A stretch of 64,000 bases of DNA from Hippasteria phrygiana (Eukaryota; Echinodermata; Asteroidea; Valvatida; Goniasteridae). Shown one piece after another: positions 1 through 64,000 of this stretch. The notes under the pieces are model-generated. The model saw only the letters and a program-made list of their open reading frames with translations. It searched no databases and had not been told where the DNA came from. Numbering within the stretch: the first letter of the stretch is position 1; every line of letters starts with the position of its first letter. The translations under genes were made by a program, and so were the position numbers. The stretch covers positions 372,001 through 436,000 of the forward strand of contig JAZGUH010000722.1 of assembly GCA_037893225.1 (NCBI GenBank), written 5' to 3'.

Positions 1-91
1 TGTTATTTCATTGAAGCGAAAAACTTGATGACATGCCTCTACTTTTGAAATTAATATTTGTTTTCTTGCAAAAATTATCAAATTGACACAG

Positions 92-246
92 GTGTTCGAG
101 GCGCAGTTGCCACTGCTGTCATTATCAGTGTATCGAGTATATTGCTGGTTGTTTTGGTCGTGATATGTGCTGCCAGATTCAAGATAAACCGTAGTGCACC
201 AGTGAACGAGCGTGGTACTTTGCCAGCGAATGACACTGTAGAGCTG
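92..246 (+). CDS. RTK A transmembrane exon
   Basis: Exon between an acceptor at 90-91 and a GTAAGT donor at 247. It enters in phase 1 and leaves in phase 0. It encodes a hydrophobic helix ([20 protein letters not shown]) followed by the stop-transfer residues RFK. The corresponding exon of RTK B, 31327-31481, has the same length. Confidence 0.85.
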
Positions 247-3200
247 GTAAGTTAAGAAGGACGTATAAAGTGACGGCATGTGCCCCTGCCCTCCCCGCAG
301 GTGTTTTTTTTAAACTATTTCCAAACACCCTTATTGATGCCATGCAGATAACTCCAATTACTCTCCACATGCTTTCGAGTATGCAATCTGTCAAACCAGT
401 GTATAATGTGTGCAATAATTTCTGTGACATAAACTTGGCCAATACAGTATATGCAATATGCTGAGAAAGCAGATCAAACTAAATTATAGCATGTGTAAAC
501 ATAAAAGGATGTATCATTTTCTGTGAATGACACTGCAGCTATTTTTAATACTGATTGTCTTTTGTGTTTCGTTGAAAAAGAAAGACGATGGACTGAATGG
601 CAAATGCGGAAGCTCTTTCAGTTTTGCCTTACCATAAAAGTGTCAATCAAACATTTGATTTTACCAGCTATTTTAATTACGACTGCTTCAACAGGAAGTG
701 GCCTCATATGACGTGGCGATAACTCCACGGCATTCAATCGAGGGCGCACCTACGCAAGCTTCACCGCAGGTTGCACACACATATGAGGACAGAATCTCCC
801 CCGGGGCAGACAAAATTACACCAGTAGTTTCCCACAAATATGAGGACAGAATTGCACCACAGGTTGAACGCAAATATGAAGACAGAATCACATCTGAGGT
901 TCAAAGCAAACACGAGGATAGGATCACACCAGGTGTTTCTCACAAATACGAGGACAGAATAAATCCACAAGAGGAAACACCTCTGATCTCCGATGATGAT
1001 GACCTACCACATTGGGCTGAGAGATGGGTGGTTCCTTGGAGTGACCTCGTCATTGATGAGCGAGTACTGGGCAGTGGGAACTTTGGAGAGGTTCGATCAG
1101 GTGTTGTAAAGATTGACGGAGAGATGACCAGAGCCGCGATCAAGATGCTCAAAGGTAACATGCTGTTGCTATGCGTTACACATCCTACTGCAAAAACATG
1201 TATAAACTACCATAGTATTTTTGAGGGGATCGCCAAATGTACACGGAAGACTTAATATCATATCAAAAGTGCATTACGTTTCCCCCAGTGTTTGACATGC
1301 AAAACAAAGTTTACTTTTTAATCTCGACTTTCATGTGTATCTTTGTGTTTGCAGGTCGTATTTCTACTAGTGAAAGGAAAGACTTTCTCCATGAACTCCA
1401 CACAATGACCTCCGTCGGACACCACCTGAATATCGTATCGTTACTGGCCGCTTGTCAGCATCAAGGTATACAAGTTATGTTCAGCCAGTTTCTTATACAA
1501 ATATTGGTACTGAACAAGTCCTGTCCAAGATGCCTTCAGAAACGTATATATATATATGTTCAATGGTTTACGAACATATAGTCGGTTATTTTTGTAGATG
1601 TGCTGTACGTTGCCTTGGAGTATCTTCCACATGGTGACCTGCGCAGCTACCTACGGACGGCTCGCTCACAGTCAGACTCAGATGAGGATGCCTTGTCTTC
1701 AGACCAGCTGGTCAAGTTTGCTCTGGATGTTGCCAAGGGAATGGAACATCTTGCAAGTACAGGGGTAAGTCACCACAACTGCTGTTCAGTTCATTTGCAT
1801 GTTCACGAACCGTGTCTGTCATAATAATTCTATTTTATTTTATTTGGATGTGTATTTCATAGGTGATTCATCGAGATTTAGCTGCAAGAAACATCCTGCT
1901 TGGAGAAGGATTAATCGCTAAAGTTTCTGACTTTGGACTGTCAAGAGGGGATGATGTCTACGTCCAAACGTCAAATGTAGTATTTCAATATATATTTTTT
2001 CACTTACACGATGCGTGTCCAGTGTCCGCAAATCCTATAAATGTTAACCATGAAGACAATTATTCTGGTATCTTTAACATATTCTCAGTATCATGCCTGC
2101 AGCGCAGAATATCAGAATAATTTATTCTAGCCTTTATCATTGTTTTCACTGGTTTCACTCAAGTACCCCCCGGTACAGTATATGATTGTTGCAAACAAAC
2201 TGCATGATATTTGTGCCTTGAACTCAATCAGATACGTGTTATGACTGTTGGTGCAGGCTTGTAAAAGTTATCATTTACAAGTATCTGATTGAGTTCAATA
2301 GAGGCAGCCCTCTGTTGAATGGAAGCTAGTTTATATAACCATTGTCTCCATTTTGACTGATATTTGACAGAGACGTGTGCCTATTCGCTGGTTGGCAATC
2401 GAGTCAGTGAAGTATCAAAAGTACACGACTAAGAGTGATGTGTAAGTTAGACACCGACCGTTTGCGCAATGTACAAACATTTGTTTTTTATTAATACGAT
2501 TTACCTACTATGATAGAAACAAAACTTAGCAAACGAAATATTTGTTACCAACCAACTCTCTTTGATAAATTTATTACAACTTTCTTTATTTCTATTAGGT
2601 GGTCATTCGGCATTTTGTTGTGGGAAATAACCACCATAGGTAAGTATATTTGTCAAGCGTTAATTATATTTACCACTATTCAGTTGTTTTTGTCATTGGA
2701 TAGTTTGAATATTATTTTGCTATCATATACGGAACACATACGTTACTTTAATCCAATTCAAGAGAAAAGTATTTTTAAAAATAATTTGGTTGACTCAAAT
2801 AAGACACTCAGAACTGCGAATTAAAACACCCGAGATTAAATATGGGGCTTAAAAATGAAAGCACATCAATTTTCAAGGTAGCTTTATAGCGTCACTTATT
2901 ATCGTCAATCTTTAAAGGGGATGTTGATTGCTGAGAGAAGTCTGCGTCATTTTGTAGTTTTATGTAGATTGCGTGTTTTAAAATAAAACAGCCAATTATT
3001 TTGGCCACGAAATAACAAACATTTGAGAGCTATTTTTATCAAGTCCCCTCTTGCGCAGCATATCCCACTGTCGCTCCGGACAGCAAACAAATCTGACGTC
3101 ATAACAAGAACTCCCCGTTTAGTGCTAGACACAAAAGGGGAGTTTGTGTTATGACGCAGACTTTTCTCAACAATCAACATTCCTCTTTAAATGTAGTGTT

Positions 3201-5277
3201 TATACATTATTGGTAATCCTCCAATGTTTTTTACTGAATTATTACCAAATACATTTACTAGACTGTAAATTAATAGTAGTCTCAATCATCTTGTGAAATG
3301 GTGGCACCAGGTGTGCTGTCGTTGTCAAGAAGAGTGGAAATTTATATCGTTTTCCTACGATTTCCAGCTGAAAATCGTTGGAAAACTGTAGACACGCGCG
3401 CCTTGACTAAAGGCTATCATCCGCCCGACGGTTGAAAACGAGCGCCGTTTTTCTCTCGTTTTTTTCGCCATTAAACAACGCAAAACTTTGAACAAGTCCG
3501 TGGAACGATATTTCCCATAAAATACTAACCCCCAAATCCGCCCATTTCTGAAAATTGCAACAATGACCAATCATACCTGTAACTCATGTGTATGACTAAT
3601 ATTTGGTCTAGGTGGAACCCCCTACCCATCCATCAAGAGTGAATCACTTGCTGGAAAGCTGAAGAGAGGATACCGCATGCCTAAGCCGAGCAACTGTGAC
3701 GAGCGAAGGTGAATTCTTATTACTTCTAATTTCACACTGTTTTTCAGTTGTTACGCTTTATTATTAAAAAAGAAGCCTCACCTCGAATTCGAAAAATTTC
3801 GGCACAGCTTATACAGCAGCGGATATATAGCCCTTCTTGTAGAAGCATCTCTTTGTCGTGAAATGTTACTGCAGGCCTCATATCCCTCCACTGGAAGAGT
3901 GGAATTTATAATAATAGTTTATTCAGGCAGTCATTATATAATACAAGATAAACACATAAAAAGCCAAATACACGTACAAAACATTCGGAGAAAAAATATA
4001 AAAAGGACTGCAAAGCATACAGTCCGAAACGTCGAGTTTCCCCGGTTCTTTTCAGAACCATTTAAACTCACAAAAAGAAAGTTTCTCATGGTGCTACCGC
4101 AAAACATTGCTACTTTCACCATACAACCTTTCATATCTTAAGTTTCCACAAGTAACAATACAACCGTGCCGCGCGCATTATATGCAAGTTGCGTGATTTA
4201 CACCACGTCCTGAAGGGAATGGACGCTCCAGAAATTGCCTTCATCTTATATTATACTCTTTATTTCTTTATACTTCCTTTTGTGCCTTCAATTTGTATGA
4301 TTTGTTATTTAAATGTTTCAGGCATAGTAAGTTTTTTTTACTTTTATGTTAAATACAGCGTGTATTTGTTGTCTAATTGATTTGTGTTTTACTGATAGGT
4401 TGTCATAGTTTTGCAATTATCTGCATTTTGTTACTTATTTCTTTCGAGTTATGATTTTGTTATTAACGTATATTAAAAACCACCCCTTCAAAACAGCCTT
4501 TGGCCACATAAGCAATCCGCTTGAATAATAGATGGATAATAAATAGTTGAATAATTACAATGTTTTTCTATAAAGTTCTGTCTTTTAAGCAGATCATTTG
4601 AATCTAAATTTTAAAGCATGCGTTCCATGTTGTTGTTTCCCTAGTTATGCCCTGATGCGTGAATGCTGGGACGAAGATCCGCGAAAAAGACCAACCTTCA
4701 CTGACCTGGTTTCTATACTCAGTGACATGGCTGACACTCAAATCAAACACGTAAGTTCATCTCCAGGTTACCAAAATCAAAATTGTAGAATGTCAAATCG
4801 GAATATATAAAAAAGAAAGTCAATATTTTAGACATGACAAGAAATGTGCAATATATTTTGAAACTTCAACCTCTTGAAACTGAATTGACTTCAGAAACTA
4901 AAGCTTTACCGTATTGTATCTTACTACAAGAACGTTTTACAAGAAAGGTCATGAATAGTAGAAACCCACTGGGATTTGCGTCTCTTGAATGCGATCTCTT
5001 ATGCAAACGGCGCTATTTACACGATCGCAATTGCAAAGACAATGACAATGCATTTAAAAATGTCAAGCAGACCTCTCACACAAACATTTAGTTTTCTTTT
5101 CTTTTTTGGGTGGTATCTCTTCACTGTATACAAACGACTTCATAAAAATTGAGAATGGAAGTCTGAGTTTACATCTGACACAAATACCTTTTTTTTGCTT
5201 TCTAGACCTACATGTCGGTAGCTCGAGTCCATTATGAAAATTTGAGTGCAATTCGTTCGGAGCTTGATGACAACTGA
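92..5277 (+). CDS. RTK A: Ig-receptor tyrosine kinase with Tie-like kinase (3' part of gene; 5' exons lie left of window)
   Basis: Single-pass receptor tyrosine kinase signalling from the plasma membrane. Exons read from AG/GT sites and phase: 92-246 (TM), 695-1154 (juxtamembrane plus glycine loop), 1355-1465, 1598-1764, 1863-1976, 2371-2441, 2599-2639, 3612-3708, 4645-4750, 5206-5277 (stop). The frame is open through all ten. Kinase landmarks are complete: GSGNFGEV loop, AAIKML lysine, FLHELH helix C, HRDLAARN catalytic loop, DFGLSRG, a single activation-loop tyrosine (DVYVQ), [23 protein letters not shown]. The hinge ([10 protein letters not shown]), LSRG-x2-VYV and the GYRM-x2-PSNCD segment resemble Tie/TEK kinases more than FGFR. 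The short tail contains YENL, a Grb2-SH2-type motif. The TM exon opens in phase 1, so upstream ectodomain exons are expected outside the window. AATAAA lies at 5338-5343. Paralog of RTK B; tail-to-tail with Ig-NACHT A. Confidence 0.88.
695..1154 (+). CDS. RTK A juxtamembrane exon with tandem YEDRI repeats and glycine-rich loop
   Basis: 460-base exon, phase 0 in and phase 1 out. The first half encodes about five tandem copies of a 12-residue unit centred on YEDRI (one copy is HEDRI; the first spacer is 19 residues), matching a 36 bp repeat in the DNA at about 781-970. Then come an acidic linker ([16 protein letters not shown]), the start of the kinase fold with GSGNFGEV, and the AAIK lysine. 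Tyrosines repeated in the juxtamembrane strip could be phospho-sites; that function is inference. Confidence 0.85.
1355..5277 (+). CDS. RTK A kinase-domain exons 3-10
   Basis: Eight small exons encode the kinase from helix C to the C-tail: 1355-1465 ([14 protein letters not shown]), 1598-1764 (hinge LEYLPHGDL and an acidic, serine-rich loop where split RTKs carry a short insert), 1863-1976 ([11 protein letters not shown]), 2371-2441 (RWLAIES), 2599-2639 (WSFGILLWE, only 41 bases), 3612-3708, 4645-4750 (MRECWDEDP) and 5206-5277 (VHYENL tail). All catalytic residues are present, so an active enzyme is expected. Confidence 0.85.
3215..3595 (+). repeat. Dispersed repeat in RTK A intron
   Basis: This intron segment, with an inverted pair around 3350-3384 (ACGATTTCCAGCTGAAAATCGT-like), recurs at about 34465-34845 in RTK B. 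It also recurs in reverse orientation inside an intron of Ig-NACHT B (about 45320-45760). It is therefore a dispersed element rather than plain intron. Confidence 0.6.
4005..4105 (+). mobile_element. Penelope-like element 3' tail remnant in RTK A intron
   Basis: GGACTG and CAGTCC arms followed by GAAAC, then CCCCGGTTCTTTTCAGAACC and ACTCACAAAAAG. The same string follows the GIY-YIG ORF at 20255-20360, which identifies this as a Penelope-like 3' end. The GAAAC box next to a stem fits the 3' half of a hammerhead ribozyme core; no CTGANGA box is clear here. Also present in RTK B at 35255-35355. Confidence 0.5.
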
Positions 5278-5337
5278 CATGGTGACAGATCGTCTGGCAA
5301 ACGAAGAGCTTTATTTTAATTTGTTTTGGTTAATTAT

Positions 5338-5343
5338 AATAAA
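5338..5343 (+). terminator. Poly(A) signal candidate of RTK A
   Basis: AATAAA about 60 bases after the stop. At the same point RTK B has lost three bases and reads TATAAATAAT, without AATAAA. Confidence 0.5.
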
Positions 5344-5939
5344 TAATTTCGTTCCATCGGTATCCTTATTACATGTTTGTAATGTAATGTGCTGACGACA
5401 TTTTTATACTTTTATTCTTGAGGAATGGAATTCGTTAATAGTTTTGGCCTGGGTGTTTATGTGGGGGATGAGAAATAGTGAACTCCCCCCCCCCCTTTTT
5501 TTTTGGGGGGGGGGGGGGGGGGTGCGTAATATCGTACTCGCTGTGTAATATTTACTGCTGATGGTGTTTGTTTAGAAGCGTGCGTTAGGAATAATCAAGA
5601 CGTTTATGTAAGTTCATTAATTGTGTTTGAAAATTTGTAACCACTTGGTGGGCACCCCGGTGACAAAACCTGAATAAGGTTCCAAAGTCGATAATGCAAT
5701 GAAAAGGACAGAAATGCTTATTTAGTATTTTTTTATGATGATAATTTCCAATTTGTTATTGTTACAACTGCTGCTTTTACCAGAATTCCAAAGAAAAACA
5801 AGCAAAATACAAATGTTAATGAGATAAAATCTACTTGATTAAATCAAATAACTTTCACATACTCCGTACTTAAACCCCGATGCAATCACTAAAAATAATA
5901 ATAATGTAAAACAAACGGTTTCCAAAGCGGAAACCGAAG

Positions 5940-6213
5940 CAGTGGCGGATGGGGGGGGGGGGGGGGGGGGTGTGGGGTTCCAACCCTCCCCTCCCCCCTT
6001 GGACTGCTGAGCAAAGTTGTTTTTCAGCCCAATATGAGCAAATTTTTCTTTAAAAACACAAAATTATGCAGCTTCAAACGGTGCCCGAGATGCCTTAGAT
6101 TGCAGGAGAAAGCCCGTGGATTTCCAAACATTTCGGGGGCATACCCCCGGACCCCCTAGCGGGAACGTTTGGTACAACCCCCCTCCCCCAATGAAAAGCT
6201 AGATCCGCCCCTG
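5940..6213. mobile_element. MITE-like insertion with CAG...CTG termini
   Basis: 274 bp block ending in CAGTGGCGGAT and ATCCGCCCCTG, an imperfect terminal inverted repeat, flanked by CGAAG on both sides (5935-5939 and 6214-6218). Copy B reads straight through the empty site (AAACCGAAGGGG near 37185-37200). The interior is rich in G and C runs. Non-autonomous; the superfamily is not certain. Confidence 0.65.
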
Positions 6214-7075
6214 CGAAGGAAAACACTAAAAAAGTTCATATGTAGAATATTGAGCATCAGGCAATGTATTTAAATTAATAAGCAAAAGAAACCTGACAGA
6301 ACGAAGAAATCTTAATAATTATTAAACGAAAAGACGTTACAATTAACGTGAAAGCGGCTCTTGTCTTGTATATATCACATAACATAATCATGCTGTTTGT
6401 ATCTTCCAAATTCGTAGCATATGTTAAAACTTTTTAAACCAACTGGCCTAAAAACAAATATGCATATAATTCATTATTAAAGGCCAAAATATCAACATTG
6501 TTTTTAAAAAGACGAAATGTAAAATTGATTGAAATTGAATATAATGCCGTTTACGACTTTGCGTCGTAAAATTAGAACATGATCCATGGCCTGCTAAACA
6601 AAGATATTGTGAAATTGGTAAAGCCAATGTTCAGAAGGTACACTCTTGTAAATTCTCTTTACTTTTACTCTGAAAAGAAATTCAACTCCACATTTTATGG
6701 TAATAAAAATACATTTGATGCAATCGGACAAATTTAATATGTAATATAATTATCAGCTGTTTATACTTTGAAGTCGGACAACGTACTAAACCAGATCATA
6801 TTCCATCAAGAAAATCATTTAAGCACAAAAGCATAGCCAAAAGTAAACGTGCACAAATTATACTATTTACAATACATGTTCATATCAATACGAAATTACC
6901 ATAACCATGCCCGTGGCAATTATATGTAAATTTCTATTGTGTAACCATTAATCAGAGTATTTGAAGGCTTTTACAATTATTACTAATCGTGTATAATCAA
7001 TTTCATGAAAAATAATATCTGGTATACGTATTAAAGCTTAAGAACGATGACCATATTCTTCTGTCTAGGTCATTT

Positions 7076-7294
7076 TAATGAGCCAGTTCGATATCCCAAA
7101 GGTCAAAGGTTATTCGGGATAAAATTGCTGACGTAATGTCACGCCATATTATTACGCGAACGCCCATTCTGATTGAATTCAACACATGCGCGTTGTGCAA
7201 CCACCTTGCACGTTCACACGCACCCGTTAGGTCACGCGGGTCATTCGAGATAAAATGTGTACATGCGCAATTAAAATACTAAACTGGCTTATTA
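7076..7294. mobile_element. A-only 0.2 kb element with inverted ends
   Basis: TAATGAGCCAGTT at 7076-7088 and AACTGGCTTATTA at 7282-7294 form a near-perfect terminal inverted repeat. Copy B lacks the block and joins CATTTTATTT to AGCTGTTTATG. No coding potential. Confidence 0.6.
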
Positions 7295-7880
7295 GCTGTT
7301 TATGATATTTCAAAATTGCCTTTACAGAGGGCTTTATAAGACAATCTGATCAGCATGCATGTATGTATAAACTTGGATATTACCACAGTAACTTCTTTAT
7401 GCTCGTCAATAATTATCAACTTTATGGTTAATTTTTCATTGGAGGCTTAGTTCTCGTCATAACTCGCAAAAAGAAAGCCCAATTTATTTTTCAGAAATAA
7501 TGCAATTAATTCTACTTATACTGTATTAATTGCTATTTAAAAAATAATTGTGCATTCATTGTATAATTCTACTAATGAACAGTTTTAATATAGTAAATGA
7601 CAAAATTCAAGCAAACAAATTACATCCGAAATTATCGACATGTCGCAACGAAAGTATCGATTCAAGTCTACTAGGCATACTGTGCTATCATTTCAGAAAG
7701 AAAGTATCTGTCGGTATCGACATATTTTTTGTGATACAAAGTAGAATACGTCCGTGGACTTGTATCAGTCAGTTTCTTGATAGACAGTGATAGACTTGAT
7801 AGACAGTGATAGACAACTGATTATTCTTTAGAGGCAGAACCTGATTGGACTGGCTTTTAGATCACTATTTATATTCAGAA

Positions 7881-8798
7881 CGTACACTGTAAAAAATATC
7901 TGTAATTTTACAGATAATTGTTAACAGATCTGTACTGTAATTGGTTTTTACAGCACTTTTGATGTGAAAATTTCAATTTTCCTTCAAATGTCCGCGTTTT
8001 AACGGAATTTTGTTTATTTACAGTATTATTTTGTAAAAACAGTAATACAAAGTATAATATTTTGTTAAAATACGTGGGTTGTCAATAAATTTACAGCCAA
8101 TGTGATGTTGACCCTTCATTTGCATGTTGACCCCGAATAAGCATGACTTGCTCTTGACAAGCAATTTTACCATTTCTATTTCTCGGCGTAAGGGTTAGAG
8201 GTTGTTGTAATAACTTTTGAATGCTTTCGTGTGTAAAGTGTTTTATTTTAAGTTACAAATAGTCTCAAAGATAAAATTTGCACACTAAAAAATAAACGTT
8301 AGGCATTTTCTCATATCAACCATGACTGCAGTAAAGGCGAAAGCCAATGCACATATATATCATTTACGTCCGTTATTAACATAACTGATGTACGACTGTA
8401 AATCAGGTAATGTGGCAATGTGGTAATTAGGTAAGAAATATCTTATACGGTGCTATTATTAACAATAATTGACATTTCAGGTGACACATTGAAGTTCGCT
8501 GGACTAAAAAAGTCAATAAAATTGCACATCAACTGTGGACTCAAAATGGCACAATTAGTTTTATATACAGTTCGTATGACATTTAACTGATAATTTTTAT
8601 GCAAATGACTTCTTTTGCATAAACAATTTACAAAAAGTAAAAAGTAATTTTACAAATTAAGTGTACAATTATTTTACGCAAATGTTGCAAAAAATATCTA
8701 CAACATGTGATGTAAAAATAAAGACCAGCAAAATGTGTGGCGTCTCTGCTGCCATCACTTTTGATGTAAAATAACATAATTCTTTTTTACAGTGTACG
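7881..8798. mobile_element. 918 bp non-autonomous element with 16 bp perfect inverted ends
   Basis: CGTACACTGTAAAAAA at 7881-7896 is exactly mirrored by TTTTTTACAGTGTACG at 8783-8798. A TA target duplication is possible if the termini are CACTGTAAAAAA. No long ORF inside. The block lies in a stretch missing from copy B. Confidence 0.65.
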
Positions 8799-9308
8799 CC
8801 AAAATGTAACAGTTAATCACATTCAGTACAAACGAGTATGAATATAAGCAGATAAACCTTAATTATAGTCCACTTAGTCTCTGAAATAAAAAACCTAAGT
8901 CGTATATAAAGCACTGAATGGTATTTATTTGTGCAGTGCCGCAGCCCCGAGGTGCACGGATTTCAAAATTTGGGGGATACTATTGATCGTGGAATCGGAT
9001 CTAGTGGAGCTATGACACTTCGAAGTTGCTTCTCGTCAGAAGTTGCTTCTTTCCAAGGGAGAAAGTTATTGATAAGCAGAAATAATCATGTAGCGCCGCC
9101 TTCAGCACCGTAATCATGGTGGATATGTGTGCTTTACAAATGTACACGTTAGTACTACATGTATTACACGAAATTAATGTGCATGGGTATACACGTATTG
9201 AGGTTTGCGGTCGGGGGTCAGCCACAAGCCAATTTAAAGCCTTCCCAAAAAAAACTTCTAAAAACTGTTTAAGAATTGGTGTGTGTGTGTGTGAGTATGT
9301 ATATACCG

Positions 9309-9465
9309 GCAATCGTGGACTAGGGACAAAAGGGTTAGGTCACAGACAAAGGGTTAACGTTTGACCGAACGTCCACGATTGAAAATCGTGTACAAAACAT
9401 ATGGGAGGCCTTCCGAAAAATGTATAGTATAAACAAAAAAGGAACAATAGGACGTCCACGATTGC
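9309..9465. mobile_element. 157 bp MITE, copy 1
   Basis: Termini GCAATCGTGGAC and GTCCACGATTGC are a 12 bp perfect inverted repeat. A second copy with the same ends and similar interior lies at 20568-20725. The interior carries a further CCACGATTGAAAATCGTG palindrome. Confidence 0.75.
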
Positions 9466-11530
9466 ATGTATTTACACGCAGACCTATGGTGCGAAGAATC
9501 CTCCGTTCGTCAACTGGAATAGATGCGAAGAATCCTCCGTTTACCTGGAATATCACAGCGACTCGCTAACTCCGGAATAGTTACAGCCCAAAGTGTCATC
9601 CCTTTTTATACTCTATCGGAAGTTTTTGTTTCTAGATTTAAATCTTCCTGGAACATACTAAGTAAACAATCTTTTCTAGAAAACTCCATGTAATTAAGAT
9701 ACAATATTCGGTTCTGTTTTAACTTTCCTCGCAAGATTTACCACGAGGAAAAAAAATACAAGCGATCAGACATAAACGTGTTCAAAAGCTGGTGCCTTTG
9801 AAACAGCTTTAAGTGAAGATTGAAGTTGCGTCGGGGATGATGTAAATTGGAAAAGTTTTTGCCCTTTCCCCCTACGCGACAGTGTATCGAGCACTTGCGT
9901 GCTCAGATATTTCCAAGAACCTGCGGGTGAAATGGCTTACCCAAGGGAGGGCGCATCATTGATCCTGACTGATGTTCAGCGTGTTCGATTACTTTAATAC
10001 CCGCGCTTACTCGTGCCTCCAAATCGGGGAAAGTTGCACATGCGCAGTACGTTAGAGTAAACGAACGATCTCGGGTCACTCGAGTGACGTCAACGCGGCT
10101 GGTGACAACAGCTCTGTAGGCCTGGTGGCGCTATTTGCGATACCCAATTTTCTGTCAGCGCTGTGGTCAGCTTATAATTTGTTTTCTAAATATTTGTTGA
10201 TCATTTATTGACAAATAATTGGCGTTTGTTAATTGTGACTATTTTAAATGACTCATAGAATTATTTCTATTTTTATAACAAATTGATAAGAAATGAATGA
10301 GGCTTAAATTTTCAATGAACAAAATTGGCAATTTAGCAATATGGTCACAAATTATTTACTGAAATTGTCCTCCAAAATGACCAAAAATTAAATCAACAAA
10401 AATCCATAGCTTTGCATAGGGTTAACTTATCATGACCATTGACCCCTCAATTTATTTCTATTTCTTTTACTCTTTCCAGTGATATAATATTTAAAAGAAT
10501 TGAAGCAACTTAACATTTTCATGAATCTGATCATGGACAGACAGAATCGAAGCCCCATTTTAAAGTGGATTGGTTTTAAATAAGGTGACATCCTTGACTG
10601 AAGCCATGGTGCTAATTCATTCGCAATGTACACGTTTACGTCAATCGTCCAGAGTAATTTGGAAAGAGATATTTTAGTGTCTAAATAGCGCTATTTGGAA
10701 GACGTGACAATATGGAGACATGTTGATGTCTCCCTGGCGCCTAAGCTACCTTTCCTAAAACTGACAATGTTCCTGAATGACAAAAAACGTTGTTTCCTTT
10801 ATTTTGTGTACCAATCATGACTCAAGCGCCATCAAATAAAATATCAATTAGGATTTTCAAAAGAAAAACATTCATGTTAATTAAAAATGAAAATAGGTGC
10901 CGTCAGTGTAATTGAATTTGTGATGCTATGAAGTCAGACAACGAAAATAACTGAAATTCTAAATTCCACCAATAAAACCTAGTTGACAAAAATAAATGCA
11001 CAAACAACAGAACATTAAACAATTTCAAAGTATCAACATTTAAATGGTCGAAGCAACTATATTTACGAAGGCCAGTTATAATAATGTTCGGTTGTCAATT
11101 CTCAACAGAGGATTTAAAAGCTTTAGACAATGACTGTTCGTAACGATCAAAGAAAATGGACACGAGCATAAATTGAACCTGCGATCTCGGGTACACCTTT
11201 GTGGAGCAATATTGCCCTTTATTGGCTGTTTCCCAAGGAATACGGCCAACAGGTTCAAATCCCGATATTGTTAATTTGATTTGCCTCATTCTCAAAATGA
11301 GTTCCGCCATGGCTTATTTGGTGGTACACAAATACTATCCACAACACTTATATCAATCCGGCTTTCATGGCAGGTGCAGTATTATCATAATATGAACACT
11401 GCAATTTGTCGTAGTTGCAAATATGATTTTACTGGGTAGGGTAAATTTTACTTTTTCTTAAGGCACTTGTAGTACTCGCTGTCCTCTTTTTGAGTCTAGT
11501 GTGTCAGCAGTGTGTTCTGATCGGATTTTA

Positions 11531-14274
11531 TCAGACTAATGACGTTGTTTCATGAGAATCTGTTGCAGCCGAGTCGACATTTTCCGGCTGAATCACGTCT
11601 ACCTCTTTGTTGGAATCCGACGGGCCACCTCTTTTCGTACGACTCATTTGCATTTTTTCCTTAAGTGCCTCTATGTTGACAATAACAAGATTACCTTCAA
11701 GGTTTGGCATGACTTGTGGATCTGACAAGTTGTCTTCAAACGTATTCAACAAACTTAGAGGTACTTCGTCCTTTGCATCACGGCCTGAAATATGAAAGCT
11801 TTTGACACTGCTGAAGTGTTTTAAGCTGTCTGCAAGGAACCCAACAAATGTCTCCGCAGGGGAGCCGTGAAGGAGATAGAGCGTCTCCAATGTTGCCCAT
11901 GGTGACCATTTCTTTTTCTTCTCCATTTCTGCGAAGACGTGGTCAAACCCATCTTTTGTCACTCCGTAAAGAGACAACCGGAGATCAGTAAGTGCCTGGC
12001 AAGCAGGCATCGACCTTGCTACTGCCTCGAAAGCATCGTCATCAAACTGTTTGTTCAGACGGAGATCGAGCTTCTTTAACTTCTTTAACCGTCCTAACTC
12101 AGCACCCAAGATACAGAGATTCTTTGAACTTAGAATCGTGCCCACGAGAACAAGACTTTCAAGCTCTTTTAGATGAGGCAGGCTTTGAGCCAATTCTCGT
12201 GCTGCACCCGATGAGTGACATTCACCAGACTGTGACTCAATGAGCTCCTGCAGACCCAAAGACTGGACTGTACAGAGGACACTGATATCTGACTGATCGA
12301 CAGGAAACTGAGGCATGTCTTTGTTATCTGACTCGACTCTCTCTCGCAACTCTTTCAATGTGGAAGCGTTGAGACTGGTTTCGTTGGCTTCACCTGAACC
12401 ATTGCTCTTCTGAACAATGGATGTGGAATACTCAAGGTATTCTTGGAGCTCGTCCCAACCATGCTGACCGATACGAAACAAGTCGATCGATTTCAATTTC
12501 AAACTTGTCGCATGTTTTAGAAAATACGCCAAAAGCATGAGTTTGTGGCTAGAAATGCCAGTCAAACGGACTTCCCTTGCACTGAAGAGACTGCCAAATG
12601 TATCAGTTAACGCATCTTTGCAACTGCCTTCGAAATTGACTTCCAGACAAAGCTCAACCAATTTCTGAAACCGCAGCACATCATGAAGGTTTCTGGGATC
12701 TTTTTCTTTCTGTGCTGTGGCTATTGGTAGTAGATATTTAAATGTATGACGGGCACCAGCCTTATTCCTGCTGGCAAATACGAATGCATTTGCCAATTTC
12801 AAGATATCCATCTTCATTTCATTGTTTATACATGCATCGATCAATAAACGCGCGCCTTCTTTATCTTCTCCGGACTTATAAATATAGATACCAGCACATA
12901 CATCTTCAAGTATTTCCAAAACGAAGTACACGTTTTCATCTCCCGCTACTTGTTTACTGTCCCGACAGGTCTGTCCATGTACACCTGTATCGTAACAAAG
13001 AAGCCCCATTCGAATAGCGACATCGAAGACTTCCTCCCCGTTCTCAGAAGAGTCAACAAAGTCCTTTTTACGATAGGAAATCGGATCTCTGCTGATTTGG
13101 CAGATTTTATGTAAGACAACTTTGCCAAGGATTTTCAGTATTTCAATTTGGTTGTCAGAAAATGTTCCCCGATATAGAGAATGTTCCGTTTCTGCGACTG
13201 CGACCTTCCAAGCACTGCTCACATAGTTGATACGTTTAAACATGTCCTGTATCAACAGGAATAACACTTTGCCCAATGTATACTTGATTTTGAAATCTTC
13301 TCGTGACAAACTGCAGAGAACTGCTAGGAAAAGTGGGAGACGTGTGATTTCAGAACTCAGAATGCCGGAATTCAAATAATCTTTGAGTTTCTGTTCTTCT
13401 GATCTGGTGTTTAATCTCTGAAACGTGTCTTCACTGACAGCTTGTGGTGATCCTTCAGTGCTCATAGATGCACCTTGAGTGTTAGTACTTTGCTGTACTT
13501 CTTTAGTGCTGTCAGAGCTTTTTTGTGCCTTTTGAGGGTTGGAACGTTTTGGTAGTTTTTCAAGCACTCTGCGCACGTACTGATGAGCATTTTTTGGCGT
13601 AAAACCAGTAACTGTAACATGACGCAAATTATATTCCTTGAGCACATACTCTTCCAGCTGCGCATATCTGGTGGTCATGACTACTTGGGATTCATCAAGA
13701 CCTTGGTTTTTTATAACCTTCATGGCATCTTTGAAATCGCCTTGATCCTTACAATTATCAACAAGAATGGCTACAGCGTTAGGGTGGGTGGAGCAATAAT
13801 CATTGATGTATTTTGGCAATATTTGTGTATCTTTTGGAAGCATGTGTTGGACGACAGCCTCGCCAAGACTCTTAGCTGTAATGAGGACCTCTGCCGGCAA
13901 AACAAACACTAGCTTTTCCTTACCAAACACTGCACCAGCCCTTTGATTGTACCAATCGTTTACCATTTTGTACAGAAATGTAGTCTTACCGCAACCCGCT
14001 CTGCCCTCAACAAAAACATGATTACTGCAAAACTGCGAAACTCCATCATGAAATAGTTGAGATGCTGAGTTCAATATATATCGAACTGTTCTACCTGCAA
14101 TACGTACGTTAACAAAGAACTCTAACTGGGTGTACAAGTCATCAATTTTTACGTACGCGTAGTCTTCGTCTTCAAGCGTGGCCAAAGGTGTGATTGGAAG
14201 TTTCCCTATCTTGTCTTCCACGAACTGTTTTATTTCTGCCATGAACGCCTCAACATTCAATACTGGAACAGTTT
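11531..14274 (-). CDS. Ig-NACHT A exon 7: NACHT NTPase and LRR-like C-terminus
   Basis: One 2744-base exon. Walker A is GRAGCGKTT (about residues 624-632 of the full protein); the Walker B-like strand is AILVDNCKD (about 702-710), with a single aspartate instead of the usual D-G-x-D-E; the sensor-1-like strand is VVMTTR. The winged-helix region (ITRLPLFLAVLC) follows a serine/threonine-rich spacer. C-terminal leucine repeats include LKELESLVLVG, LKKLKKLDLRLN and ALTDLRLSL. The protein ends in TSLV, which fits a class I PDZ ligand. There is no methionine start near the 5' end; the exon opens at an acceptor (14275-14276), so it is not a separate intracellular gene. Confidence 0.9.
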
Positions 14275-17200
14275 CTAATAAAACAGAAAAGTAGAAACAA
14301 AGTTTCTGAGAAACGACAAGAAATGTTCATTGCAATATGAAGAAGCGCAAAATATAAACATCCACTACGATTATGGAAATCAAGGCGCTTCAGGTACAAT
14401 ATTACGCCCGTTCATCTGGCCCATCAATCGTTCCGTATGCTGCACTGTATGATAACAATTTGCACTGGGTTAAACAAAACCCTTACACGCCCACACCTGC
14501 ACCCATTTAAAGAAGGAAGCAATTTGTTCAAAGTGTCTTGCTCAAGGACACAGGCACCATGACCCCTGTTCGACTGGAATCCACAATCTGCAGACTCATC
14601 ACCAAGATCGTGAGTCCGGTGCACTATACCACGAGGCCGTGAATCTTCAAATCTCAAACATATTGAGAATTCAGTTAGGTTAAAACAAATGAACATCATA
14701 GACCTTTATATCCGTAGTGGCCATCCTCTTTGTTAGCCTTGGATAGGCTCGGGCAAACCGTTTGTGTTTAGATTAATACAGAATTTGACTGAACAAAATA
14801 TATCTCAAAGACGGCCGCTATTCATAAACTGTATTCCATTTACCTTCCATCTCAACTCTGTCGTAGTCACTTCTTTTACTTCTTCGTTTTCGTGTTTTCA
14901 GCCTCCAGAAGATGCAAAGGAGTGTCACAAGAAGAATCAATGGCAGTATGATGCATAAAGCCACAATGAATCCGATGTTAGAATTATGTGGTTCAGCTAC
15001 AAAGTAAATACAAGTAAAGCTGCTTGAATATCAGTATTGCATGGGAGGTCCTCATTACCAATTTGTGCTAAAGGGTCATTACGTGATGTATAATGCCGAA
15101 TCTTGCCAGGAAAAGGGCAAAATCTAAACGATTCAGGTTCTGAAAATGTTGAATCTTCTCCTGAAGCATCATTTTGTTTGGCGCTTTAGGTATATATCAC
15201 CAAAACAATAATGCATACATCTTTCAGTACGCCTACTTGGTTTATGCTAACATTCACATGATTTGGTTTAGCACAAACAACGTTTTTAGAAGAGATTTTA
15301 CTTAATAATCTTCTCTCCCTAAATTTAACAGTGAAACGTCCAGACAAATCGGCCACTATTGCCCGGGTCTTAAACCTAAAGCAATCAAAACTTACCCTCT
15401 ACAACCACGTCTACGTATGATCTGTGAACCACGTCATCTAAGGGGAAGACGTGACACCAGTATCTGACGTCAGTATCTTGGGAGCAATTGATCAGTAGAA
15501 GGGAACCTTCTGAGGAAATGTCAAGGCAGCCATTGTCGTCCGGATCAGACATCGTCTTGGAACCATCTGGTAGATTCACTGTGCCAATCACAGTGGTTAT
15601 GCTAGCCTCAGTAGCGCCATAGGACCAGATCAAGGTTGCTTTGGTCGTCCAAGTGTTTCGTAATCCATGCAGGCAGGGAAGAGTAAATTTTCTGTTGAAA
15701 CCGAAAGTCACCTGGTCACCTGCCGTAGCGTTTCCGCCATCCAGAGGAAATTGTTTTCCTGTATGTTATGAGAGAAATTCCCTTAGAATTACACGTACAG
15801 CCAAAACATTCATATATACACATCCATCAGATGGGAAGGTTTCCGAACCTCTCTTATCCCCAAAAATCTTGGTTTGTTAAATTAATTTTGTAATAAAATC
15901 TATGCTAAATTAAATATTTTTCTTTCAATTTTCGAATAGTTGAGTATATTTTAATGCCATTTAAGTTTATCTCAATTTTGTGTAGGTGGTGTGGTTAGGT
16001 ATATCAATCGCTCCATTGCGCAGTAATGTCGATCACCTAAACCATCAGTGCCTGATATACTTATAAAACAAGCAACTGGAGAACAGTTCCACGCAGTCAT
16101 CTATGTCTCTATTCTTGTATTTTTTGCGAAATAGGAATTTTTGGTAAATATATGGAATAACTCGAATGCGCACCTACCTATAACACGAACTGTGATCAGA
16201 TCAAATGTAGCTCCAGAGCACCTATAGTTCCCAGCATTATCAGTATTCACAGAGGTGAAAACTAGACTGAAGTCACTGCCGAGATCGTACGTAGGGTCAG
16301 CATCAATGATGTTGGTCGACAGGCTGTAATTAACGACCAGGTGACTTGTGGTGTTGATTTTAAGCCACTGCATCTCACAGATTGGGTAACCGGGCGTCCA
16401 ACTTGTGCAGGGAAGTTTCTGCTGAAAATCTTTCCGAAGATAGAAAGATGATGCAGAAGCCTTCACAGCAGTTTCACTAGAGGGGTTTGTATCTGCAACA
16501 TTTAGAAACAATCCAGCACATCAAGATAGCTAAATTCACATAAAAAGAAATAGCAAGCCTGAATTTTTTGGAATTGAATAAAAATGATATCGACTCGTTT
16601 TTCCACTTTGCGTGGCGCTGGGCCGAATTCGTAACTTTGGTAACTATAAGCAAAATAATATACAGCCCGGCAGCCCAACAGACAGACAGACACATTAACA
16701 CAAAAGCATAGCATACTGCAATTAGTGGAGTATCTATGGGGGACCCCCCGTGCACCCCCCCCCCCCCCCCAGAACTAATCCACACCAACTTTTTCTGGTG
16801 CGTTTTAAGGTCCTAAAACACATTTGGGATGTTAACAGTGAAAAAAAACCGATGCTCTGGCGATATCCAAGATGGCAGCCAATATGGCCGCCAAAAATGG
16901 TCAAAATTGGGAAAAGTCATATATCAGCCAAAAAATATGATAAAAACATTTTTTTTAATGTTAGATATATGTTTTTGACCCTTACAAATTCATTTCTGGT
17001 ATTCTTGTTTTGCTATCAGGCTTCAAATTCAAGATGGCGGCCTATATGGCCATCAAAAGTGGTCAAATTTAAGAAAAATTGTATATTTCAGCAAAAAATT
17101 ATGATAAAGGCATAAATTAAATGATTTGATATGTTTTTACCCTTACAAAATACTTTCAAGCATTCTTTTATTTTGCTACCATTCACCAAATTCAAAATGG

Positions 17201-20200
17201 CAGCCAATATGGATGCCAAAAAGTGTCAAATTTGAGAAAAGTCATATATTGGCAAAAAAGGTAAGTGATGAGTGTAAGTAAAAGTTGACATTATGTAGGC
17301 CTATTTGAAAGTCATTTTAAACTCATATCTGGCTTTTTCTGATTTGTAAACATGTTTAAAATTCAAGATTGTGGTCAAAATTACCGTAATAAATTAAAAG
17401 AATTACAAAATACATGTATCAGCAATATATTAAAATAACCATGAACAGTCACTTGATGTTTTGAAAGAGAAAATAATACATATGTATACCAATTCTTTAA
17501 TATCTGGAGGTATCTCATAAAAAGGCTTAAGTAAAACCTATAGACATTTTATATTGCGATTGTCCACCGCTTTAACACACACTTGGTAACACTACTGTTA
17601 AAGACAAAATAATATACCCATTATGTAATTTACAATTGGAGGTATCTCAAATAAAGGCAAAAGTTAAACCTATAGACATTTTATATAGCGATTGTTCACT
17701 GCTTTAACACACACTTGGTATTGTGAAAGACAAAATAATATACCTATTCTGTAATACATCTGGAGGTACCTCAAATAAAAGCAAAAGTTAAACCTATAGA
17801 CATTTTATAATTATAGTGATTGTCCAACGCTTTAACACACACTGGGTATTGTGAAAGACAAAATAATAAACCCATTCTGTAATACATCTGGAGTTATCTC
17901 AAATAAAGGCGAAACTTAAACCTATACACATTTTATATAGCGACTGTCCACCGCTTTCACACTTGATATTTTGAAAGAGGAAAAGCATTGCAATATCTAC
18001 ATTTCATATAGAGATTGTCTACTGCTTTGAATATGACATAGCATTAGTCACTGTCATAGTCGTCAAGACCTGAACAGTCAGATTTATTTACATCATCTCC
18101 ATCGATATCGACATCTTCGTCATCTGACGTTTCCTCTTCTGTGACTTCAGCCAGGATGTCTTCAAGACGGGATTTGCAAGACGGGATGGCAAGACAGGTC
18201 CCTCTGACCACACTGGCTCAATGGAGTCTCCACATCAGGTCCAGCCATTCTCTGTAGGGGGTGGAATTTCCGCATCAGTCCCACCAGATCCACCCTTGCA
18301 TCCTTGGACAGGCAGATTTCCACCACCTGTGACCAGCTAGGTTCTAGTGTCTCCGGAGCTGATTTCGGGAAGATTCCGCAGCTCACCCTTTCCTCCAGCA
18401 ACCACGCCAAATCAAGAAACTCCGGAGTATCACAAAGCGCAAGACCAAGACCAGTCCCAGCCCTGCTTCCACCCATGTAATGGGATCACCTATATCCCCA
18501 CTCCCACAGCCCCGACCCTGGCCATGGGATTTTCTATATCCCTCTACGCCCCCAACCCTCCAGCCGAATGAGATGCTCTGTACCCTCCAACCTGCACCAC
18601 ACCAAACCCCACCTTCGCTCTCAAGAATCCTTCATCACCCGGCACATAGTCAACCTGAGCCAGCGTACCCTGTCCGCGGAAGAGACCTTGTCCCTTGTCC
18701 CTTGTCCCTCGATCATCCCCTGTAGAAGAGATCATCCAACACACCGAACCCACCCTCTGCCATCTTGACAAGCATGCTGCCGATGAGATCCGTCTGCAGA
18801 TCAATCAAGCCCTCCGGAAACACAAACCAGCCAAGCCTAACATCTCCAGACAAGACCGGTCAGCCATCACATCACTGCACCAAGACAAGTCCATCCACAT
18901 TCTTCGAGAGGACAAGGGTAATGCCACTGTCGACAGGGCCGAGTATGACCGCAAGGTGGCAGACATCCTCAACTCGGACTGCCGTGAAATCCGGAAAGAC
19001 CCTACACCATCCATCGAGAGGAGGCTGCAAGGCAAGCGTCTTTCTCTCCAGCGTTCCGGCAACATCTCTCAGTTTGAGCAGACTGCCATCGCCACAGCAG
19101 ATCGCCATCGCCACAGCAGATCACAGACCTAGGGTTTGGCTCCTGTACATTGACACCTTTATCATCTGGCAGCATGGAAGTATAACCTTTGGCTTTTCTT
19201 GGAACACCTCAACGGGCTTCACAGCAGCATCCAGTTCACCATGGAACAAGAAAGAGATGGCAACATCTCATTTCTTGATGTTGAAGTGTCCAGAAAGCGG
19301 GACGGCAGTCTTACCCGCAGTGTCTACCGCAAACCCACCCAAACCGACAGATACCTCCACAGCAGTTCCTTCCATCACCCCAAGATCAAGACTTCCATCA
19401 ACTGGGCCCTCGTCCACAGGGCATACAACGTCTGCGACAAGGAACATCAAACCCAGGAACTCCATCACGTCACCACAGCACTGCAACGCAACGGATACAA
19501 GCCCAGCCAAGTCAAGACACAAGACCCCAGATCCACCCCCGGCCAAAGGGTCGCCTGTACCCAAAGCCAACTAGTTAGGGTCCCTAGTCCTGTTACTCTC
19601 CCCTACTTAGGCAGTACTTCACATCAAATCCAGCGCATCCTCCACAAGCATGGGATTCGAGTCTACCATACAGCCCCCATAAAGATCCAGAATCTGCTGA
19701 CTTCGCACAAGGACCGGTCAGACCCAGAGCGCAGGCCAGGAGTGTACAAGATCCCCTGCCAATGTGGCAAAGTGTACATCGGCGAGACTGGCAGGGACCT
19801 CCCCACCAGACTCAATGAACACAAAGCCCATGGCAGAAAAGGAGACTATGAGAAATCATCCATAGTCAAACACTCCCACACCGAAGACCATCAGATCAAC
19901 TGGAGCCAGGCCGAACTCATCACCAGCATCGAACGCTGGTACCCCTGCCGCATCAGAGAAGCCATTGAAATCTTCAAGCACAACACGGTTCCCCAAGACA
20001 TCGGTTTCTCCATCAGCGACATCTGGGGCCCCATCCTTACCTCCCAGTCCAATGGGTCTCCTATACCCCAGGATAACTTACATGTAGTTATCCAGCCTAT
20101 GGGTCCCATATACCCTTGGCAACCTCCCCCTTCGCACCCTTCCTTCAGAATGACACGCCTCAATGATCATCCAGCATCCCCAAGCCCTGCAGGAGTTTGC

Positions 20201-23078
20201 ATCCTTCTCACGCTTAATCGCTTCTAGACACCATATAAGCCCGCTTCACCGTTGGAAGCTCTCAGTCTCCTGACGACAGGCAGAGCATACTGTCCGTAAC
20301 GTTGATGAGTTCCCCCCGGTTCTTTTCAGAACACAAACTCACAAAAGAGATTTAATACATGGTTCTACCGCAAACCAGTTACCTTAGGTTTAAGTTTGCC
20401 TCTATTTGAGATAGCTCCAGATGTATTACAGAATGGGTTTATTATTTTGTCTTTCACAATGCCAAGAGTGTGTTAAAGCAGTGGACAATCGCTATATAAA
20501 ATGTCAAATACTTTTGCCCTTATTTGAGATACCTCCAGATGTAAATTACATGAGTTTGTATATGCCGGCAATCGTGGACCTAGGACAAAAGAATTCAGGC
20601 GTAGACAAAGGGGTCCACGTTTGACCTAACGTCCACGATTGAAAATCGTGTACAAAACCAATGGGAGGCCTTCCGAAAAAGTTAGAGTATAAACAAAAGA
20701 GGAACAATGGGAGGTCCACGATTGCACCCGTTTACATGACTGCATGGGTACAAAATGTATAGTAATTTGTCTTACAGTACCAAGTGAGTGTGTGTGTGTT
20801 AAAGCGGTTGACAATCGCTATATAAAATGTCTATAGATTTACTTCAGCCTTTTTGTGAGATACCTCCAGATATTAAAGAATTGGTATATGTATTATTTTC
20901 TCTTTCACAATTGCAAGTGAGTGCTCATGGTTATTTTAATATATTGCTGATACATGTATTTTGTATTTCTTTGGTCATTTTGACCGCAATCTTGAATTTG
21001 GTACATGATAGCAAAATAAAAGAATACTTGAAAGTATTTTGCAAGGGTAAAAACATATCAAATCATTTCATTCATGCCATTATCATAATTTGTGGCTGAT
21101 AAATACGATTTTTCTCAAATTTGACCACTTTTGCTGGCCATATTGGCCGCCATCTTGAATTTGAAGCATGATAGCAAAACGAGAATACCAGAAATGAATT
21201 TGTAAGGGTCAAAAACATATATCTAACAATTTTATTTGTGCTTTTATCATATTTTTTGGCTGATATATGACTTTTCCCAATTTTGACCATTTTTGGCGGC
21301 CATATTGGCCGCCATCTTGGATATCGCCAGAGCATCGGGTTTTTTTCACTGTTAACATCCCAAATGTGTTTAAGGACCTTAAAACACACCAGAAAAGGTT
21401 GGTGTGGATTAGTTCTGGGGGGGGGGGGGGTGCACGGGGGGTCCCCCATAGATACTCAACTAAATGTACAGTCGTATCGTAACCTTTTGATATTCGGATA
21501 TCGGTGTAGCAATTCCTCAGTGTACCATCCTGGTGGAATACATGACACCAGAATCTCTGCGTATCTTGTACGTCATTCAGGGAGTTGACTGTAAGCGAAG
21601 CGTCGCTACCAATGCTGTAACCAGCGCCATGTTGGATCTGCAGAACAGTACCATCAGAGAAACGCGCACCAATGATGTCTGTATCTGCAGTGACGCCCTC
21701 TCCCGTTGACCAATACACTACGGGAATTGGTGCGTCTGGTGTCTGTGGCGCGCACTGACACGGTAGCGTCTGTCTAATTCCTCGTCTCCAAAAGGCAGTA
21801 GACGAAGTAACACTGCTGCTTGCTGGAAACGAAGTTCCTGTAGTAATTAATAAGACGCTTATCTGTATTAAGGTCCCGGATAGGTTGCTCCAACGATATT
21901 GCATGTCCTCAAAGCTCATAGAATATTTGCCTTCTCTCCCAAGTCACTTACTTTTCTTTTTGGAACTCATTTACAAAATTTAGAACATTTGAAGATTCAT
22001 TGTTTCGAAATTAACATATGAATACTGTGAAACGTTTTCAACCAATCAGAGATACATTGCCAAGGCCTTACCTATAACTTGAATATCAACCGCTTCAACT
22101 CGTATCGTCGAGGTTAGACTCGGTACCACTCTGCACAAATACCTCCCTTCATCAGTTTCCTCGACACCCTTAATGACGAGGCTGAAATCTGACGAAAACG
22201 AATATCTATCGCTGGATGGATTGTCTCCATTGTCTCCAACACGGCTTATTAGCTGTACGGTGAAATGGTCGTCTATGTTGGATCCTTTGTACCAGTACAC
22301 ACCCTCAACTGTCTCTTCTGGCCTGAATGCTGGGCAGGGAAGTCTGTGCCAAAGTCTCTCCTGAACGGTACTGGGCAGGCCAAAGACATCCCTGATAGAT
22401 ATTGCTGGAAGAAAAAAGTAAAAACTCACAAAAGGGGAGGTACATTGAGTTACAGTGTTGCCCCTTTGGATAATTTTTAATGAAACTTTATGATGAAATG
22501 GTGAAATTAGTTTAGTTATTTTAAGCTTGGAAAGTACAATAATGTGGTCCAGTGAAGGAGACAGCATTTCAACGTTTTAAAAATATTGTAAATTGATGAG
22601 CAAACAATCAGCGGCGTATCCGGGGGGCGATGGGGCGCACGACCCCATAAGATATCATTTGTCCCCCCCCCCCCATTGTAAATTTCGCAAACGGAGAAAT
22701 TAGTATTAGGCCCTATTAAGACAAATACTGTGAGCACCCCCCCCCCACTCGCCCCCACTGTAACATCCACCCCCCCCCCCCCCACTCGCCCCCACTAGAG
22801 ACAGCCATGGCTACACCACCGCAAACAATAATTACCAAATTTACCTCAACTTCTGATCGATATTATCATTTACGACTAAAGGGTCAGTCAGTAGACTAGT
22901 CAGTGATTAGTACCAAGATGTTCACATAAAAAGGGATGCAACGTGATCGTAAAGTTCCTGAGCTTGCACGCTGTATTCAGAATGAGCAAATCTTACCATG
23001 GCCAGGTGGGCAGATATTTGGGTCGGCAGCATAAAGTCCCATTGCGATGAGAAGAATCACTGCACACGTCAAACCCAT
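11531..23078 (-). CDS. Ig-NACHT A: signal peptide, four Ig-like domains, TM helix, NACHT and LRR-like receptor
   Basis: Seven exons read on the minus strand: 22997-23078, 22072-22404, 21484-21837, 16178-16492, 15396-15758, 14844-14996, 11531-14274. Every junction is phase 1 and the coding sum is 4344 bases, an exact frame (1447 residues). Layout by residue: signal 1 to about 27, Ig1 to 138, Ig2 to 256, Ig3 to 361, Ig4 to 482, TM about 491-513, basic stop-transfer (KTRKRRSKR), NACHT from about 600, LRR-like segment near the C-terminus. Predicted role: surface recognition by Ig domains coupled to a cytoplasmic NLR-type NTPase. The four Ig exons have cysteine pairs and D-x-G-x-Y-x-C or WCHV signatures. 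The Ig2 donor is weak (AAAG/GTTACG) and a 4.7 kb element sits in the following intron. No death, CARD or FISNA domain was recognised. The architecture is seen; the function is inferred. Confidence 0.82.
14424..14645 (-). mobile_element. tRNA-derived SINE with V-SINE-type core (copy A)
   Basis: On the minus strand an A-box-like TGGTATAGTGCACC is followed by a decayed B box (GATTCCAGTCGA) and then GTGTCCTTGAGCAAGACACTT, the complement of the AAGTGTCTTGCTCAAGGACAC type core known from V-SINEs. The orthologous insertion is at 43690-43905, so it predates the duplication. It lies between the TM and NACHT exons. Confidence 0.6.
14844..14996 (-). CDS. Ig-NACHT A exon 6: transmembrane helix and basic juxtamembrane strip
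   Basis: Phase 1-1 exon with the helix IVALCIILPLILLVTLLCIF, then WRLKTRKRRSKR, a strong stop-transfer signal that places the NACHT part in the cytosol. It ends GAA G/GTAAAT and joins in frame to the NACHT exon, giving SDYDRVEMEE before the NACHT part. Confidence 0.82.
15396..15758 (-). CDS. Ig-NACHT A exon 5: Ig-like domain 4
   Basis: Phase 1-1 exon, 363 bases as in copy B. TLPCLHG, LIWSYG and VRYWCHVFPL give the Ig core. The WCHVF pattern repeats that of Ig2, suggesting these two domains arose by internal duplication. Confidence 0.8.
16178..16492 (-). CDS. Ig-NACHT A exon 4: Ig-like domain 3
   Basis: Phase 1-1 exon with LPCTSW, EMQWLK and NAGNYRCSG. It is six bases shorter than the copy B exon, the difference lying beside the second cysteine. 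Confidence 0.8.
17420..18040. repeat. Subterminal tandem repeat, about 125 bp unit
   Basis: About 4.5 units, each with GGAGGTATCTCAAATAAAGG, TTAAACCTATAGACATTTTA and GCTTTAACACACACTTGG. Inverted partial units lie at about 20385-20540 and 20757-20880 on the other arm. Confidence 0.75.
18044..18476 (-). pseudogene. Broken minus-strand coding remnant with acidic tail
   Basis: An open stretch at 18162-18476 (start MGGSRAGTGLG) is followed, after a frame change, by an acidic stretch (EEETSDDEDVDIDGDD) ending at a stop near 18044. The composition looks coding, but no family was recognised. It may be a decayed protein of the inverted-repeat element, or captured host sequence. Confidence 0.3.
18640..20227 (+). 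pseudogene. Penelope-like element: broken reverse transcriptase plus GIY-YIG endonuclease
   Basis: Penelope-like retroelements encode a telomerase-related RT and a GIY-YIG nuclease. The N-terminal part (about 18640-19060: IVNLSQRTLSAEET, HILREDKGNATVD) is joined directly to the RT active-site strand (19140: LYIDTFIIW), so the central RT is deleted. The usual YxDD has lost one aspartate. A frameshift follows before 19199. The remaining 19199-20227 frame (342 codons) covers RT motifs after the active site (NISFLDVEVSR) and the GIY-YIG domain (VYKIPCQCGKVYIGETGRDL, with the expected R, H and E positions downstream). Not functional as an RT. It lies in the core of the 4.7 kb inverted-arm element. 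Confidence 0.82.
20258..20340 (+). ncRNA. Hammerhead-ribozyme-like motif and 3' tail of the Penelope-like element
   Basis: CTGACGA (20270-20276) and GTAAC (20296-20300) flank a short stem (GACAG/CTGTC), the layout of a hammerhead core. The second box would be GAAAC in an active copy, so this one is probably dead. The downstream hairpin GGTTCTTTTCAGAACA is shared with the tails at 4005-4105 and 35255-35355. Hammerheads are known in Penelope-like elements. Confidence 0.45.
20568..20725. mobile_element. 158 bp MITE, copy 2
   Basis: Same 12 bp inverted ends as the copy at 9309-9465. It is nested inside the right arm of the 4.7 kb element, so it is younger than that element. Confidence 0.75.
21484..21837 (-). 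CDS. Ig-NACHT A exon 3: Ig-like domain 2
   Basis: Phase 1-1 exon with LPCQC, VVYWSTG and RFWCHVF. The copy B exon has identical length and is highly similar. The donor reads AAAG/GTTACG in A and GCAG/GTAATG in B, so splicing in A may be weaker. Confidence 0.8.
22072..22404 (-). CDS. Ig-NACHT A exon 2: Ig-like domain 1
   Basis: Symmetric phase 1-1 exon. LPCPAF and YLCRVV hold the cysteine pair, VYWYKG the core tryptophan, and ETDEGRYLC the D-x-G-x-Y-x-C motif of V/I-set domains. About two thirds identical by eye to the copy B domain, with differences grouped in inter-strand loops. Confidence 0.82.
22610..22812. repeat. C-run-rich insertion in Ig-NACHT A intron 1
   Basis: Begins GCGGCGTATCCGGGGGGCG and contains three C runs, two followed by CACTCGCCCCCACT. 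Similar GGCGGATC / GATCCGCCCCTG edges occur at 5940-6213 and near 25890-25905, suggesting one element family. Not seen in intron 1 of Ig-NACHT B. Confidence 0.45.
22997..23078 (-). CDS. Ig-NACHT A exon 1: start and signal peptide
   Basis: ATG at 23078, hydrophobic core AVILLIAMGLYAA, then DPNICPPGH and a GTAAGA donor in phase 1. Exon 1 of Ig-NACHT B has the same length (82 bases) but a very different sequence. Confidence 0.75.
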
Positions 23079-23934
23079 GGTGATCGGCAAAGGAAGACCT
23101 GGAACAGTAGAAAATTGTTCCTCGATTCAGTCCCATAGGAAAATAATGTTGTCAAATCAGACACAAAATCTTTGTACACACAAGTCAACATGCATCGAAC
23201 TACATCGTGTACACCTACATGTACACACAGGTGTTAAGGCAACATGCAGTGCATGAAGGTACAGGCTACATGAAAAATAACACTACACATACATGTACAT
23301 CCACTTATGCTCACGTATGTGTTGAAACTATGATGAAGCAGGCTACTGTTTATATATACTTACTTTTCAAATGTAAAGCCAGACAAAAAGCGGGGGGAAA
23401 TCCACAAAGAGCTACACAGCGAGAACGAAATACCCAACAACTTTGCTTTTCATAAAAGACGGAAATAACTGGCCCATTTTTTTCGAATACGTATAGCCGT
23501 CATTTACTCACTGCTAGCTGGAAATAACCTACATTGCAACTGATTAACATACACTGCACTAGGCTACTTGTTGACTCCCCGGGTTCAAAGTGCGTAGGAT
23601 TGTTCTGCTCACAAAGCGAAAGGATAATACAGTGTGTTGTTATTTTCACGTACGTACTGTACATCATGCGGACACAGTGTACATTTTAGCTGTATTGTGA
23701 ATACTTTTAACCAACAAAGTCCACACGAATTTAGCTGCATGAAACGGCTTTCAGTCGGATTTACAAACCGTCAAACGGGCGACGCATTAGGGCATATGGT
23801 GGACGGGCGTGAGAAAAACGAGGGGGGGGGGGGGGGGGGGGGGGGGCTGCATAGATACGTCAGCCTTTATGGTCTTTTCATGTGACGTGCTAATATTATG
23901 TCGCTTGGTGCAGTAATGGTTCAACTTGGGATCC

Positions 23935-24845
23935 ACCCGATAGTCCGAAGGTTCGATTGTCCGAAGGTTTGTTGATCCGAAGGTTGATATTCAGAACGTA
24001 CAAGTTCAACATAAGAGGGGGTTCGTTCGTCCGAAAATAAAATAAGGTTCGTTAATGCGAACTTTTGATGCGATAGTCAGAATGTCCATTGGTCCGAAGG
24101 GCCGACAATCCGAAGGTTAATTTATCCGAAGGTTCGGTAGTCCGAATTTAGAATAAGGTTAATTAGTCCAAAGGTTCAAAAGTCCATAACGAAAACAAGG
24201 TTCAATAGTCCGAATAAGGTTCATTATTTCGAAAGCACACAATAGTCCAAATTGACAATAAGGTCCGATAGTCCGAATTGACAATAAGGTTCGATAGTCC
24301 GAATCGGCAATAGTCCGAATCGGCAACAAGCTTTGTCGATTCGGACTATCGAACCTTATTGTCAATTCGGACTATCGAACCCTATCGTCTAATCAGAATA
24401 TCGAACCTGATCGTCCATTCGGACTACCGAACCTTATCGTCGATTCGGACTTTCGCACCTAGCTATCGTCTATTCGGACTATCGAACCTTCGGATTATTT
24501 AACCTTATTCTCTTTTCGGACTAGTGGGCCCTTCGGACTAGTGGGCCCTTCGGACTATCGAACCTTCAGACTATCGAACCTTCGGAATATCGAACCTTCT
24601 GACTATTGAACCTTCGGACTAACGAACCTTCGGACTAATAACCCTTCGGACTAAACAGCCTTCGGACTATCGAACCTTCGGACTATTTAACCTTATTCTC
24701 TTTACGGACTAATGGGCCCTTTGGACTATCGAACCTTCGGACTATTGAACCTTCGGACTATCGAACCTTCGGACTAACGAACTTTCGGACTAATAACCCT
24801 TCGGACTAAAGAACCTTCGGACTATCGAACCTTCGGACAATCGGG
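23935..24845. repeat. Palindromic minisatellite, unit about 16 bp (TTCGGACTATCGAACC)
   Basis: The left half is in the orientation GGTTCGATAGTCCGAA; after a turn near 24325-24340 the right half runs as TTCGGACTATCGAACC. The whole block can therefore fold into a long imperfect hairpin. Spacing and unit sequence vary. Copy B has the same block at about 50160-51125. Confidence 0.85.
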
Positions 24846-24943
24846 CTGTCACCGTTTTACTCAGGTGCCAGCACCTTGAGGACAAGAGGATATTTTTTTG
24901 CGGCAGACATGATTAATTATGATTCATTGTTCATTATGATTAT

Positions 24944-24979
24944 AGTTTCAGTTATTTCTAGAAGCGCAAAACTGAAACT
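24944..24979. promoter_or_regulatory. Inverted repeat AGTTTCAGTT / AACTGAAACT upstream of RTK B
   Basis: A perfect 10 bp inverted repeat with a 16 bp spacer, 105 bp before the RTK B start codon. The arms contain GAAAC half-sites like those in IRF-bound elements. It lies just right of the point (24932) where homology with copy B ends. Confidence 0.35.
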
Positions 24980-25083
24980 ATTACGTTTTTAATCTCTGTG
25001 TTTTTCTTCAGGAAGTAAGTTCATTTCATTTTCAGCTGACAAGGCGCATAGCTACAGCTGTACGGGGAATATGATTTAAATTA

Positions 25084-25153
25084 ATGTTTGCCGGGAGCAT
25101 GGAGGGCCTGTTAATTTTAATGTTAACAGCTCTTAGTTTTCAACCTTCCCAAG
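25084..25153 (+). CDS. RTK B exon 1: signal peptide
   Basis: ATG, then hydrophobic [11 protein letters not shown] and the likely cleavage area QPSQG, with a GTAAGC donor at 25154 in phase 1. The phase matches the next Ig exon. Too short to stand out as an ORF; found by its donor and its position. Confidence 0.7.
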
Positions 25154-28100
25154 GTAAGCTCACTCTGTTTCAAGGCACTGACGATCATTAAACGTTACTA
25201 ATAGAGTTGAAAGCTTGTTATGTAGCTAATTAGGTCGAACTAAACTAAATTTAATTGAACTAAACATGGTGGCTGCATTATCATCTATGTACATTGGTTG
25301 GTTCATTACTATTCAACATTCACGTTATTTAACCCGTTATTTAATGAGCAGGATTTCTTTCTGATGGGGCCCTCATTCGGGCAGTGGGAGGGTACGCTCT
25401 CCCTCAGATCTAGGCCGAGCAAAAACAAATCTTTATAAATTAAAATTGTAAATGAGGATACTTATGATAACTATTTGAAATTGCCACAAAACTGTGGTTA
25501 TGGTTCATGTTACACGGTACTGCTACTGCACGGACGCACGGTTTCTATTATGTGTGAGGTCATTAAGAAATCACTGCAGTTTTCACCCCGCGTCGGAAAA
25601 CCCAAGAACGGCACGCTCATTTAAAAAAAGAAATTAATGTAAATTTGTTCCTAAGACATTTAGGCCTATAGCCCAAAAAGATTCCGGTACCGTAGGCATA
25701 ACAAATGTGCAAGGCTTTTGAGGTTTATGTATTAGTCCAAAGACACCAGACATACAAAGTATGTACCCCCCCCCCCCCCCCCCCTTGGAATAACCAGTGT
25801 CGGTTGTCGAAAATTCGGCACGCTGGGGTGTGTAGGCCAATCACCTCAGGTAACCCCCCCCCCCCCCCCCCCCTTAGTTAAAACCTTGATCCGCCCCTGT
25901 GTACTCGCTGCTACATTGGATTACCCGATTTCAATCAAATTTGATGTAAAACAGTGACATATCAAAAATGTGGGAAGGCAACAACTTGACACTCCCCCAC
26001 CCCGTCACAATTTTAAATATTTTAAGGCTTCATTAAAACTACGTAACATCCAGTATTACCCCTCCCCGCTTCTCCCCTTAATAATGTTTTCGAGAGAAAA
26101 ACAAAGGGATCACCGTGTCACAAACCTGAACCATTCAAATCCTTCTACTGAACCCACAGAACAAATGTAGGCCTACACTCTAAAAACTGTGTTTAGCAAT
26201 TAACCACAATCTTACTATCAGTTTGTAAACATGTTTAGAAGCTAAACATTACTATTCATAAGATGGAATTTGCGTTGGGATGATGTAGGCCTGCATTCAA
26301 TATTGGATTTTGCCCTTCACCGACGTGTTTCATAAACACTGTATACTCAGCGTTGTCCCGAGAGATTATTTGTCCAATTCCTAAACACCAATGTTCAATA
26401 GCTAAACACTATCCGTCAATACGCTAAACATGTTTAGTATGTAAACGTATTTACAAACTGATAGCAAGAAAGTGTTAAGAAAAGTGTTTAATTGCTAAAC
26501 ACTGTGGCTACGTTTAGACATCGTTTTAGTTAAAACGGTAAAAGTTAAAACGGTCGCTCACCATGGGTGGCCGGTCGTAAAATTGAAACGAACCAAGCGT
26601 TCAGACATCGTTTTAAGTGTAGTTTTGTCACCTCCGATCCGGGCTTCCAAGCAGTCGAAGAGGCATACGGCCTCTTCGCAAAATCCTCTGCTGCATGTTT
26701 AAACACTCAGAAGTCCCAGGGTCTCTGGGCCGGTTTTTGGACCGGACGAAGCGACAAACCCTTAAACTTTTCATGGAATAGTGAAGGTCTCCCCTTCCTC
26801 GGAGTTCAGTTAGGAAATTCCAACAAATACGTCCAACAAAACTGGGAAAAATGTAAAAATAATTTAAATAAAACTCTGTCCTCCTGGTCCCGTCTATTTT
26901 ACGCCCTCTCCTTCAAAGGCAAAATTATAATCACAAATCAACTTGCTGCCTCCAAATATGTTCATTCTCTGGCTGTTCTCTCCCCTCCAGCCAATGTCCT
27001 AAGTGAACTCCAGAATTCCCTTGTCGACTTCGTCTGGTCCAACAAGAGACACTACATAACCTTACAAAAGAGACCCTTTATAAACATCCCGAGAGGATTA
27101 GGTCTCGTATGCCTCCAATTCCAAGCACGCGTGTTCACTTTTAGACTTACCACAGTCCAACGATTCCTTGGTATTCACTCACATCCCGCCTACTTTCTGA
27201 TTGGCCACTTTTTGAAACAATATCAAAAACTTGGTTTTGCTTTTAATCTCTTTCATCTGAACACTGACCCAAAATTCTATACTAGTCTCCCCGTTTTTCG
27301 AAGTGAACTTCTGCGTGCTTGGAAGGCGTCCGGAGCTCGAATCAAAACACAGCCTGATTCTATCAACCATGTCTACAATTTGCCCTTAAACTGCCCTATT
27401 TTGAGCATTACAGCTGATGGTGGGGGACCCCTTTCCGTGCGTCTCGCGGCGTGTGGAGTCAAACTCGTCCGCCATCTCCTGGAGCCCACCACCGGCCGAT
27501 GGATCGAAGCCCTTACCTTCATTACTTCATTTCGAGGACTCAGACCTCCCTCTCTACGACTGCTAAATCTGGACATTAAACATCTCCGCTCTTCGCTCAT
27601 TCTCCATTTTCCTAAGCTTTTTTTCGAGGAAGGATGTATCCTACCGTCTTCTGATCTTCAACACATCTCCGTTCTTCCTGACCGTCCAGTCCTCTTCAAC
27701 CTACCCTCATACGACAATGGACTCTCCGCACCATCCAAAATTCTGTATGCCATCCTCAACGAGGAGCTCAATCATATATCAAGTCTCTCCTCTCATTGGC
27801 ATCAACTGTGATTTCTCAACTGTTCTACTAAACTCCAATGGAGAAACGTCTATCAACTTCCTACCTCCAAGAAAGAGGGCGATCTTCAATTCAAGCTTTT
27901 CTACAACTTTCTGCCCTCGCTCCCTGTCTTACATGATCTGAATCCCGACATCTCACCTACCTGCGGGTGGTGCGAAGAGAAGGGCTCGATCCATCATCTC
28001 TTTATCACCTGTCCTACTATACAACCTACTCTCAACCTGCTACACTCACTACTCAACCGGTTACTGCCTACTCTCCAACTCAACTTCGACCTCTACTGGG

Positions 28101-31100
28101 CGCTGATTCCGCACGCTAAGGGACGCACAAAGGAGGCGGTTCGTTTAGCTAACTTCCTCATCATCAGCTGCAAAAATATCATATATTATCTATATCGTAC
28201 ATCCCGCTTCGTCGATCCACTTACTATCTGGCAACATCGCTTGAAAAACAGAATTCTCATTGACTTGACTTACTACAAAATGTCCGATAATATCAATGCC
28301 TTCTCTAATAAATGGTCTGTAAATAACGCCCTTCTAGTTTGTAATAAAAATGACGTAACTTGGTTTTTCTAAACAAATAGTATCATATACTTTTGGGGGT
28401 GTGTGGTCGCTGGCCCCTGTCTGAGGCAGATGTTCGCCCTTTTGGGCGAGACGTGCTTGACACTGTCTCTGGGGCCCGGCTAGCCCAGCCCCACCTCTCC
28501 CCCCCCCCTTTTGTTCTACCATCAACAATTTATGTCCCCAATTTTTTATAATTGTGACATGGTTGTCCCCCCCCCCCTCCTCACCTCTCTGACCCCTCTC
28601 GGTCCACCCTCCCCCTCCCAGGGTCCATCCAGGCCCCTACCCCTTCCTCTCCCTTCTTTTTCTTTCGCCTATCCCTTTGGGAGCCGCCGGCGTGGGCCAT
28701 ATGGCCCACACCCAGTTTTCTGGTGGCTCCCCCCCGGGGATCCTCGGTGGGGTCAGCCAAAATGGTGCTGTTTCCCCGGCCGTAAAGGATCCCCTTTTTC
28801 TCCCTTCCTCTACCATTCTCAATTATATAGATTCTTTTTTTTGTTTCTACTGTTTAAGCTTATACTTTGTGTAATTCTGGTTTACTTCTTGTTTAACAGT
28901 GTTTATTTTGACATGTATAGTTCTATTTCTGTGTATCCGTTACTAACAATTTTAAGTAAAACTTTGTTACCTTATGGTTTTCTCCTTGTGAATTATTGTT
29001 TTTCCTTATTTTACCACACAACATTTGTATGAGTTTCCGTTTACAATCCTGTTATTGTTTACATATTTTGACTTTGTTTACATGTTTCACTACTTCGTCA
29101 CCGTAATTGGCCGGTTTGGCAGTAGTATACAGCCAATAGGCCAGCCACGGTGACATTTACATGTTTACATGCACTTTAAAGTACTAAATGTTTTTCGTTA
29201 CAATTCTTTTAATTTTGTACATATATTATATATTAATTTGTATTGTTCAAGGAATTCTGAAAAAAGTTTTTCCTTGGAAAAATCAAAGAAAATCTTTCTT
29301 TCTTGGCATGATCAACTTAGGAGGAACGAGTACTTTTTCAAAACAAATATGGATTCTCCCAGGACCAACTTGGTCGGCTGCTATCGGCACAAACGTCACT
29401 TTCTATTGTGGGGTGTACACCGGTAACGTCGAAAGCATAAAATGGTTTCATGGGAATGAGTTCCATACCTTATGCAACTCTGACACGTTGTCGCGAATTC
29501 ACTACAACCTAACTGAATGCAGTTTGAGCATCAACCCTGTTGAAGAGTCATCCGAAGGCTTTTATACTTGTCGAATTCGCGTTGGAGATACCATCAACCA
29601 GAGAACGCTGGCATTCAGAGTAGCCGGTTAGTATTTCGTATTTAGGACTATGAATATTATGTGAATATTTCCGGAAGATATCTCACAATCTTCCTACACC
29701 TTAAAGGTTATGTGCACCCAAAGTGCTAAAAGTCCCACTTAGTTTGTTCCGAAAACACGCGCACATAATAGAGGCACCTGACGTCCTGGATATTTGGCAC
29801 ATGACCGGCACTTCATTTGGATTTTCGACCAGTAGTCTTTTTTTGTTGCCTATAACTGTGAATAACAGGCAGCTCGAGCTCCAAGAATGTGAGAAAACAT
29901 CAATTATGCAGAATAACACGTCTTGTTCAACATACTGACATCATACAAAATACCCCTGGGAGTATATCCCCTTCCTCTCATTTATCTCGTTTACAGTTTT
30001 CAAATTTCAATAAAAAGAAGTATAAACTCCCCCTGTGAGCAAAGTGGAAAAATCCCTTTTTAAAGAAATTATCCCTTCACATGCATGTTTACACATGTGG
30101 ACGACTTTACTGATTTTCAACATTTTAATTCCGGAGAAAATATAACCTGGTAACAATGACAATGTTTTTCGTAGGTACAATTTTCCCTTGACGTCTTTTC
30201 TGTGTGTTTACATGTTCACTACCTCTTCACAATCTCATTAGGTCCAGCCCCAAAACCAACTGTAGACCTGCTGGATCTTTTGACTGGAGATCAGGTGAAC
30301 AACAAATCCGGACGAATCTGCGTTCCACCAGACGCGAAGCGATCCTTCCAGTGCAATGTCCGAGACGCCAAACCTGACGCCTGGACCATCAAGTGGATCC
30401 TCGAAGACTCGGAGGTGGAAAACAGTCCGTCGACAGAATCTGTAAGCACCAGTGGATTGGTCAACCTGAGCAGCAGGTTCAATGTCTTCAATTCTCCAGA
30501 TGAGGGTCTTGTGAGTAGCCTTACCTGTCTAGCTACCAGTTCTCAGGGATGGCCTCTTAGTGTAACAGTCCAGCTTCAGTCTTGTTCCGGTAAGAAAAAC
30601 AAGCCTATGTTAAAAGCCAGTATACAACTACATGTTAAATTTTGTTTATGCAAATCGCCCATCACAAGCCCTTATAGGGCACTCGAGGTGTGGGCTACAG
30701 AGGAATATGTGGAAGAACCAGCCCCTCACACTGAAACAAGACAAGCTAATCTCTTCACAGTATGAATAGGGTCGGGATGGGCAACTAGTCCACTGCAAGG
30801 CATTAATAATGCTTCTACCCATATTAGCGTTGAAGTGCTATAGCCCAGGACTGGGCTCGAACCCGCAACCTGCAGAATTACCGACATACCTTGAATTCAA
30901 TGTGCCAAACCACTAGGCCACGGCACTTCCACAAGACAATTCTTATATACATTTGGGGACGCTATTTACAATATTACTTAAGAAAAGGAAATGTATGTTT
31001 ACTTAATTCTCGTTTCCAGATGAGGATTCAGTAGGAATGCTTTGTGACATTCGGTCTCGCATTGGACACGTTAGGTCATTTAACGGTGAATACATACAAG

Positions 31101-34100
31101 CTATTTTCACCTTGACCTCTCGTGAAAGTAGTCTCAAACTAGTGTTAAGCCGTTGAAGCCAGAGCCGTTACCTTCTTTGTGGTGTTTATTTTGGGCATTC
31201 GTCTATCATATTTATTATCTATCCGTGTTCAGTATGTTATTTCATTGAAGCGAAAAACTTGATGACATGCTAATGCCTTTTGAAATTAATATTTGTTTTC
31301 TTGCAAAAATTATCAAATTGACACAGGTGTTCGAGGCGCAGTTGCCACTGCTGTCATTATCAGTGTATCGAGTATATTGCTGGTTGTTTTGGTCGTGATA
31401 TGTGCTGCCAGATTCAAGATGAACCGTAGTACACCAGCGAACGAGCCTGGTACTTTGCCAGCGACTGACACTATAGAGCTGGTAAGTTAAGAAGGACGTA
31501 TAAAGTGACGACATGTGCCCCTCCCCTCCTCGCAGGTGTTTTTGTTTTACTATTTCCAAACACCCTTATTGATGCCATGCAGATAACTCAAATTTCACTC
31601 CACATGCTTTCGAGTATACAATCTGTCAAACCAGTGTATAATGTGTGCAATTATTTCTGTGACATAAACCTGGCCAATACAGTACATGCAATACGCTGAG
31701 AAAGCAGATGAAAATAAATTATAGCATGTTGTGTAAACATAAAAGGATGTATCATTTTCTGTGAATGACACTGCAGCTATTTTTAATACTGATTGTCTTT
31801 TGTGTTTCGTTGAAAAAGAAAGACGATGAACTGAATGGCAAATGCGGAAGCTCTTTCAGTTTTGCCTTACCATAAAAGTGTCAATCAAACATTTGATTTT
31901 ACCAGCTGTTTCAATTACGACTGCTTCAACAGGAAGTGGCCTCATATGACGTGGCGATAACTCCACGGCATTCAATCGAGGGCGCACCTACACAAGCTTC
32001 ACCGCAGGTTGCACACACATACGAGGACAGAATCTCCCCCGGGGCAGACAAAGTTACAGCAGTAGTTTCACACAAATATGAGGACAGAATTGCACCACAG
32101 GTTGAACGCAAATATGAAGACAGAATCACATCTGAGGTTCAAAGCAAACACGAGGATAGGATCACACCAGGTGTTTCTCACAAATACGAGGACAGAATAA
32201 ATCCACAAGAGGAAACACCTCTGATCTCCGATGATGGTGACCTACCACATTGGGCTGAGAGATGGGTGGTTTCTTGGAGTGACCTCGTCATTGATGAGCG
32301 AGTACTGGGCAGTGGGAACTTTGGAGAGGTTCGATCAGGTGTTGTAAAGATTGACGGAGAGATGACCAGAGCCGCGATCAAGATGCTCAAAGGTAACATG
32401 ATGTTGCTATGCGTTACGCATCCTACTGCAAAAACATGTATAAACTACCATAGTATTTTTGAGGGGATCGCCAAATGTACACGGAAGACTTAGTATCATA
32501 TCAAAAGTGCATTACGTTTCCTCCAGTGTTTGACATGCAAAACAAAGTTTACTTTTTAATCGCGACTTTCAGGTGTATCTTTGTGTTTGCAGGTCGTATT
32601 TCTACTAGTGAAAGGAAAGACTTTCTCCATGAACTCCACACAATGACCTCCGTCGGACACCACCTGAATATCGTAACGTTACTGGCCGCTTGTCAGCATC
32701 AAGGTATTCAAGTTATGTTCAGCCAGTTTCTTATAAAAATATTTGTACTGAACAAGTCCTGTCCAAGATGCCTTCAGAAACATATATAAATATGTTCAAT
32801 GGTTTACGAACATAGTCGGTTATTTTTGTAGATGTGCTGTACGTTGCCTTGGAGTATCTTCCACATGGTGACCTGCGCAGCTACCTACGGACGGCTCGCT
32901 CACAGTCAGACTCAGATGAGGATGCCTTGTCTTCAGACCAGCTAGTCAAGTTTGCTCTGGATGTTGCCAAGGGAATGGAACATCTTGCAAGTACAGGGGT
33001 AAGTCACCACAACTGCTGTTCAGTTCATTTGCATGTGCCGGACTAAAACACCATTTTTTTTTAACCAAGGAAATATTCTTGTTCACGAACCGTGTCTGCC
33101 ATAATTATATTTTATTTGTGTATTTTATAGGTGATTCATCGAGATTTAGCTGCAAGAAACATCCTGCTTGGAGAAGGATTAATCGCTAAAGTTTCTGACT
33201 TTGGACTGTCAAGAGGGGATGATGTCTACGTCCAAACGTCAAATGTAGTATTTCAATATATATTTTTTCACTTACACGATGCGTGTCCAGTGTCCGCAAA
33301 TCCTATAAATGTTAACCATGAAGACAATTATTCTGGTATCTTTAACATATTCTCAGTATCATGCCTGCAGCGCAGGATACCAGAATAATTTATTCTTGCC
33401 TTTATCATTGTTTTCACTGGTTTCACTCAAGTACAGTATATGATTGTTGCAAACAAACTGCATGATATTTGTGCCTTGAACTCAATCAGATACGTGTTAT
33501 GAATGTTGGTGCAGCCTTGTTAAAGCTATCATTTACATGTATCTGATTGAGTTCAATAGAGGCAGCCCTCTGTTGAATGGAAGCTAGTTGATATAACCAT
33601 TGTCTCCATTTTGACTGATATTTGACAGAGACGTGTGCCTATTCGCTGGTTGGCAATCGAGTCAGTGAAGTATCAAAAGTACACGACTAAGAGTGATGTG
33701 TAAGTTAGACACCGACCGTTTGCGCAATGTACAAACATTTGTTTTTTATTAATACGATTTACCTACTATGATAGAAACAAAACTTAGCAAACGAAATGTT
33801 TGTTACCAACCAACTCTCTTTGATAAATTTATTACAACTTTTTTAATTTCTATTAGGTGGTCATTCGGCATTTTGTTGTGGGAAATAACCACCATAGGTA
33901 AGTATATTTGTCAAGCGTTAATTATATTTACCACTATTCAGTTGTTTTTGTCATTGGATAGTTTGAATATTATTTTGCTATCATATACGGAACACATACG
34001 TTACTTTAATCCAATTCAAGAGAAAAGTATTTTTTAAAATAATTTGGTTGACTCAAATAAGACACTCAGAACTGCGAATTAAAACACCCGAGATTAAATA

Positions 34101-36528
34101 TGGGGCTTAAAAATGAAAGCACATCAATTTTCAAGGTAGCTTTATAGCGTCACTTATTATCGTCAATCTTTAAAGGGGATGTTGATTGCTGAGAGAAGTC
34201 TGCGTCATTTTGTAGTTTTATGTAGATTGCGTGTTTTAAAATAAAACAGCCAATTATTTTTGCCACGAAATAACAAACATTTGAGAGCTATTTTTATCAA
34301 GTCCCCTCTTGCGCAGCATATCCCACTGTCGCTCCGGACAGCAAACAAATCTGACGTCATAACAAGAACTCCCCGTTTAGTGCTAGACACAAAAGGGGAG
34401 TTTGTGTTATGACGCAGACTTTTCTCAACAATCAACATTCCTCTTTAAATGTAGTGTTTATACATTATTGGTAATGTTTTTTACTGAATTATTACCAAAT
34501 ACATTTACTAGACTGTAAGTTAATAGTAGTCTCAATCATCTTGTGAAATGGTGGCACCAGGTGTGCTGTCATTGTCAAGAAGAGTGGAAATTTATATCGT
34601 TTTCCAACGATTTCCAGCTGAAAATCGTTGGAAAACTGTAGACACGCGCGCCTTGACTAAAGGCTATCATCCGCCCGACGGTTGAAAACGAGCGCCGTTT
34701 TTCTCTCGTTTTTTTCGCAATAAAACAACGCAAAACTTTGAACAAGTCCGTGGAACGATATTTCCTATAAAATACCAACCCCCAAATCCGCCCATTTCTG
34801 AAAATTGCAACAATGACCAATCATACCTGTAACTCATGTATATGACTAATATTTGGTCTAGGTGGAACCCCATACCCATCCATCAAGAGTGAATCACTTG
34901 CTGGAAAGCTAAAGAGAGGATACCGCATGCCTAAGCCGAGCAACTGTGACGAGCGAAGGTGAATTCTTATTACTTCTAATTTCACACTGTTTTTCAGTTG
35001 TTACGCTTTATTATTAAAAAAGAAGCCTCACCTCGAATTCGAAAAATTTCGGCACAGCTTATACAGCAGCGGATATATAGCCCTTCTTGTAGAAGCATCT
35101 CTTTGTCGTGAAATGTTACCGCAGGCCTCATATCCCTCCACTGGAAGAGTGGAATTTATAATAATAGTGTATTCAGGCAGTCATTATATAATACAAGATA
35201 AACACATAAAAAGCCAAATACACGTACAAAACATTCGGAGAAAAAATATAAAAAGGACTGCAAAGCATACAGTCCGAAACGTCGAGTTTCCCCGGTTCTT
35301 TTCAGAACCATTTAAACTCACAAAAAGAAAGTTTCTCATGGTGCTACCGCAAAACATTGCTACTTTCACCATACAACCTTTCATATCTTAAGTTTCCACA
35401 AGTAACAATACAACCGTGCCGCGCGCATTATATGCAAGTTGCGTGATTTACACCACGTCCTGAAGGGAATGGACGCTCCAGAAATTGCCTTCATCTTATA
35501 TTATACTTTTTATTTCTTTATACTTCCTTTTGTGCCTTCAATTTGTATAATTTGTTATTTAAATGTTTCAGGCATAGTAAGTTTTGTTTACTTTTATGTT
35601 AAATGCAGCGTGTATTTGTTGTCCAATTGATTTGTGTTTTACTGATAGGTTGTCATAGTTTTGCAATTATCTGCATTTTGTTACTTATTTCTTTCGAGTT
35701 ATGATTTTGTTATTAACGTATACTAAAAACCACCCCTTCAAAACAGCCTTTGGCCACATAAGCAATCCGCTTGAATAATAGATGGATAATAAATAGTTGA
35801 ATAATTACAATGTTTTTCTATAAAGTTCTTTCTTTTAAGCAGATCATTTGAATCTAAATTTTAAAGCATGCGTTCCATGTTGTTGTTTCCATAGTTATGC
35901 CTTGATGCGTGAATGCTGGGACGAAGATCCGCGAAAAAGACCAACCTTCACTGACCTGGTTTCTATACTCAGTAACATGGCTGACACTCAAATCAAACAC
36001 GTAAGTTCGTCTCCAGGTTACCAAAATCAAAATCGTAGAATGTCAAATCGGAATATAAAGAAAAGAAAGTCAATATTTTGACAAGACAAGAAATGTGCAA
36101 TATATTTTGAAACTTCAACCTCTTGAAACTGAATTGACTTCAGAAACTAAAGCTTTACCGTATTGTATCTTACTACAAGAACGTTTTACAAGAAAGGTCA
36201 TGAATAGTAGAAACCCACTGGGATTTGCGTCTCTTGAATGCGATCTCTTATGCAAACGGCGCTATTTACACGATCGCAATTGCAAAGACAATGACAATGC
36301 ATTTAAAAATGTCAAGCAGACCTCGCACACAAACATTTAGTTTTCTTTTCTTTTTTGGGTAGTGTCTCTTCGCTGTATACAAACGACTTCATAAAAAATT
36401 GAGAATGGAAGTCTGAGTTTACATCTGACACAAATACCTTTTTTTTTGCTTTTTAGACCTACATGTCGGTAGCTCGAGTCCATTATGAAAATTTGAGTAC
36501 AATTCGTCCGGAGCTTGATGACAACTGA
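25084..36528 (+). CDS. RTK B: complete two-Ig receptor tyrosine kinase with Tie-like kinase
   Basis: Thirteen exons: 25084-25153, 29321-29626, 30242-30589, 31327-31481, 31933-32392, 32593-32703, 32832-32998, 33131-33244, 33629-33699, 33857-33897, 34862-34958, 35895-36000, 36457-36528. The sum is 2118 bases, an exact frame of 705 residues; an alternative acceptor before 29252 would add 23 residues in frame. Order: signal peptide ([14 protein letters not shown]), two Ig-like domains, TM helix, YEDRI-repeat juxtamembrane strip, kinase with all catalytic motifs, YENL tail. Far shorter outside than vertebrate Tie receptors: no EGF or FN3 units were seen. Intron 1 is about 4.2 kb and carries a MITE and a truncated LINE. 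Kinase exons and introns are almost identical to RTK A. Head-to-head with Ig-NACHT A, tail-to-tail with Ig-NACHT B. Confidence 0.87.
25760..25905. repeat. C-run-rich repeat in RTK B intron 1
   Basis: Two C runs (about 25767-25784 and 25855-25873), ending in TGATCCGCCCCTG, the same right edge as the element at 5940-6213. Confidence 0.4.
26175..26505. mobile_element. Fold-back MITE, about 0.33 kb, in RTK B intron 1
   Basis: The left arm has GTGTTTAGCAATTAA and CTATCAGTTTGTAAAC; the right arm has TTTACAAACTGATAG and TTAATTGCTAAACAC in mirrored order. Several TAAACATGTTTA palindromes lie inside. Non-coding. Confidence 0.65.
26624..28372 (+). pseudogene. 5'-truncated Tx1-type LINE, ORF2 C-terminal part, in RTK B intron 1
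   Basis: The sequence aligns with the full LINE at 55433-59335 from just after the RT active site ([15 protein letters not shown] against SDSGFDVIKETYKLF) through the CCHC finger ([17 protein letters not shown]) to the shared end TWFF/TWLF. An in-frame TGA at 27809-27811 interrupts it. Protein similarity is roughly 60 percent by eye, so this is another subfamily. Its 3' UTR probably continues into the G/C-rich, hairpin-bearing DNA (CGCCCTTTTGGGCG near 28436). A duplicated TTNAGACATCGTTTTA (26512 and 26600) lies near the 5' junction. Confidence 0.85.
28373..29320. other. RTK B intron 1, remainder
   Basis: Pyrimidine-rich and C-run DNA with a GGGCCATATGGCCC palindrome near 28697, then AT-rich sequence up to the Ig exon. 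The first part is probably LINE 3' UTR. No exon recognised. Confidence 0.4.
29321..29626 (+). CDS. RTK B exon 2: Ig-like domain 1
   Basis: Phase 1-1 exon. NVTFYCGV and SEGFYTCRI give the cysteine pair, IKWFHG the core tryptophan. The acceptor is either 29320 (after a pyrimidine-rich tract) or 29251; both keep the frame. The donor is CCG/GTTAGT. Confidence 0.75.
30242..30589 (+). CDS. RTK B exon 3: Ig-like domain 2
   Basis: Phase 1-1 exon opening with [26 protein letters not shown] and SLTCLATS supply the Ig cysteines and tryptophan. C-set-like. Donor CCG/GTAAGA. Confidence 0.78.
30836..30930 (-). mobile_element. tRNA-derived SINE fragment in RTK B intron
   Basis: The minus strand has a clear A box (GTGGCCTAGTGG) and B box (GGTTCGAGCCC) at tRNA-like spacing, without a full cloverleaf. 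Located between the Ig2 and TM exons. Confidence 0.65.
31327..32392 (+). CDS. RTK B TM exon and juxtamembrane/YEDRI exon
   Basis: Exon 31327-31481 carries the TM helix and exon 31933-32392 the YEDRI repeats (about 32019-32208), the acidic linker and the glycine loop. Lengths are identical to RTK A, with only scattered substitutions; for example the linker reads SDDGDL here and SDDDDL in A. Confidence 0.85.
32593..36528 (+). CDS. RTK B kinase-domain exons
   Basis: Exons 32593-32703, 32832-32998, 33131-33244, 33629-33699, 33857-33897, 34862-34958, 35895-36000 and 36457-36528, each the same length as in [31 protein letters not shown] and CWDEDP are intact. The tail reads [14 protein letters not shown] before the stop. 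Confidence 0.86.
34465..34845 (+). repeat. Dispersed repeat in RTK B intron (paralog of 3215-3595)
   Basis: Almost identical to the segment in RTK A. A reversed, partly folded-back copy lies at 45320-45760. Confidence 0.6.
35255..35355 (+). mobile_element. Penelope-like 3' tail remnant in RTK B intron
   Basis: GGACTG/CAGTCC stem, GAAAC, then GGTTCTTTTCAGAACC, the same as at 4005-4105. The insertion predates the cassette duplication. Confidence 0.5.
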
Positions 36529-38942
36529 CATGGTGACAGATCGTCTGGCAAACGAAGAGCTTTATTTTAATTTGTTTTGGTTAATTATAAATAATTTCGT
36601 TCCATCTGTATCCTGATTACATGTTTGTAATGTAATGTGCTGATGACACTTTTATACTTTTATTCTTGAGGAATGGAATTCGTAAAAAAGTTTTGGCCAG
36701 GGTGTTTATGTAGGGGATGAAAAATAGTGAACTTTCACCCCCCCTTTTTTTTTTTTTGGAGGGGGGGGGGGGCGTAATATCGTACTCGCTGTGTAATATT
36801 TACTGATGATGGTGTTTGTTTAGAAGCGTGCGTTAGGAATAATCAAGACGTTTATGTAAGTTCATTAATTGTGTTTGAAAATTTGTAACCACTTGGTGGG
36901 CACCCCGGTGACAAAACCTGAATAAGGTTCCAAAGTCGATAATGCAATGAAAAGGACAGCAATGCATATTTAGTATTTTTTATTATGATAATTTCCAATT
37001 TGTTATTGTTACAACTGCTGCTTTTACCAGAATTCCAAAGAAAAACAAGCAAAACACAAATTTTAATGAGATAAAATCTACTTGATGAAAAAAACAACTT
37101 TCACCTTCTCCGTACTTAAACCCCGATGCAATCACTAAAAATAAAAAGAAGAAGAATAATGTAAAACAAACGGTTTCCAAAGCGCAAACCGAAGGGGAAA
37201 AAACACAAAAAGTTCATATGCAGAATATTGAGCATCTTTGCAGGCAATGTATTTAAATTAATAAGTAAAAGAAACCTGACAGAACGAAAAAATCTCAATA
37301 ATTATTAAACAAAAAGACGTTACAATTAACGTGAAAGCGGCTCTTATCTTGTATTGTATATATTATAATCATGCTGATTGTATCTTCCTAATTCGTAGCA
37401 TGCTCTTCGTAGTACAAATAAGTAAAAACTTTTTAAAACCAACTGGTCTAAAAAAGATGCATGTAATTCATTATTAAAGGCCAAAATGTCAACATTGTTT
37501 TTATAAAGACGAAATTTAAAATTGACTGAAATTTAATATAATGCCGTTTACGACTTTGCGTCGTAAAATTGGAACATGATCCCTGGCCTGCTAAAAAAAG
37601 ATATTGAGACATTGGTAAAGCCAATGTTCAGAAGGTACACTCTTGTAAACTCTCTTTTCTTTTACTCTGAAAACAAATTCAACTCCACATTTTATGGTAA
37701 TAAAAATACATTTGATGCAATCGGACAAATTTAATATGTAATATAATTATCAGCTGTATATACTTTGAAGTCAGACAATGTACCAAACCAGATCATATTC
37801 CATCTAGAAAATCATTTAAGCACAAAAGCATATAGCCAAAAGTAAACGTGCACAAATTCTACTATTTACAATATACATATTCATATCCATACGAAATTAC
37901 CATAACCATGCCCGTGGATTTTTTTATTGTGTCACCATTAATCAAAGTATTTGAAGGCTTTTACAATTATTACTAATCGTGTATAATCCATTTCATGAAA
38001 AATAATATCTGGTATATGTAAAACTTAACAAACGATGACCATATTCTGCTGTCTAGGTCATTTTATTTAGCTGTTTATGATATTTCGAAGGCTTTATCAG
38101 ACAATCTGATCAGCATGAATGTATGTATAAACTTGGATATTACCACAGTAACTTCTTTATGCTCGTCAACTACAAATTATCAACTTTCTGGTTAATTTTT
38201 CATTCGAGGCTTAGTTCTCGTCATAACTGCTATCATTTCAGAAAGTATCTGTCGGTATCGACATATTTGTTGTGATACAAAGTATAGAATACGTCCGTGG
38301 ACTTGTATCAGTCAGTTTCAGCACTTGATAGACAGTGATAGTCAACGCGGCTGGTGACAACAGCTCTGTAGGCCTGGTGGCGCTATTTGCGATACCCAAT
38401 TTTCTGTCAGCGCTGTGGTCAGCTTATAATTTGTTTTTTATTTATTTTTTGATCATTTATTGACAAATAATTGGCGTTTGTTAATTGTGACTATTTTAAA
38501 TGACTCAGAGAATTATTTTTAATTTTATAACAAATTGATAAGAAATGAATGAGGCTTAAATTTTCAATGAAAAAAATTAGCAATTTAGCAATATGGTCAC
38601 ACATTTTTAACTGAAATTGTCCTCCAAAATGACAAAAAATTAAATCAACATAAATCCATAGCTTTGCATAGGGTTAACCTATCATGACCATTGACCCCTC
38701 AATTTATTTCTACTTCTTTTACTCTTTCCAGTGATATAATATTTAAAAGAATTGAAGCAACTTAACATTTTCATGAATCTGCCTTGTTGAGCGGAGTGTC
38801 CATGATTGATCATGGACAGACAGAATCGGAGCCCCATTTTAAAGTGGATTGGTTTTAAATATGGTGACATCCATGGTGCTAATTCATTCGCAATGTACAC
38901 ATTTACGCCAATCGTCCAGAGTAATTTGGAAAGAAATATTTT

Positions 38943-39733
38943 GAATTAATTATTTGTTTTGAATTAATTTCCCATTGCTCGCGCATCGCCGGACGTGGCT
39001 GCCATGTTTTTAGCATGGCCTTATGGGATACTTACCCTACTAACCGGCTCGGCGAGTCGGTTAGTAGGGCCAGGCCCGAGTAAGCGCGATAAGTCACATG
39101 AGAGCTAAATCGAACGGGCTCGCGCTTTCACGGGTAAGCGCGGGGTAAGTAATCGAACGCGGTAGTTGAAACTGACTCGATATGTCGTACTTTAGTCTGG
39201 TTGCTTAGTCACCGAATTTTAAAATAGATCATGACGTACAATATCAGCATAATCGTCTCTGATCAAAGTTCGTCCATTGTTGCAGACTTGGAGTCTGTCG
39301 TAAACACGCAGTGCTTGACGCTCTTTTGATTCAACTTGGCAAGTATATAATCTCGAAACTTATGGCGTTGCCTTGACAATCCGGGGGTGGCTTGGACTCT
39401 GCCAATGCTGACGCTATGGGCGCCAATTTCGTTTTCCATAATTATTTTGGACATGTAGGCAGGGATGTATTCGAGTCCATCACAAGTCCATCACAAGCCC
39501 TCCAGTCCTAATCCCAATCACAAGCTATTGAAATGAGCTTTGACAAAGGCATTCCTTTGTCATTGTTCATCCAGTTACTTGTGACCGGCTTTATGAAATG
39601 ACTTCTGACTGGACTTCCGAAAGGACTTGTGAAAGGACTTGCACGGACTCGAATAAAACTCTGCATGTAGGCGAATTACAATAGTCATCACCGATACTGG
39701 AGGACCAATTACACAGTTAAATAGACCACTGGG
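38943..39733. mobile_element. 791 bp B-only insertion
   Basis: Copy A has a continuous empty site (GGAAAGAGATATTTTAGTG near 10659-10677). In B the block is bracketed by GAAATATTTT (38933-38942) and GAGATATTTT (39734-39743), a likely 10 bp target duplication with one mismatch. It contains a 12 bp perfect stem (39035-39046 with 39058-39069) and a nested hAT-like MITE. No ORF recognised. Confidence 0.65.
39460..39663. mobile_element. 204 bp hAT-like MITE nested in the B-only insertion
   Basis: Starts CAGGGATGTATTCGAGTCC and ends GGACTCGAATAAAACTCTG. The 8 bp direct repeat CATGTAGG flanks it exactly (39452-39459 and 39664-39671). CAG...CTG ends with an 8 bp duplication fit the hAT superfamily. 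Confidence 0.78.
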
Positions 39734-40598
39734 GAGATATTTTAGTGTCTAATAGCGTTATTTGGAAGACGTGACAATATGGAGACATGTTGATGTCTCC
39801 CTGGCGCCTAAGCTACCTTTTCTAGAACTGAAAAATGTTCCTGAATGACAAAAAACGTTCAGTTTCCTTTAATTTGTGTACCAATCATGACTCAAGCGCC
39901 ATCAAATAAAATATTAATTAGGATTTTCAAAAGAAAAACATTCACGTTAATTAAAAATGAAAATAGGTGCCGTCAGTGTAATTGAATTTGTGATGATATG
40001 AAGTCAGACAACGAAAATAACTGAAATTCTAAATTCCACCAATAAAACCTAGTTGATAAAAATATATGCACAAACAACAAAACATTAAAAAAATTCAAAG
40101 TATCAACATTTAAATGGTCGAAGCAACTATATTTACGAAGGCCAGTTATAATAATGTTCGGTTGTCAATTCTCAACAGAGGATTTAAAAGCTTTAGACAA
40201 TGACTGTTCGTAACGATCAAAGAAAATTGACACCAGCATAAATTGAACCTGGGACCTCGGGTACACCTGTGTGGAGCAATCTTGCCCATTATTTGCTGTT
40301 TCCCAAGGAATACGGCCAACAGGTGCAAATCCCGATATTGTCAATTTGATTTTGCTCATTCTCAGAAAGAGTTCCGCCATGGCTTATTTGGTGGTACACA
40401 AATACTATCCACAACACTTATATCAATCCGGCTTTCATAGCAGGTGCAGTATTATCATAATATGAACACTACAATTTGTTGTAGTTGCAAATATGATTTT
40501 ACTGGGTAGGGTAAATTTTACTTTTTCTTAAGGCACTTAGTACTCGCTGTCCTCTTTTTGAGTCTAGTGTGTCAGCAATGTGTTCTGATCGGATTTTA

Positions 40599-43540
40599 TC
40601 ACACTAATAGCGCTGTTTCATGAGAATCTGCTGTAGCCGAGTCGACATTTTCCGGCTGAATCACGTTTACTTCTTTGTTAGAATCCGACGGGCCACCTCT
40701 TTTCGTACGACTCATTTGCATTCTTTCCTTCAGTGCCTCCATGTTGACAATAACAAGATTACCTTCAAGGTTTGGCATGACTTGTGGATCTGACAAGTAG
40801 TCTTCAAACTTATCCAACAAACTTAGAGGTACTTCGTCCTTTGCATCACGGCCTGAAATGTGAAAGCTTTTGACACTGCTGAAGTGTTTTAAGCTGTCTG
40901 CAAGGAACCCAACAAATGTCTCCGCAGGGGAGCCGTGAAGAAAATAGAGCGTCTCCAATGTTGCCCATGGTGACCCTTTCTTTTTCTTCTCCATTTCTGC
41001 GAAGACGTGGTCAAACCCATCTTTTGTCACTCCGTAAAGAGACAACCGGAGATCAGTAAGTGCCTGACAAGCAGGAAGCGACCCTGCTACTGCCTTGAAA
41101 GCATCGTCATCAAACTGGTTGTTCAGACGGAGATCGAGCTTCTTTAACTTCTTAAACCGTCCTAACTCAGCACCCAAGATACAGAGATTCTTTGAACTTA
41201 GAATCGTGCCCACGAGAACGAGACTTTGAAGCTTTTTCAGATGAGACAGGTTTTGAGCCAACTCTCGCGCTGCGCTCGATGAGTGACATTCACCAGACTG
41301 TGACTCAATGAGCTCCTGCAGACCTAAAGACTGGACTGTACGGATGACACTGATATCTGACTGATCGGCAGGAAATTGTGGCATGTCTTCGTTATCTGAC
41401 TCGACTCTCTCTCGCAAATCTTTCAATGTGAGACTGGTTTCGTTGGATTCATCTGAACCATTGCTCTTCTGAACAATGGGTGTGAAATACTCAAGGTATT
41501 CTTGGAGCTCGTCCCAACCACGCTGACCGATACGAAACAACTCGATCGATTTCAATTTCAAACTTTTCGCATGTTGCAGAAAATACGCCAAAAGCATGAG
41601 TTTGTGGCTCGAAATGCCGATCAAACGGACTTCCCTTGCACTGAAGAGACTGCCAAATGTATCAGTCAACGCATCTTCGCAACTGCCTTCGAAATTGACT
41701 TCCAGACAAAGCTCAACCAATTTCTGAAACCGCAGCACATCATGAAGGTTTCTGGGATCCTTTTCTTTCTCTGCTGTGGCTATTGGTAGTAGATATTTGA
41801 ATGTATTACGGGCACCAGCCTTATTCCTGCTGGCAAATATGAATGCATTTGCTAATTTCAAGATATCCATCTTCATTTCAGGTTTTATACATGCATCGAT
41901 CAATAAACGCGCGCCTTCTTTATCTTCTCCTGACTTATAAATATAGATACCAGCACATACATCTTCAAGTATTTCCAAAACGAAGTGCACGTTTTCATCT
42001 CCCGGTACTTGTTTACTGTCCCGACAGGTCTGTCGGCCATGTACACCTGTATCGCAACAAAGAAGCCCCATTCGAATGGCGACATCGAAGACTTTCTCCC
42101 CGTTCTCAGAAGAGTCAACAAAGTCTCTTTTACGATAGGAAATCGGATCTCTGCTGATCTGGCAGATTTTAGGTAGGACAACTTTGCCAAGGGTTTCCAG
42201 TATTTCAATTTGATGTTCAGAAAATTGTCCCCCATATTCGGAACCTTTCGTTTTTGCGATTGCGACCTTCCAAGCACTGCTCACATAGTTGATACGTTTG
42301 AACATGTCCTGTATCAACAGGAATAACATTTTGCCCAATGTATACTTGATTTTGAAATCTTCTCGTGACAAACTGCAGAGAACTCTTAGGAAAAGTGGGA
42401 GACGTGTGATTTCGGAACTCAGAATGCCGGAATTCAAATAATCGTTGAGTTTCTGTTGTTCTGATTGGCTGCTCGTTTGCAAATCATCATGGTTTCTCTT
42501 CGCTGGTTCTGTACTGTCAGGGTCATGTACAGTATCGTCATTAGTCGATGTTTTTAGTGTTTCTTGAGTATCTGTGATTTGTGATTCAACTTCTTTCTTG
42601 TTGGCGCTCTCTTGTGGTTTAGTTTCATTTTTGATGTCTTCAACAGTGTCAGCACTTTGCAAGGCTTCTCTGGTGTTTAATCTCTGAAATGTGTCTTCAT
42701 TGACAGCTTGTGATGATCCTTCAGTGCTCATAGATGCATCTTGGGTGTTAGTACTTTGCTGTACTTCTTTAGTGCTGTCAGAGCTTTTTTGTGCCTTTTT
42801 GGGGTTGGAACGTTTTGGTAGTTTTTCAAGCACCCTGCGCACGTACTGACGAGCATTTTCTGGCGTAAAACCAGTAATTATAACACGACGCAAACTATAT
42901 TCCTTGAACACATACTCTTCCAGCTGCGCATATCTGGTGGTCATGACTACTTGGGATTCATCAAGACCTTGGTTTTTTATAACCTTCATGGCATCTTTGA
43001 AATCGCCTTGATCCTTACAATTATCAACAAGAATGGCTACAGCGTTAGGGTGGGTGGAGCAATAGTCATTGATGTATTTTGGCAATATTTGTGTATCATT
43101 TGGAAGCATGTGTTGGACGACAGCCTCGCCAAGACTCTTAGCTGTAATGAGGACCTCTGCCGGCAAAACAAACACTAGCTTTTCCTTACCAAACACTGCA
43201 CCAGCCCTTTGATTGTACCAATCGTTTACCATTTTGTACAGAAATGTAGTCTTACCGCAACCCGCTCTGCCCTCAACAAAAACATGATTACTGCAAAACT
43301 GCGAAACTCCATCATGAAATAGTTGAGATGCTGAGTTCAATATATATCGAACTGTTCTACCTGCAATACGTACGTTAACAAAGAACTCTAACTGGGTGTA
43401 CAAGTCATCAATTTTTACGTACGCGTAGTCTTCGTCTTCAAGCGTGGCCAAAGGTGTGATTGGAAGTTTCCCTATCTTGTCTTCCACGAACTGTTTTATT
43501 TCTGCCATGAACGCCTCAACATTCAATACTGGAACAGTTT
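40599..43540 (-). CDS. Ig-NACHT B exon 7: NACHT NTPase and LRR-like C-terminus
   Basis: 2942-base exon. Walker A GRAGCGKTT, Walker B-like AILVDNCKD and VVMTTR are unchanged from A. Between the NACHT core and the winged-helix region B has an added stretch (from EALQSADTVED to NHDDLQTSS) rich in acidic, Thr and Gln residues, encoded at about 42465-42675. Leucine-rich C-terminal repeats are conserved. Opens at an acceptor (43541-43542), not a start codon. Confidence 0.9.
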
Positions 43541-46500
43541 CTAATAAAACAGAAAAGTAGAAACAAAGTTTCTGAGAAACGACAAGAAATGTTCATTGCA
43601 ATATGAAGAAGCGCAAAATATAAACATCCACTACGATTATGGAAATCAAGGCGCTTCAGGTACAATATTACGCCCGTTCATCAGGCCCATCAATCGTTCC
43701 GTATGCTGCACTGCATGTTAATAATTTGCACTGGGCTAAACAAAACCTATGCACGTCAACACCTGCACCCATTCAAAGAAGGAAGCAATTTGTTCAAAGT
43801 GTCTTGCTCAAGGGCACAGGCACCATGACCCCTGTTGGACTGGAATCCACAATGTGTAGACTCACCAAGATCGTGAGTCCAGTGCACTATACCACGAGGC
43901 CGTGAATCTTCAAATCTCAAACATATTGAGAATTCAGCTAGCTTAAAACAAATGAACATCATAGACCTTAATATTTGTAGCGGCCATCCGAGATGATGTC
44001 TTTGTTAGCCTTGGATAGGCTCGGGCAAACCGTTTGTGTTTAGATTAATACAGCATTTGACTGACAAAAATATATCTCAAAGACGGTCGCTAAAACTGTA
44101 TTATGTTTACCTTCCATCTCAACTTTGTTGTAGTCACTTCTTTTACTTCTTCGTTTTCGTTTTTTTAGCCTCCAGAAGATGCAAAGGAGTGTCACAAGGA
44201 GAATCAGTGGCAGTATGATTCCTAAAGCCACGACGAGTCCGATGATAGAAATATAAGGTTCAGCTACAAAGTAAATACAAGCAAAAGGTCTTGAATATCA
44301 CAGAGTATAAATCGCTGGCAGGAAAGGGGTAATATTTAAACATTTAACTTCTGGAGATGTTGAATCTTCTACCGGAACATTTCCAAGCCAATGCATCAAA
44401 AGTGATGAGTGTCGGCATCATTTTCTATATTTCGAAGAAGAAAAACAAGGTTTCCACTTTTTGGTTTACATCACCAAACAATAATGCATATATACATCCA
44501 TCAGTAGGCCTGCATGATTTACGCTAACTTTCACATGATTTGGTTTAGCATAAACAATTTTTGAGAGATTTTACTTGATACCTCGCCCCTGGGTTTAACA
44601 GCGAAACGTCAAGACAAATCGGACACTATTGCCCGGGTCTTAAACCTAAAACAATAAAAGCTTACCCTCTACAACCACGTCCACGTATGACCTGTGAACC
44701 ACGTCATCTAAGGGGAAGACGTGACACCAGTATCTGACATCAGTATCTTGGGAGCAATTCAACAGTAGAAGGGAACCTTCTGAGGAAATGTCAAGGCAGC
44801 CATTGTCGTCCGGATTAGACATCGTCTTGGAACCATCTTGTAGATTCACTGTGCCAATCACAGTGGTTATGCTAGCCTCGGTAGCGCCATAGGACCAGAT
44901 CAAGGTTGCTTTGGTCGTCCAAGTGTTTCGTAATCCAGACGGGCAGGGAAGAGTAAATTTTCTGTTGAGACCAAAAGTCACTTTGTCACCTGTTGTAGCG
45001 TTTCCGCCATCCAGTGGAAATTCTTTCCCTGTATTGTGTTAAGAGAAATTCCCTTAGAATTACACGTAAAGCCAAAAGTGGTTCATAATACGCATCGATC
45101 TGGGGGAAATTTCAATTGCTTAAGCACAAAATGTACCAAAACAACCTTGCCAAAACTCCATGTGATGTATTATTGCTTGTGACTGGTATATAGCTGTTGT
45201 TTACTGAGTACAACAATCACCCAGAGTTTTGACTGTTGACTCGATTTTACTAAGCAAGGTTTTTGTGCTGAAGCAAGTTTGTGCTTAAATGTAGTGTACA
45301 TAATTGGTCATTGTTGCAATTTTCAGAAATGGGCGGATTTGGGGGTTAGTATTTTGTAGGAAATATCGTTCCACTGACCTGTTCAAAGTTTTGCGTTGTT
45401 GGATGCCGAAAAATACGAGAAAATCGGCGCTTGTTTTTAACCGTCGGCCTTGACTAAAGGCTACAAGGGTAGTTTTCCAACGACTTCCAGCTGGAAATCG
45501 TTGGAAAACGTTATATCATTCTATTTTTACTGAAATATTAGGAAATACCTTACTAGACTAAGTTAATAGTAGTCTCAATCATCCTGTGAAATAATGGCAC
45601 CAGATGCGCTGTCGAAAAGTGGAAATATATATATTTCCACTTTTCTTGACAACGACAATGATTTTACAGGATGATTGAGACTACTATTAACTTACAGTCT
45701 AGTAAGGTATTTCGTAATAATTCAGTAAAAATATTGGAGGATTACCATTCATGTACACTACCTTTAAGCAACTCTATGATATTGGCCCATGGTGAAATGG
45801 CTTCAGAACCTCCCGTATACCCAAGAATCTTCGTAAGTTTTTAAATTAATTCCCCGATATAGTTTCTGCTAGATTAAATTATTTTTAATCTGGAATAGGT
45901 TTGTTTAATGGTCATCGGAGTTCTCAATTCAGTGTAGATGGTCTTCTCATAATTGTTCTCATGGATCTATTCACTCGATCCAACGTGCAGCAGTGTAAAT
46001 CTTCTAAACCATCAGTGTCTGACGTAATTATACAACCAGTAAAACCGGAGAAATGTTTAAAACACAGTCATTCGTGTCTTTATTCATGTCTTATCGCAGC
46101 TGGAATTTTGTGTAAATATATGGATTAATAGATTTGATTGAGTACCTACCTATTACACGAACTGTGATGAGATCAGATGTAGCTCCAGGGCTAGAGCACA
46201 TGTAGTTCCCAGCATGGCCAGCATTCACAGATTTGAAAACTAGACCAAGGTCAGTGCCGAGATCGTACGTAGGGTCAGCATCAACGATGTTGGTTGACAG
46301 GTTGTAGTTAAGGACCTGCTGAATTGTGGTGTCGACTTTAAGCCACTGCATCTCACAGGTTGGGTAACCGGGCGTCCAGGTCGTGCAGGGAAGTTCTTGT
46401 TGAAAATCTTCTTGAAGATAGAAAGATGATGCAGAAGCCTTCAATGCGGGTTCACTTGGGCGGTCTGCATCTGCAATAATTTTGAAACAATTCACATGGG

Positions 46501-48814
46501 GTAGAATATTGAGAAAGCCTGAAGTGTTTAAAAGTTTTAATATGATGGTGAATGACAATGGTACGGATGTTGTGGTTCACCTTGCGTGGCGACTACTGTA
46601 CCGAATTTCATGGTTCTGCTTCAAACGAAGTATCGCAGCCAAGTAGACCTACAGCAGAAAATTCGGGGCAAACGGTTAGCGAATTTCGCGCGTCAGCAAC
46701 GAATTCAGGCTCGTGTACATGCACACATATCGTAGGGATAATCGTGCTTACAGAGTAAGCACAGTATAAGCGTTCATGAAGCTATGTACGGTAAGTGAAG
46801 ATTGATGACTCTTAGCGTGGTTAGCACAGCCATGAAATTACATCCTTGTTTTCCTTAGTCGTCCCACATTCGCTATCACAAAACTGAGAATTTGTCTATG
46901 AGCAGCCTTTTCTGTTAAAATGTAACAAATTTCCAAAGCAGCTCTACGGCCATTCCATTACCTGCTGATATCTGGATATCGGTGTAGCAGTTGCTAAGAG
47001 TGTCATCAGGGTGGAATACATGACACCAGAATCTCTGAGCATCTTGTACATCATTCAGGGAGTTGACTGTAAGTGAAGCGTCGCTACCAATGCTGTAATC
47101 AGCGCCATGTTGGATCTGCAAGACAGTACCATCAGAGAATCGCGCGCCAATGATGTCTGTATCTGCAGTGACGCCCTTCCCCGTTGACCAATACACTACG
47201 GGTAATGGTGCGTCTGGTGTCTGGGGCGCGCACTGACACGGTAGCGTCTGTCTGCGTCCTCGCTGGAAACTGGCAGAAGTCGATGCGTCACCAGTGCTAG
47301 CTGGAAACGACTTACCTGTAGTAATTAATAAGAAGCCTAGCGATATTAAGGCCACATAATTACTAACCAAATGTTCCGGTGATGTCCTACATGGAATTCC
47401 ATTTTCCTCACCTTAACTAAATCAGAGTTTGTGTTATTTGGAACTCATTTTACATTGCAACAGTTAATGTTTTATTTATTTAATTATTACTAACATAAGT
47501 ATTCCACCTAAATGTAGAATAATCCACGCATCCTTACCAATTATTTGAATATCAATTGCCTGAACTCGTTCGAGTGTTTCAGTTGGTACGACTCTGCACA
47601 GGTACCTCCCTTCATCGGTTTCCTCGATACCCTCAATGACGAGGCTGGAATCAGACGAAAATGAGTATCTGTTGCCTTTTGGATCGTCTGCCACACTGTC
47701 AACCCGGCTTATCAATAGCATTGTGGAGGTGTCGTCTATCTTGGGGCCTTTGTACCAGTCAACACCATCCTGCGTCTCGCCTGGCCGGAATGCTGGGCAG
47801 GGAATGCGATGCCAGAGTCTTTCCTGAACGTTGTTAGACACACCGAAGACATCTTTGATAGTCGTTGCTGAAAGAGAAAAGAAATAATAATAATTTCACT
47901 ATGATGACGGTAGGTGATATTTCTATTAGTTTAGAATGAAGCATGTGGGTATAAAGGTGTATACTGATAGACAAAAAGCTATTCGCGTGTAAAACAAAGC
48001 ATGTTTTAATTGAGAAACCCAGCATGTTAAAAATGTTATGGTCTTTGTGTGATCGAACCATTTTACATGCATAAAAGCAACCATAGTATTATCCAATCAA
48101 GACTTGATACGGTAGCAGATAAATACGCCTATTTTCCTAACTACAATAAATATAATTACGCATGGTACCATCATTCAAACACTGTTCATACAAATTGTGT
48201 TTTAGCCGGGTTATCTTTTTTACTGAAGCCGATCGGGGTATAGGGTGATCGTCTTCAGGAGAAGACGAACGAAAACGCAGTGTGATACCTTAATTACATT
48301 AAGGTATCACAGCGCCCTCAATCACAATTACTTCGGAAATCCCCAATTAATTTTAACACCACAGTTGTGCAGTGCCTTTGGTTGGCGCCCAATCCCCATC
48401 CCGGAATGTTTTAGGTATAACATTCAGGGCAAAATAAAATATTTTTAAAACACGCTTTGTCATTTTCAGCAGGTTTACTCTAATATAGCTGCCCCATTTT
48501 CTTCGAGACGGACATTTCTGACATTTCTGAGTTTCCAAATCGCATAAAAACATGCAATATGGACTGAAGGACATTCCCTCCTCTCTCTTCACATTTTATG
48601 GCATTCTTTGGTGAACAAACCCAAATCGAAACACAAACTACCCCCCTAATAAATAAGTTAAATAAATGAATCAATAAATAATTAAGTATTTGCCAAATAC
48701 GCAATATCTTGATTTGGAATGACATATCTTACCGAAGCCTATCGGACATATTGTATATTCTCCAGCACACTGCCCCACTATTAAGACGACCATCAGGACC
48801 GAATTCATCGCCAT
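40599..48814 (-). CDS. Ig-NACHT B: second Ig-TM-NACHT-LRR receptor
   Basis: Seven exons on the minus strand: 48733-48814, 47538-47867, 46962-47315, 46150-46470, 44666-45028, 44111-44263, 40599-43540. All junctions are phase 1; the total is 4545 bases, an exact frame of 1514 residues. The domain order equals copy A. Differences: signal peptide and Ig1 strongly diverged; Ig3 two codons longer; an extra acidic, threonine/glutamine-rich stretch of about 65 residues between the NACHT core and the winged-helix region; C-terminus ALLV instead of TSLV. Donors are stronger than in A after Ig2 (GTAATG). The V-SINE-type insertion between the TM and NACHT exons is shared. An independent second copy with a conserved frame supports the chimeric gene being real and expressed as protein. 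Confidence 0.84.
43690..43905 (-). mobile_element. tRNA-derived SINE with V-SINE-type core (copy B)
   Basis: Orthologous to 14424-14645; core GTGCCCTTGAGCAAGACACTT on the minus strand. Slightly better preserved than copy A in the core, with several small indels. Confidence 0.6.
44111..44263 (-). CDS. Ig-NACHT B exon 6: transmembrane helix
   Basis: ALGIILPLILLVTLLCIFW followed by RLKKRKRRSKR. 153 bases, phase 1-1, donor GAAG/GTAAAC. Confidence 0.82.
44666..45028 (-). CDS. Ig-NACHT B exon 5: Ig-like domain 4
   Basis: TLPCPSG, LIWSYG and VRYWCHVFPL. Nearly identical to copy A. Confidence 0.82.
45320..45760 (-). repeat. Reversed, folded-back copy of the RTK intron repeat in Ig-NACHT B
   Basis: 45320-45495 is the reverse complement of the repeat at 34590-34830. 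45523-45629 and 45630-45731 form a near-perfect hairpin centred on GGAAATATATATATTTCC. Copy A lacks this block in the Ig4-Ig3 intron. Confidence 0.65.
46150..46470 (-). CDS. Ig-NACHT B exon 4: Ig-like domain 3
   Basis: LPCTTW, EMQWLK and HAGNYMCSS. Phase 1-1; two codons longer than in A. Confidence 0.82.
46962..47315 (-). CDS. Ig-NACHT B exon 3: Ig-like domain 2
   Basis: LPCQC, VVYWSTG and RFWCHVF. Same length as copy A and highly similar. Donor GCAG/GTAATG. Confidence 0.82.
47538..47867 (-). CDS. Ig-NACHT B exon 2: Ig-like domain 1
   Basis: IPCPAF, VDWYKG and ETDEGRYLCRVV mark the Ig core. One codon shorter than in A. Framework strands match A; loops do not. Confidence 0.82.
48733..48814 (-). 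CDS. Ig-NACHT B exon 1: start and signal peptide
   Basis: ATG at 48814, hydrophobic core VLMVVLIVG, then QCAGEYTICPIGF and donor GTAAGA, phase 1. Shares only the I-C-P motif and the length with copy A. Confidence 0.72.
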
Positions 48815-50159
48815 AATGATTCCTTACGATTGTCGAGGGAGCTGTTGATTGTAAAAAATATTAACCTGCTCTTTTAATGAACTGTGATGATTTCTTCCAA
48901 TTCAAAAAGTGATTATTAGGCACGGGCGGCAGCCCCCAGCTGACATCCGTGCAACCGGGTGCCCCCAGGTTAAATTTTAAAATGTACAACAAATTATGCA
49001 AGCTGCAATTAATGTACGTTCACCTTGTTCCGCCACTGCCTACGTACTACGGTGCATGACTACAAAATAATGTTAGATGTTCCAACACGTAATTTTATTA
49101 ACACACGTTAGCTTATAAGTGTTTCGGAAGAATACAATGCCGCCGTTTCTCCACCAAAAATAATAATCAGTCCGTACAAGTTACAACAATAAACACGCGA
49201 TGGGGACTCTACGAAACAGTCCACATTTTATTTGAAAATACATTTAGATATCTACAGTTTTGGTTTTGACACTGCCAACAATTGGTTTCGGACTACTGTA
49301 TTATTCAGGTATTTAAATATAACCCCACGTTTATCCACGAGGACGAATTTTAATATTTTCAGCTATCCCTTTACAAACAATGAAATGTGTAATATAATCT
49401 GGCCTGGAATACCGTCGTAAGTCAACATGCATCAAACTACATACAACGTGTACACCTACATGTACACACAGGTGTTAAGGCAACATGCAGTGCATGAAGG
49501 TACAGGCTACATGAAAAATAACACAACACATACATCCACTTATGCTCACGTATGTGTTGAAACTATGATGAAGCAGGCTACTGTTTATATATACTTACTT
49601 TTCAGTCAAAAAGCGGGGGAAAATCCACAAAGAGCTACACAGCGAGAACGAAATACCCAACAACTTTTCTTTTCCTAAAAGACGGAAATAACTGGCCGAT
49701 GACATTTTTTTTCGAATACGTATAGCCGCCATTTACTCACTGCTAGCTGGAAATAACCTACATTGCAACTGATTAACATACACTGCACTAGGCTACTTGT
49801 TGACTCCCCGGGTTCAAAGTGCGTAGGATTGTTCTGCTCACAAAGCGAAAGGATAATACAGTGTGTTGTTATTTCCACGTACGTACTGTACATCATGCGG
49901 ACACAGTGTACATTTTAGCTGTATTGTGAATAATTTTAACCAACAAAGTCCACACGAATTTAGCTGCATGAAACGGCTTTCAGTCGGATTTACAAACCGT
50001 CAAACGGGCGACGCATTAGGGCATATGGTGGACGGGCGTGAGAAAAACGAGGGGGGGGGGGGGGGGGGGGCTGCATAGATACGTCAGCCTTTATGGTCTT
50101 TTCATGTGACGTGCTAATATTATGTCGCTTGGTGCAGTAATGGTTCTACTTGGGATCCA

Positions 50160-50955
50160 CCCGATAGTCCGAAGGTTCGATTGTCCGAAGGTTTATTGAT
50201 CCGAAGGTTCGATATTCAGAACGTACAAGTTCACCATAAGAGGGGGTTCGTTAGTCCGAAAATAAAATAGGGTTCGTTAATCCGAACTTTTGATGCGATA
50301 GTCAGAATGTCCATTGGTCCGAAGGGCCGACAATCCGAAGGTTAATTTATCCGAAGGTTCGGTAGTCCGAATTTAGAATAAGGTTAATTAGTCCAAAGGT
50401 TCAAAAGTCCGAAACGAAAATAGGGTTCAATTAGTCCGAAGGTTCATTATTCCGAAAGCACACAATAGTCCAAATTGACAATAAGGTCCGATAGTCCAAA
50501 TTGACAATAAGGTTCGATATTCCGAATAGGCAATATAGTCCGAATCGGCAACAATTAGCTTTGTCAATTCGGACTATCGAACCTTATTGCCAATTCGGAC
50601 TATCGAACCTTATTGCCAATTCGGACTATCGAACCCTATCGTCTATTCAGAATGTCGAACCTGATCGTCCATTCGGACTATCGAACCTTATCGTCGATTC
50701 GGACTTTCGCACCCAGCTATCGTCTATTCGGACTATCGAACCTTCGGATTATTTAACCTTATTCTCTTTTCGGACTAGTGGGCCCTTCGGACTATAGAAC
50801 CTTCGGACTAACGAACCTTCGGACTATAACCCTTCGGACTAAAGAGCCTTCGGACTATTTAACCTTATTCTCTATTCGGACTAATGGTAGGAGTTGCAAT
50901 TATCTCCCCTTAACGAGGAATTCCCAGTAAGCGCGAGTCATTAGCTCGCGTTGAT

Positions 50956-50994
<39 letters not shown>

Positions 50995-51125
50995 ATGGGC
51001 CCTTTGGACTATCGAACCTTCGGACTATTGAACCTTCGGACTATCGAACCTTCAGACTAACGAACTTTCGGACTAATAACCCTTCGGACTAAAGAACCTT
51101 CGGACTGTCGAACCTTTGGACAATC
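50160..51125. repeat. Palindromic minisatellite, copy B
   Basis: Same two-way array of GGTTCGATAGTCCGAA / TTCGGACTATCGAACC as at 23935-24845, turning near 50550-50570. Interrupted by an 18S rRNA fragment at 50888-50994. Confidence 0.85.
50888..50994 (+). pseudogene. 18S rRNA fragment inserted in the minisatellite
   Basis: Contains the universal 3' 18S strings AACGAGGAATTCCCAGTAAG, GTCCCTGCCCTTTGTACACA and CCGCCCGTCGCTACT. About 107 bp only, so not a functional rRNA. ACTAATGG stands on both sides (50880-50887 and 50991-50998); copy A has a single ACTAATGG at this point. Confidence 0.92.
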
Positions 51126-51211
51126 GGGCTGTCACCGTTTTACTTAGGTGCCAGCACCTTGAGGACAAGAGGATATTTTTTTGCGGCAGACATGATTAAT
51201 TATGATTCATT

Positions 51212-51490
51212 GGCTTTTCCGAAATCCTTCGGAAAAGGCTTTGTTTTTGTTCTGATTTTTTTTTTTTTGGCTTTTCCGACACTTCCAGTCGGAAAAGGCC
51301 TTGTTTTTGTTCTGATTTTTGGCTTTTCCGAAATCCTTCGGAAAAGGCTTTGTTTTTGTTCTGATTTTTTTTTTTTTTCTTTTTGGCTTTTCCGACCACC
51401 AGTCGGAAAAGGCATTGTTTTTGTTCTGATTTTTTTTTTTTTATTAGCTTTTCCGCATACCTGCGGAAAAGGTATTGTTTTCGTTCCGGT
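51212..51490. repeat. Array of five stem-loop units
   Basis: Each unit reads GCTTTTCCG, a 6-10 base loop, CGGAAAAGG, then TTTGTTTTTGTTCTGATTTT and a T run. The stem is kept in all units while the loop differs (AAATCCTT, ACACTTCCAGT, ACCACCAGT, CATACCTG). Unit starts near 51212, 51268, 51320, 51385 and 51447. Confidence 0.8.
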
Positions 51491-51497
51491 TTTTTTT

Positions 51498-52280
51498 TTT
51501 CTTCTTCTTCTTTTTCTTCTTCTCCCCCAAACCCCATAAACTTTATGCACGTTTTTTCTAATCGGCACTTTTGCCCTTAAACAAACTTCAATCTTAATGA
51601 GAGTTGGCATACACTCAGACCCTGTACTGAACTCGTACATATTACTCTGACGTCATGATGACGTCATCATGTATCAAATTACAAGCAATTAAAGATTAGC
51701 AGATTTAATCTTTGAAAATCAATATAAAATCAACCGTGAGAGCCCGGAACTTGATTTTTGTGGGAATTGATAGTATAATCCAGGATCTTTATTTTATCTC
51801 GTGCGCGTCAAATCACGTGACCCTTCCTTCCGGTCCAAACCGGAAGTGCCTCATCATTTGAAAGTGGAAAAAGATGGGAACTTGCTTTCAACGATGTTGG
51901 TCTCCGACTAGGTTGTACTTCACAAAAAAATTACATGTGACGTCATAAAATGTTCGAGCGCCCTCTAGCGGCAAGTTGAAAAATGCTTAAAATGAATAAT
52001 CGGTCGATGTGTGTGGCGAAGTTTGCTGAAATCACTCTATAATTGATGTATGTAATCGGCTTCACGCTAAGAACAAGTTGAGGTGGAGAAAGATTGATGA
52101 CGTCACCAGACCGGAAGTTGCAATGAAAAGACCTTTAAACCTAAAAAATTTGCTGAAAAATCAACCGCATGAGATATAATGCAGATTTCTGCTTCAGATA
52201 GCATAGTTTACATAGCTCTCGAGTTTTCCGATAATGACGTCACGATGACGTCATCAAGTATCAGATTACAAGCAACCAAA
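51498..52280. repeat. Pyrimidine tract and diverged satellite-like DNA
   Basis: A TTC-rich tract leads into CCCCATAAACTTTATGCACG, a diverged form of the satellite start seen from 59.85 kb, with TGACGTCATGATGACGTCA at about 51650. No gene. Confidence 0.6.
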
Positions 52281-52286
52281 GATTTC

Positions 52287-52920
52287 TAGATTTAGTTTTT
52301 GAAAATCAATATAAAATCAACCGTGAGAGATCTGATTTTGCTTTAATGTGAACTGATAGAATAATCCAGGATCTTCATTTTTTGTATTACGTGCAAAGTC
52401 ACGTGACCCTTCCTTCCGGTCCAAACCGGAAGTGCCTTATAATTTGAAAGTTTAATCTTTGAAAATCAATATAAAATCAATCGAGAGAGATCTGATTTTG
52501 CTTTTTACGGGAACCGATAGAATAATCCAGGGTCTTCATTTTTTATATTACGTGCAAAGTCACGTGACCCTTCCTTCCGGTCCAAACCGGAAGTGCCTTA
52601 TAATTTGAAAGTTTAATCTTTGAAAATCAATATAAAATCAATCGAGAGAGATCTGATTTTGCTTTTTACGGCAACTGATAGAATAATCCAGGGTCTTCAT
52701 TTTTTATATTACGTGCAAAGTCACGTGACCCTTCCTTCCGGTCCAAACCGGAAGTGCCTTACAACTTGAAAGTTTAATCTTTGAAAATCAATATAGAATC
52801 AATCGAGAGAGATCTGATTTTGCTTTGTACGGGAACCGATAGAATAATCCAGGGTCTTCATTTTTTATATTACGTGCAAATTCACGTGACCCTTCCTTCC
52901 GGTCCAAAACGGAAGTGAGA
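52287..52920. repeat. Tandem repeat, 160 bp unit, about four copies
   Basis: Units begin near 52287, 52451, 52611 and 52771 with TTGAAAATCAATATAAAATC. Each contains GTCACGTGACCC (E-box) and TTCCGGTCCAAACCGGAAGT, an inverted pair of ETS-like CCGGAA cores. A more diverged relative lies at about 51698-51855. Confidence 0.8.
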
Positions 52921-52974
52921 TAAGTTAGGGTCAATTGTCATAAATAGACGTTGTGTTTTCCCTTGAAATATAGA

Positions 52975-53043
52975 TCGGGCAGAGGATTCGAACCCAGGCC
53001 TCTGTAGTCTAAAGCTTTCAGTGCTCTACCAATATAGCCACAA
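52975..53043 (-). pseudogene. tRNA-like pseudogene or SINE head
   Basis: The minus strand shows TTGGTAGAGCACT (A box) and GGGTTCGAATCC (perfect B box). The acceptor and anticodon stems do not pair convincingly, so a functional tRNA is unlikely. Confidence 0.5.
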
Positions 53044-53576
53044 CAGTAGCTAGACAAAATATTTTTACTTCAACCTGATATAGCTGTCTGAATAATGCGT
53101 GCGATGCTTGTTATATAAATTAACTTAATCATGAATATGCTTGATCGTAATAGCGGTCTAGATACGCCCATTTATGGTAATTGCCCCTAACCTTCCTAGA
53201 GAAACAAATTGGCCACTCGAACATCCGCGCATCGCGCACATACATCATTTGTACACAATGTACAGTGCTAACCCCACAAATAGAGTTGTAAATGATTCCC
53301 TTTTTAAATTCTGTGTTTTTAATTCTCCAAATTAAGACCATAATGACGTGAACCAACATGAACCAAAACACATCAAAGTGCGATACTTATAATCGCAAAG
53401 AAAACATATCTACAAATCTAAGGTATATTTCATGCAACCTTTATTATACTTTCACTCTTAATACTTTCACTCTTTAAACTTACTCTTTATTCCTTAATTC
53501 CTTTCATGTAAAAAAAAAAAAAATGCAGAGCGGAAAAGCTATGTGTACTGTTCATCAACAGTCACACATCTCTCGT

Positions 53577-53612
53577 TTCTTCTTCTTCTTCTTCTTCTTC
53601 TTCTTCTTCTTC
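53577..53612. repeat. (TTC)n microsatellite, 5' side of the LINE
   Basis: About eleven TTC units directly before the LINE 5' end. The same repeat resumes straight after the LINE 3' end (59832-59853). Confidence 0.85.
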
Positions 53613-53824
53613 GCCGCGCAGACGTGTTTTTTTGAGCTCCGGAGTAAGTTGTAAATTTTGTAGCTTTTAGACCTTGTATGGTCACCGTTTTTATATCTAA
53701 GTATTTTGTATTGTTCATAGACTCGGCAAGACCAGTCCTAACCCGTTATTTTCCTGTAATTTGTCTGTAATTTGCCGTTACATTTTGTACATTTTCGTGT
53801 GGTTTTCTGCTCTGCCTGGCCGCC

Positions 53825-55420
53825 ATGGCTAGTCAGGCGGGGCCCTCCTTTCAGGGTCAGCCAAGCGTGAGCAAGGCTGGCCCTGCCAGGCCCATTGTTC
53901 CTGATGACGAGCCTTTTAAACACGTTACCAGGAACAATGGGGTTGCTTTCCGTGCATGTGCCACTGTGTCTATACAATCCTACATGGATTCCTTCACAAA
54001 AACATACCTAGCACAAGACGTTGTATCAGCTAGTCGTGTTTCAAACGGACGTATTGCTATTTACTTGAGCTCCCGGGACGCCGTCGTGGACGCCGTGCAG
54101 CAGGGTCTCGATCATGACGGTACTTTCCTGGAGCTCAGTCCCCTGGTTCGTCCAACAACTCGCATTACTCTGTCAAATGTCTACCCGGAGATTCCAAACT
54201 CAGTTCTAACTCACAACCTTTCCTCATTTTGTAAAGTTGTCTCTCAGATCCGACCTATACCCCTGGGACTTAAAAACAAACAACTCACACATATCATGTC
54301 TTTCAGACGACAGGTCCAGGTCTTAATCAATGATAACATAACCCCCCCGGATCATATCAATTTCAGTTTTTCAGGCATCAATTACCGTGTTTTCTTATCC
54401 ACCGAGTCTGTGCGGTGTTTCAACTGCGGAGAATTTGGTCACATTAGCCGTTCATGTAAGAAAGACAACACCGAGCCATCAACCAATAACAACCCACTCA
54501 ACCCTCCACCGACCTTTGTTCACGCCCAAAAATCCGATCCTAAACACCCACCAAAAAACCCCAAACCAAATCTCCCTCCAGCTCCAGAGTCTCCGGTCCG
54601 ACCTCCCCCTTGTGGCGGTGCAGGGGGCCAAACCTGCTCCCGGCCCCAGGGGCCCCAAACCGGGGGCTCCAAGTCTGCAGGGTGTACGGCGAACTCCGTT
54701 CCGACGTCGGATGGGCCGGGGGGTGCTGCGGCGCGCTTGGCCTCCGCGGGGACCCCTGCGTCGGAGTTAGGTGGACCATCATCGACATCTGCTGAGCTCG
54801 GCGTCTCGAGTCCAGTTCCTGGGCCTGCCGGTGGTTCTTCATCCGTGTCCTCGGCCGATCCCCCCGGTCCCCCCTCCTTCTCCGAGGATGTAATGAACGT
54901 CTGGGGTACGCCACCGGCTCCTTCGAGGCTCTTCTCCGCGGCCGTAAAAACTAAGCGGAAACAGTCATCCCCCGAATCCCCTCCCCGGGGCCCCCGACTC
55001 ATTCCCCTCAAGTCTCCCTCCCCAGTCAGAAAGATGGTGAAGAAAGTCCTCTCCCCGATGCGAAGTACCTCCCCGACTCCCTCCCAAGACCTTGACACAG
55101 ATAACCCCCTTTTCTCCACCCCGGCCTCCGCAGTTGATGGCACCGACACAGACTCGGCCCAGTGGGAAGACTCGCAGATGGACGATGACAGTCTCACCCC
55201 TGCGGGTCTTGCCACTCGCAAAGGGCCACTCAACTCGGAGGATCTACTTAAATTCTTACAATCAGTCAAATCAAGCAAAAAACCAGGATACATCGCCAGA
55301 AAATTCACTTCGAACATACCTGGACTTGTCCAACAACTCAAACCACTAAAAAACAGCCCTCTGCTAAAGAAACACTTGCAGCAGAGGATACACAAACTAA
55401 TTCAAAAACTTGATGTTTAA
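53825..55420 (+). CDS. LINE ORF1 protein with CCHC zinc knuckle
   Basis: 531 residues; the start is in the strong context GCCGCCATGG. RNA-binding chaperone-type protein of Tx1/L1-like LINEs. The N-terminal half (to about residue 195) is the conserved ORF1 domain, ending in a zinc knuckle CFNCGEFGHISRSC (about residues 198-211). The C-terminal half is Pro/Ser-rich and low complexity, followed by a basic helical end (KKHLQQRIHKLIQKL). It ends 12 bases before ORF2. The intact frame suggests recent activity. Confidence 0.87.
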   Translation: MASQAGPSFQGQPSVSKAGPARPIVPDDEPFKHVTRNNGVAFRACATVSIQSYMDSFTKTYLAQDVVSASRVSNGRIAIYLSSRDAVVDAVQQGLDHDGTFLELSPLVRPTTRITLSNVYPEIPNSVLTHNLSSFCKVVSQIRPIPLGLKNKQLTHIMSFRRQVQVLINDNITPPDHINFSFSGINYRVFLSTESVRCFNCGEFGHISRSCKKDNTEPSTNNNPLNPPPTFVHAQKSDPKHPPKNPKPNLPPAPESPVRPPPCGGAGGQTCSRPQGPQTGGSKSAGCTANSVPTSDGPGGAAARLASAGTPASELGGPSSTSAELGVSSPVPGPAGGSSSVSSADPPGPPSFSEDVMNVWGTPPAPSRLFSAAVKTKRKQSSPESPPRGPRLIPLKSPSPVRKMVKKVLSPMRSTSPTPSQDLDTDNPLFSTPASAVDGTDTDSAQWEDSQMDDDSLTPAGLATRKGPLNSEDLLKFLQSVKSSKKPGYIARKFTSNIPGLVQQLKPLKNSPLLKKHLQQRIHKLIQKLDV

Positions 55421-55432
55421 TTACATATCATC

Positions 55433-58400
55433 ATGGATTGTATAATTTATTTCTTCTTTTCCCTCATCATGACACTGTCACTACTCACACTAAACACGAG
55501 GGGCTGTACTTCGCCGGTCAAAAACCTCTCACTCCGCACTTATATAAATGAAGTTTGCCAAAAACCGGACATTATTTTTCTTCAAGAAACTTCCTATCTA
55601 AATGAGCAATTTCTCCCATGGAAATCGTGGTCGAATTATACCCCTTTTTGCAATCAAAGCCCCTCGTGTGGGTCCGGGGTCACTACTCTTGTAAAAAACA
55701 ATTTTTCTGTACTTGAATCGTCCTCCATCTATGACGGTTACATTCTTTTTACAAAAATAGCTCTGAATAACACTATTTTCTGTATTTACAATTTCTTACT
55801 TCCTCAATCCGATTCCGAAGCACTAAAAGCTATCCAAAATTTTGGTAAACATAGTGACCCCCTCAGTGACAGTGTCATCATAGTCGGAGGTGACTTCAAT
55901 TGTACCTTTAATCCTCACCTCGATCGTCTGGGCATGCCGACTGAGCATCGCCCCAAGGTTCCCTTGGCTCTCAAAGACATTTTTAACAAACGCTCTTTGT
56001 CCGACGTCTGGCGCAGGCAGAACCCGGACAAAAGCAGTTTTACATGGTTCCGGAACAATCCCTCCAGTCAGTACGGAACATCAAGGGCCAGACTCGATCG
56101 TTTTTACATTCACTCTTCTTTATTGTCCTCCGTTTCCTTGTGCAAAATTCTACCCTGCTCTTTATCTGACCACTCTGCAGTTGCTTTCACTGTCAAACCC
56201 CTTTCTTCGGTAAACAAAGGAAGTGCCTACTGGCACTTCAATAACTCTTTACTCGAAGACGAAACTTACAAAGAAATTATTTCTAGTTTCTGGACTGACT
56301 GGAGGGCTCATCAAACCGACTTCCCCGACCTTTGTACTTGGTGGGATTTCGGAAAGGCCCAGATTAAATCCATTAGTCAAATGTATGGCTCAAAGAAAGC
56401 CAAAGAAAAGCGAGAATCCCTCCTCAAAATTAACAAAACAATCGAAAATCTTCTGTCTGCGCCAGACCTCGACGCTGACGCTCAACGAATGTTAAATGAG
56501 CACAAAAACGAACTTAATAAAATTTTAACGAATGTGGCTCGGGGCGCCCTCGTCAGGGCTCGTTTTCAACACGTTAACGAGGTTGACACATGCTCGTCTT
56601 ACTTCTTCAATCTCGAAAAATCTCGTTCTCGTTCCAAATCCATCTCTAGTATACGTCTGTCTTCCGGTGAAATCACGGACGACCCTACTAGAATAAGGAA
56701 ACACGTCCGTGATTTCTACCAAAATCTTTACAGTCGACCTCGGACTGACGAGGGCGCCCTCGAGCAAATCACCGACAATTTAAACAAACTGGACCCCGCA
56801 GACTCAGAGGATCTTGACAATCCTCTGAGTCTCGGGGAATTAGAAAATGCAGTCAAGCAACTTGGAAAGAATAAAACCCCCGGTCTGGACGGCCTCACCT
56901 CCGAATTTTTTCAAACCTTCTGGCCTGTTCTCAAACACGACATTCTTTCTGTTCTCGCCTCGGCATGCAACTCCGGCAAACTTCCACTTTCCTTCCGCCG
57001 GGCTGTCATCACTCTAATTCCAAAAAAGGGCGACCTTTTGGACATTTCTAATTGGCGCCCCGTATCCCTTCTAAATACTGACTACAAAATTCTTGCCAAG
57101 TTGCTTGCTAACAGACTAAAGCAATGTATCGGAAACATAGTCCACCAAGACCAGACCTACTGCGTTCCTGGTCGGACTATGTACGACAATATTTCATTAA
57201 TCAGAGATGTCATAAATTTTTCTAACTTTCATGATCTTCCTCTTGCCGTGGTCAACCTTGATCAGAAGAAGGCTTTCGACAATGTTGACCACGGCTATTT
57301 GTTCACTACCATGAGAGCCATGGGTTTTGGGGAAAATTTCCTCTCATACATAAAGCTCCTTTACAATGGCCCCGAGAGTCTGGTGAAGGTGTGCGGTTCG
57401 TTGGCTTCACCTTTCTCTTTCGAAAAGGGCATCCGTCAAGGGTGCCCGCTCTCGGGGCTACTTTACTCAATTGCAATTGAACCCTTTCTGTGCAAACTTC
57501 GTGAAAACCTTAATCACAAATCCTTTTCGCTCCCTTGCTCTACGGATTACTGCTCATTGTCGGCATATGCAGATGATATATCAATATTTGTCACCTCCGA
57601 CTCGGGGTTTGATGTCATTAAAGAAACATACAAACTTTTTAATAGGGCCTCTGCTGCAAGTCTCAACAAAGAAAAATCTCAGGGGCTTTGGGTCGGGTCG
57701 TGGACCAGGCGAGTCGACAAACCCCTCAACTTCCAATGGAATAACGAGGGTCTACCATTCCTTGGAGTTCGCCTGGGAAACACACGCACGTACGTTCAAC
57801 AAAACTGGTCCTCATGCAAAGAAAAACTTAACAAAACTCTCTCGCAATGGAAACCGCTCTCTTCCACTCTATCATACAAGGGCAAAATTCTAATAGCTAA
57901 TCAACTCGCTGCTTCCAAACTCCATCATGCTCTTGCAACACTTTCTCCCCCCGATAATATTCTCAGCGAACTCCAGGGACTGTTGGTCGATTTCGTCTGG
58001 TCCAATAAAAGACACCTCCTTAAAAAACAACTTTTGTACCAGAAACCTGACAAGGGAGGGCTTGGTCTTGCCTGCCTCCAAGCACGCATGCTCACTTTCC
58101 GTTTTTCCACCATCCAAAAATACCTAAATCTCTCACCCCATCCCGCCTACTTTTTTGTCACTCATTCCCTCCGCAAATACAAAAGACTCAACCTCGACTA
58201 CGGCCTTTTTCACGTTCACCTCGACCCCAAATTTTTTATCAGTCTTCCCTCCTTCCACAGTGAACTTTTGCGTGCTTGGATGGCGTCCGGAGCTCAAATC
58301 AACACACTGTCTGATTCGATCAACCATGTTATCAATCTACCTGTTAACAGTATTCGCATAGTTAACCAGGCTGACGATGAGAACTCCTGCTCGCGGCTCC

Positions 58401-59050
58401 TGTCTTGCGGGATCGGACTCGTCCGTCACATTCTCCACCCCTCCACCGGACGCTGGCTGCAGCCTGAGGAACTTCACTTCGACCCTCCCAGGCTTCGGCC
58501 GCCCTCTCTTCGCCTCCTCGACGCTCACCTACGCAGTCTTCACCGAACTCTCTGCAAACTCTATCCTTTTTCCTTTGGCCCCTCCGGCATCCACATCTCT
58601 CCGGATCTTCTTCACACCATCCCCCTCCACCCGGACGCCCCCGTTTCGTTCTCCATCGCAGATGACATCAATGGACTATCCATCACCTCCAAGGCAGTCT
58701 ACACAATACTGAACAGTGTCGTCAACGCACACCCTCCTCTCACTGTCACACACTGGCATAAAATCGGTTTCTTCAAGGACTCAAACCCATCCATCCAGTG
58801 GAAAGAAATCTACAAACTCCCTACATCCAAGAAGGAAGGAGACACCCAGTTCAAGCTCCTTCACAACGTTGTTCCGTCTCTTCCCGTTCTCCACCGCCTC
58901 AACCCCGAAATCTCTCCTTCGTGCGGATGGTGTGGAGAGGAAGGAACTGTGATTCATCTCTTCATTCTCTGTCCTGCCATTCAGCCTGCACTAAATCTTC
59001 TTTCACGATCTCCTCACACGTCTCCTTCCAGGCCTTCATCTGAACTTTGA
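55433..59050 (+). CDS. LINE ORF2: AP-like endonuclease and reverse transcriptase (C-terminal frameshift)
   Basis: 1205 codons. The endonuclease shows LNTRG, FLQET, GGDFNC and SDHSAVAF, so all catalytic positions are present. RT motifs: LIPKKGD and WRPVSLLN, QKKAFDNVDH, GIRQGCPLSG, and the active site AYADD (about residues 711-715). Near the end lies a Cys-His finger CGWCGEEGTVIHLFILC. A frameshift at about 59000 changes the last stretch; the original frame continues to a stop near 59334, ending TWLF as in the truncated relative at 28372. Otherwise undamaged. ORF2 nicks target DNA and reverse transcribes the element RNA. Confidence 0.9.
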   Translation: MDCIIYFFFSLIMTLSLLTLNTRGCTSPVKNLSLRTYINEVCQKPDIIFLQETSYLNEQFLPWKSWSNYTPFCNQSPSCGSGVTTLVKNNFSVLESSSIYDGYILFTKIALNNTIFCIYNFLLPQSDSEALKAIQNFGKHSDPLSDSVIIVGGDFNCTFNPHLDRLGMPTEHRPKVPLALKDIFNKRSLSDVWRRQNPDKSSFTWFRNNPSSQYGTSRARLDRFYIHSSLLSSVSLCKILPCSLSDHSAVAFTVKPLSSVNKGSAYWHFNNSLLEDETYKEIISSFWTDWRAHQTDFPDLCTWWDFGKAQIKSISQMYGSKKAKEKRESLLKINKTIENLLSAPDLDADAQRMLNEHKNELNKILTNVARGALVRARFQHVNEVDTCSSYFFNLEKSRSRSKSISSIRLSSGEITDDPTRIRKHVRDFYQNLYSRPRTDEGALEQITDNLNKLDPADSEDLDNPLSLGELENAVKQLGKNKTPGLDGLTSEFFQTFWPVLKHDILSVLASACNSGKLPLSFRRAVITLIPKKGDLLDISNWRPVSLLNTDYKILAKLLANRLKQCIGNIVHQDQTYCVPGRTMYDNISLIRDVINFSNFHDLPLAVVNLDQKKAFDNVDHGYLFTTMRAMGFGENFLSYIKLLYNGPESLVKVCGSLASPFSFEKGIRQGCPLSGLLYSIAIEPFLCKLRENLNHKSFSLPCSTDYCSLSAYADDISIFVTSDSGFDVIKETYKLFNRASAASLNKEKSQGLWVGSWTRRVDKPLNFQWNNEGLPFLGVRLGNTRTYVQQNWSSCKEKLNKTLSQWKPLSSTLSYKGKILIANQLAASKLHHALATLSPPDNILSELQGLLVDFVWSNKRHLLKKQLLYQKPDKGGLGLACLQARMLTFRFSTIQKYLNLSPHPAYFFVTHSLRKYKRLNLDYGLFHVHLDPKFFISLPSFHSELLRAWMASGAQINTLSDSINHVINLPVNSIRIVNQADDENSCSRLLSCGIGLVRHILHPSTGRWLQPEELHFDPPRLRPPSLRLLDAHLRSLHRTLCKLYPFSFGPSGIHISPDLLHTIPLHPDAPVSFSIADDINGLSITSKAVYTILNSVVNAHPPLTVTHWHKIGFFKDSNPSIQWKEIYKLPTSKKEGDTQFKLLHNVVPSLPVLHRLNPEISPSCGWCGEEGTVIHLFILCPAIQPALNLLSRSPHTSPSRPSSEL

Positions 59051-59425
59051 CGACTACTGGATTCTGATCCCGTGTACCAGGCGCCGCGGGCGAGAGGCAG
59101 TTCGTCTCGCTAATTTTCTCATCGTCAGCCTTAAAAACGTAATCTATTGGTCTTATCGCTCTACAAAGTTTCATGATCCTCTCCTACTATGGCGACAAAG
59201 CATAAAATCCAAAGTCGTCACTGCTTTCCACTATCACCATCTCAACTCTAGTCTTCATCTCTTCCATGAAAAATGGTCGATCAATGACAGTCTCTTCACA
59301 GTCGCTAACGGTACGATAACATGGTTGTTCTAATCGAGTAATGGCCGACTTTTTGTAGTTTATTTGCGGATAATAAATAATTGTTTTTCTTTATTTGTAC
59401 TCCTAACCTTTTTATGCTAAGAATT

Positions 59426-59482
59426 TTAAGGGGACAGCTTCTCGCGAGAGTTAGCTGAGCCGTCCTACCTATGTCCCCTTAA
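59426..59482 (+). other. LINE 3' UTR stem-loop
   Basis: TTAAGGGGACA (59426-59436) pairs perfectly with TGTCCCCTTAA (59472-59482) around a 35-base loop that has its own TCTCGCGAGA palindrome. A plausible RT recognition structure. Confidence 0.55.
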
Positions 59483-59800
59483 TACTTTGTCTTACGATAT
59501 ATTGCTAGCATTATCTAATGTATTGTCACTATTTTCTAATGTCATGTTACAATTATGCGCCTTGAATTGAATTGTATTTCTATTATTTGTTGTTTGTGAT
59601 TTTCCTCTGGAACGCTGTTACAATAACGCACTGTTTATTGTATTACATCAATACCTATTTGGCATGTTACTGTTAATTTTACTATGACATGTCGCTGTTA
59701 CTGTTACAAGTTATTGTTTTATTGTGTTAACAACCCTTTTATTTGTACATCTGTTTGCTTGTATATATTCCATTGTATATTGTTTTGCATTTCGAGTGGA

Positions 59801-59806
59801 AATAAA
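59801..59806 (+). terminator. LINE poly(A) signal
   Basis: AATAAA about 25 bases before the 3' end of the element (AAAAAAAG, then TTC repeats). Confidence 0.7.
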
Positions 59807-59831
59807 GTTTCTATTTGAAAAGTCAAAAAAA

Positions 59832-59853
59832 GTCTTCTTCTTCTTCTTCTTCT
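59832..59853. repeat. (TTC)n microsatellite, 3' side of the LINE
   Basis: About seven TTC units straight after the A-rich tail, leading into the satellite start TTTTAGTTCCATCCC. A similar (TTC)n-TTTTAGTTC junction without a LINE is at 62622-62650. Confidence 0.8.
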
Positions 59854-62800
59854 TATTTTAGTTCCATCCCAAATCCCATAGACTTGGTACACGAATTTTA
59901 TAGGTGGCACTTTGGTCACTAAACAATCTCAGATTTTAATCAAACTTAACACAAACATAGACCCTAACTTGAAATTGTATGCCGAAGAGTGACGTCATGA
60001 TGACGTCATCATGTGTCACGTGACGTCATCTTAAAATTGCATTTTTTAAGGGCCCATGTCTAGAGAACCGTAAGTCCGATTGCCTTTAAATCTGGTATGT
60101 TGGTAAGCCAGCACGTGTTATAGATGAAAATTGAGGTGACGTCATGATGACGTCATCATACGATTTTATAATAATTTTTAAGTTTTTGAACCTTAAAATT
60201 TGTTAAAGCCATATCTTATCAACGGAACATGCTAAATTCAAAATTCTTTTTGTAATAGCTTTGTTACCTCCTATATTATTTCACATAAATGTGAAAAATA
60301 TGTGACGTCATCATGATGTCATCAAAAATGTGCTTTTTTGAAACACATATAAGGGTAGGTCCGATCGTCATAAAAATTAGTGGGTAGGTAGATAGTGCTA
60401 CGAGCATGTAAAATCCAAAGTGACGTCATGATGACGTCATCAGCTGATTTTCTATGAATTTTTTAGTACTATCCCAAATCCCATAGATTTTGTACATGAA
60501 TTTTGTGAGAGGCACTTTGGTCACTAAACAACCTCAGATCTTAATCAGACTTAACACAAAGATAAACCCTAACCTGAAATTGTATGCCGAAGAGTGACGT
60601 CATGATGACGTCATCACGTGTCACGTGACATCGTCTTAAAGGTGCATTTTTCAAGGGCCCATGTCTAGAGAACCGTAGGTCCGATTGCCTTTAAATCTGG
60701 TATGTTGGTAAGCCAGCACGTGTTATAGATGAAAATTGAGGTGACGTCATGATGACGTCATCATACGATTTTATAATTTTTTTAAAGTTTTTGAACTTTA
60801 AAATTTGTTAAAGCCATATCTTATCAACGGAACATGCTAAATTCAAAATTCTTTTTGTAATAGCTTTGTTACCTCCTATATTATTTCACATAAATGTGAA
60901 AAATATGTGACGTCATCATGATGTCATCAAAAATGTGCTTTGTTGAAACACATATAAGGGTAGGTCCGATCGTCATAAAAAATAGTGGGTAGGTAGATAG
61001 TGCTACTAGCATGTAAAATCCAAAGTGACGTCATGATGACGTCATCAGCTGATTTTCTATGAATTTTTTAGTACTATCCCAAATCCCATAGATTTTGTAC
61101 ATGAATTTTGTGAGGGGCACTTTGGTCACTAAACAACCTCAGATCTTAATCAGACTTAACACAAAGATAAACCCTAACCTGAAATTGTATGCCGAAGAGT
61201 GACGTCATGATGACGTCATCACGTGTCACGTGACATCATCTTAAAGGTGCATTTTTCAAGGGCCCATGTCTAGAGAACCGTAGGTCCGATTGCCTTTAAA
61301 TCTGGTATGTTGGTAAGCCAGCACGTGTTATAGATGAAAATTGAGGTGACGTCATGATGACGTCATCATACGATTTTATAATTTTTTTAAAGTTTTTGAA
61401 CCTTAAAATTTGTTAAAGCCATATCTTATCAACGGAACATGCTAAATTCAAAATTCTTTTTGTAATAGCTTTGTTACCTCCTATATTATTTCACATAAAT
61501 GTGAAAAATGTGTGACGTCATCATGACGTCATCAAAAATGTGCTTTGTTGAAACACATATAAGGGTAGGTCCGATCGTCATAAAAAATGCTGGGTGGGTA
61601 GATAATACTACTAGCATGTAAAATCCAAAGTGACGTCATGATGACATCATCGGCTGATTTTCTATGAATTTTTTAGATCTATCCCAAATCCCATAGACTT
61701 TGTACACGAATTTTGTCAGTGGCACTTTGGTCACTAAACAACCTCAGATCTTAATCAAACTTAACACAAACATAGACCCTAAGCTGAAATTGTATGCCGA
61801 AAAGTGACGTCATGATGACGTCATCACGTGTCACGTGACGTCATCATAAAGGTGCATTTTTCAAGGGCCCATATCTAGAGAACCGTAGGTCCGATTGCCT
61901 TAAAACCTGCTATGGTGGTAGACAAGTACGTGTTATAGATGAAAATTGAGGTGACGTCATGATTACGTCATCATACGATTTTATAATAATGTTTAAGTTT
62001 TTTAACTTTAAAATTTAATAAAGCCATATCTTGTCAACAGAACATGCTAAATTCAAAATTCTTTTTGTAATACCTTTGTTAGCTCCTAGTATCTTTCACA
62101 TAAATGTGAAAAATGTGTGACGTCATCATGACGTCATCAAACATTTGCTTTTTTGAAACACATATAAGGGTACGTCCGATCGTCATAAAAATTAGGGGGT
62201 AGGTAAATAGTGCTACTAGCATGTCAAATCCAAAGTGACGTCATGATGACGTCATCGGCTGATTTTCTATGAATTTTTAGTTCTATCCAAAATCCCATAG
62301 ACTGTACACGACATTTGTAAGAGCCACTTTGGTCACTAAACAATTTCAGATCTTAATCAGACTTAACACAAACATACACCCTAAGCTGAAATTGTATGCC
62401 GAAGAGTGACGTCATAATGACGTAATCGTGTGTGTAAAGTGACATAAACTTCTACGTTAAAGGTCTTTATTACATTGTCCATTTACCATACACATTCGCC
62501 GTATAAAAAATTACCCTATTTTGTTTTTGTTTATTAATAATAAACAAGATGATATCCAATGAAATAGTGAAAATAACGGAAAAGCCCTCTGTTCTGTTGA
62601 CCAACAGACAGACAGAGCTCTAGTTCTTCTTCTTCTTCTTCTTCTTTTAGTTCTGACCAAAATCCCATAGACTTTGTACACGAATTTTGTCGGCGGCACT
62701 TTAGGTCTTTAAAAACGTCAGAACCTAACCAAACTTACATCAAACATAGACCCTAAGCTGAAATTGTATGTCGTAGAGTGACGTCGTGATGACGTCATCA

Positions 62801-64000
62801 CGTGATTTTTTATGAATTTTTGAATTTTTGAAATCGTAACATTCTTTTAAATATATCTAGCGAACAAAACAAGATAATTTCAAAATTCTTTTTGTTATAG
62901 CTTTGGTATGTCTCAAAGATATGCCCTAAAAAGCGAAAATTGTGTGACGTCATGATGACGTCATCAAAAAATTGTTTTTTTGTAAACGCTTGTAAGGGTC
63001 AATCCGATTACAAAAATATATACATTGAATTTATCTGTACCTAATTCCAAAATTTCATGATCGTGGCTCACTCAAGTAAGAAATAACAGCAATTTCAAAA
63101 TTTAGACCAAATTCAATATAACACTGGGAAGGGCAGATAACCATGGCTTAAAAGAGCATGCTGTTCATAAAAGGGGTTGATTTCTAGTCTTTTTTCAAGT
63201 CGCTGAATTCTTAAATTGTTAAAATCGTGTCACGTGTCACGTGACGTCATCCTAAATGTGCGTTTTTCAAGGGCCCATATTTAGAGAACGGTATATCCAA
63301 TTTCCTTCAAACCTGGTATGTTGGTTGGCTAGCTCGTGTTATAGATGAAAATTGACGTGACGTCATGATGAGGTCATCATACGATTTTATAGTAATTTTT
63401 AAGTTTTTGAACTTCAAAGTTTCTTAAAGCCATATCTCACCAACAGAACATGCTAAATTCAAAATTCTTTTTGTAATAGCTTTGTTAGCTCCTATATTCT
63501 TTCACATAAATGTGAAAAATGTGTGACGTCACCATGACGTCATCAAAAAGAGGCTTTTTTTGAAACACATATAAAGGTCAGTCCGATCGTCATAAAAATT
63601 AGTGGGTAGGTAGATAGTGCTACTAGCATGTAAAATCCGAGGTGACGTCATGATGACGTCATCGGCTGATTTTCTGTGATTTTTTTAGTTCTATCCCAAA
63701 TCCCATAGACTTTGTACACGAATTTTGTAAGTGGCACTTTGGTCACTAAACAACCTCAAATCTTAATCAGACTTAACACAAACATAGACCCTAAGCTGAA
63801 ATTGTATGTCGTAGAGTGACGTCATGATGACGTCATCACGTGTCACGTGACGTCATCTTAAAGGTGCAGTATTCAAGGGCCCCTGTCTAGAGAACGGTAT
63901 ATCCAATTTCCTTCAAACCTGGTATGTTGGTAGGCTAGCTCGTGTTATAGATAAAATTTGAGGTGACGTCATGATGACGTCATCATATGATTTTATATTA
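59854..64000. repeat. Satellite of about 605 bp units rich in paired TGACGTCA sites
   Basis: Units start with TTTTAGTNCTATCCCAAATC near 59857, 60463, 61066, 61671, 62276, 62647 and 63686; the array runs off the window. Full units are 603-606 bp. Each has about four TGACGTCATGATGACGTCA pairs plus GTGTCACGTGAC. One unit is broken at 62460-62645 by unrelated AT-rich DNA and a TTC tract. No coding potential. Confidence 0.88.

Follow-up and report, generated by a model that had tools for sequence, protein, structure and literature searches.

Sea-star genes joining an Ig ectodomain, a transmembrane helix and NACHT-LRR: probable membrane receptors, apparently derived from a Death-NACHT gene

Vertebrate NLRs such as NOD2, NLRC4 and NLRP3 are cytosolic proteins with CARD or PYD effectors. 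In the sea star Hippasteria phrygiana, a stretch of 64,000 nucleotides (C722:372001-436000, contig JAZGUH010000722.1, within a 944 Mb assembly; hereafter the window) contains two tandem minus-strand genes, copy A (11531-23078) and copy B (40599-48814), with another arrangement: a signal peptide (SP), four V-set-type Ig domains, one transmembrane (TM) helix and NACHT-LRR. How did an NLR core come to stand behind a putative surface ectodomain, and is it likely to work there as an NLR does?

Re-reading of the exons confirmed that, as the sequence-only reading had claimed, this order is encoded in one exact frame in both copies. The single open phase-1 frame measures 4344 nt in copy A and 4545 nt in copy B, with no stop across 1447 and 1514 residues, respectively (Table 1). 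In the spliced, translated protein, V-set and NACHT profiles of Pfam score above cut-off, the NACHT match (PF05729; 6.1e-11, 42.9 bits for a cut-off of 26.7) covering residues 620-772 of copy A. Up to E 1, Ig families alone precede NACHT, no N-terminal effector domain (CARD, PYD, Death or BIR) is present, and no CARD, PYD or Death match was found in the translated protein. Each protein has one strong TM segment; in any other window outside the signal peptide, the score is at most 1.64. The signal peptide and TM argue against a cytosolic location, and their combination predicts a protein with the Ig domains outside and NACHT inside.

Table 1. Features of copies A and B (positions in the window) and Ig clusters of the same type elsewhere in the genome (contig given)
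Feature	Position	Strand	Remark
Copy A exon 1, start codon and signal peptide	22997..23078	minus	begins MGLTCAVILLIAMGLYA..., donor GTAAGATT
Copy A exon 2, Ig1	22072..22404	minus	best V-set stretch, residues 48-126
Copy A exon 3, Ig2	21484..21837	minus	donor GTTACG weak
Copy A exon 4, Ig3	16178..16492	minus	
Copy A exon 5, Ig4	15396..15758	minus	
Copy A exon 6, TM helix and basic juxtamembrane strip	14844..14996	minus	TM helix, residues 492-512
Copy A juxtamembrane YDRV (YxxPhi)	14854..14865	minus	residues 527-530
Copy A exon 7, NACHT-LRR cytoplasmic region	11531..14274	minus	includes stop codon
Copy A Walker A, GRAGCGKTT	13979..14005	minus	residues 624-632
Copy A winged-helix motif, FVLEILEDVC	12896..12925	minus	without the histidine of FxHxxxQE
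Copy A LRR solenoid	11633..12220	minus	predicted fold; exon-protein residues about 685-880
Copy B exon 1, signal peptide	48733..48814	minus	
Copy B exon 2, Ig1	47538..47867	minus	
Copy B exon 3, Ig2	46962..47315	minus	
Copy B exon 4, Ig3	46150..46470	minus	
Copy B exon 5, Ig4	44666..45028	minus	
Copy B exon 6, TM helix	44111..44263	minus	TM helix, residues 493-513; YNKV motif
Copy B exon 7, NACHT-LRR	40599..43540	minus	
Ig1-Ig4 clusters without matching NACHT exon, on C722	C722:1.8-4.8k, 80.6-82.8k, 183.6-185.8k, 120.7-126.6k, 257.0-272.8k		
Ig1-Ig4 clusters without matching NACHT exon, elsewhere	C179:1404.6-1408.3k; C7:2368.8-2374.7k, 2406.3-2409.5k, 2463.2-2466.1k		

A genome-wide search gave 66 NACHT matches, six of which belong to the Ig-TM-NACHT family: loci D, C, A and B on C722, and loci E and F on C122. 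At all six, matches to Ig1-Ig4 are found in order together with the TM exon (6/6 for each), and a phase-1 TM donor is followed by an open NACHT exon starting from a phase-1 acceptor. The signal peptide was matched by search in A and C and read in B; the search of the genome found no match to it at D, E and F. Family-ectodomain matches lie on C722, C122, C179, C7 and C453, and none of the remaining 60 NACHT matches shares a contig with such a match (both statements among the 81 of 116 candidates scored); this co-location test covers family-type ectodomains, and fusions to unrelated Ig domains would escape it. Several Ig exons, part of which have stops within the match, also lie at a seventh place (C722:34-44 kb), followed by a NACHT-like exon; the latter aligns with copy A exon residues 36-110, 165-239 and 377-864 and gives no PF05729 match.

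Could the locus instead be a pair of adjacent genes, one for an Ig-TM receptor and one for NACHT-LRR, the latter having a promoter and start codon of its own? One in-frame ATG does occur 79 residues before Walker A in A, B and C. This candidate start codon is, however, not conserved: there is none before Walker A in D and E, and in F it stands only 39 residues before. Moreover, the phase-1 acceptor opens the NACHT exon at 6/6 loci, and public gene models from three sea stars join Ig, TM and NACHT in one protein. A split into two genes was rejected on these grounds and appears very improbable.

We give just as little credence to the idea that the window genes are an assembly artefact or decayed tandem copies. 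Signs of decay do exist on C722, where a truncated copy with a stop (284791-287492, i.e. 284.8-287.5k) consists of a signal peptide, Ig1, Ig2 and an Ig3 piece adjoining the end of a NACHT exon, where locus D has a stop codon in its Ig2 exon, and where copy A combines a large insertion in intron 3 with a weak Ig2 donor. However, A and B are free of stops over their whole length, and homologues exist in three named species. Nor do A and B resemble one allele assembled twice, as their divergence is a mosaic: 0.3% in the first 206 codons of the NACHT exon (13655-14272 in A, about 42921-43538 in B), 27% in Ig1, with a still higher value in the signal-peptide exon. An explanation by two alleles that the assembly kept as separate genes was rejected given this range of divergence along the gene and the presence on one contig of three tandem units of receptor tyrosine kinase-like and Ig-NACHT genes. 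The mosaic suggests that gene conversion between A and B is likely. Between distant copies, dN of the NACHT exon is 0.48-0.53 for a dS of 1.3-1.8, the latter near saturation. The close pairs A-B and A-C give a dN/dS of about 0.58, that is weak constraint (0.038/0.066 for A-B), and the whole CDS of A-B gives dN 0.072 and dS 0.166. The long stop-free frames and the dN relative to dS in distant pairs argue for selection on the family.

Several other elements were observed around these genes. Genes that we take, from motifs such as HRDLAARN, to be receptor tyrosine kinase-like lie on the plus strand at window 1-5000 and about 30175-36400 and, by contig position, at C722 343-350k, 371-377k and 402-408k. 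Kinase-like and Ig-NACHT genes alternate and are convergent, forming the three tandem units. Pfam gave no match in the kinase-like gene exon 677-1252 and a C2-set Ig at window 30175-30762, in a kinase-like gene region; Ig exons 40-41% alike are also found at C122:34.4k and at C722:295k, 325k and 334k. The insertion in intron 3 of copy A (about 16719-21466) has inverted ends, 16719-17211 and 20976-21466, that are 92% alike; an inner plus-strand ORF (19157-20227) matches GIY-YIG (4e-5), as in Penelope-type elements. A LINE-type retroelement at 53771-59050 carries a zinc-knuckle ORF and an endonuclease/reverse-transcriptase ORF, and a second piece, at about 26549-28372, is LINE-like by eye, Pfam giving no match in 26549-27808. 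A repeat array includes an SSU rRNA-like fragment of about 105 bases (50886-50990), which matches SSU_rRNA_eukarya at 5.5e-22 when 50800-51080 is searched alone and gives no match in a whole-window search with fast filters. A tandem repeat with a 605-base period occupies 59856-63982. Elsewhere in the genome, nine Ig1-Ig4 clusters of family type are without a matching NACHT exon (Table 1), some with stops inside the match; at one of them (L048), no recognisable tail was found within 5 kb downstream of Ig4.

The layout is not restricted to H. phrygiana. Among the candidates scored, protein searches found 21 family proteins, 12 from Patiria miniata, 5 from Acanthaster planci and 4 from Asterias rubens, and 19 of the 21 carry Ig, TM and Walker A in one protein, so that the search of related species bears out the Ig-TM-NACHT order. 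The proteins that share Ig, TM and NACHT in a single chain are P0001-P0012, P0014, P0015 and P0017-P0021, with a Pfam NACHT score below cut-off for P0001 and with Ig1 missing or altered in the models of P0006, P0010, P0012 and P0017. Ectodomain identity is 54-60% in Patiria rows and 48-53% in those from Acanthaster; the A. rubens rows show 36-37% identity across about 60% of the query. P0016 (P. miniata LOC119725511) has the family ectodomain, the TM and the C-terminal region, the NACHT NTPase being absent. P0022 (P. miniata LOC119732897) has family-type Ig domains and no TM-NACHT part; its tail bears precomputed ApoL (PF05461) and PF04888 labels. An additional match outside the 21, P0013, is a distant Death-NACHT metagenome protein.

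As to the origin of the family, the best non-family match of the NACHT exon in the genome is locus L015 on C93 (6.7e-31; next match 1.2e-13). The NACHT exons of copy A and L015 are 26% identical over 722 columns (BLASTP, 4e-60). In a midpoint-rooted NACHT tree of 44 rows, made up of all 6 own copies, 9 sea-star proteins out of the 21, P0013 and 28 of the 60 other loci, the family stands on one side of a branch (100/100) and L015 is its sister (100/99). L015 resembles the family in being the nearest NACHT, in its phase-1 entry junction and in having no winged-helix histidine. It differs by an N-terminal Death domain (PF00531, 4.3e-10) in place of SP-Ig-TM and by a usual Walker B, DGYDE. As the splice sites are read, its Death exon ends in phase 1 ahead of the NACHT exon. 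Since the nearest outside NACHT thus belongs to a Death-NACHT gene that is entered in the same phase, the SP-Ig-TM exons, all in phase 1, apparently replaced the Death exon; this is the simplest account, and its direction is one that we infer. The proposal that a surface Ig ectodomain replaces the adaptor domain gains support from L015, as best outside match, as sister in the tree and as bearer of a Death exon.

Does the NACHT core still operate as a nucleotide switch? According to the available part of PMC7583971, NLRs conserve a winged-helix motif, FxHxxxQEhxA, with a histidine that was proposed to coordinate the nucleotide. In our alignment, this histidine is found in 28 of 29 non-family NACHT rows and in none of 15 family rows (the 6 own copies and 9 of the 21 sea-star proteins), and the sole non-family row without it is the Death-NACHT gene L015. 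The 29 non-family rows comprise P0013 and 28 of the 60 other NACHT loci, that is the best 30 by E-value, which were cut out, less the short L019 and L021. Walker A is intact in the family, as in the GRAGCGKTT of copy A, so that its NACHT probably binds nucleotide. Regarding Walker B, non-family rows have DGxD in 29/29, followed by E in 27 and by D or A in the others. The family has D-x-C and then variable residues, a graded and not uniform change: DNCKD in A and B, DSCKD in C, DGCDN in D and E, and DGCNR in F; Patiria and Acanthaster rows have N, G or D as fifth residue, and both A. rubens rows of the alignment read DDCEE. The fifth residue, a glutamate, is catalytic; Glu in this position (D-x-x-x-E) occurs in 2/15 family rows vs 27/29 others. 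Because all 15 family rows are without the winged-helix histidine, an ordinary ADP-locked state or classical ADP/ATP switch appears unlikely; this view rests on the histidine and not on the Walker B count. The sequence-only reading, in which recognition would directly drive NACHT oligomerisation through the usual nucleotide switch, is doubtful for the same reason.

The region downstream of NACHT gave no LRR above cut-off in the Pfam domain search of the copy A protein. Its C-terminal leucine repeats are nevertheless an LRR on the predicted fold (AF2 model searched with Foldseek). The top matches were NOD2 and NLRC4, with NLRP3 lower in the ranking; the model is poor across the first 120 residues and whole-model TM-scores are low, 0.17-0.36. 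By this fold search, the window proteins share with these vertebrate NLRs a NACHT followed by helical regions and LRR, whereas their N-terminal parts differ, SP-Ig-TM in the former and CARD or PYD effectors of cytosolic proteins in the latter.

Between TM and NACHT, the juxtamembrane strip carries a YxxPhi motif, in which a tyrosine is followed at +3 by a hydrophobic residue and which is an AP-2 sorting signal. It is found at most 28 residues after the TM in 21 of 26 sequences (6/6 own copies and 15/20 TM-bearing homologues; P0022, without this TM, was excluded), and within these 28 residues it is missing from P0002, P0003, P0010, P0011 and P0012. In 2000 shuffles of the same 26 segments, the mean was 4.8 and the maximum 13; many rows being close relatives, the 26 sequences are not independent. 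Read as an ITIM, the tyrosine would suit SDYDRV of A and SDYNKV of B but not the majority of Patiria rows (e.g. GDYKRL), so that YxxPhi is preferred.

The sequence-only reading knew of no described family with this order, and here it does not hold: besides the public sea-star models, one protein of the sea cucumber Apostichopus japonicus has it and a second is reported with Ig, TM and NACHT, according to the available parts of PMC8699970 and PMC13133943. AjNLRC4 (PLoS Pathog 2021; accession MN607598 as stated in PMC11932488) is described with an Ig-like domain at 31-132, an Ig at 251-353, a TM at 483-503 and a NACHT at 600-757 (PMC8699970). As so described, it resembles copy A in its N-terminal Ig, in the places of TM (492-512 in copy A) and NACHT (620-772) and in having no CARD. 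Its two Ig domains coincide with the places of Ig1 and Ig3, with space for Ig2 and Ig4. The description differs in giving, from a domain search, two TM and no LRR; the window genes have one strong TM and likewise no LRR above cut-off in such a search, their LRR showing by predicted fold. AjNLRC4 also comes from a sea cucumber and not from a sea star, and is compared here by described layout, on which basis we infer the kinship of the window genes with it. The protein reportedly sits in the membrane, binds LPS, PGN, MAN and several bacteria through its Ig part, and dimerises and moves inside on Vibrio infection; oligomers in vitro were reported for the recombinant extracellular part (PMC8699970). 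It is also reported to promote actin-dependent uptake of bacteria, its NACHT binding beta-actin with a Kd of 5.87 uM (PMC8699970), and to bind caspase-1 (AjCASP-1) through the Ig part, forming a complex (PMC11932488). This last contact fits poorly with a purely extracellular Ig part. The second protein, AjNLR-new (PIK48001.1), likewise joins Ig, TM and NACHT and is reported at the coelomocyte surface, with NACHT outside and Ig inside per the authors (PMC13133943). This topology is opposite to the one predicted for the window genes; from the description, the first of the two predicted TM segments of AjNLR-new might be a signal peptide.

Among the papers listed (6 to 20 of up to 710 per list, from a library with few subscription papers), the Ig-NACHT literature found comprises PMC8699970, PMC13133943 and PMC11932488. 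The first two share authors, and the third, on MLKL, presents the AjNLRC4 work as earlier studies of its own authors, as far as their available text goes. In that text, no mention was found of sea-star members, an LRR, the lost histidine or descent from Death-NACHT. Putative membrane-bound NLRs of sponges (PMC12909245) share a TM domain with the window genes, while an Ig ectodomain is not mentioned for them in the available text, and the available parts of the pearl-oyster (PMC9646362) and sponge (PMC12909245) accounts present no Ig-TM-NACHT protein. No A. japonicus protein was among the matches listed in our own searches (7990, 7996 and 7990 candidates scored, sharing most words), an absence that is not evidence.

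These comparisons bear on a further explanation, that of a canonical NLR tethered to the membrane, in which ligand would cluster the Ig domains and NACHT would swap ADP for ATP and build an inflammasome-like ring at the membrane. The intact Walker A, the Foldseek matches to NOD2, NLRC4 and, lower, NLRP3, and the acidic residues that several rows keep beyond the Walker B Asp (DNCKD, DDCEE) are in line with it, as are the reported dimerisation of AjNLRC4 on infection and its complex with AjCASP-1 (available parts of PMC8699970 and PMC11932488). However, both the winged-helix histidine and the fifth-position glutamate set the family apart from the other rows, as counted above, no CARD, PYD or Death domain matches up to E 1 in the translated protein, and the caspase contact of AjNLRC4 is reported via Ig and not NACHT (PMC11932488). 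We regard a canonical NLR of this kind as unlikely.

We consider it probable that the window genes encode type I receptors that arose by replacement of a Death exon and act through Ig-mediated clustering and uptake, NACHT-LRR being a scaffold and not a classical nucleotide switch. In a Death-NACHT gene, SP-Ig-TM exons would have taken over from the Death exon, the phase of the junction being the same, and the resulting gene would have spread by tandem duplication. The product would be a membrane immune receptor with four V-set-type Ig domains outside, a TM helix, YxxPhi, and NACHT-LRR inside. Its Ig domains would most likely bind microbial surfaces, and the bound receptor would cluster. On the model of AjNLRC4, YxxPhi and the NACHT-LRR scaffold may then lead to internalisation or phagocytosis, NACHT probably holding nucleotide without classical ADP/ATP switching. 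It is because of the AjNLRC4 reports and of YxxPhi that an endocytic or phagocytic role can be proposed for the window genes.

More tentatively, and with the odds rather against it, sea stars may possess a multigene system in which one Ig1-Ig4 type is set on varied insides: NACHT-LRR, an LRR tail without NACHT, perhaps others. In the NACHT version, clustering from outside would have replaced the nucleotide switch, the histidine being lost first (already in the Death-NACHT relative) and the Walker B ending drifting later, and an ATP-holding scaffold would link recognition of microbes to their uptake; the Ig-kinase genes, paired and convergent, would be part of this module too. In any case, a receptor layout found in print, as far as the available text of the above papers goes, from one sea cucumber alone is extended to a multigene family of a sea star, and to three named species too. 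To this layout are added a suggested inner LRR and a testable origin, the exchange of a Death exon for Ig-TM exons at a phase-1 junction. The missing histidine raises the further question of whether an NLR core may be functional without a nucleotide switch if clustering comes from outside.
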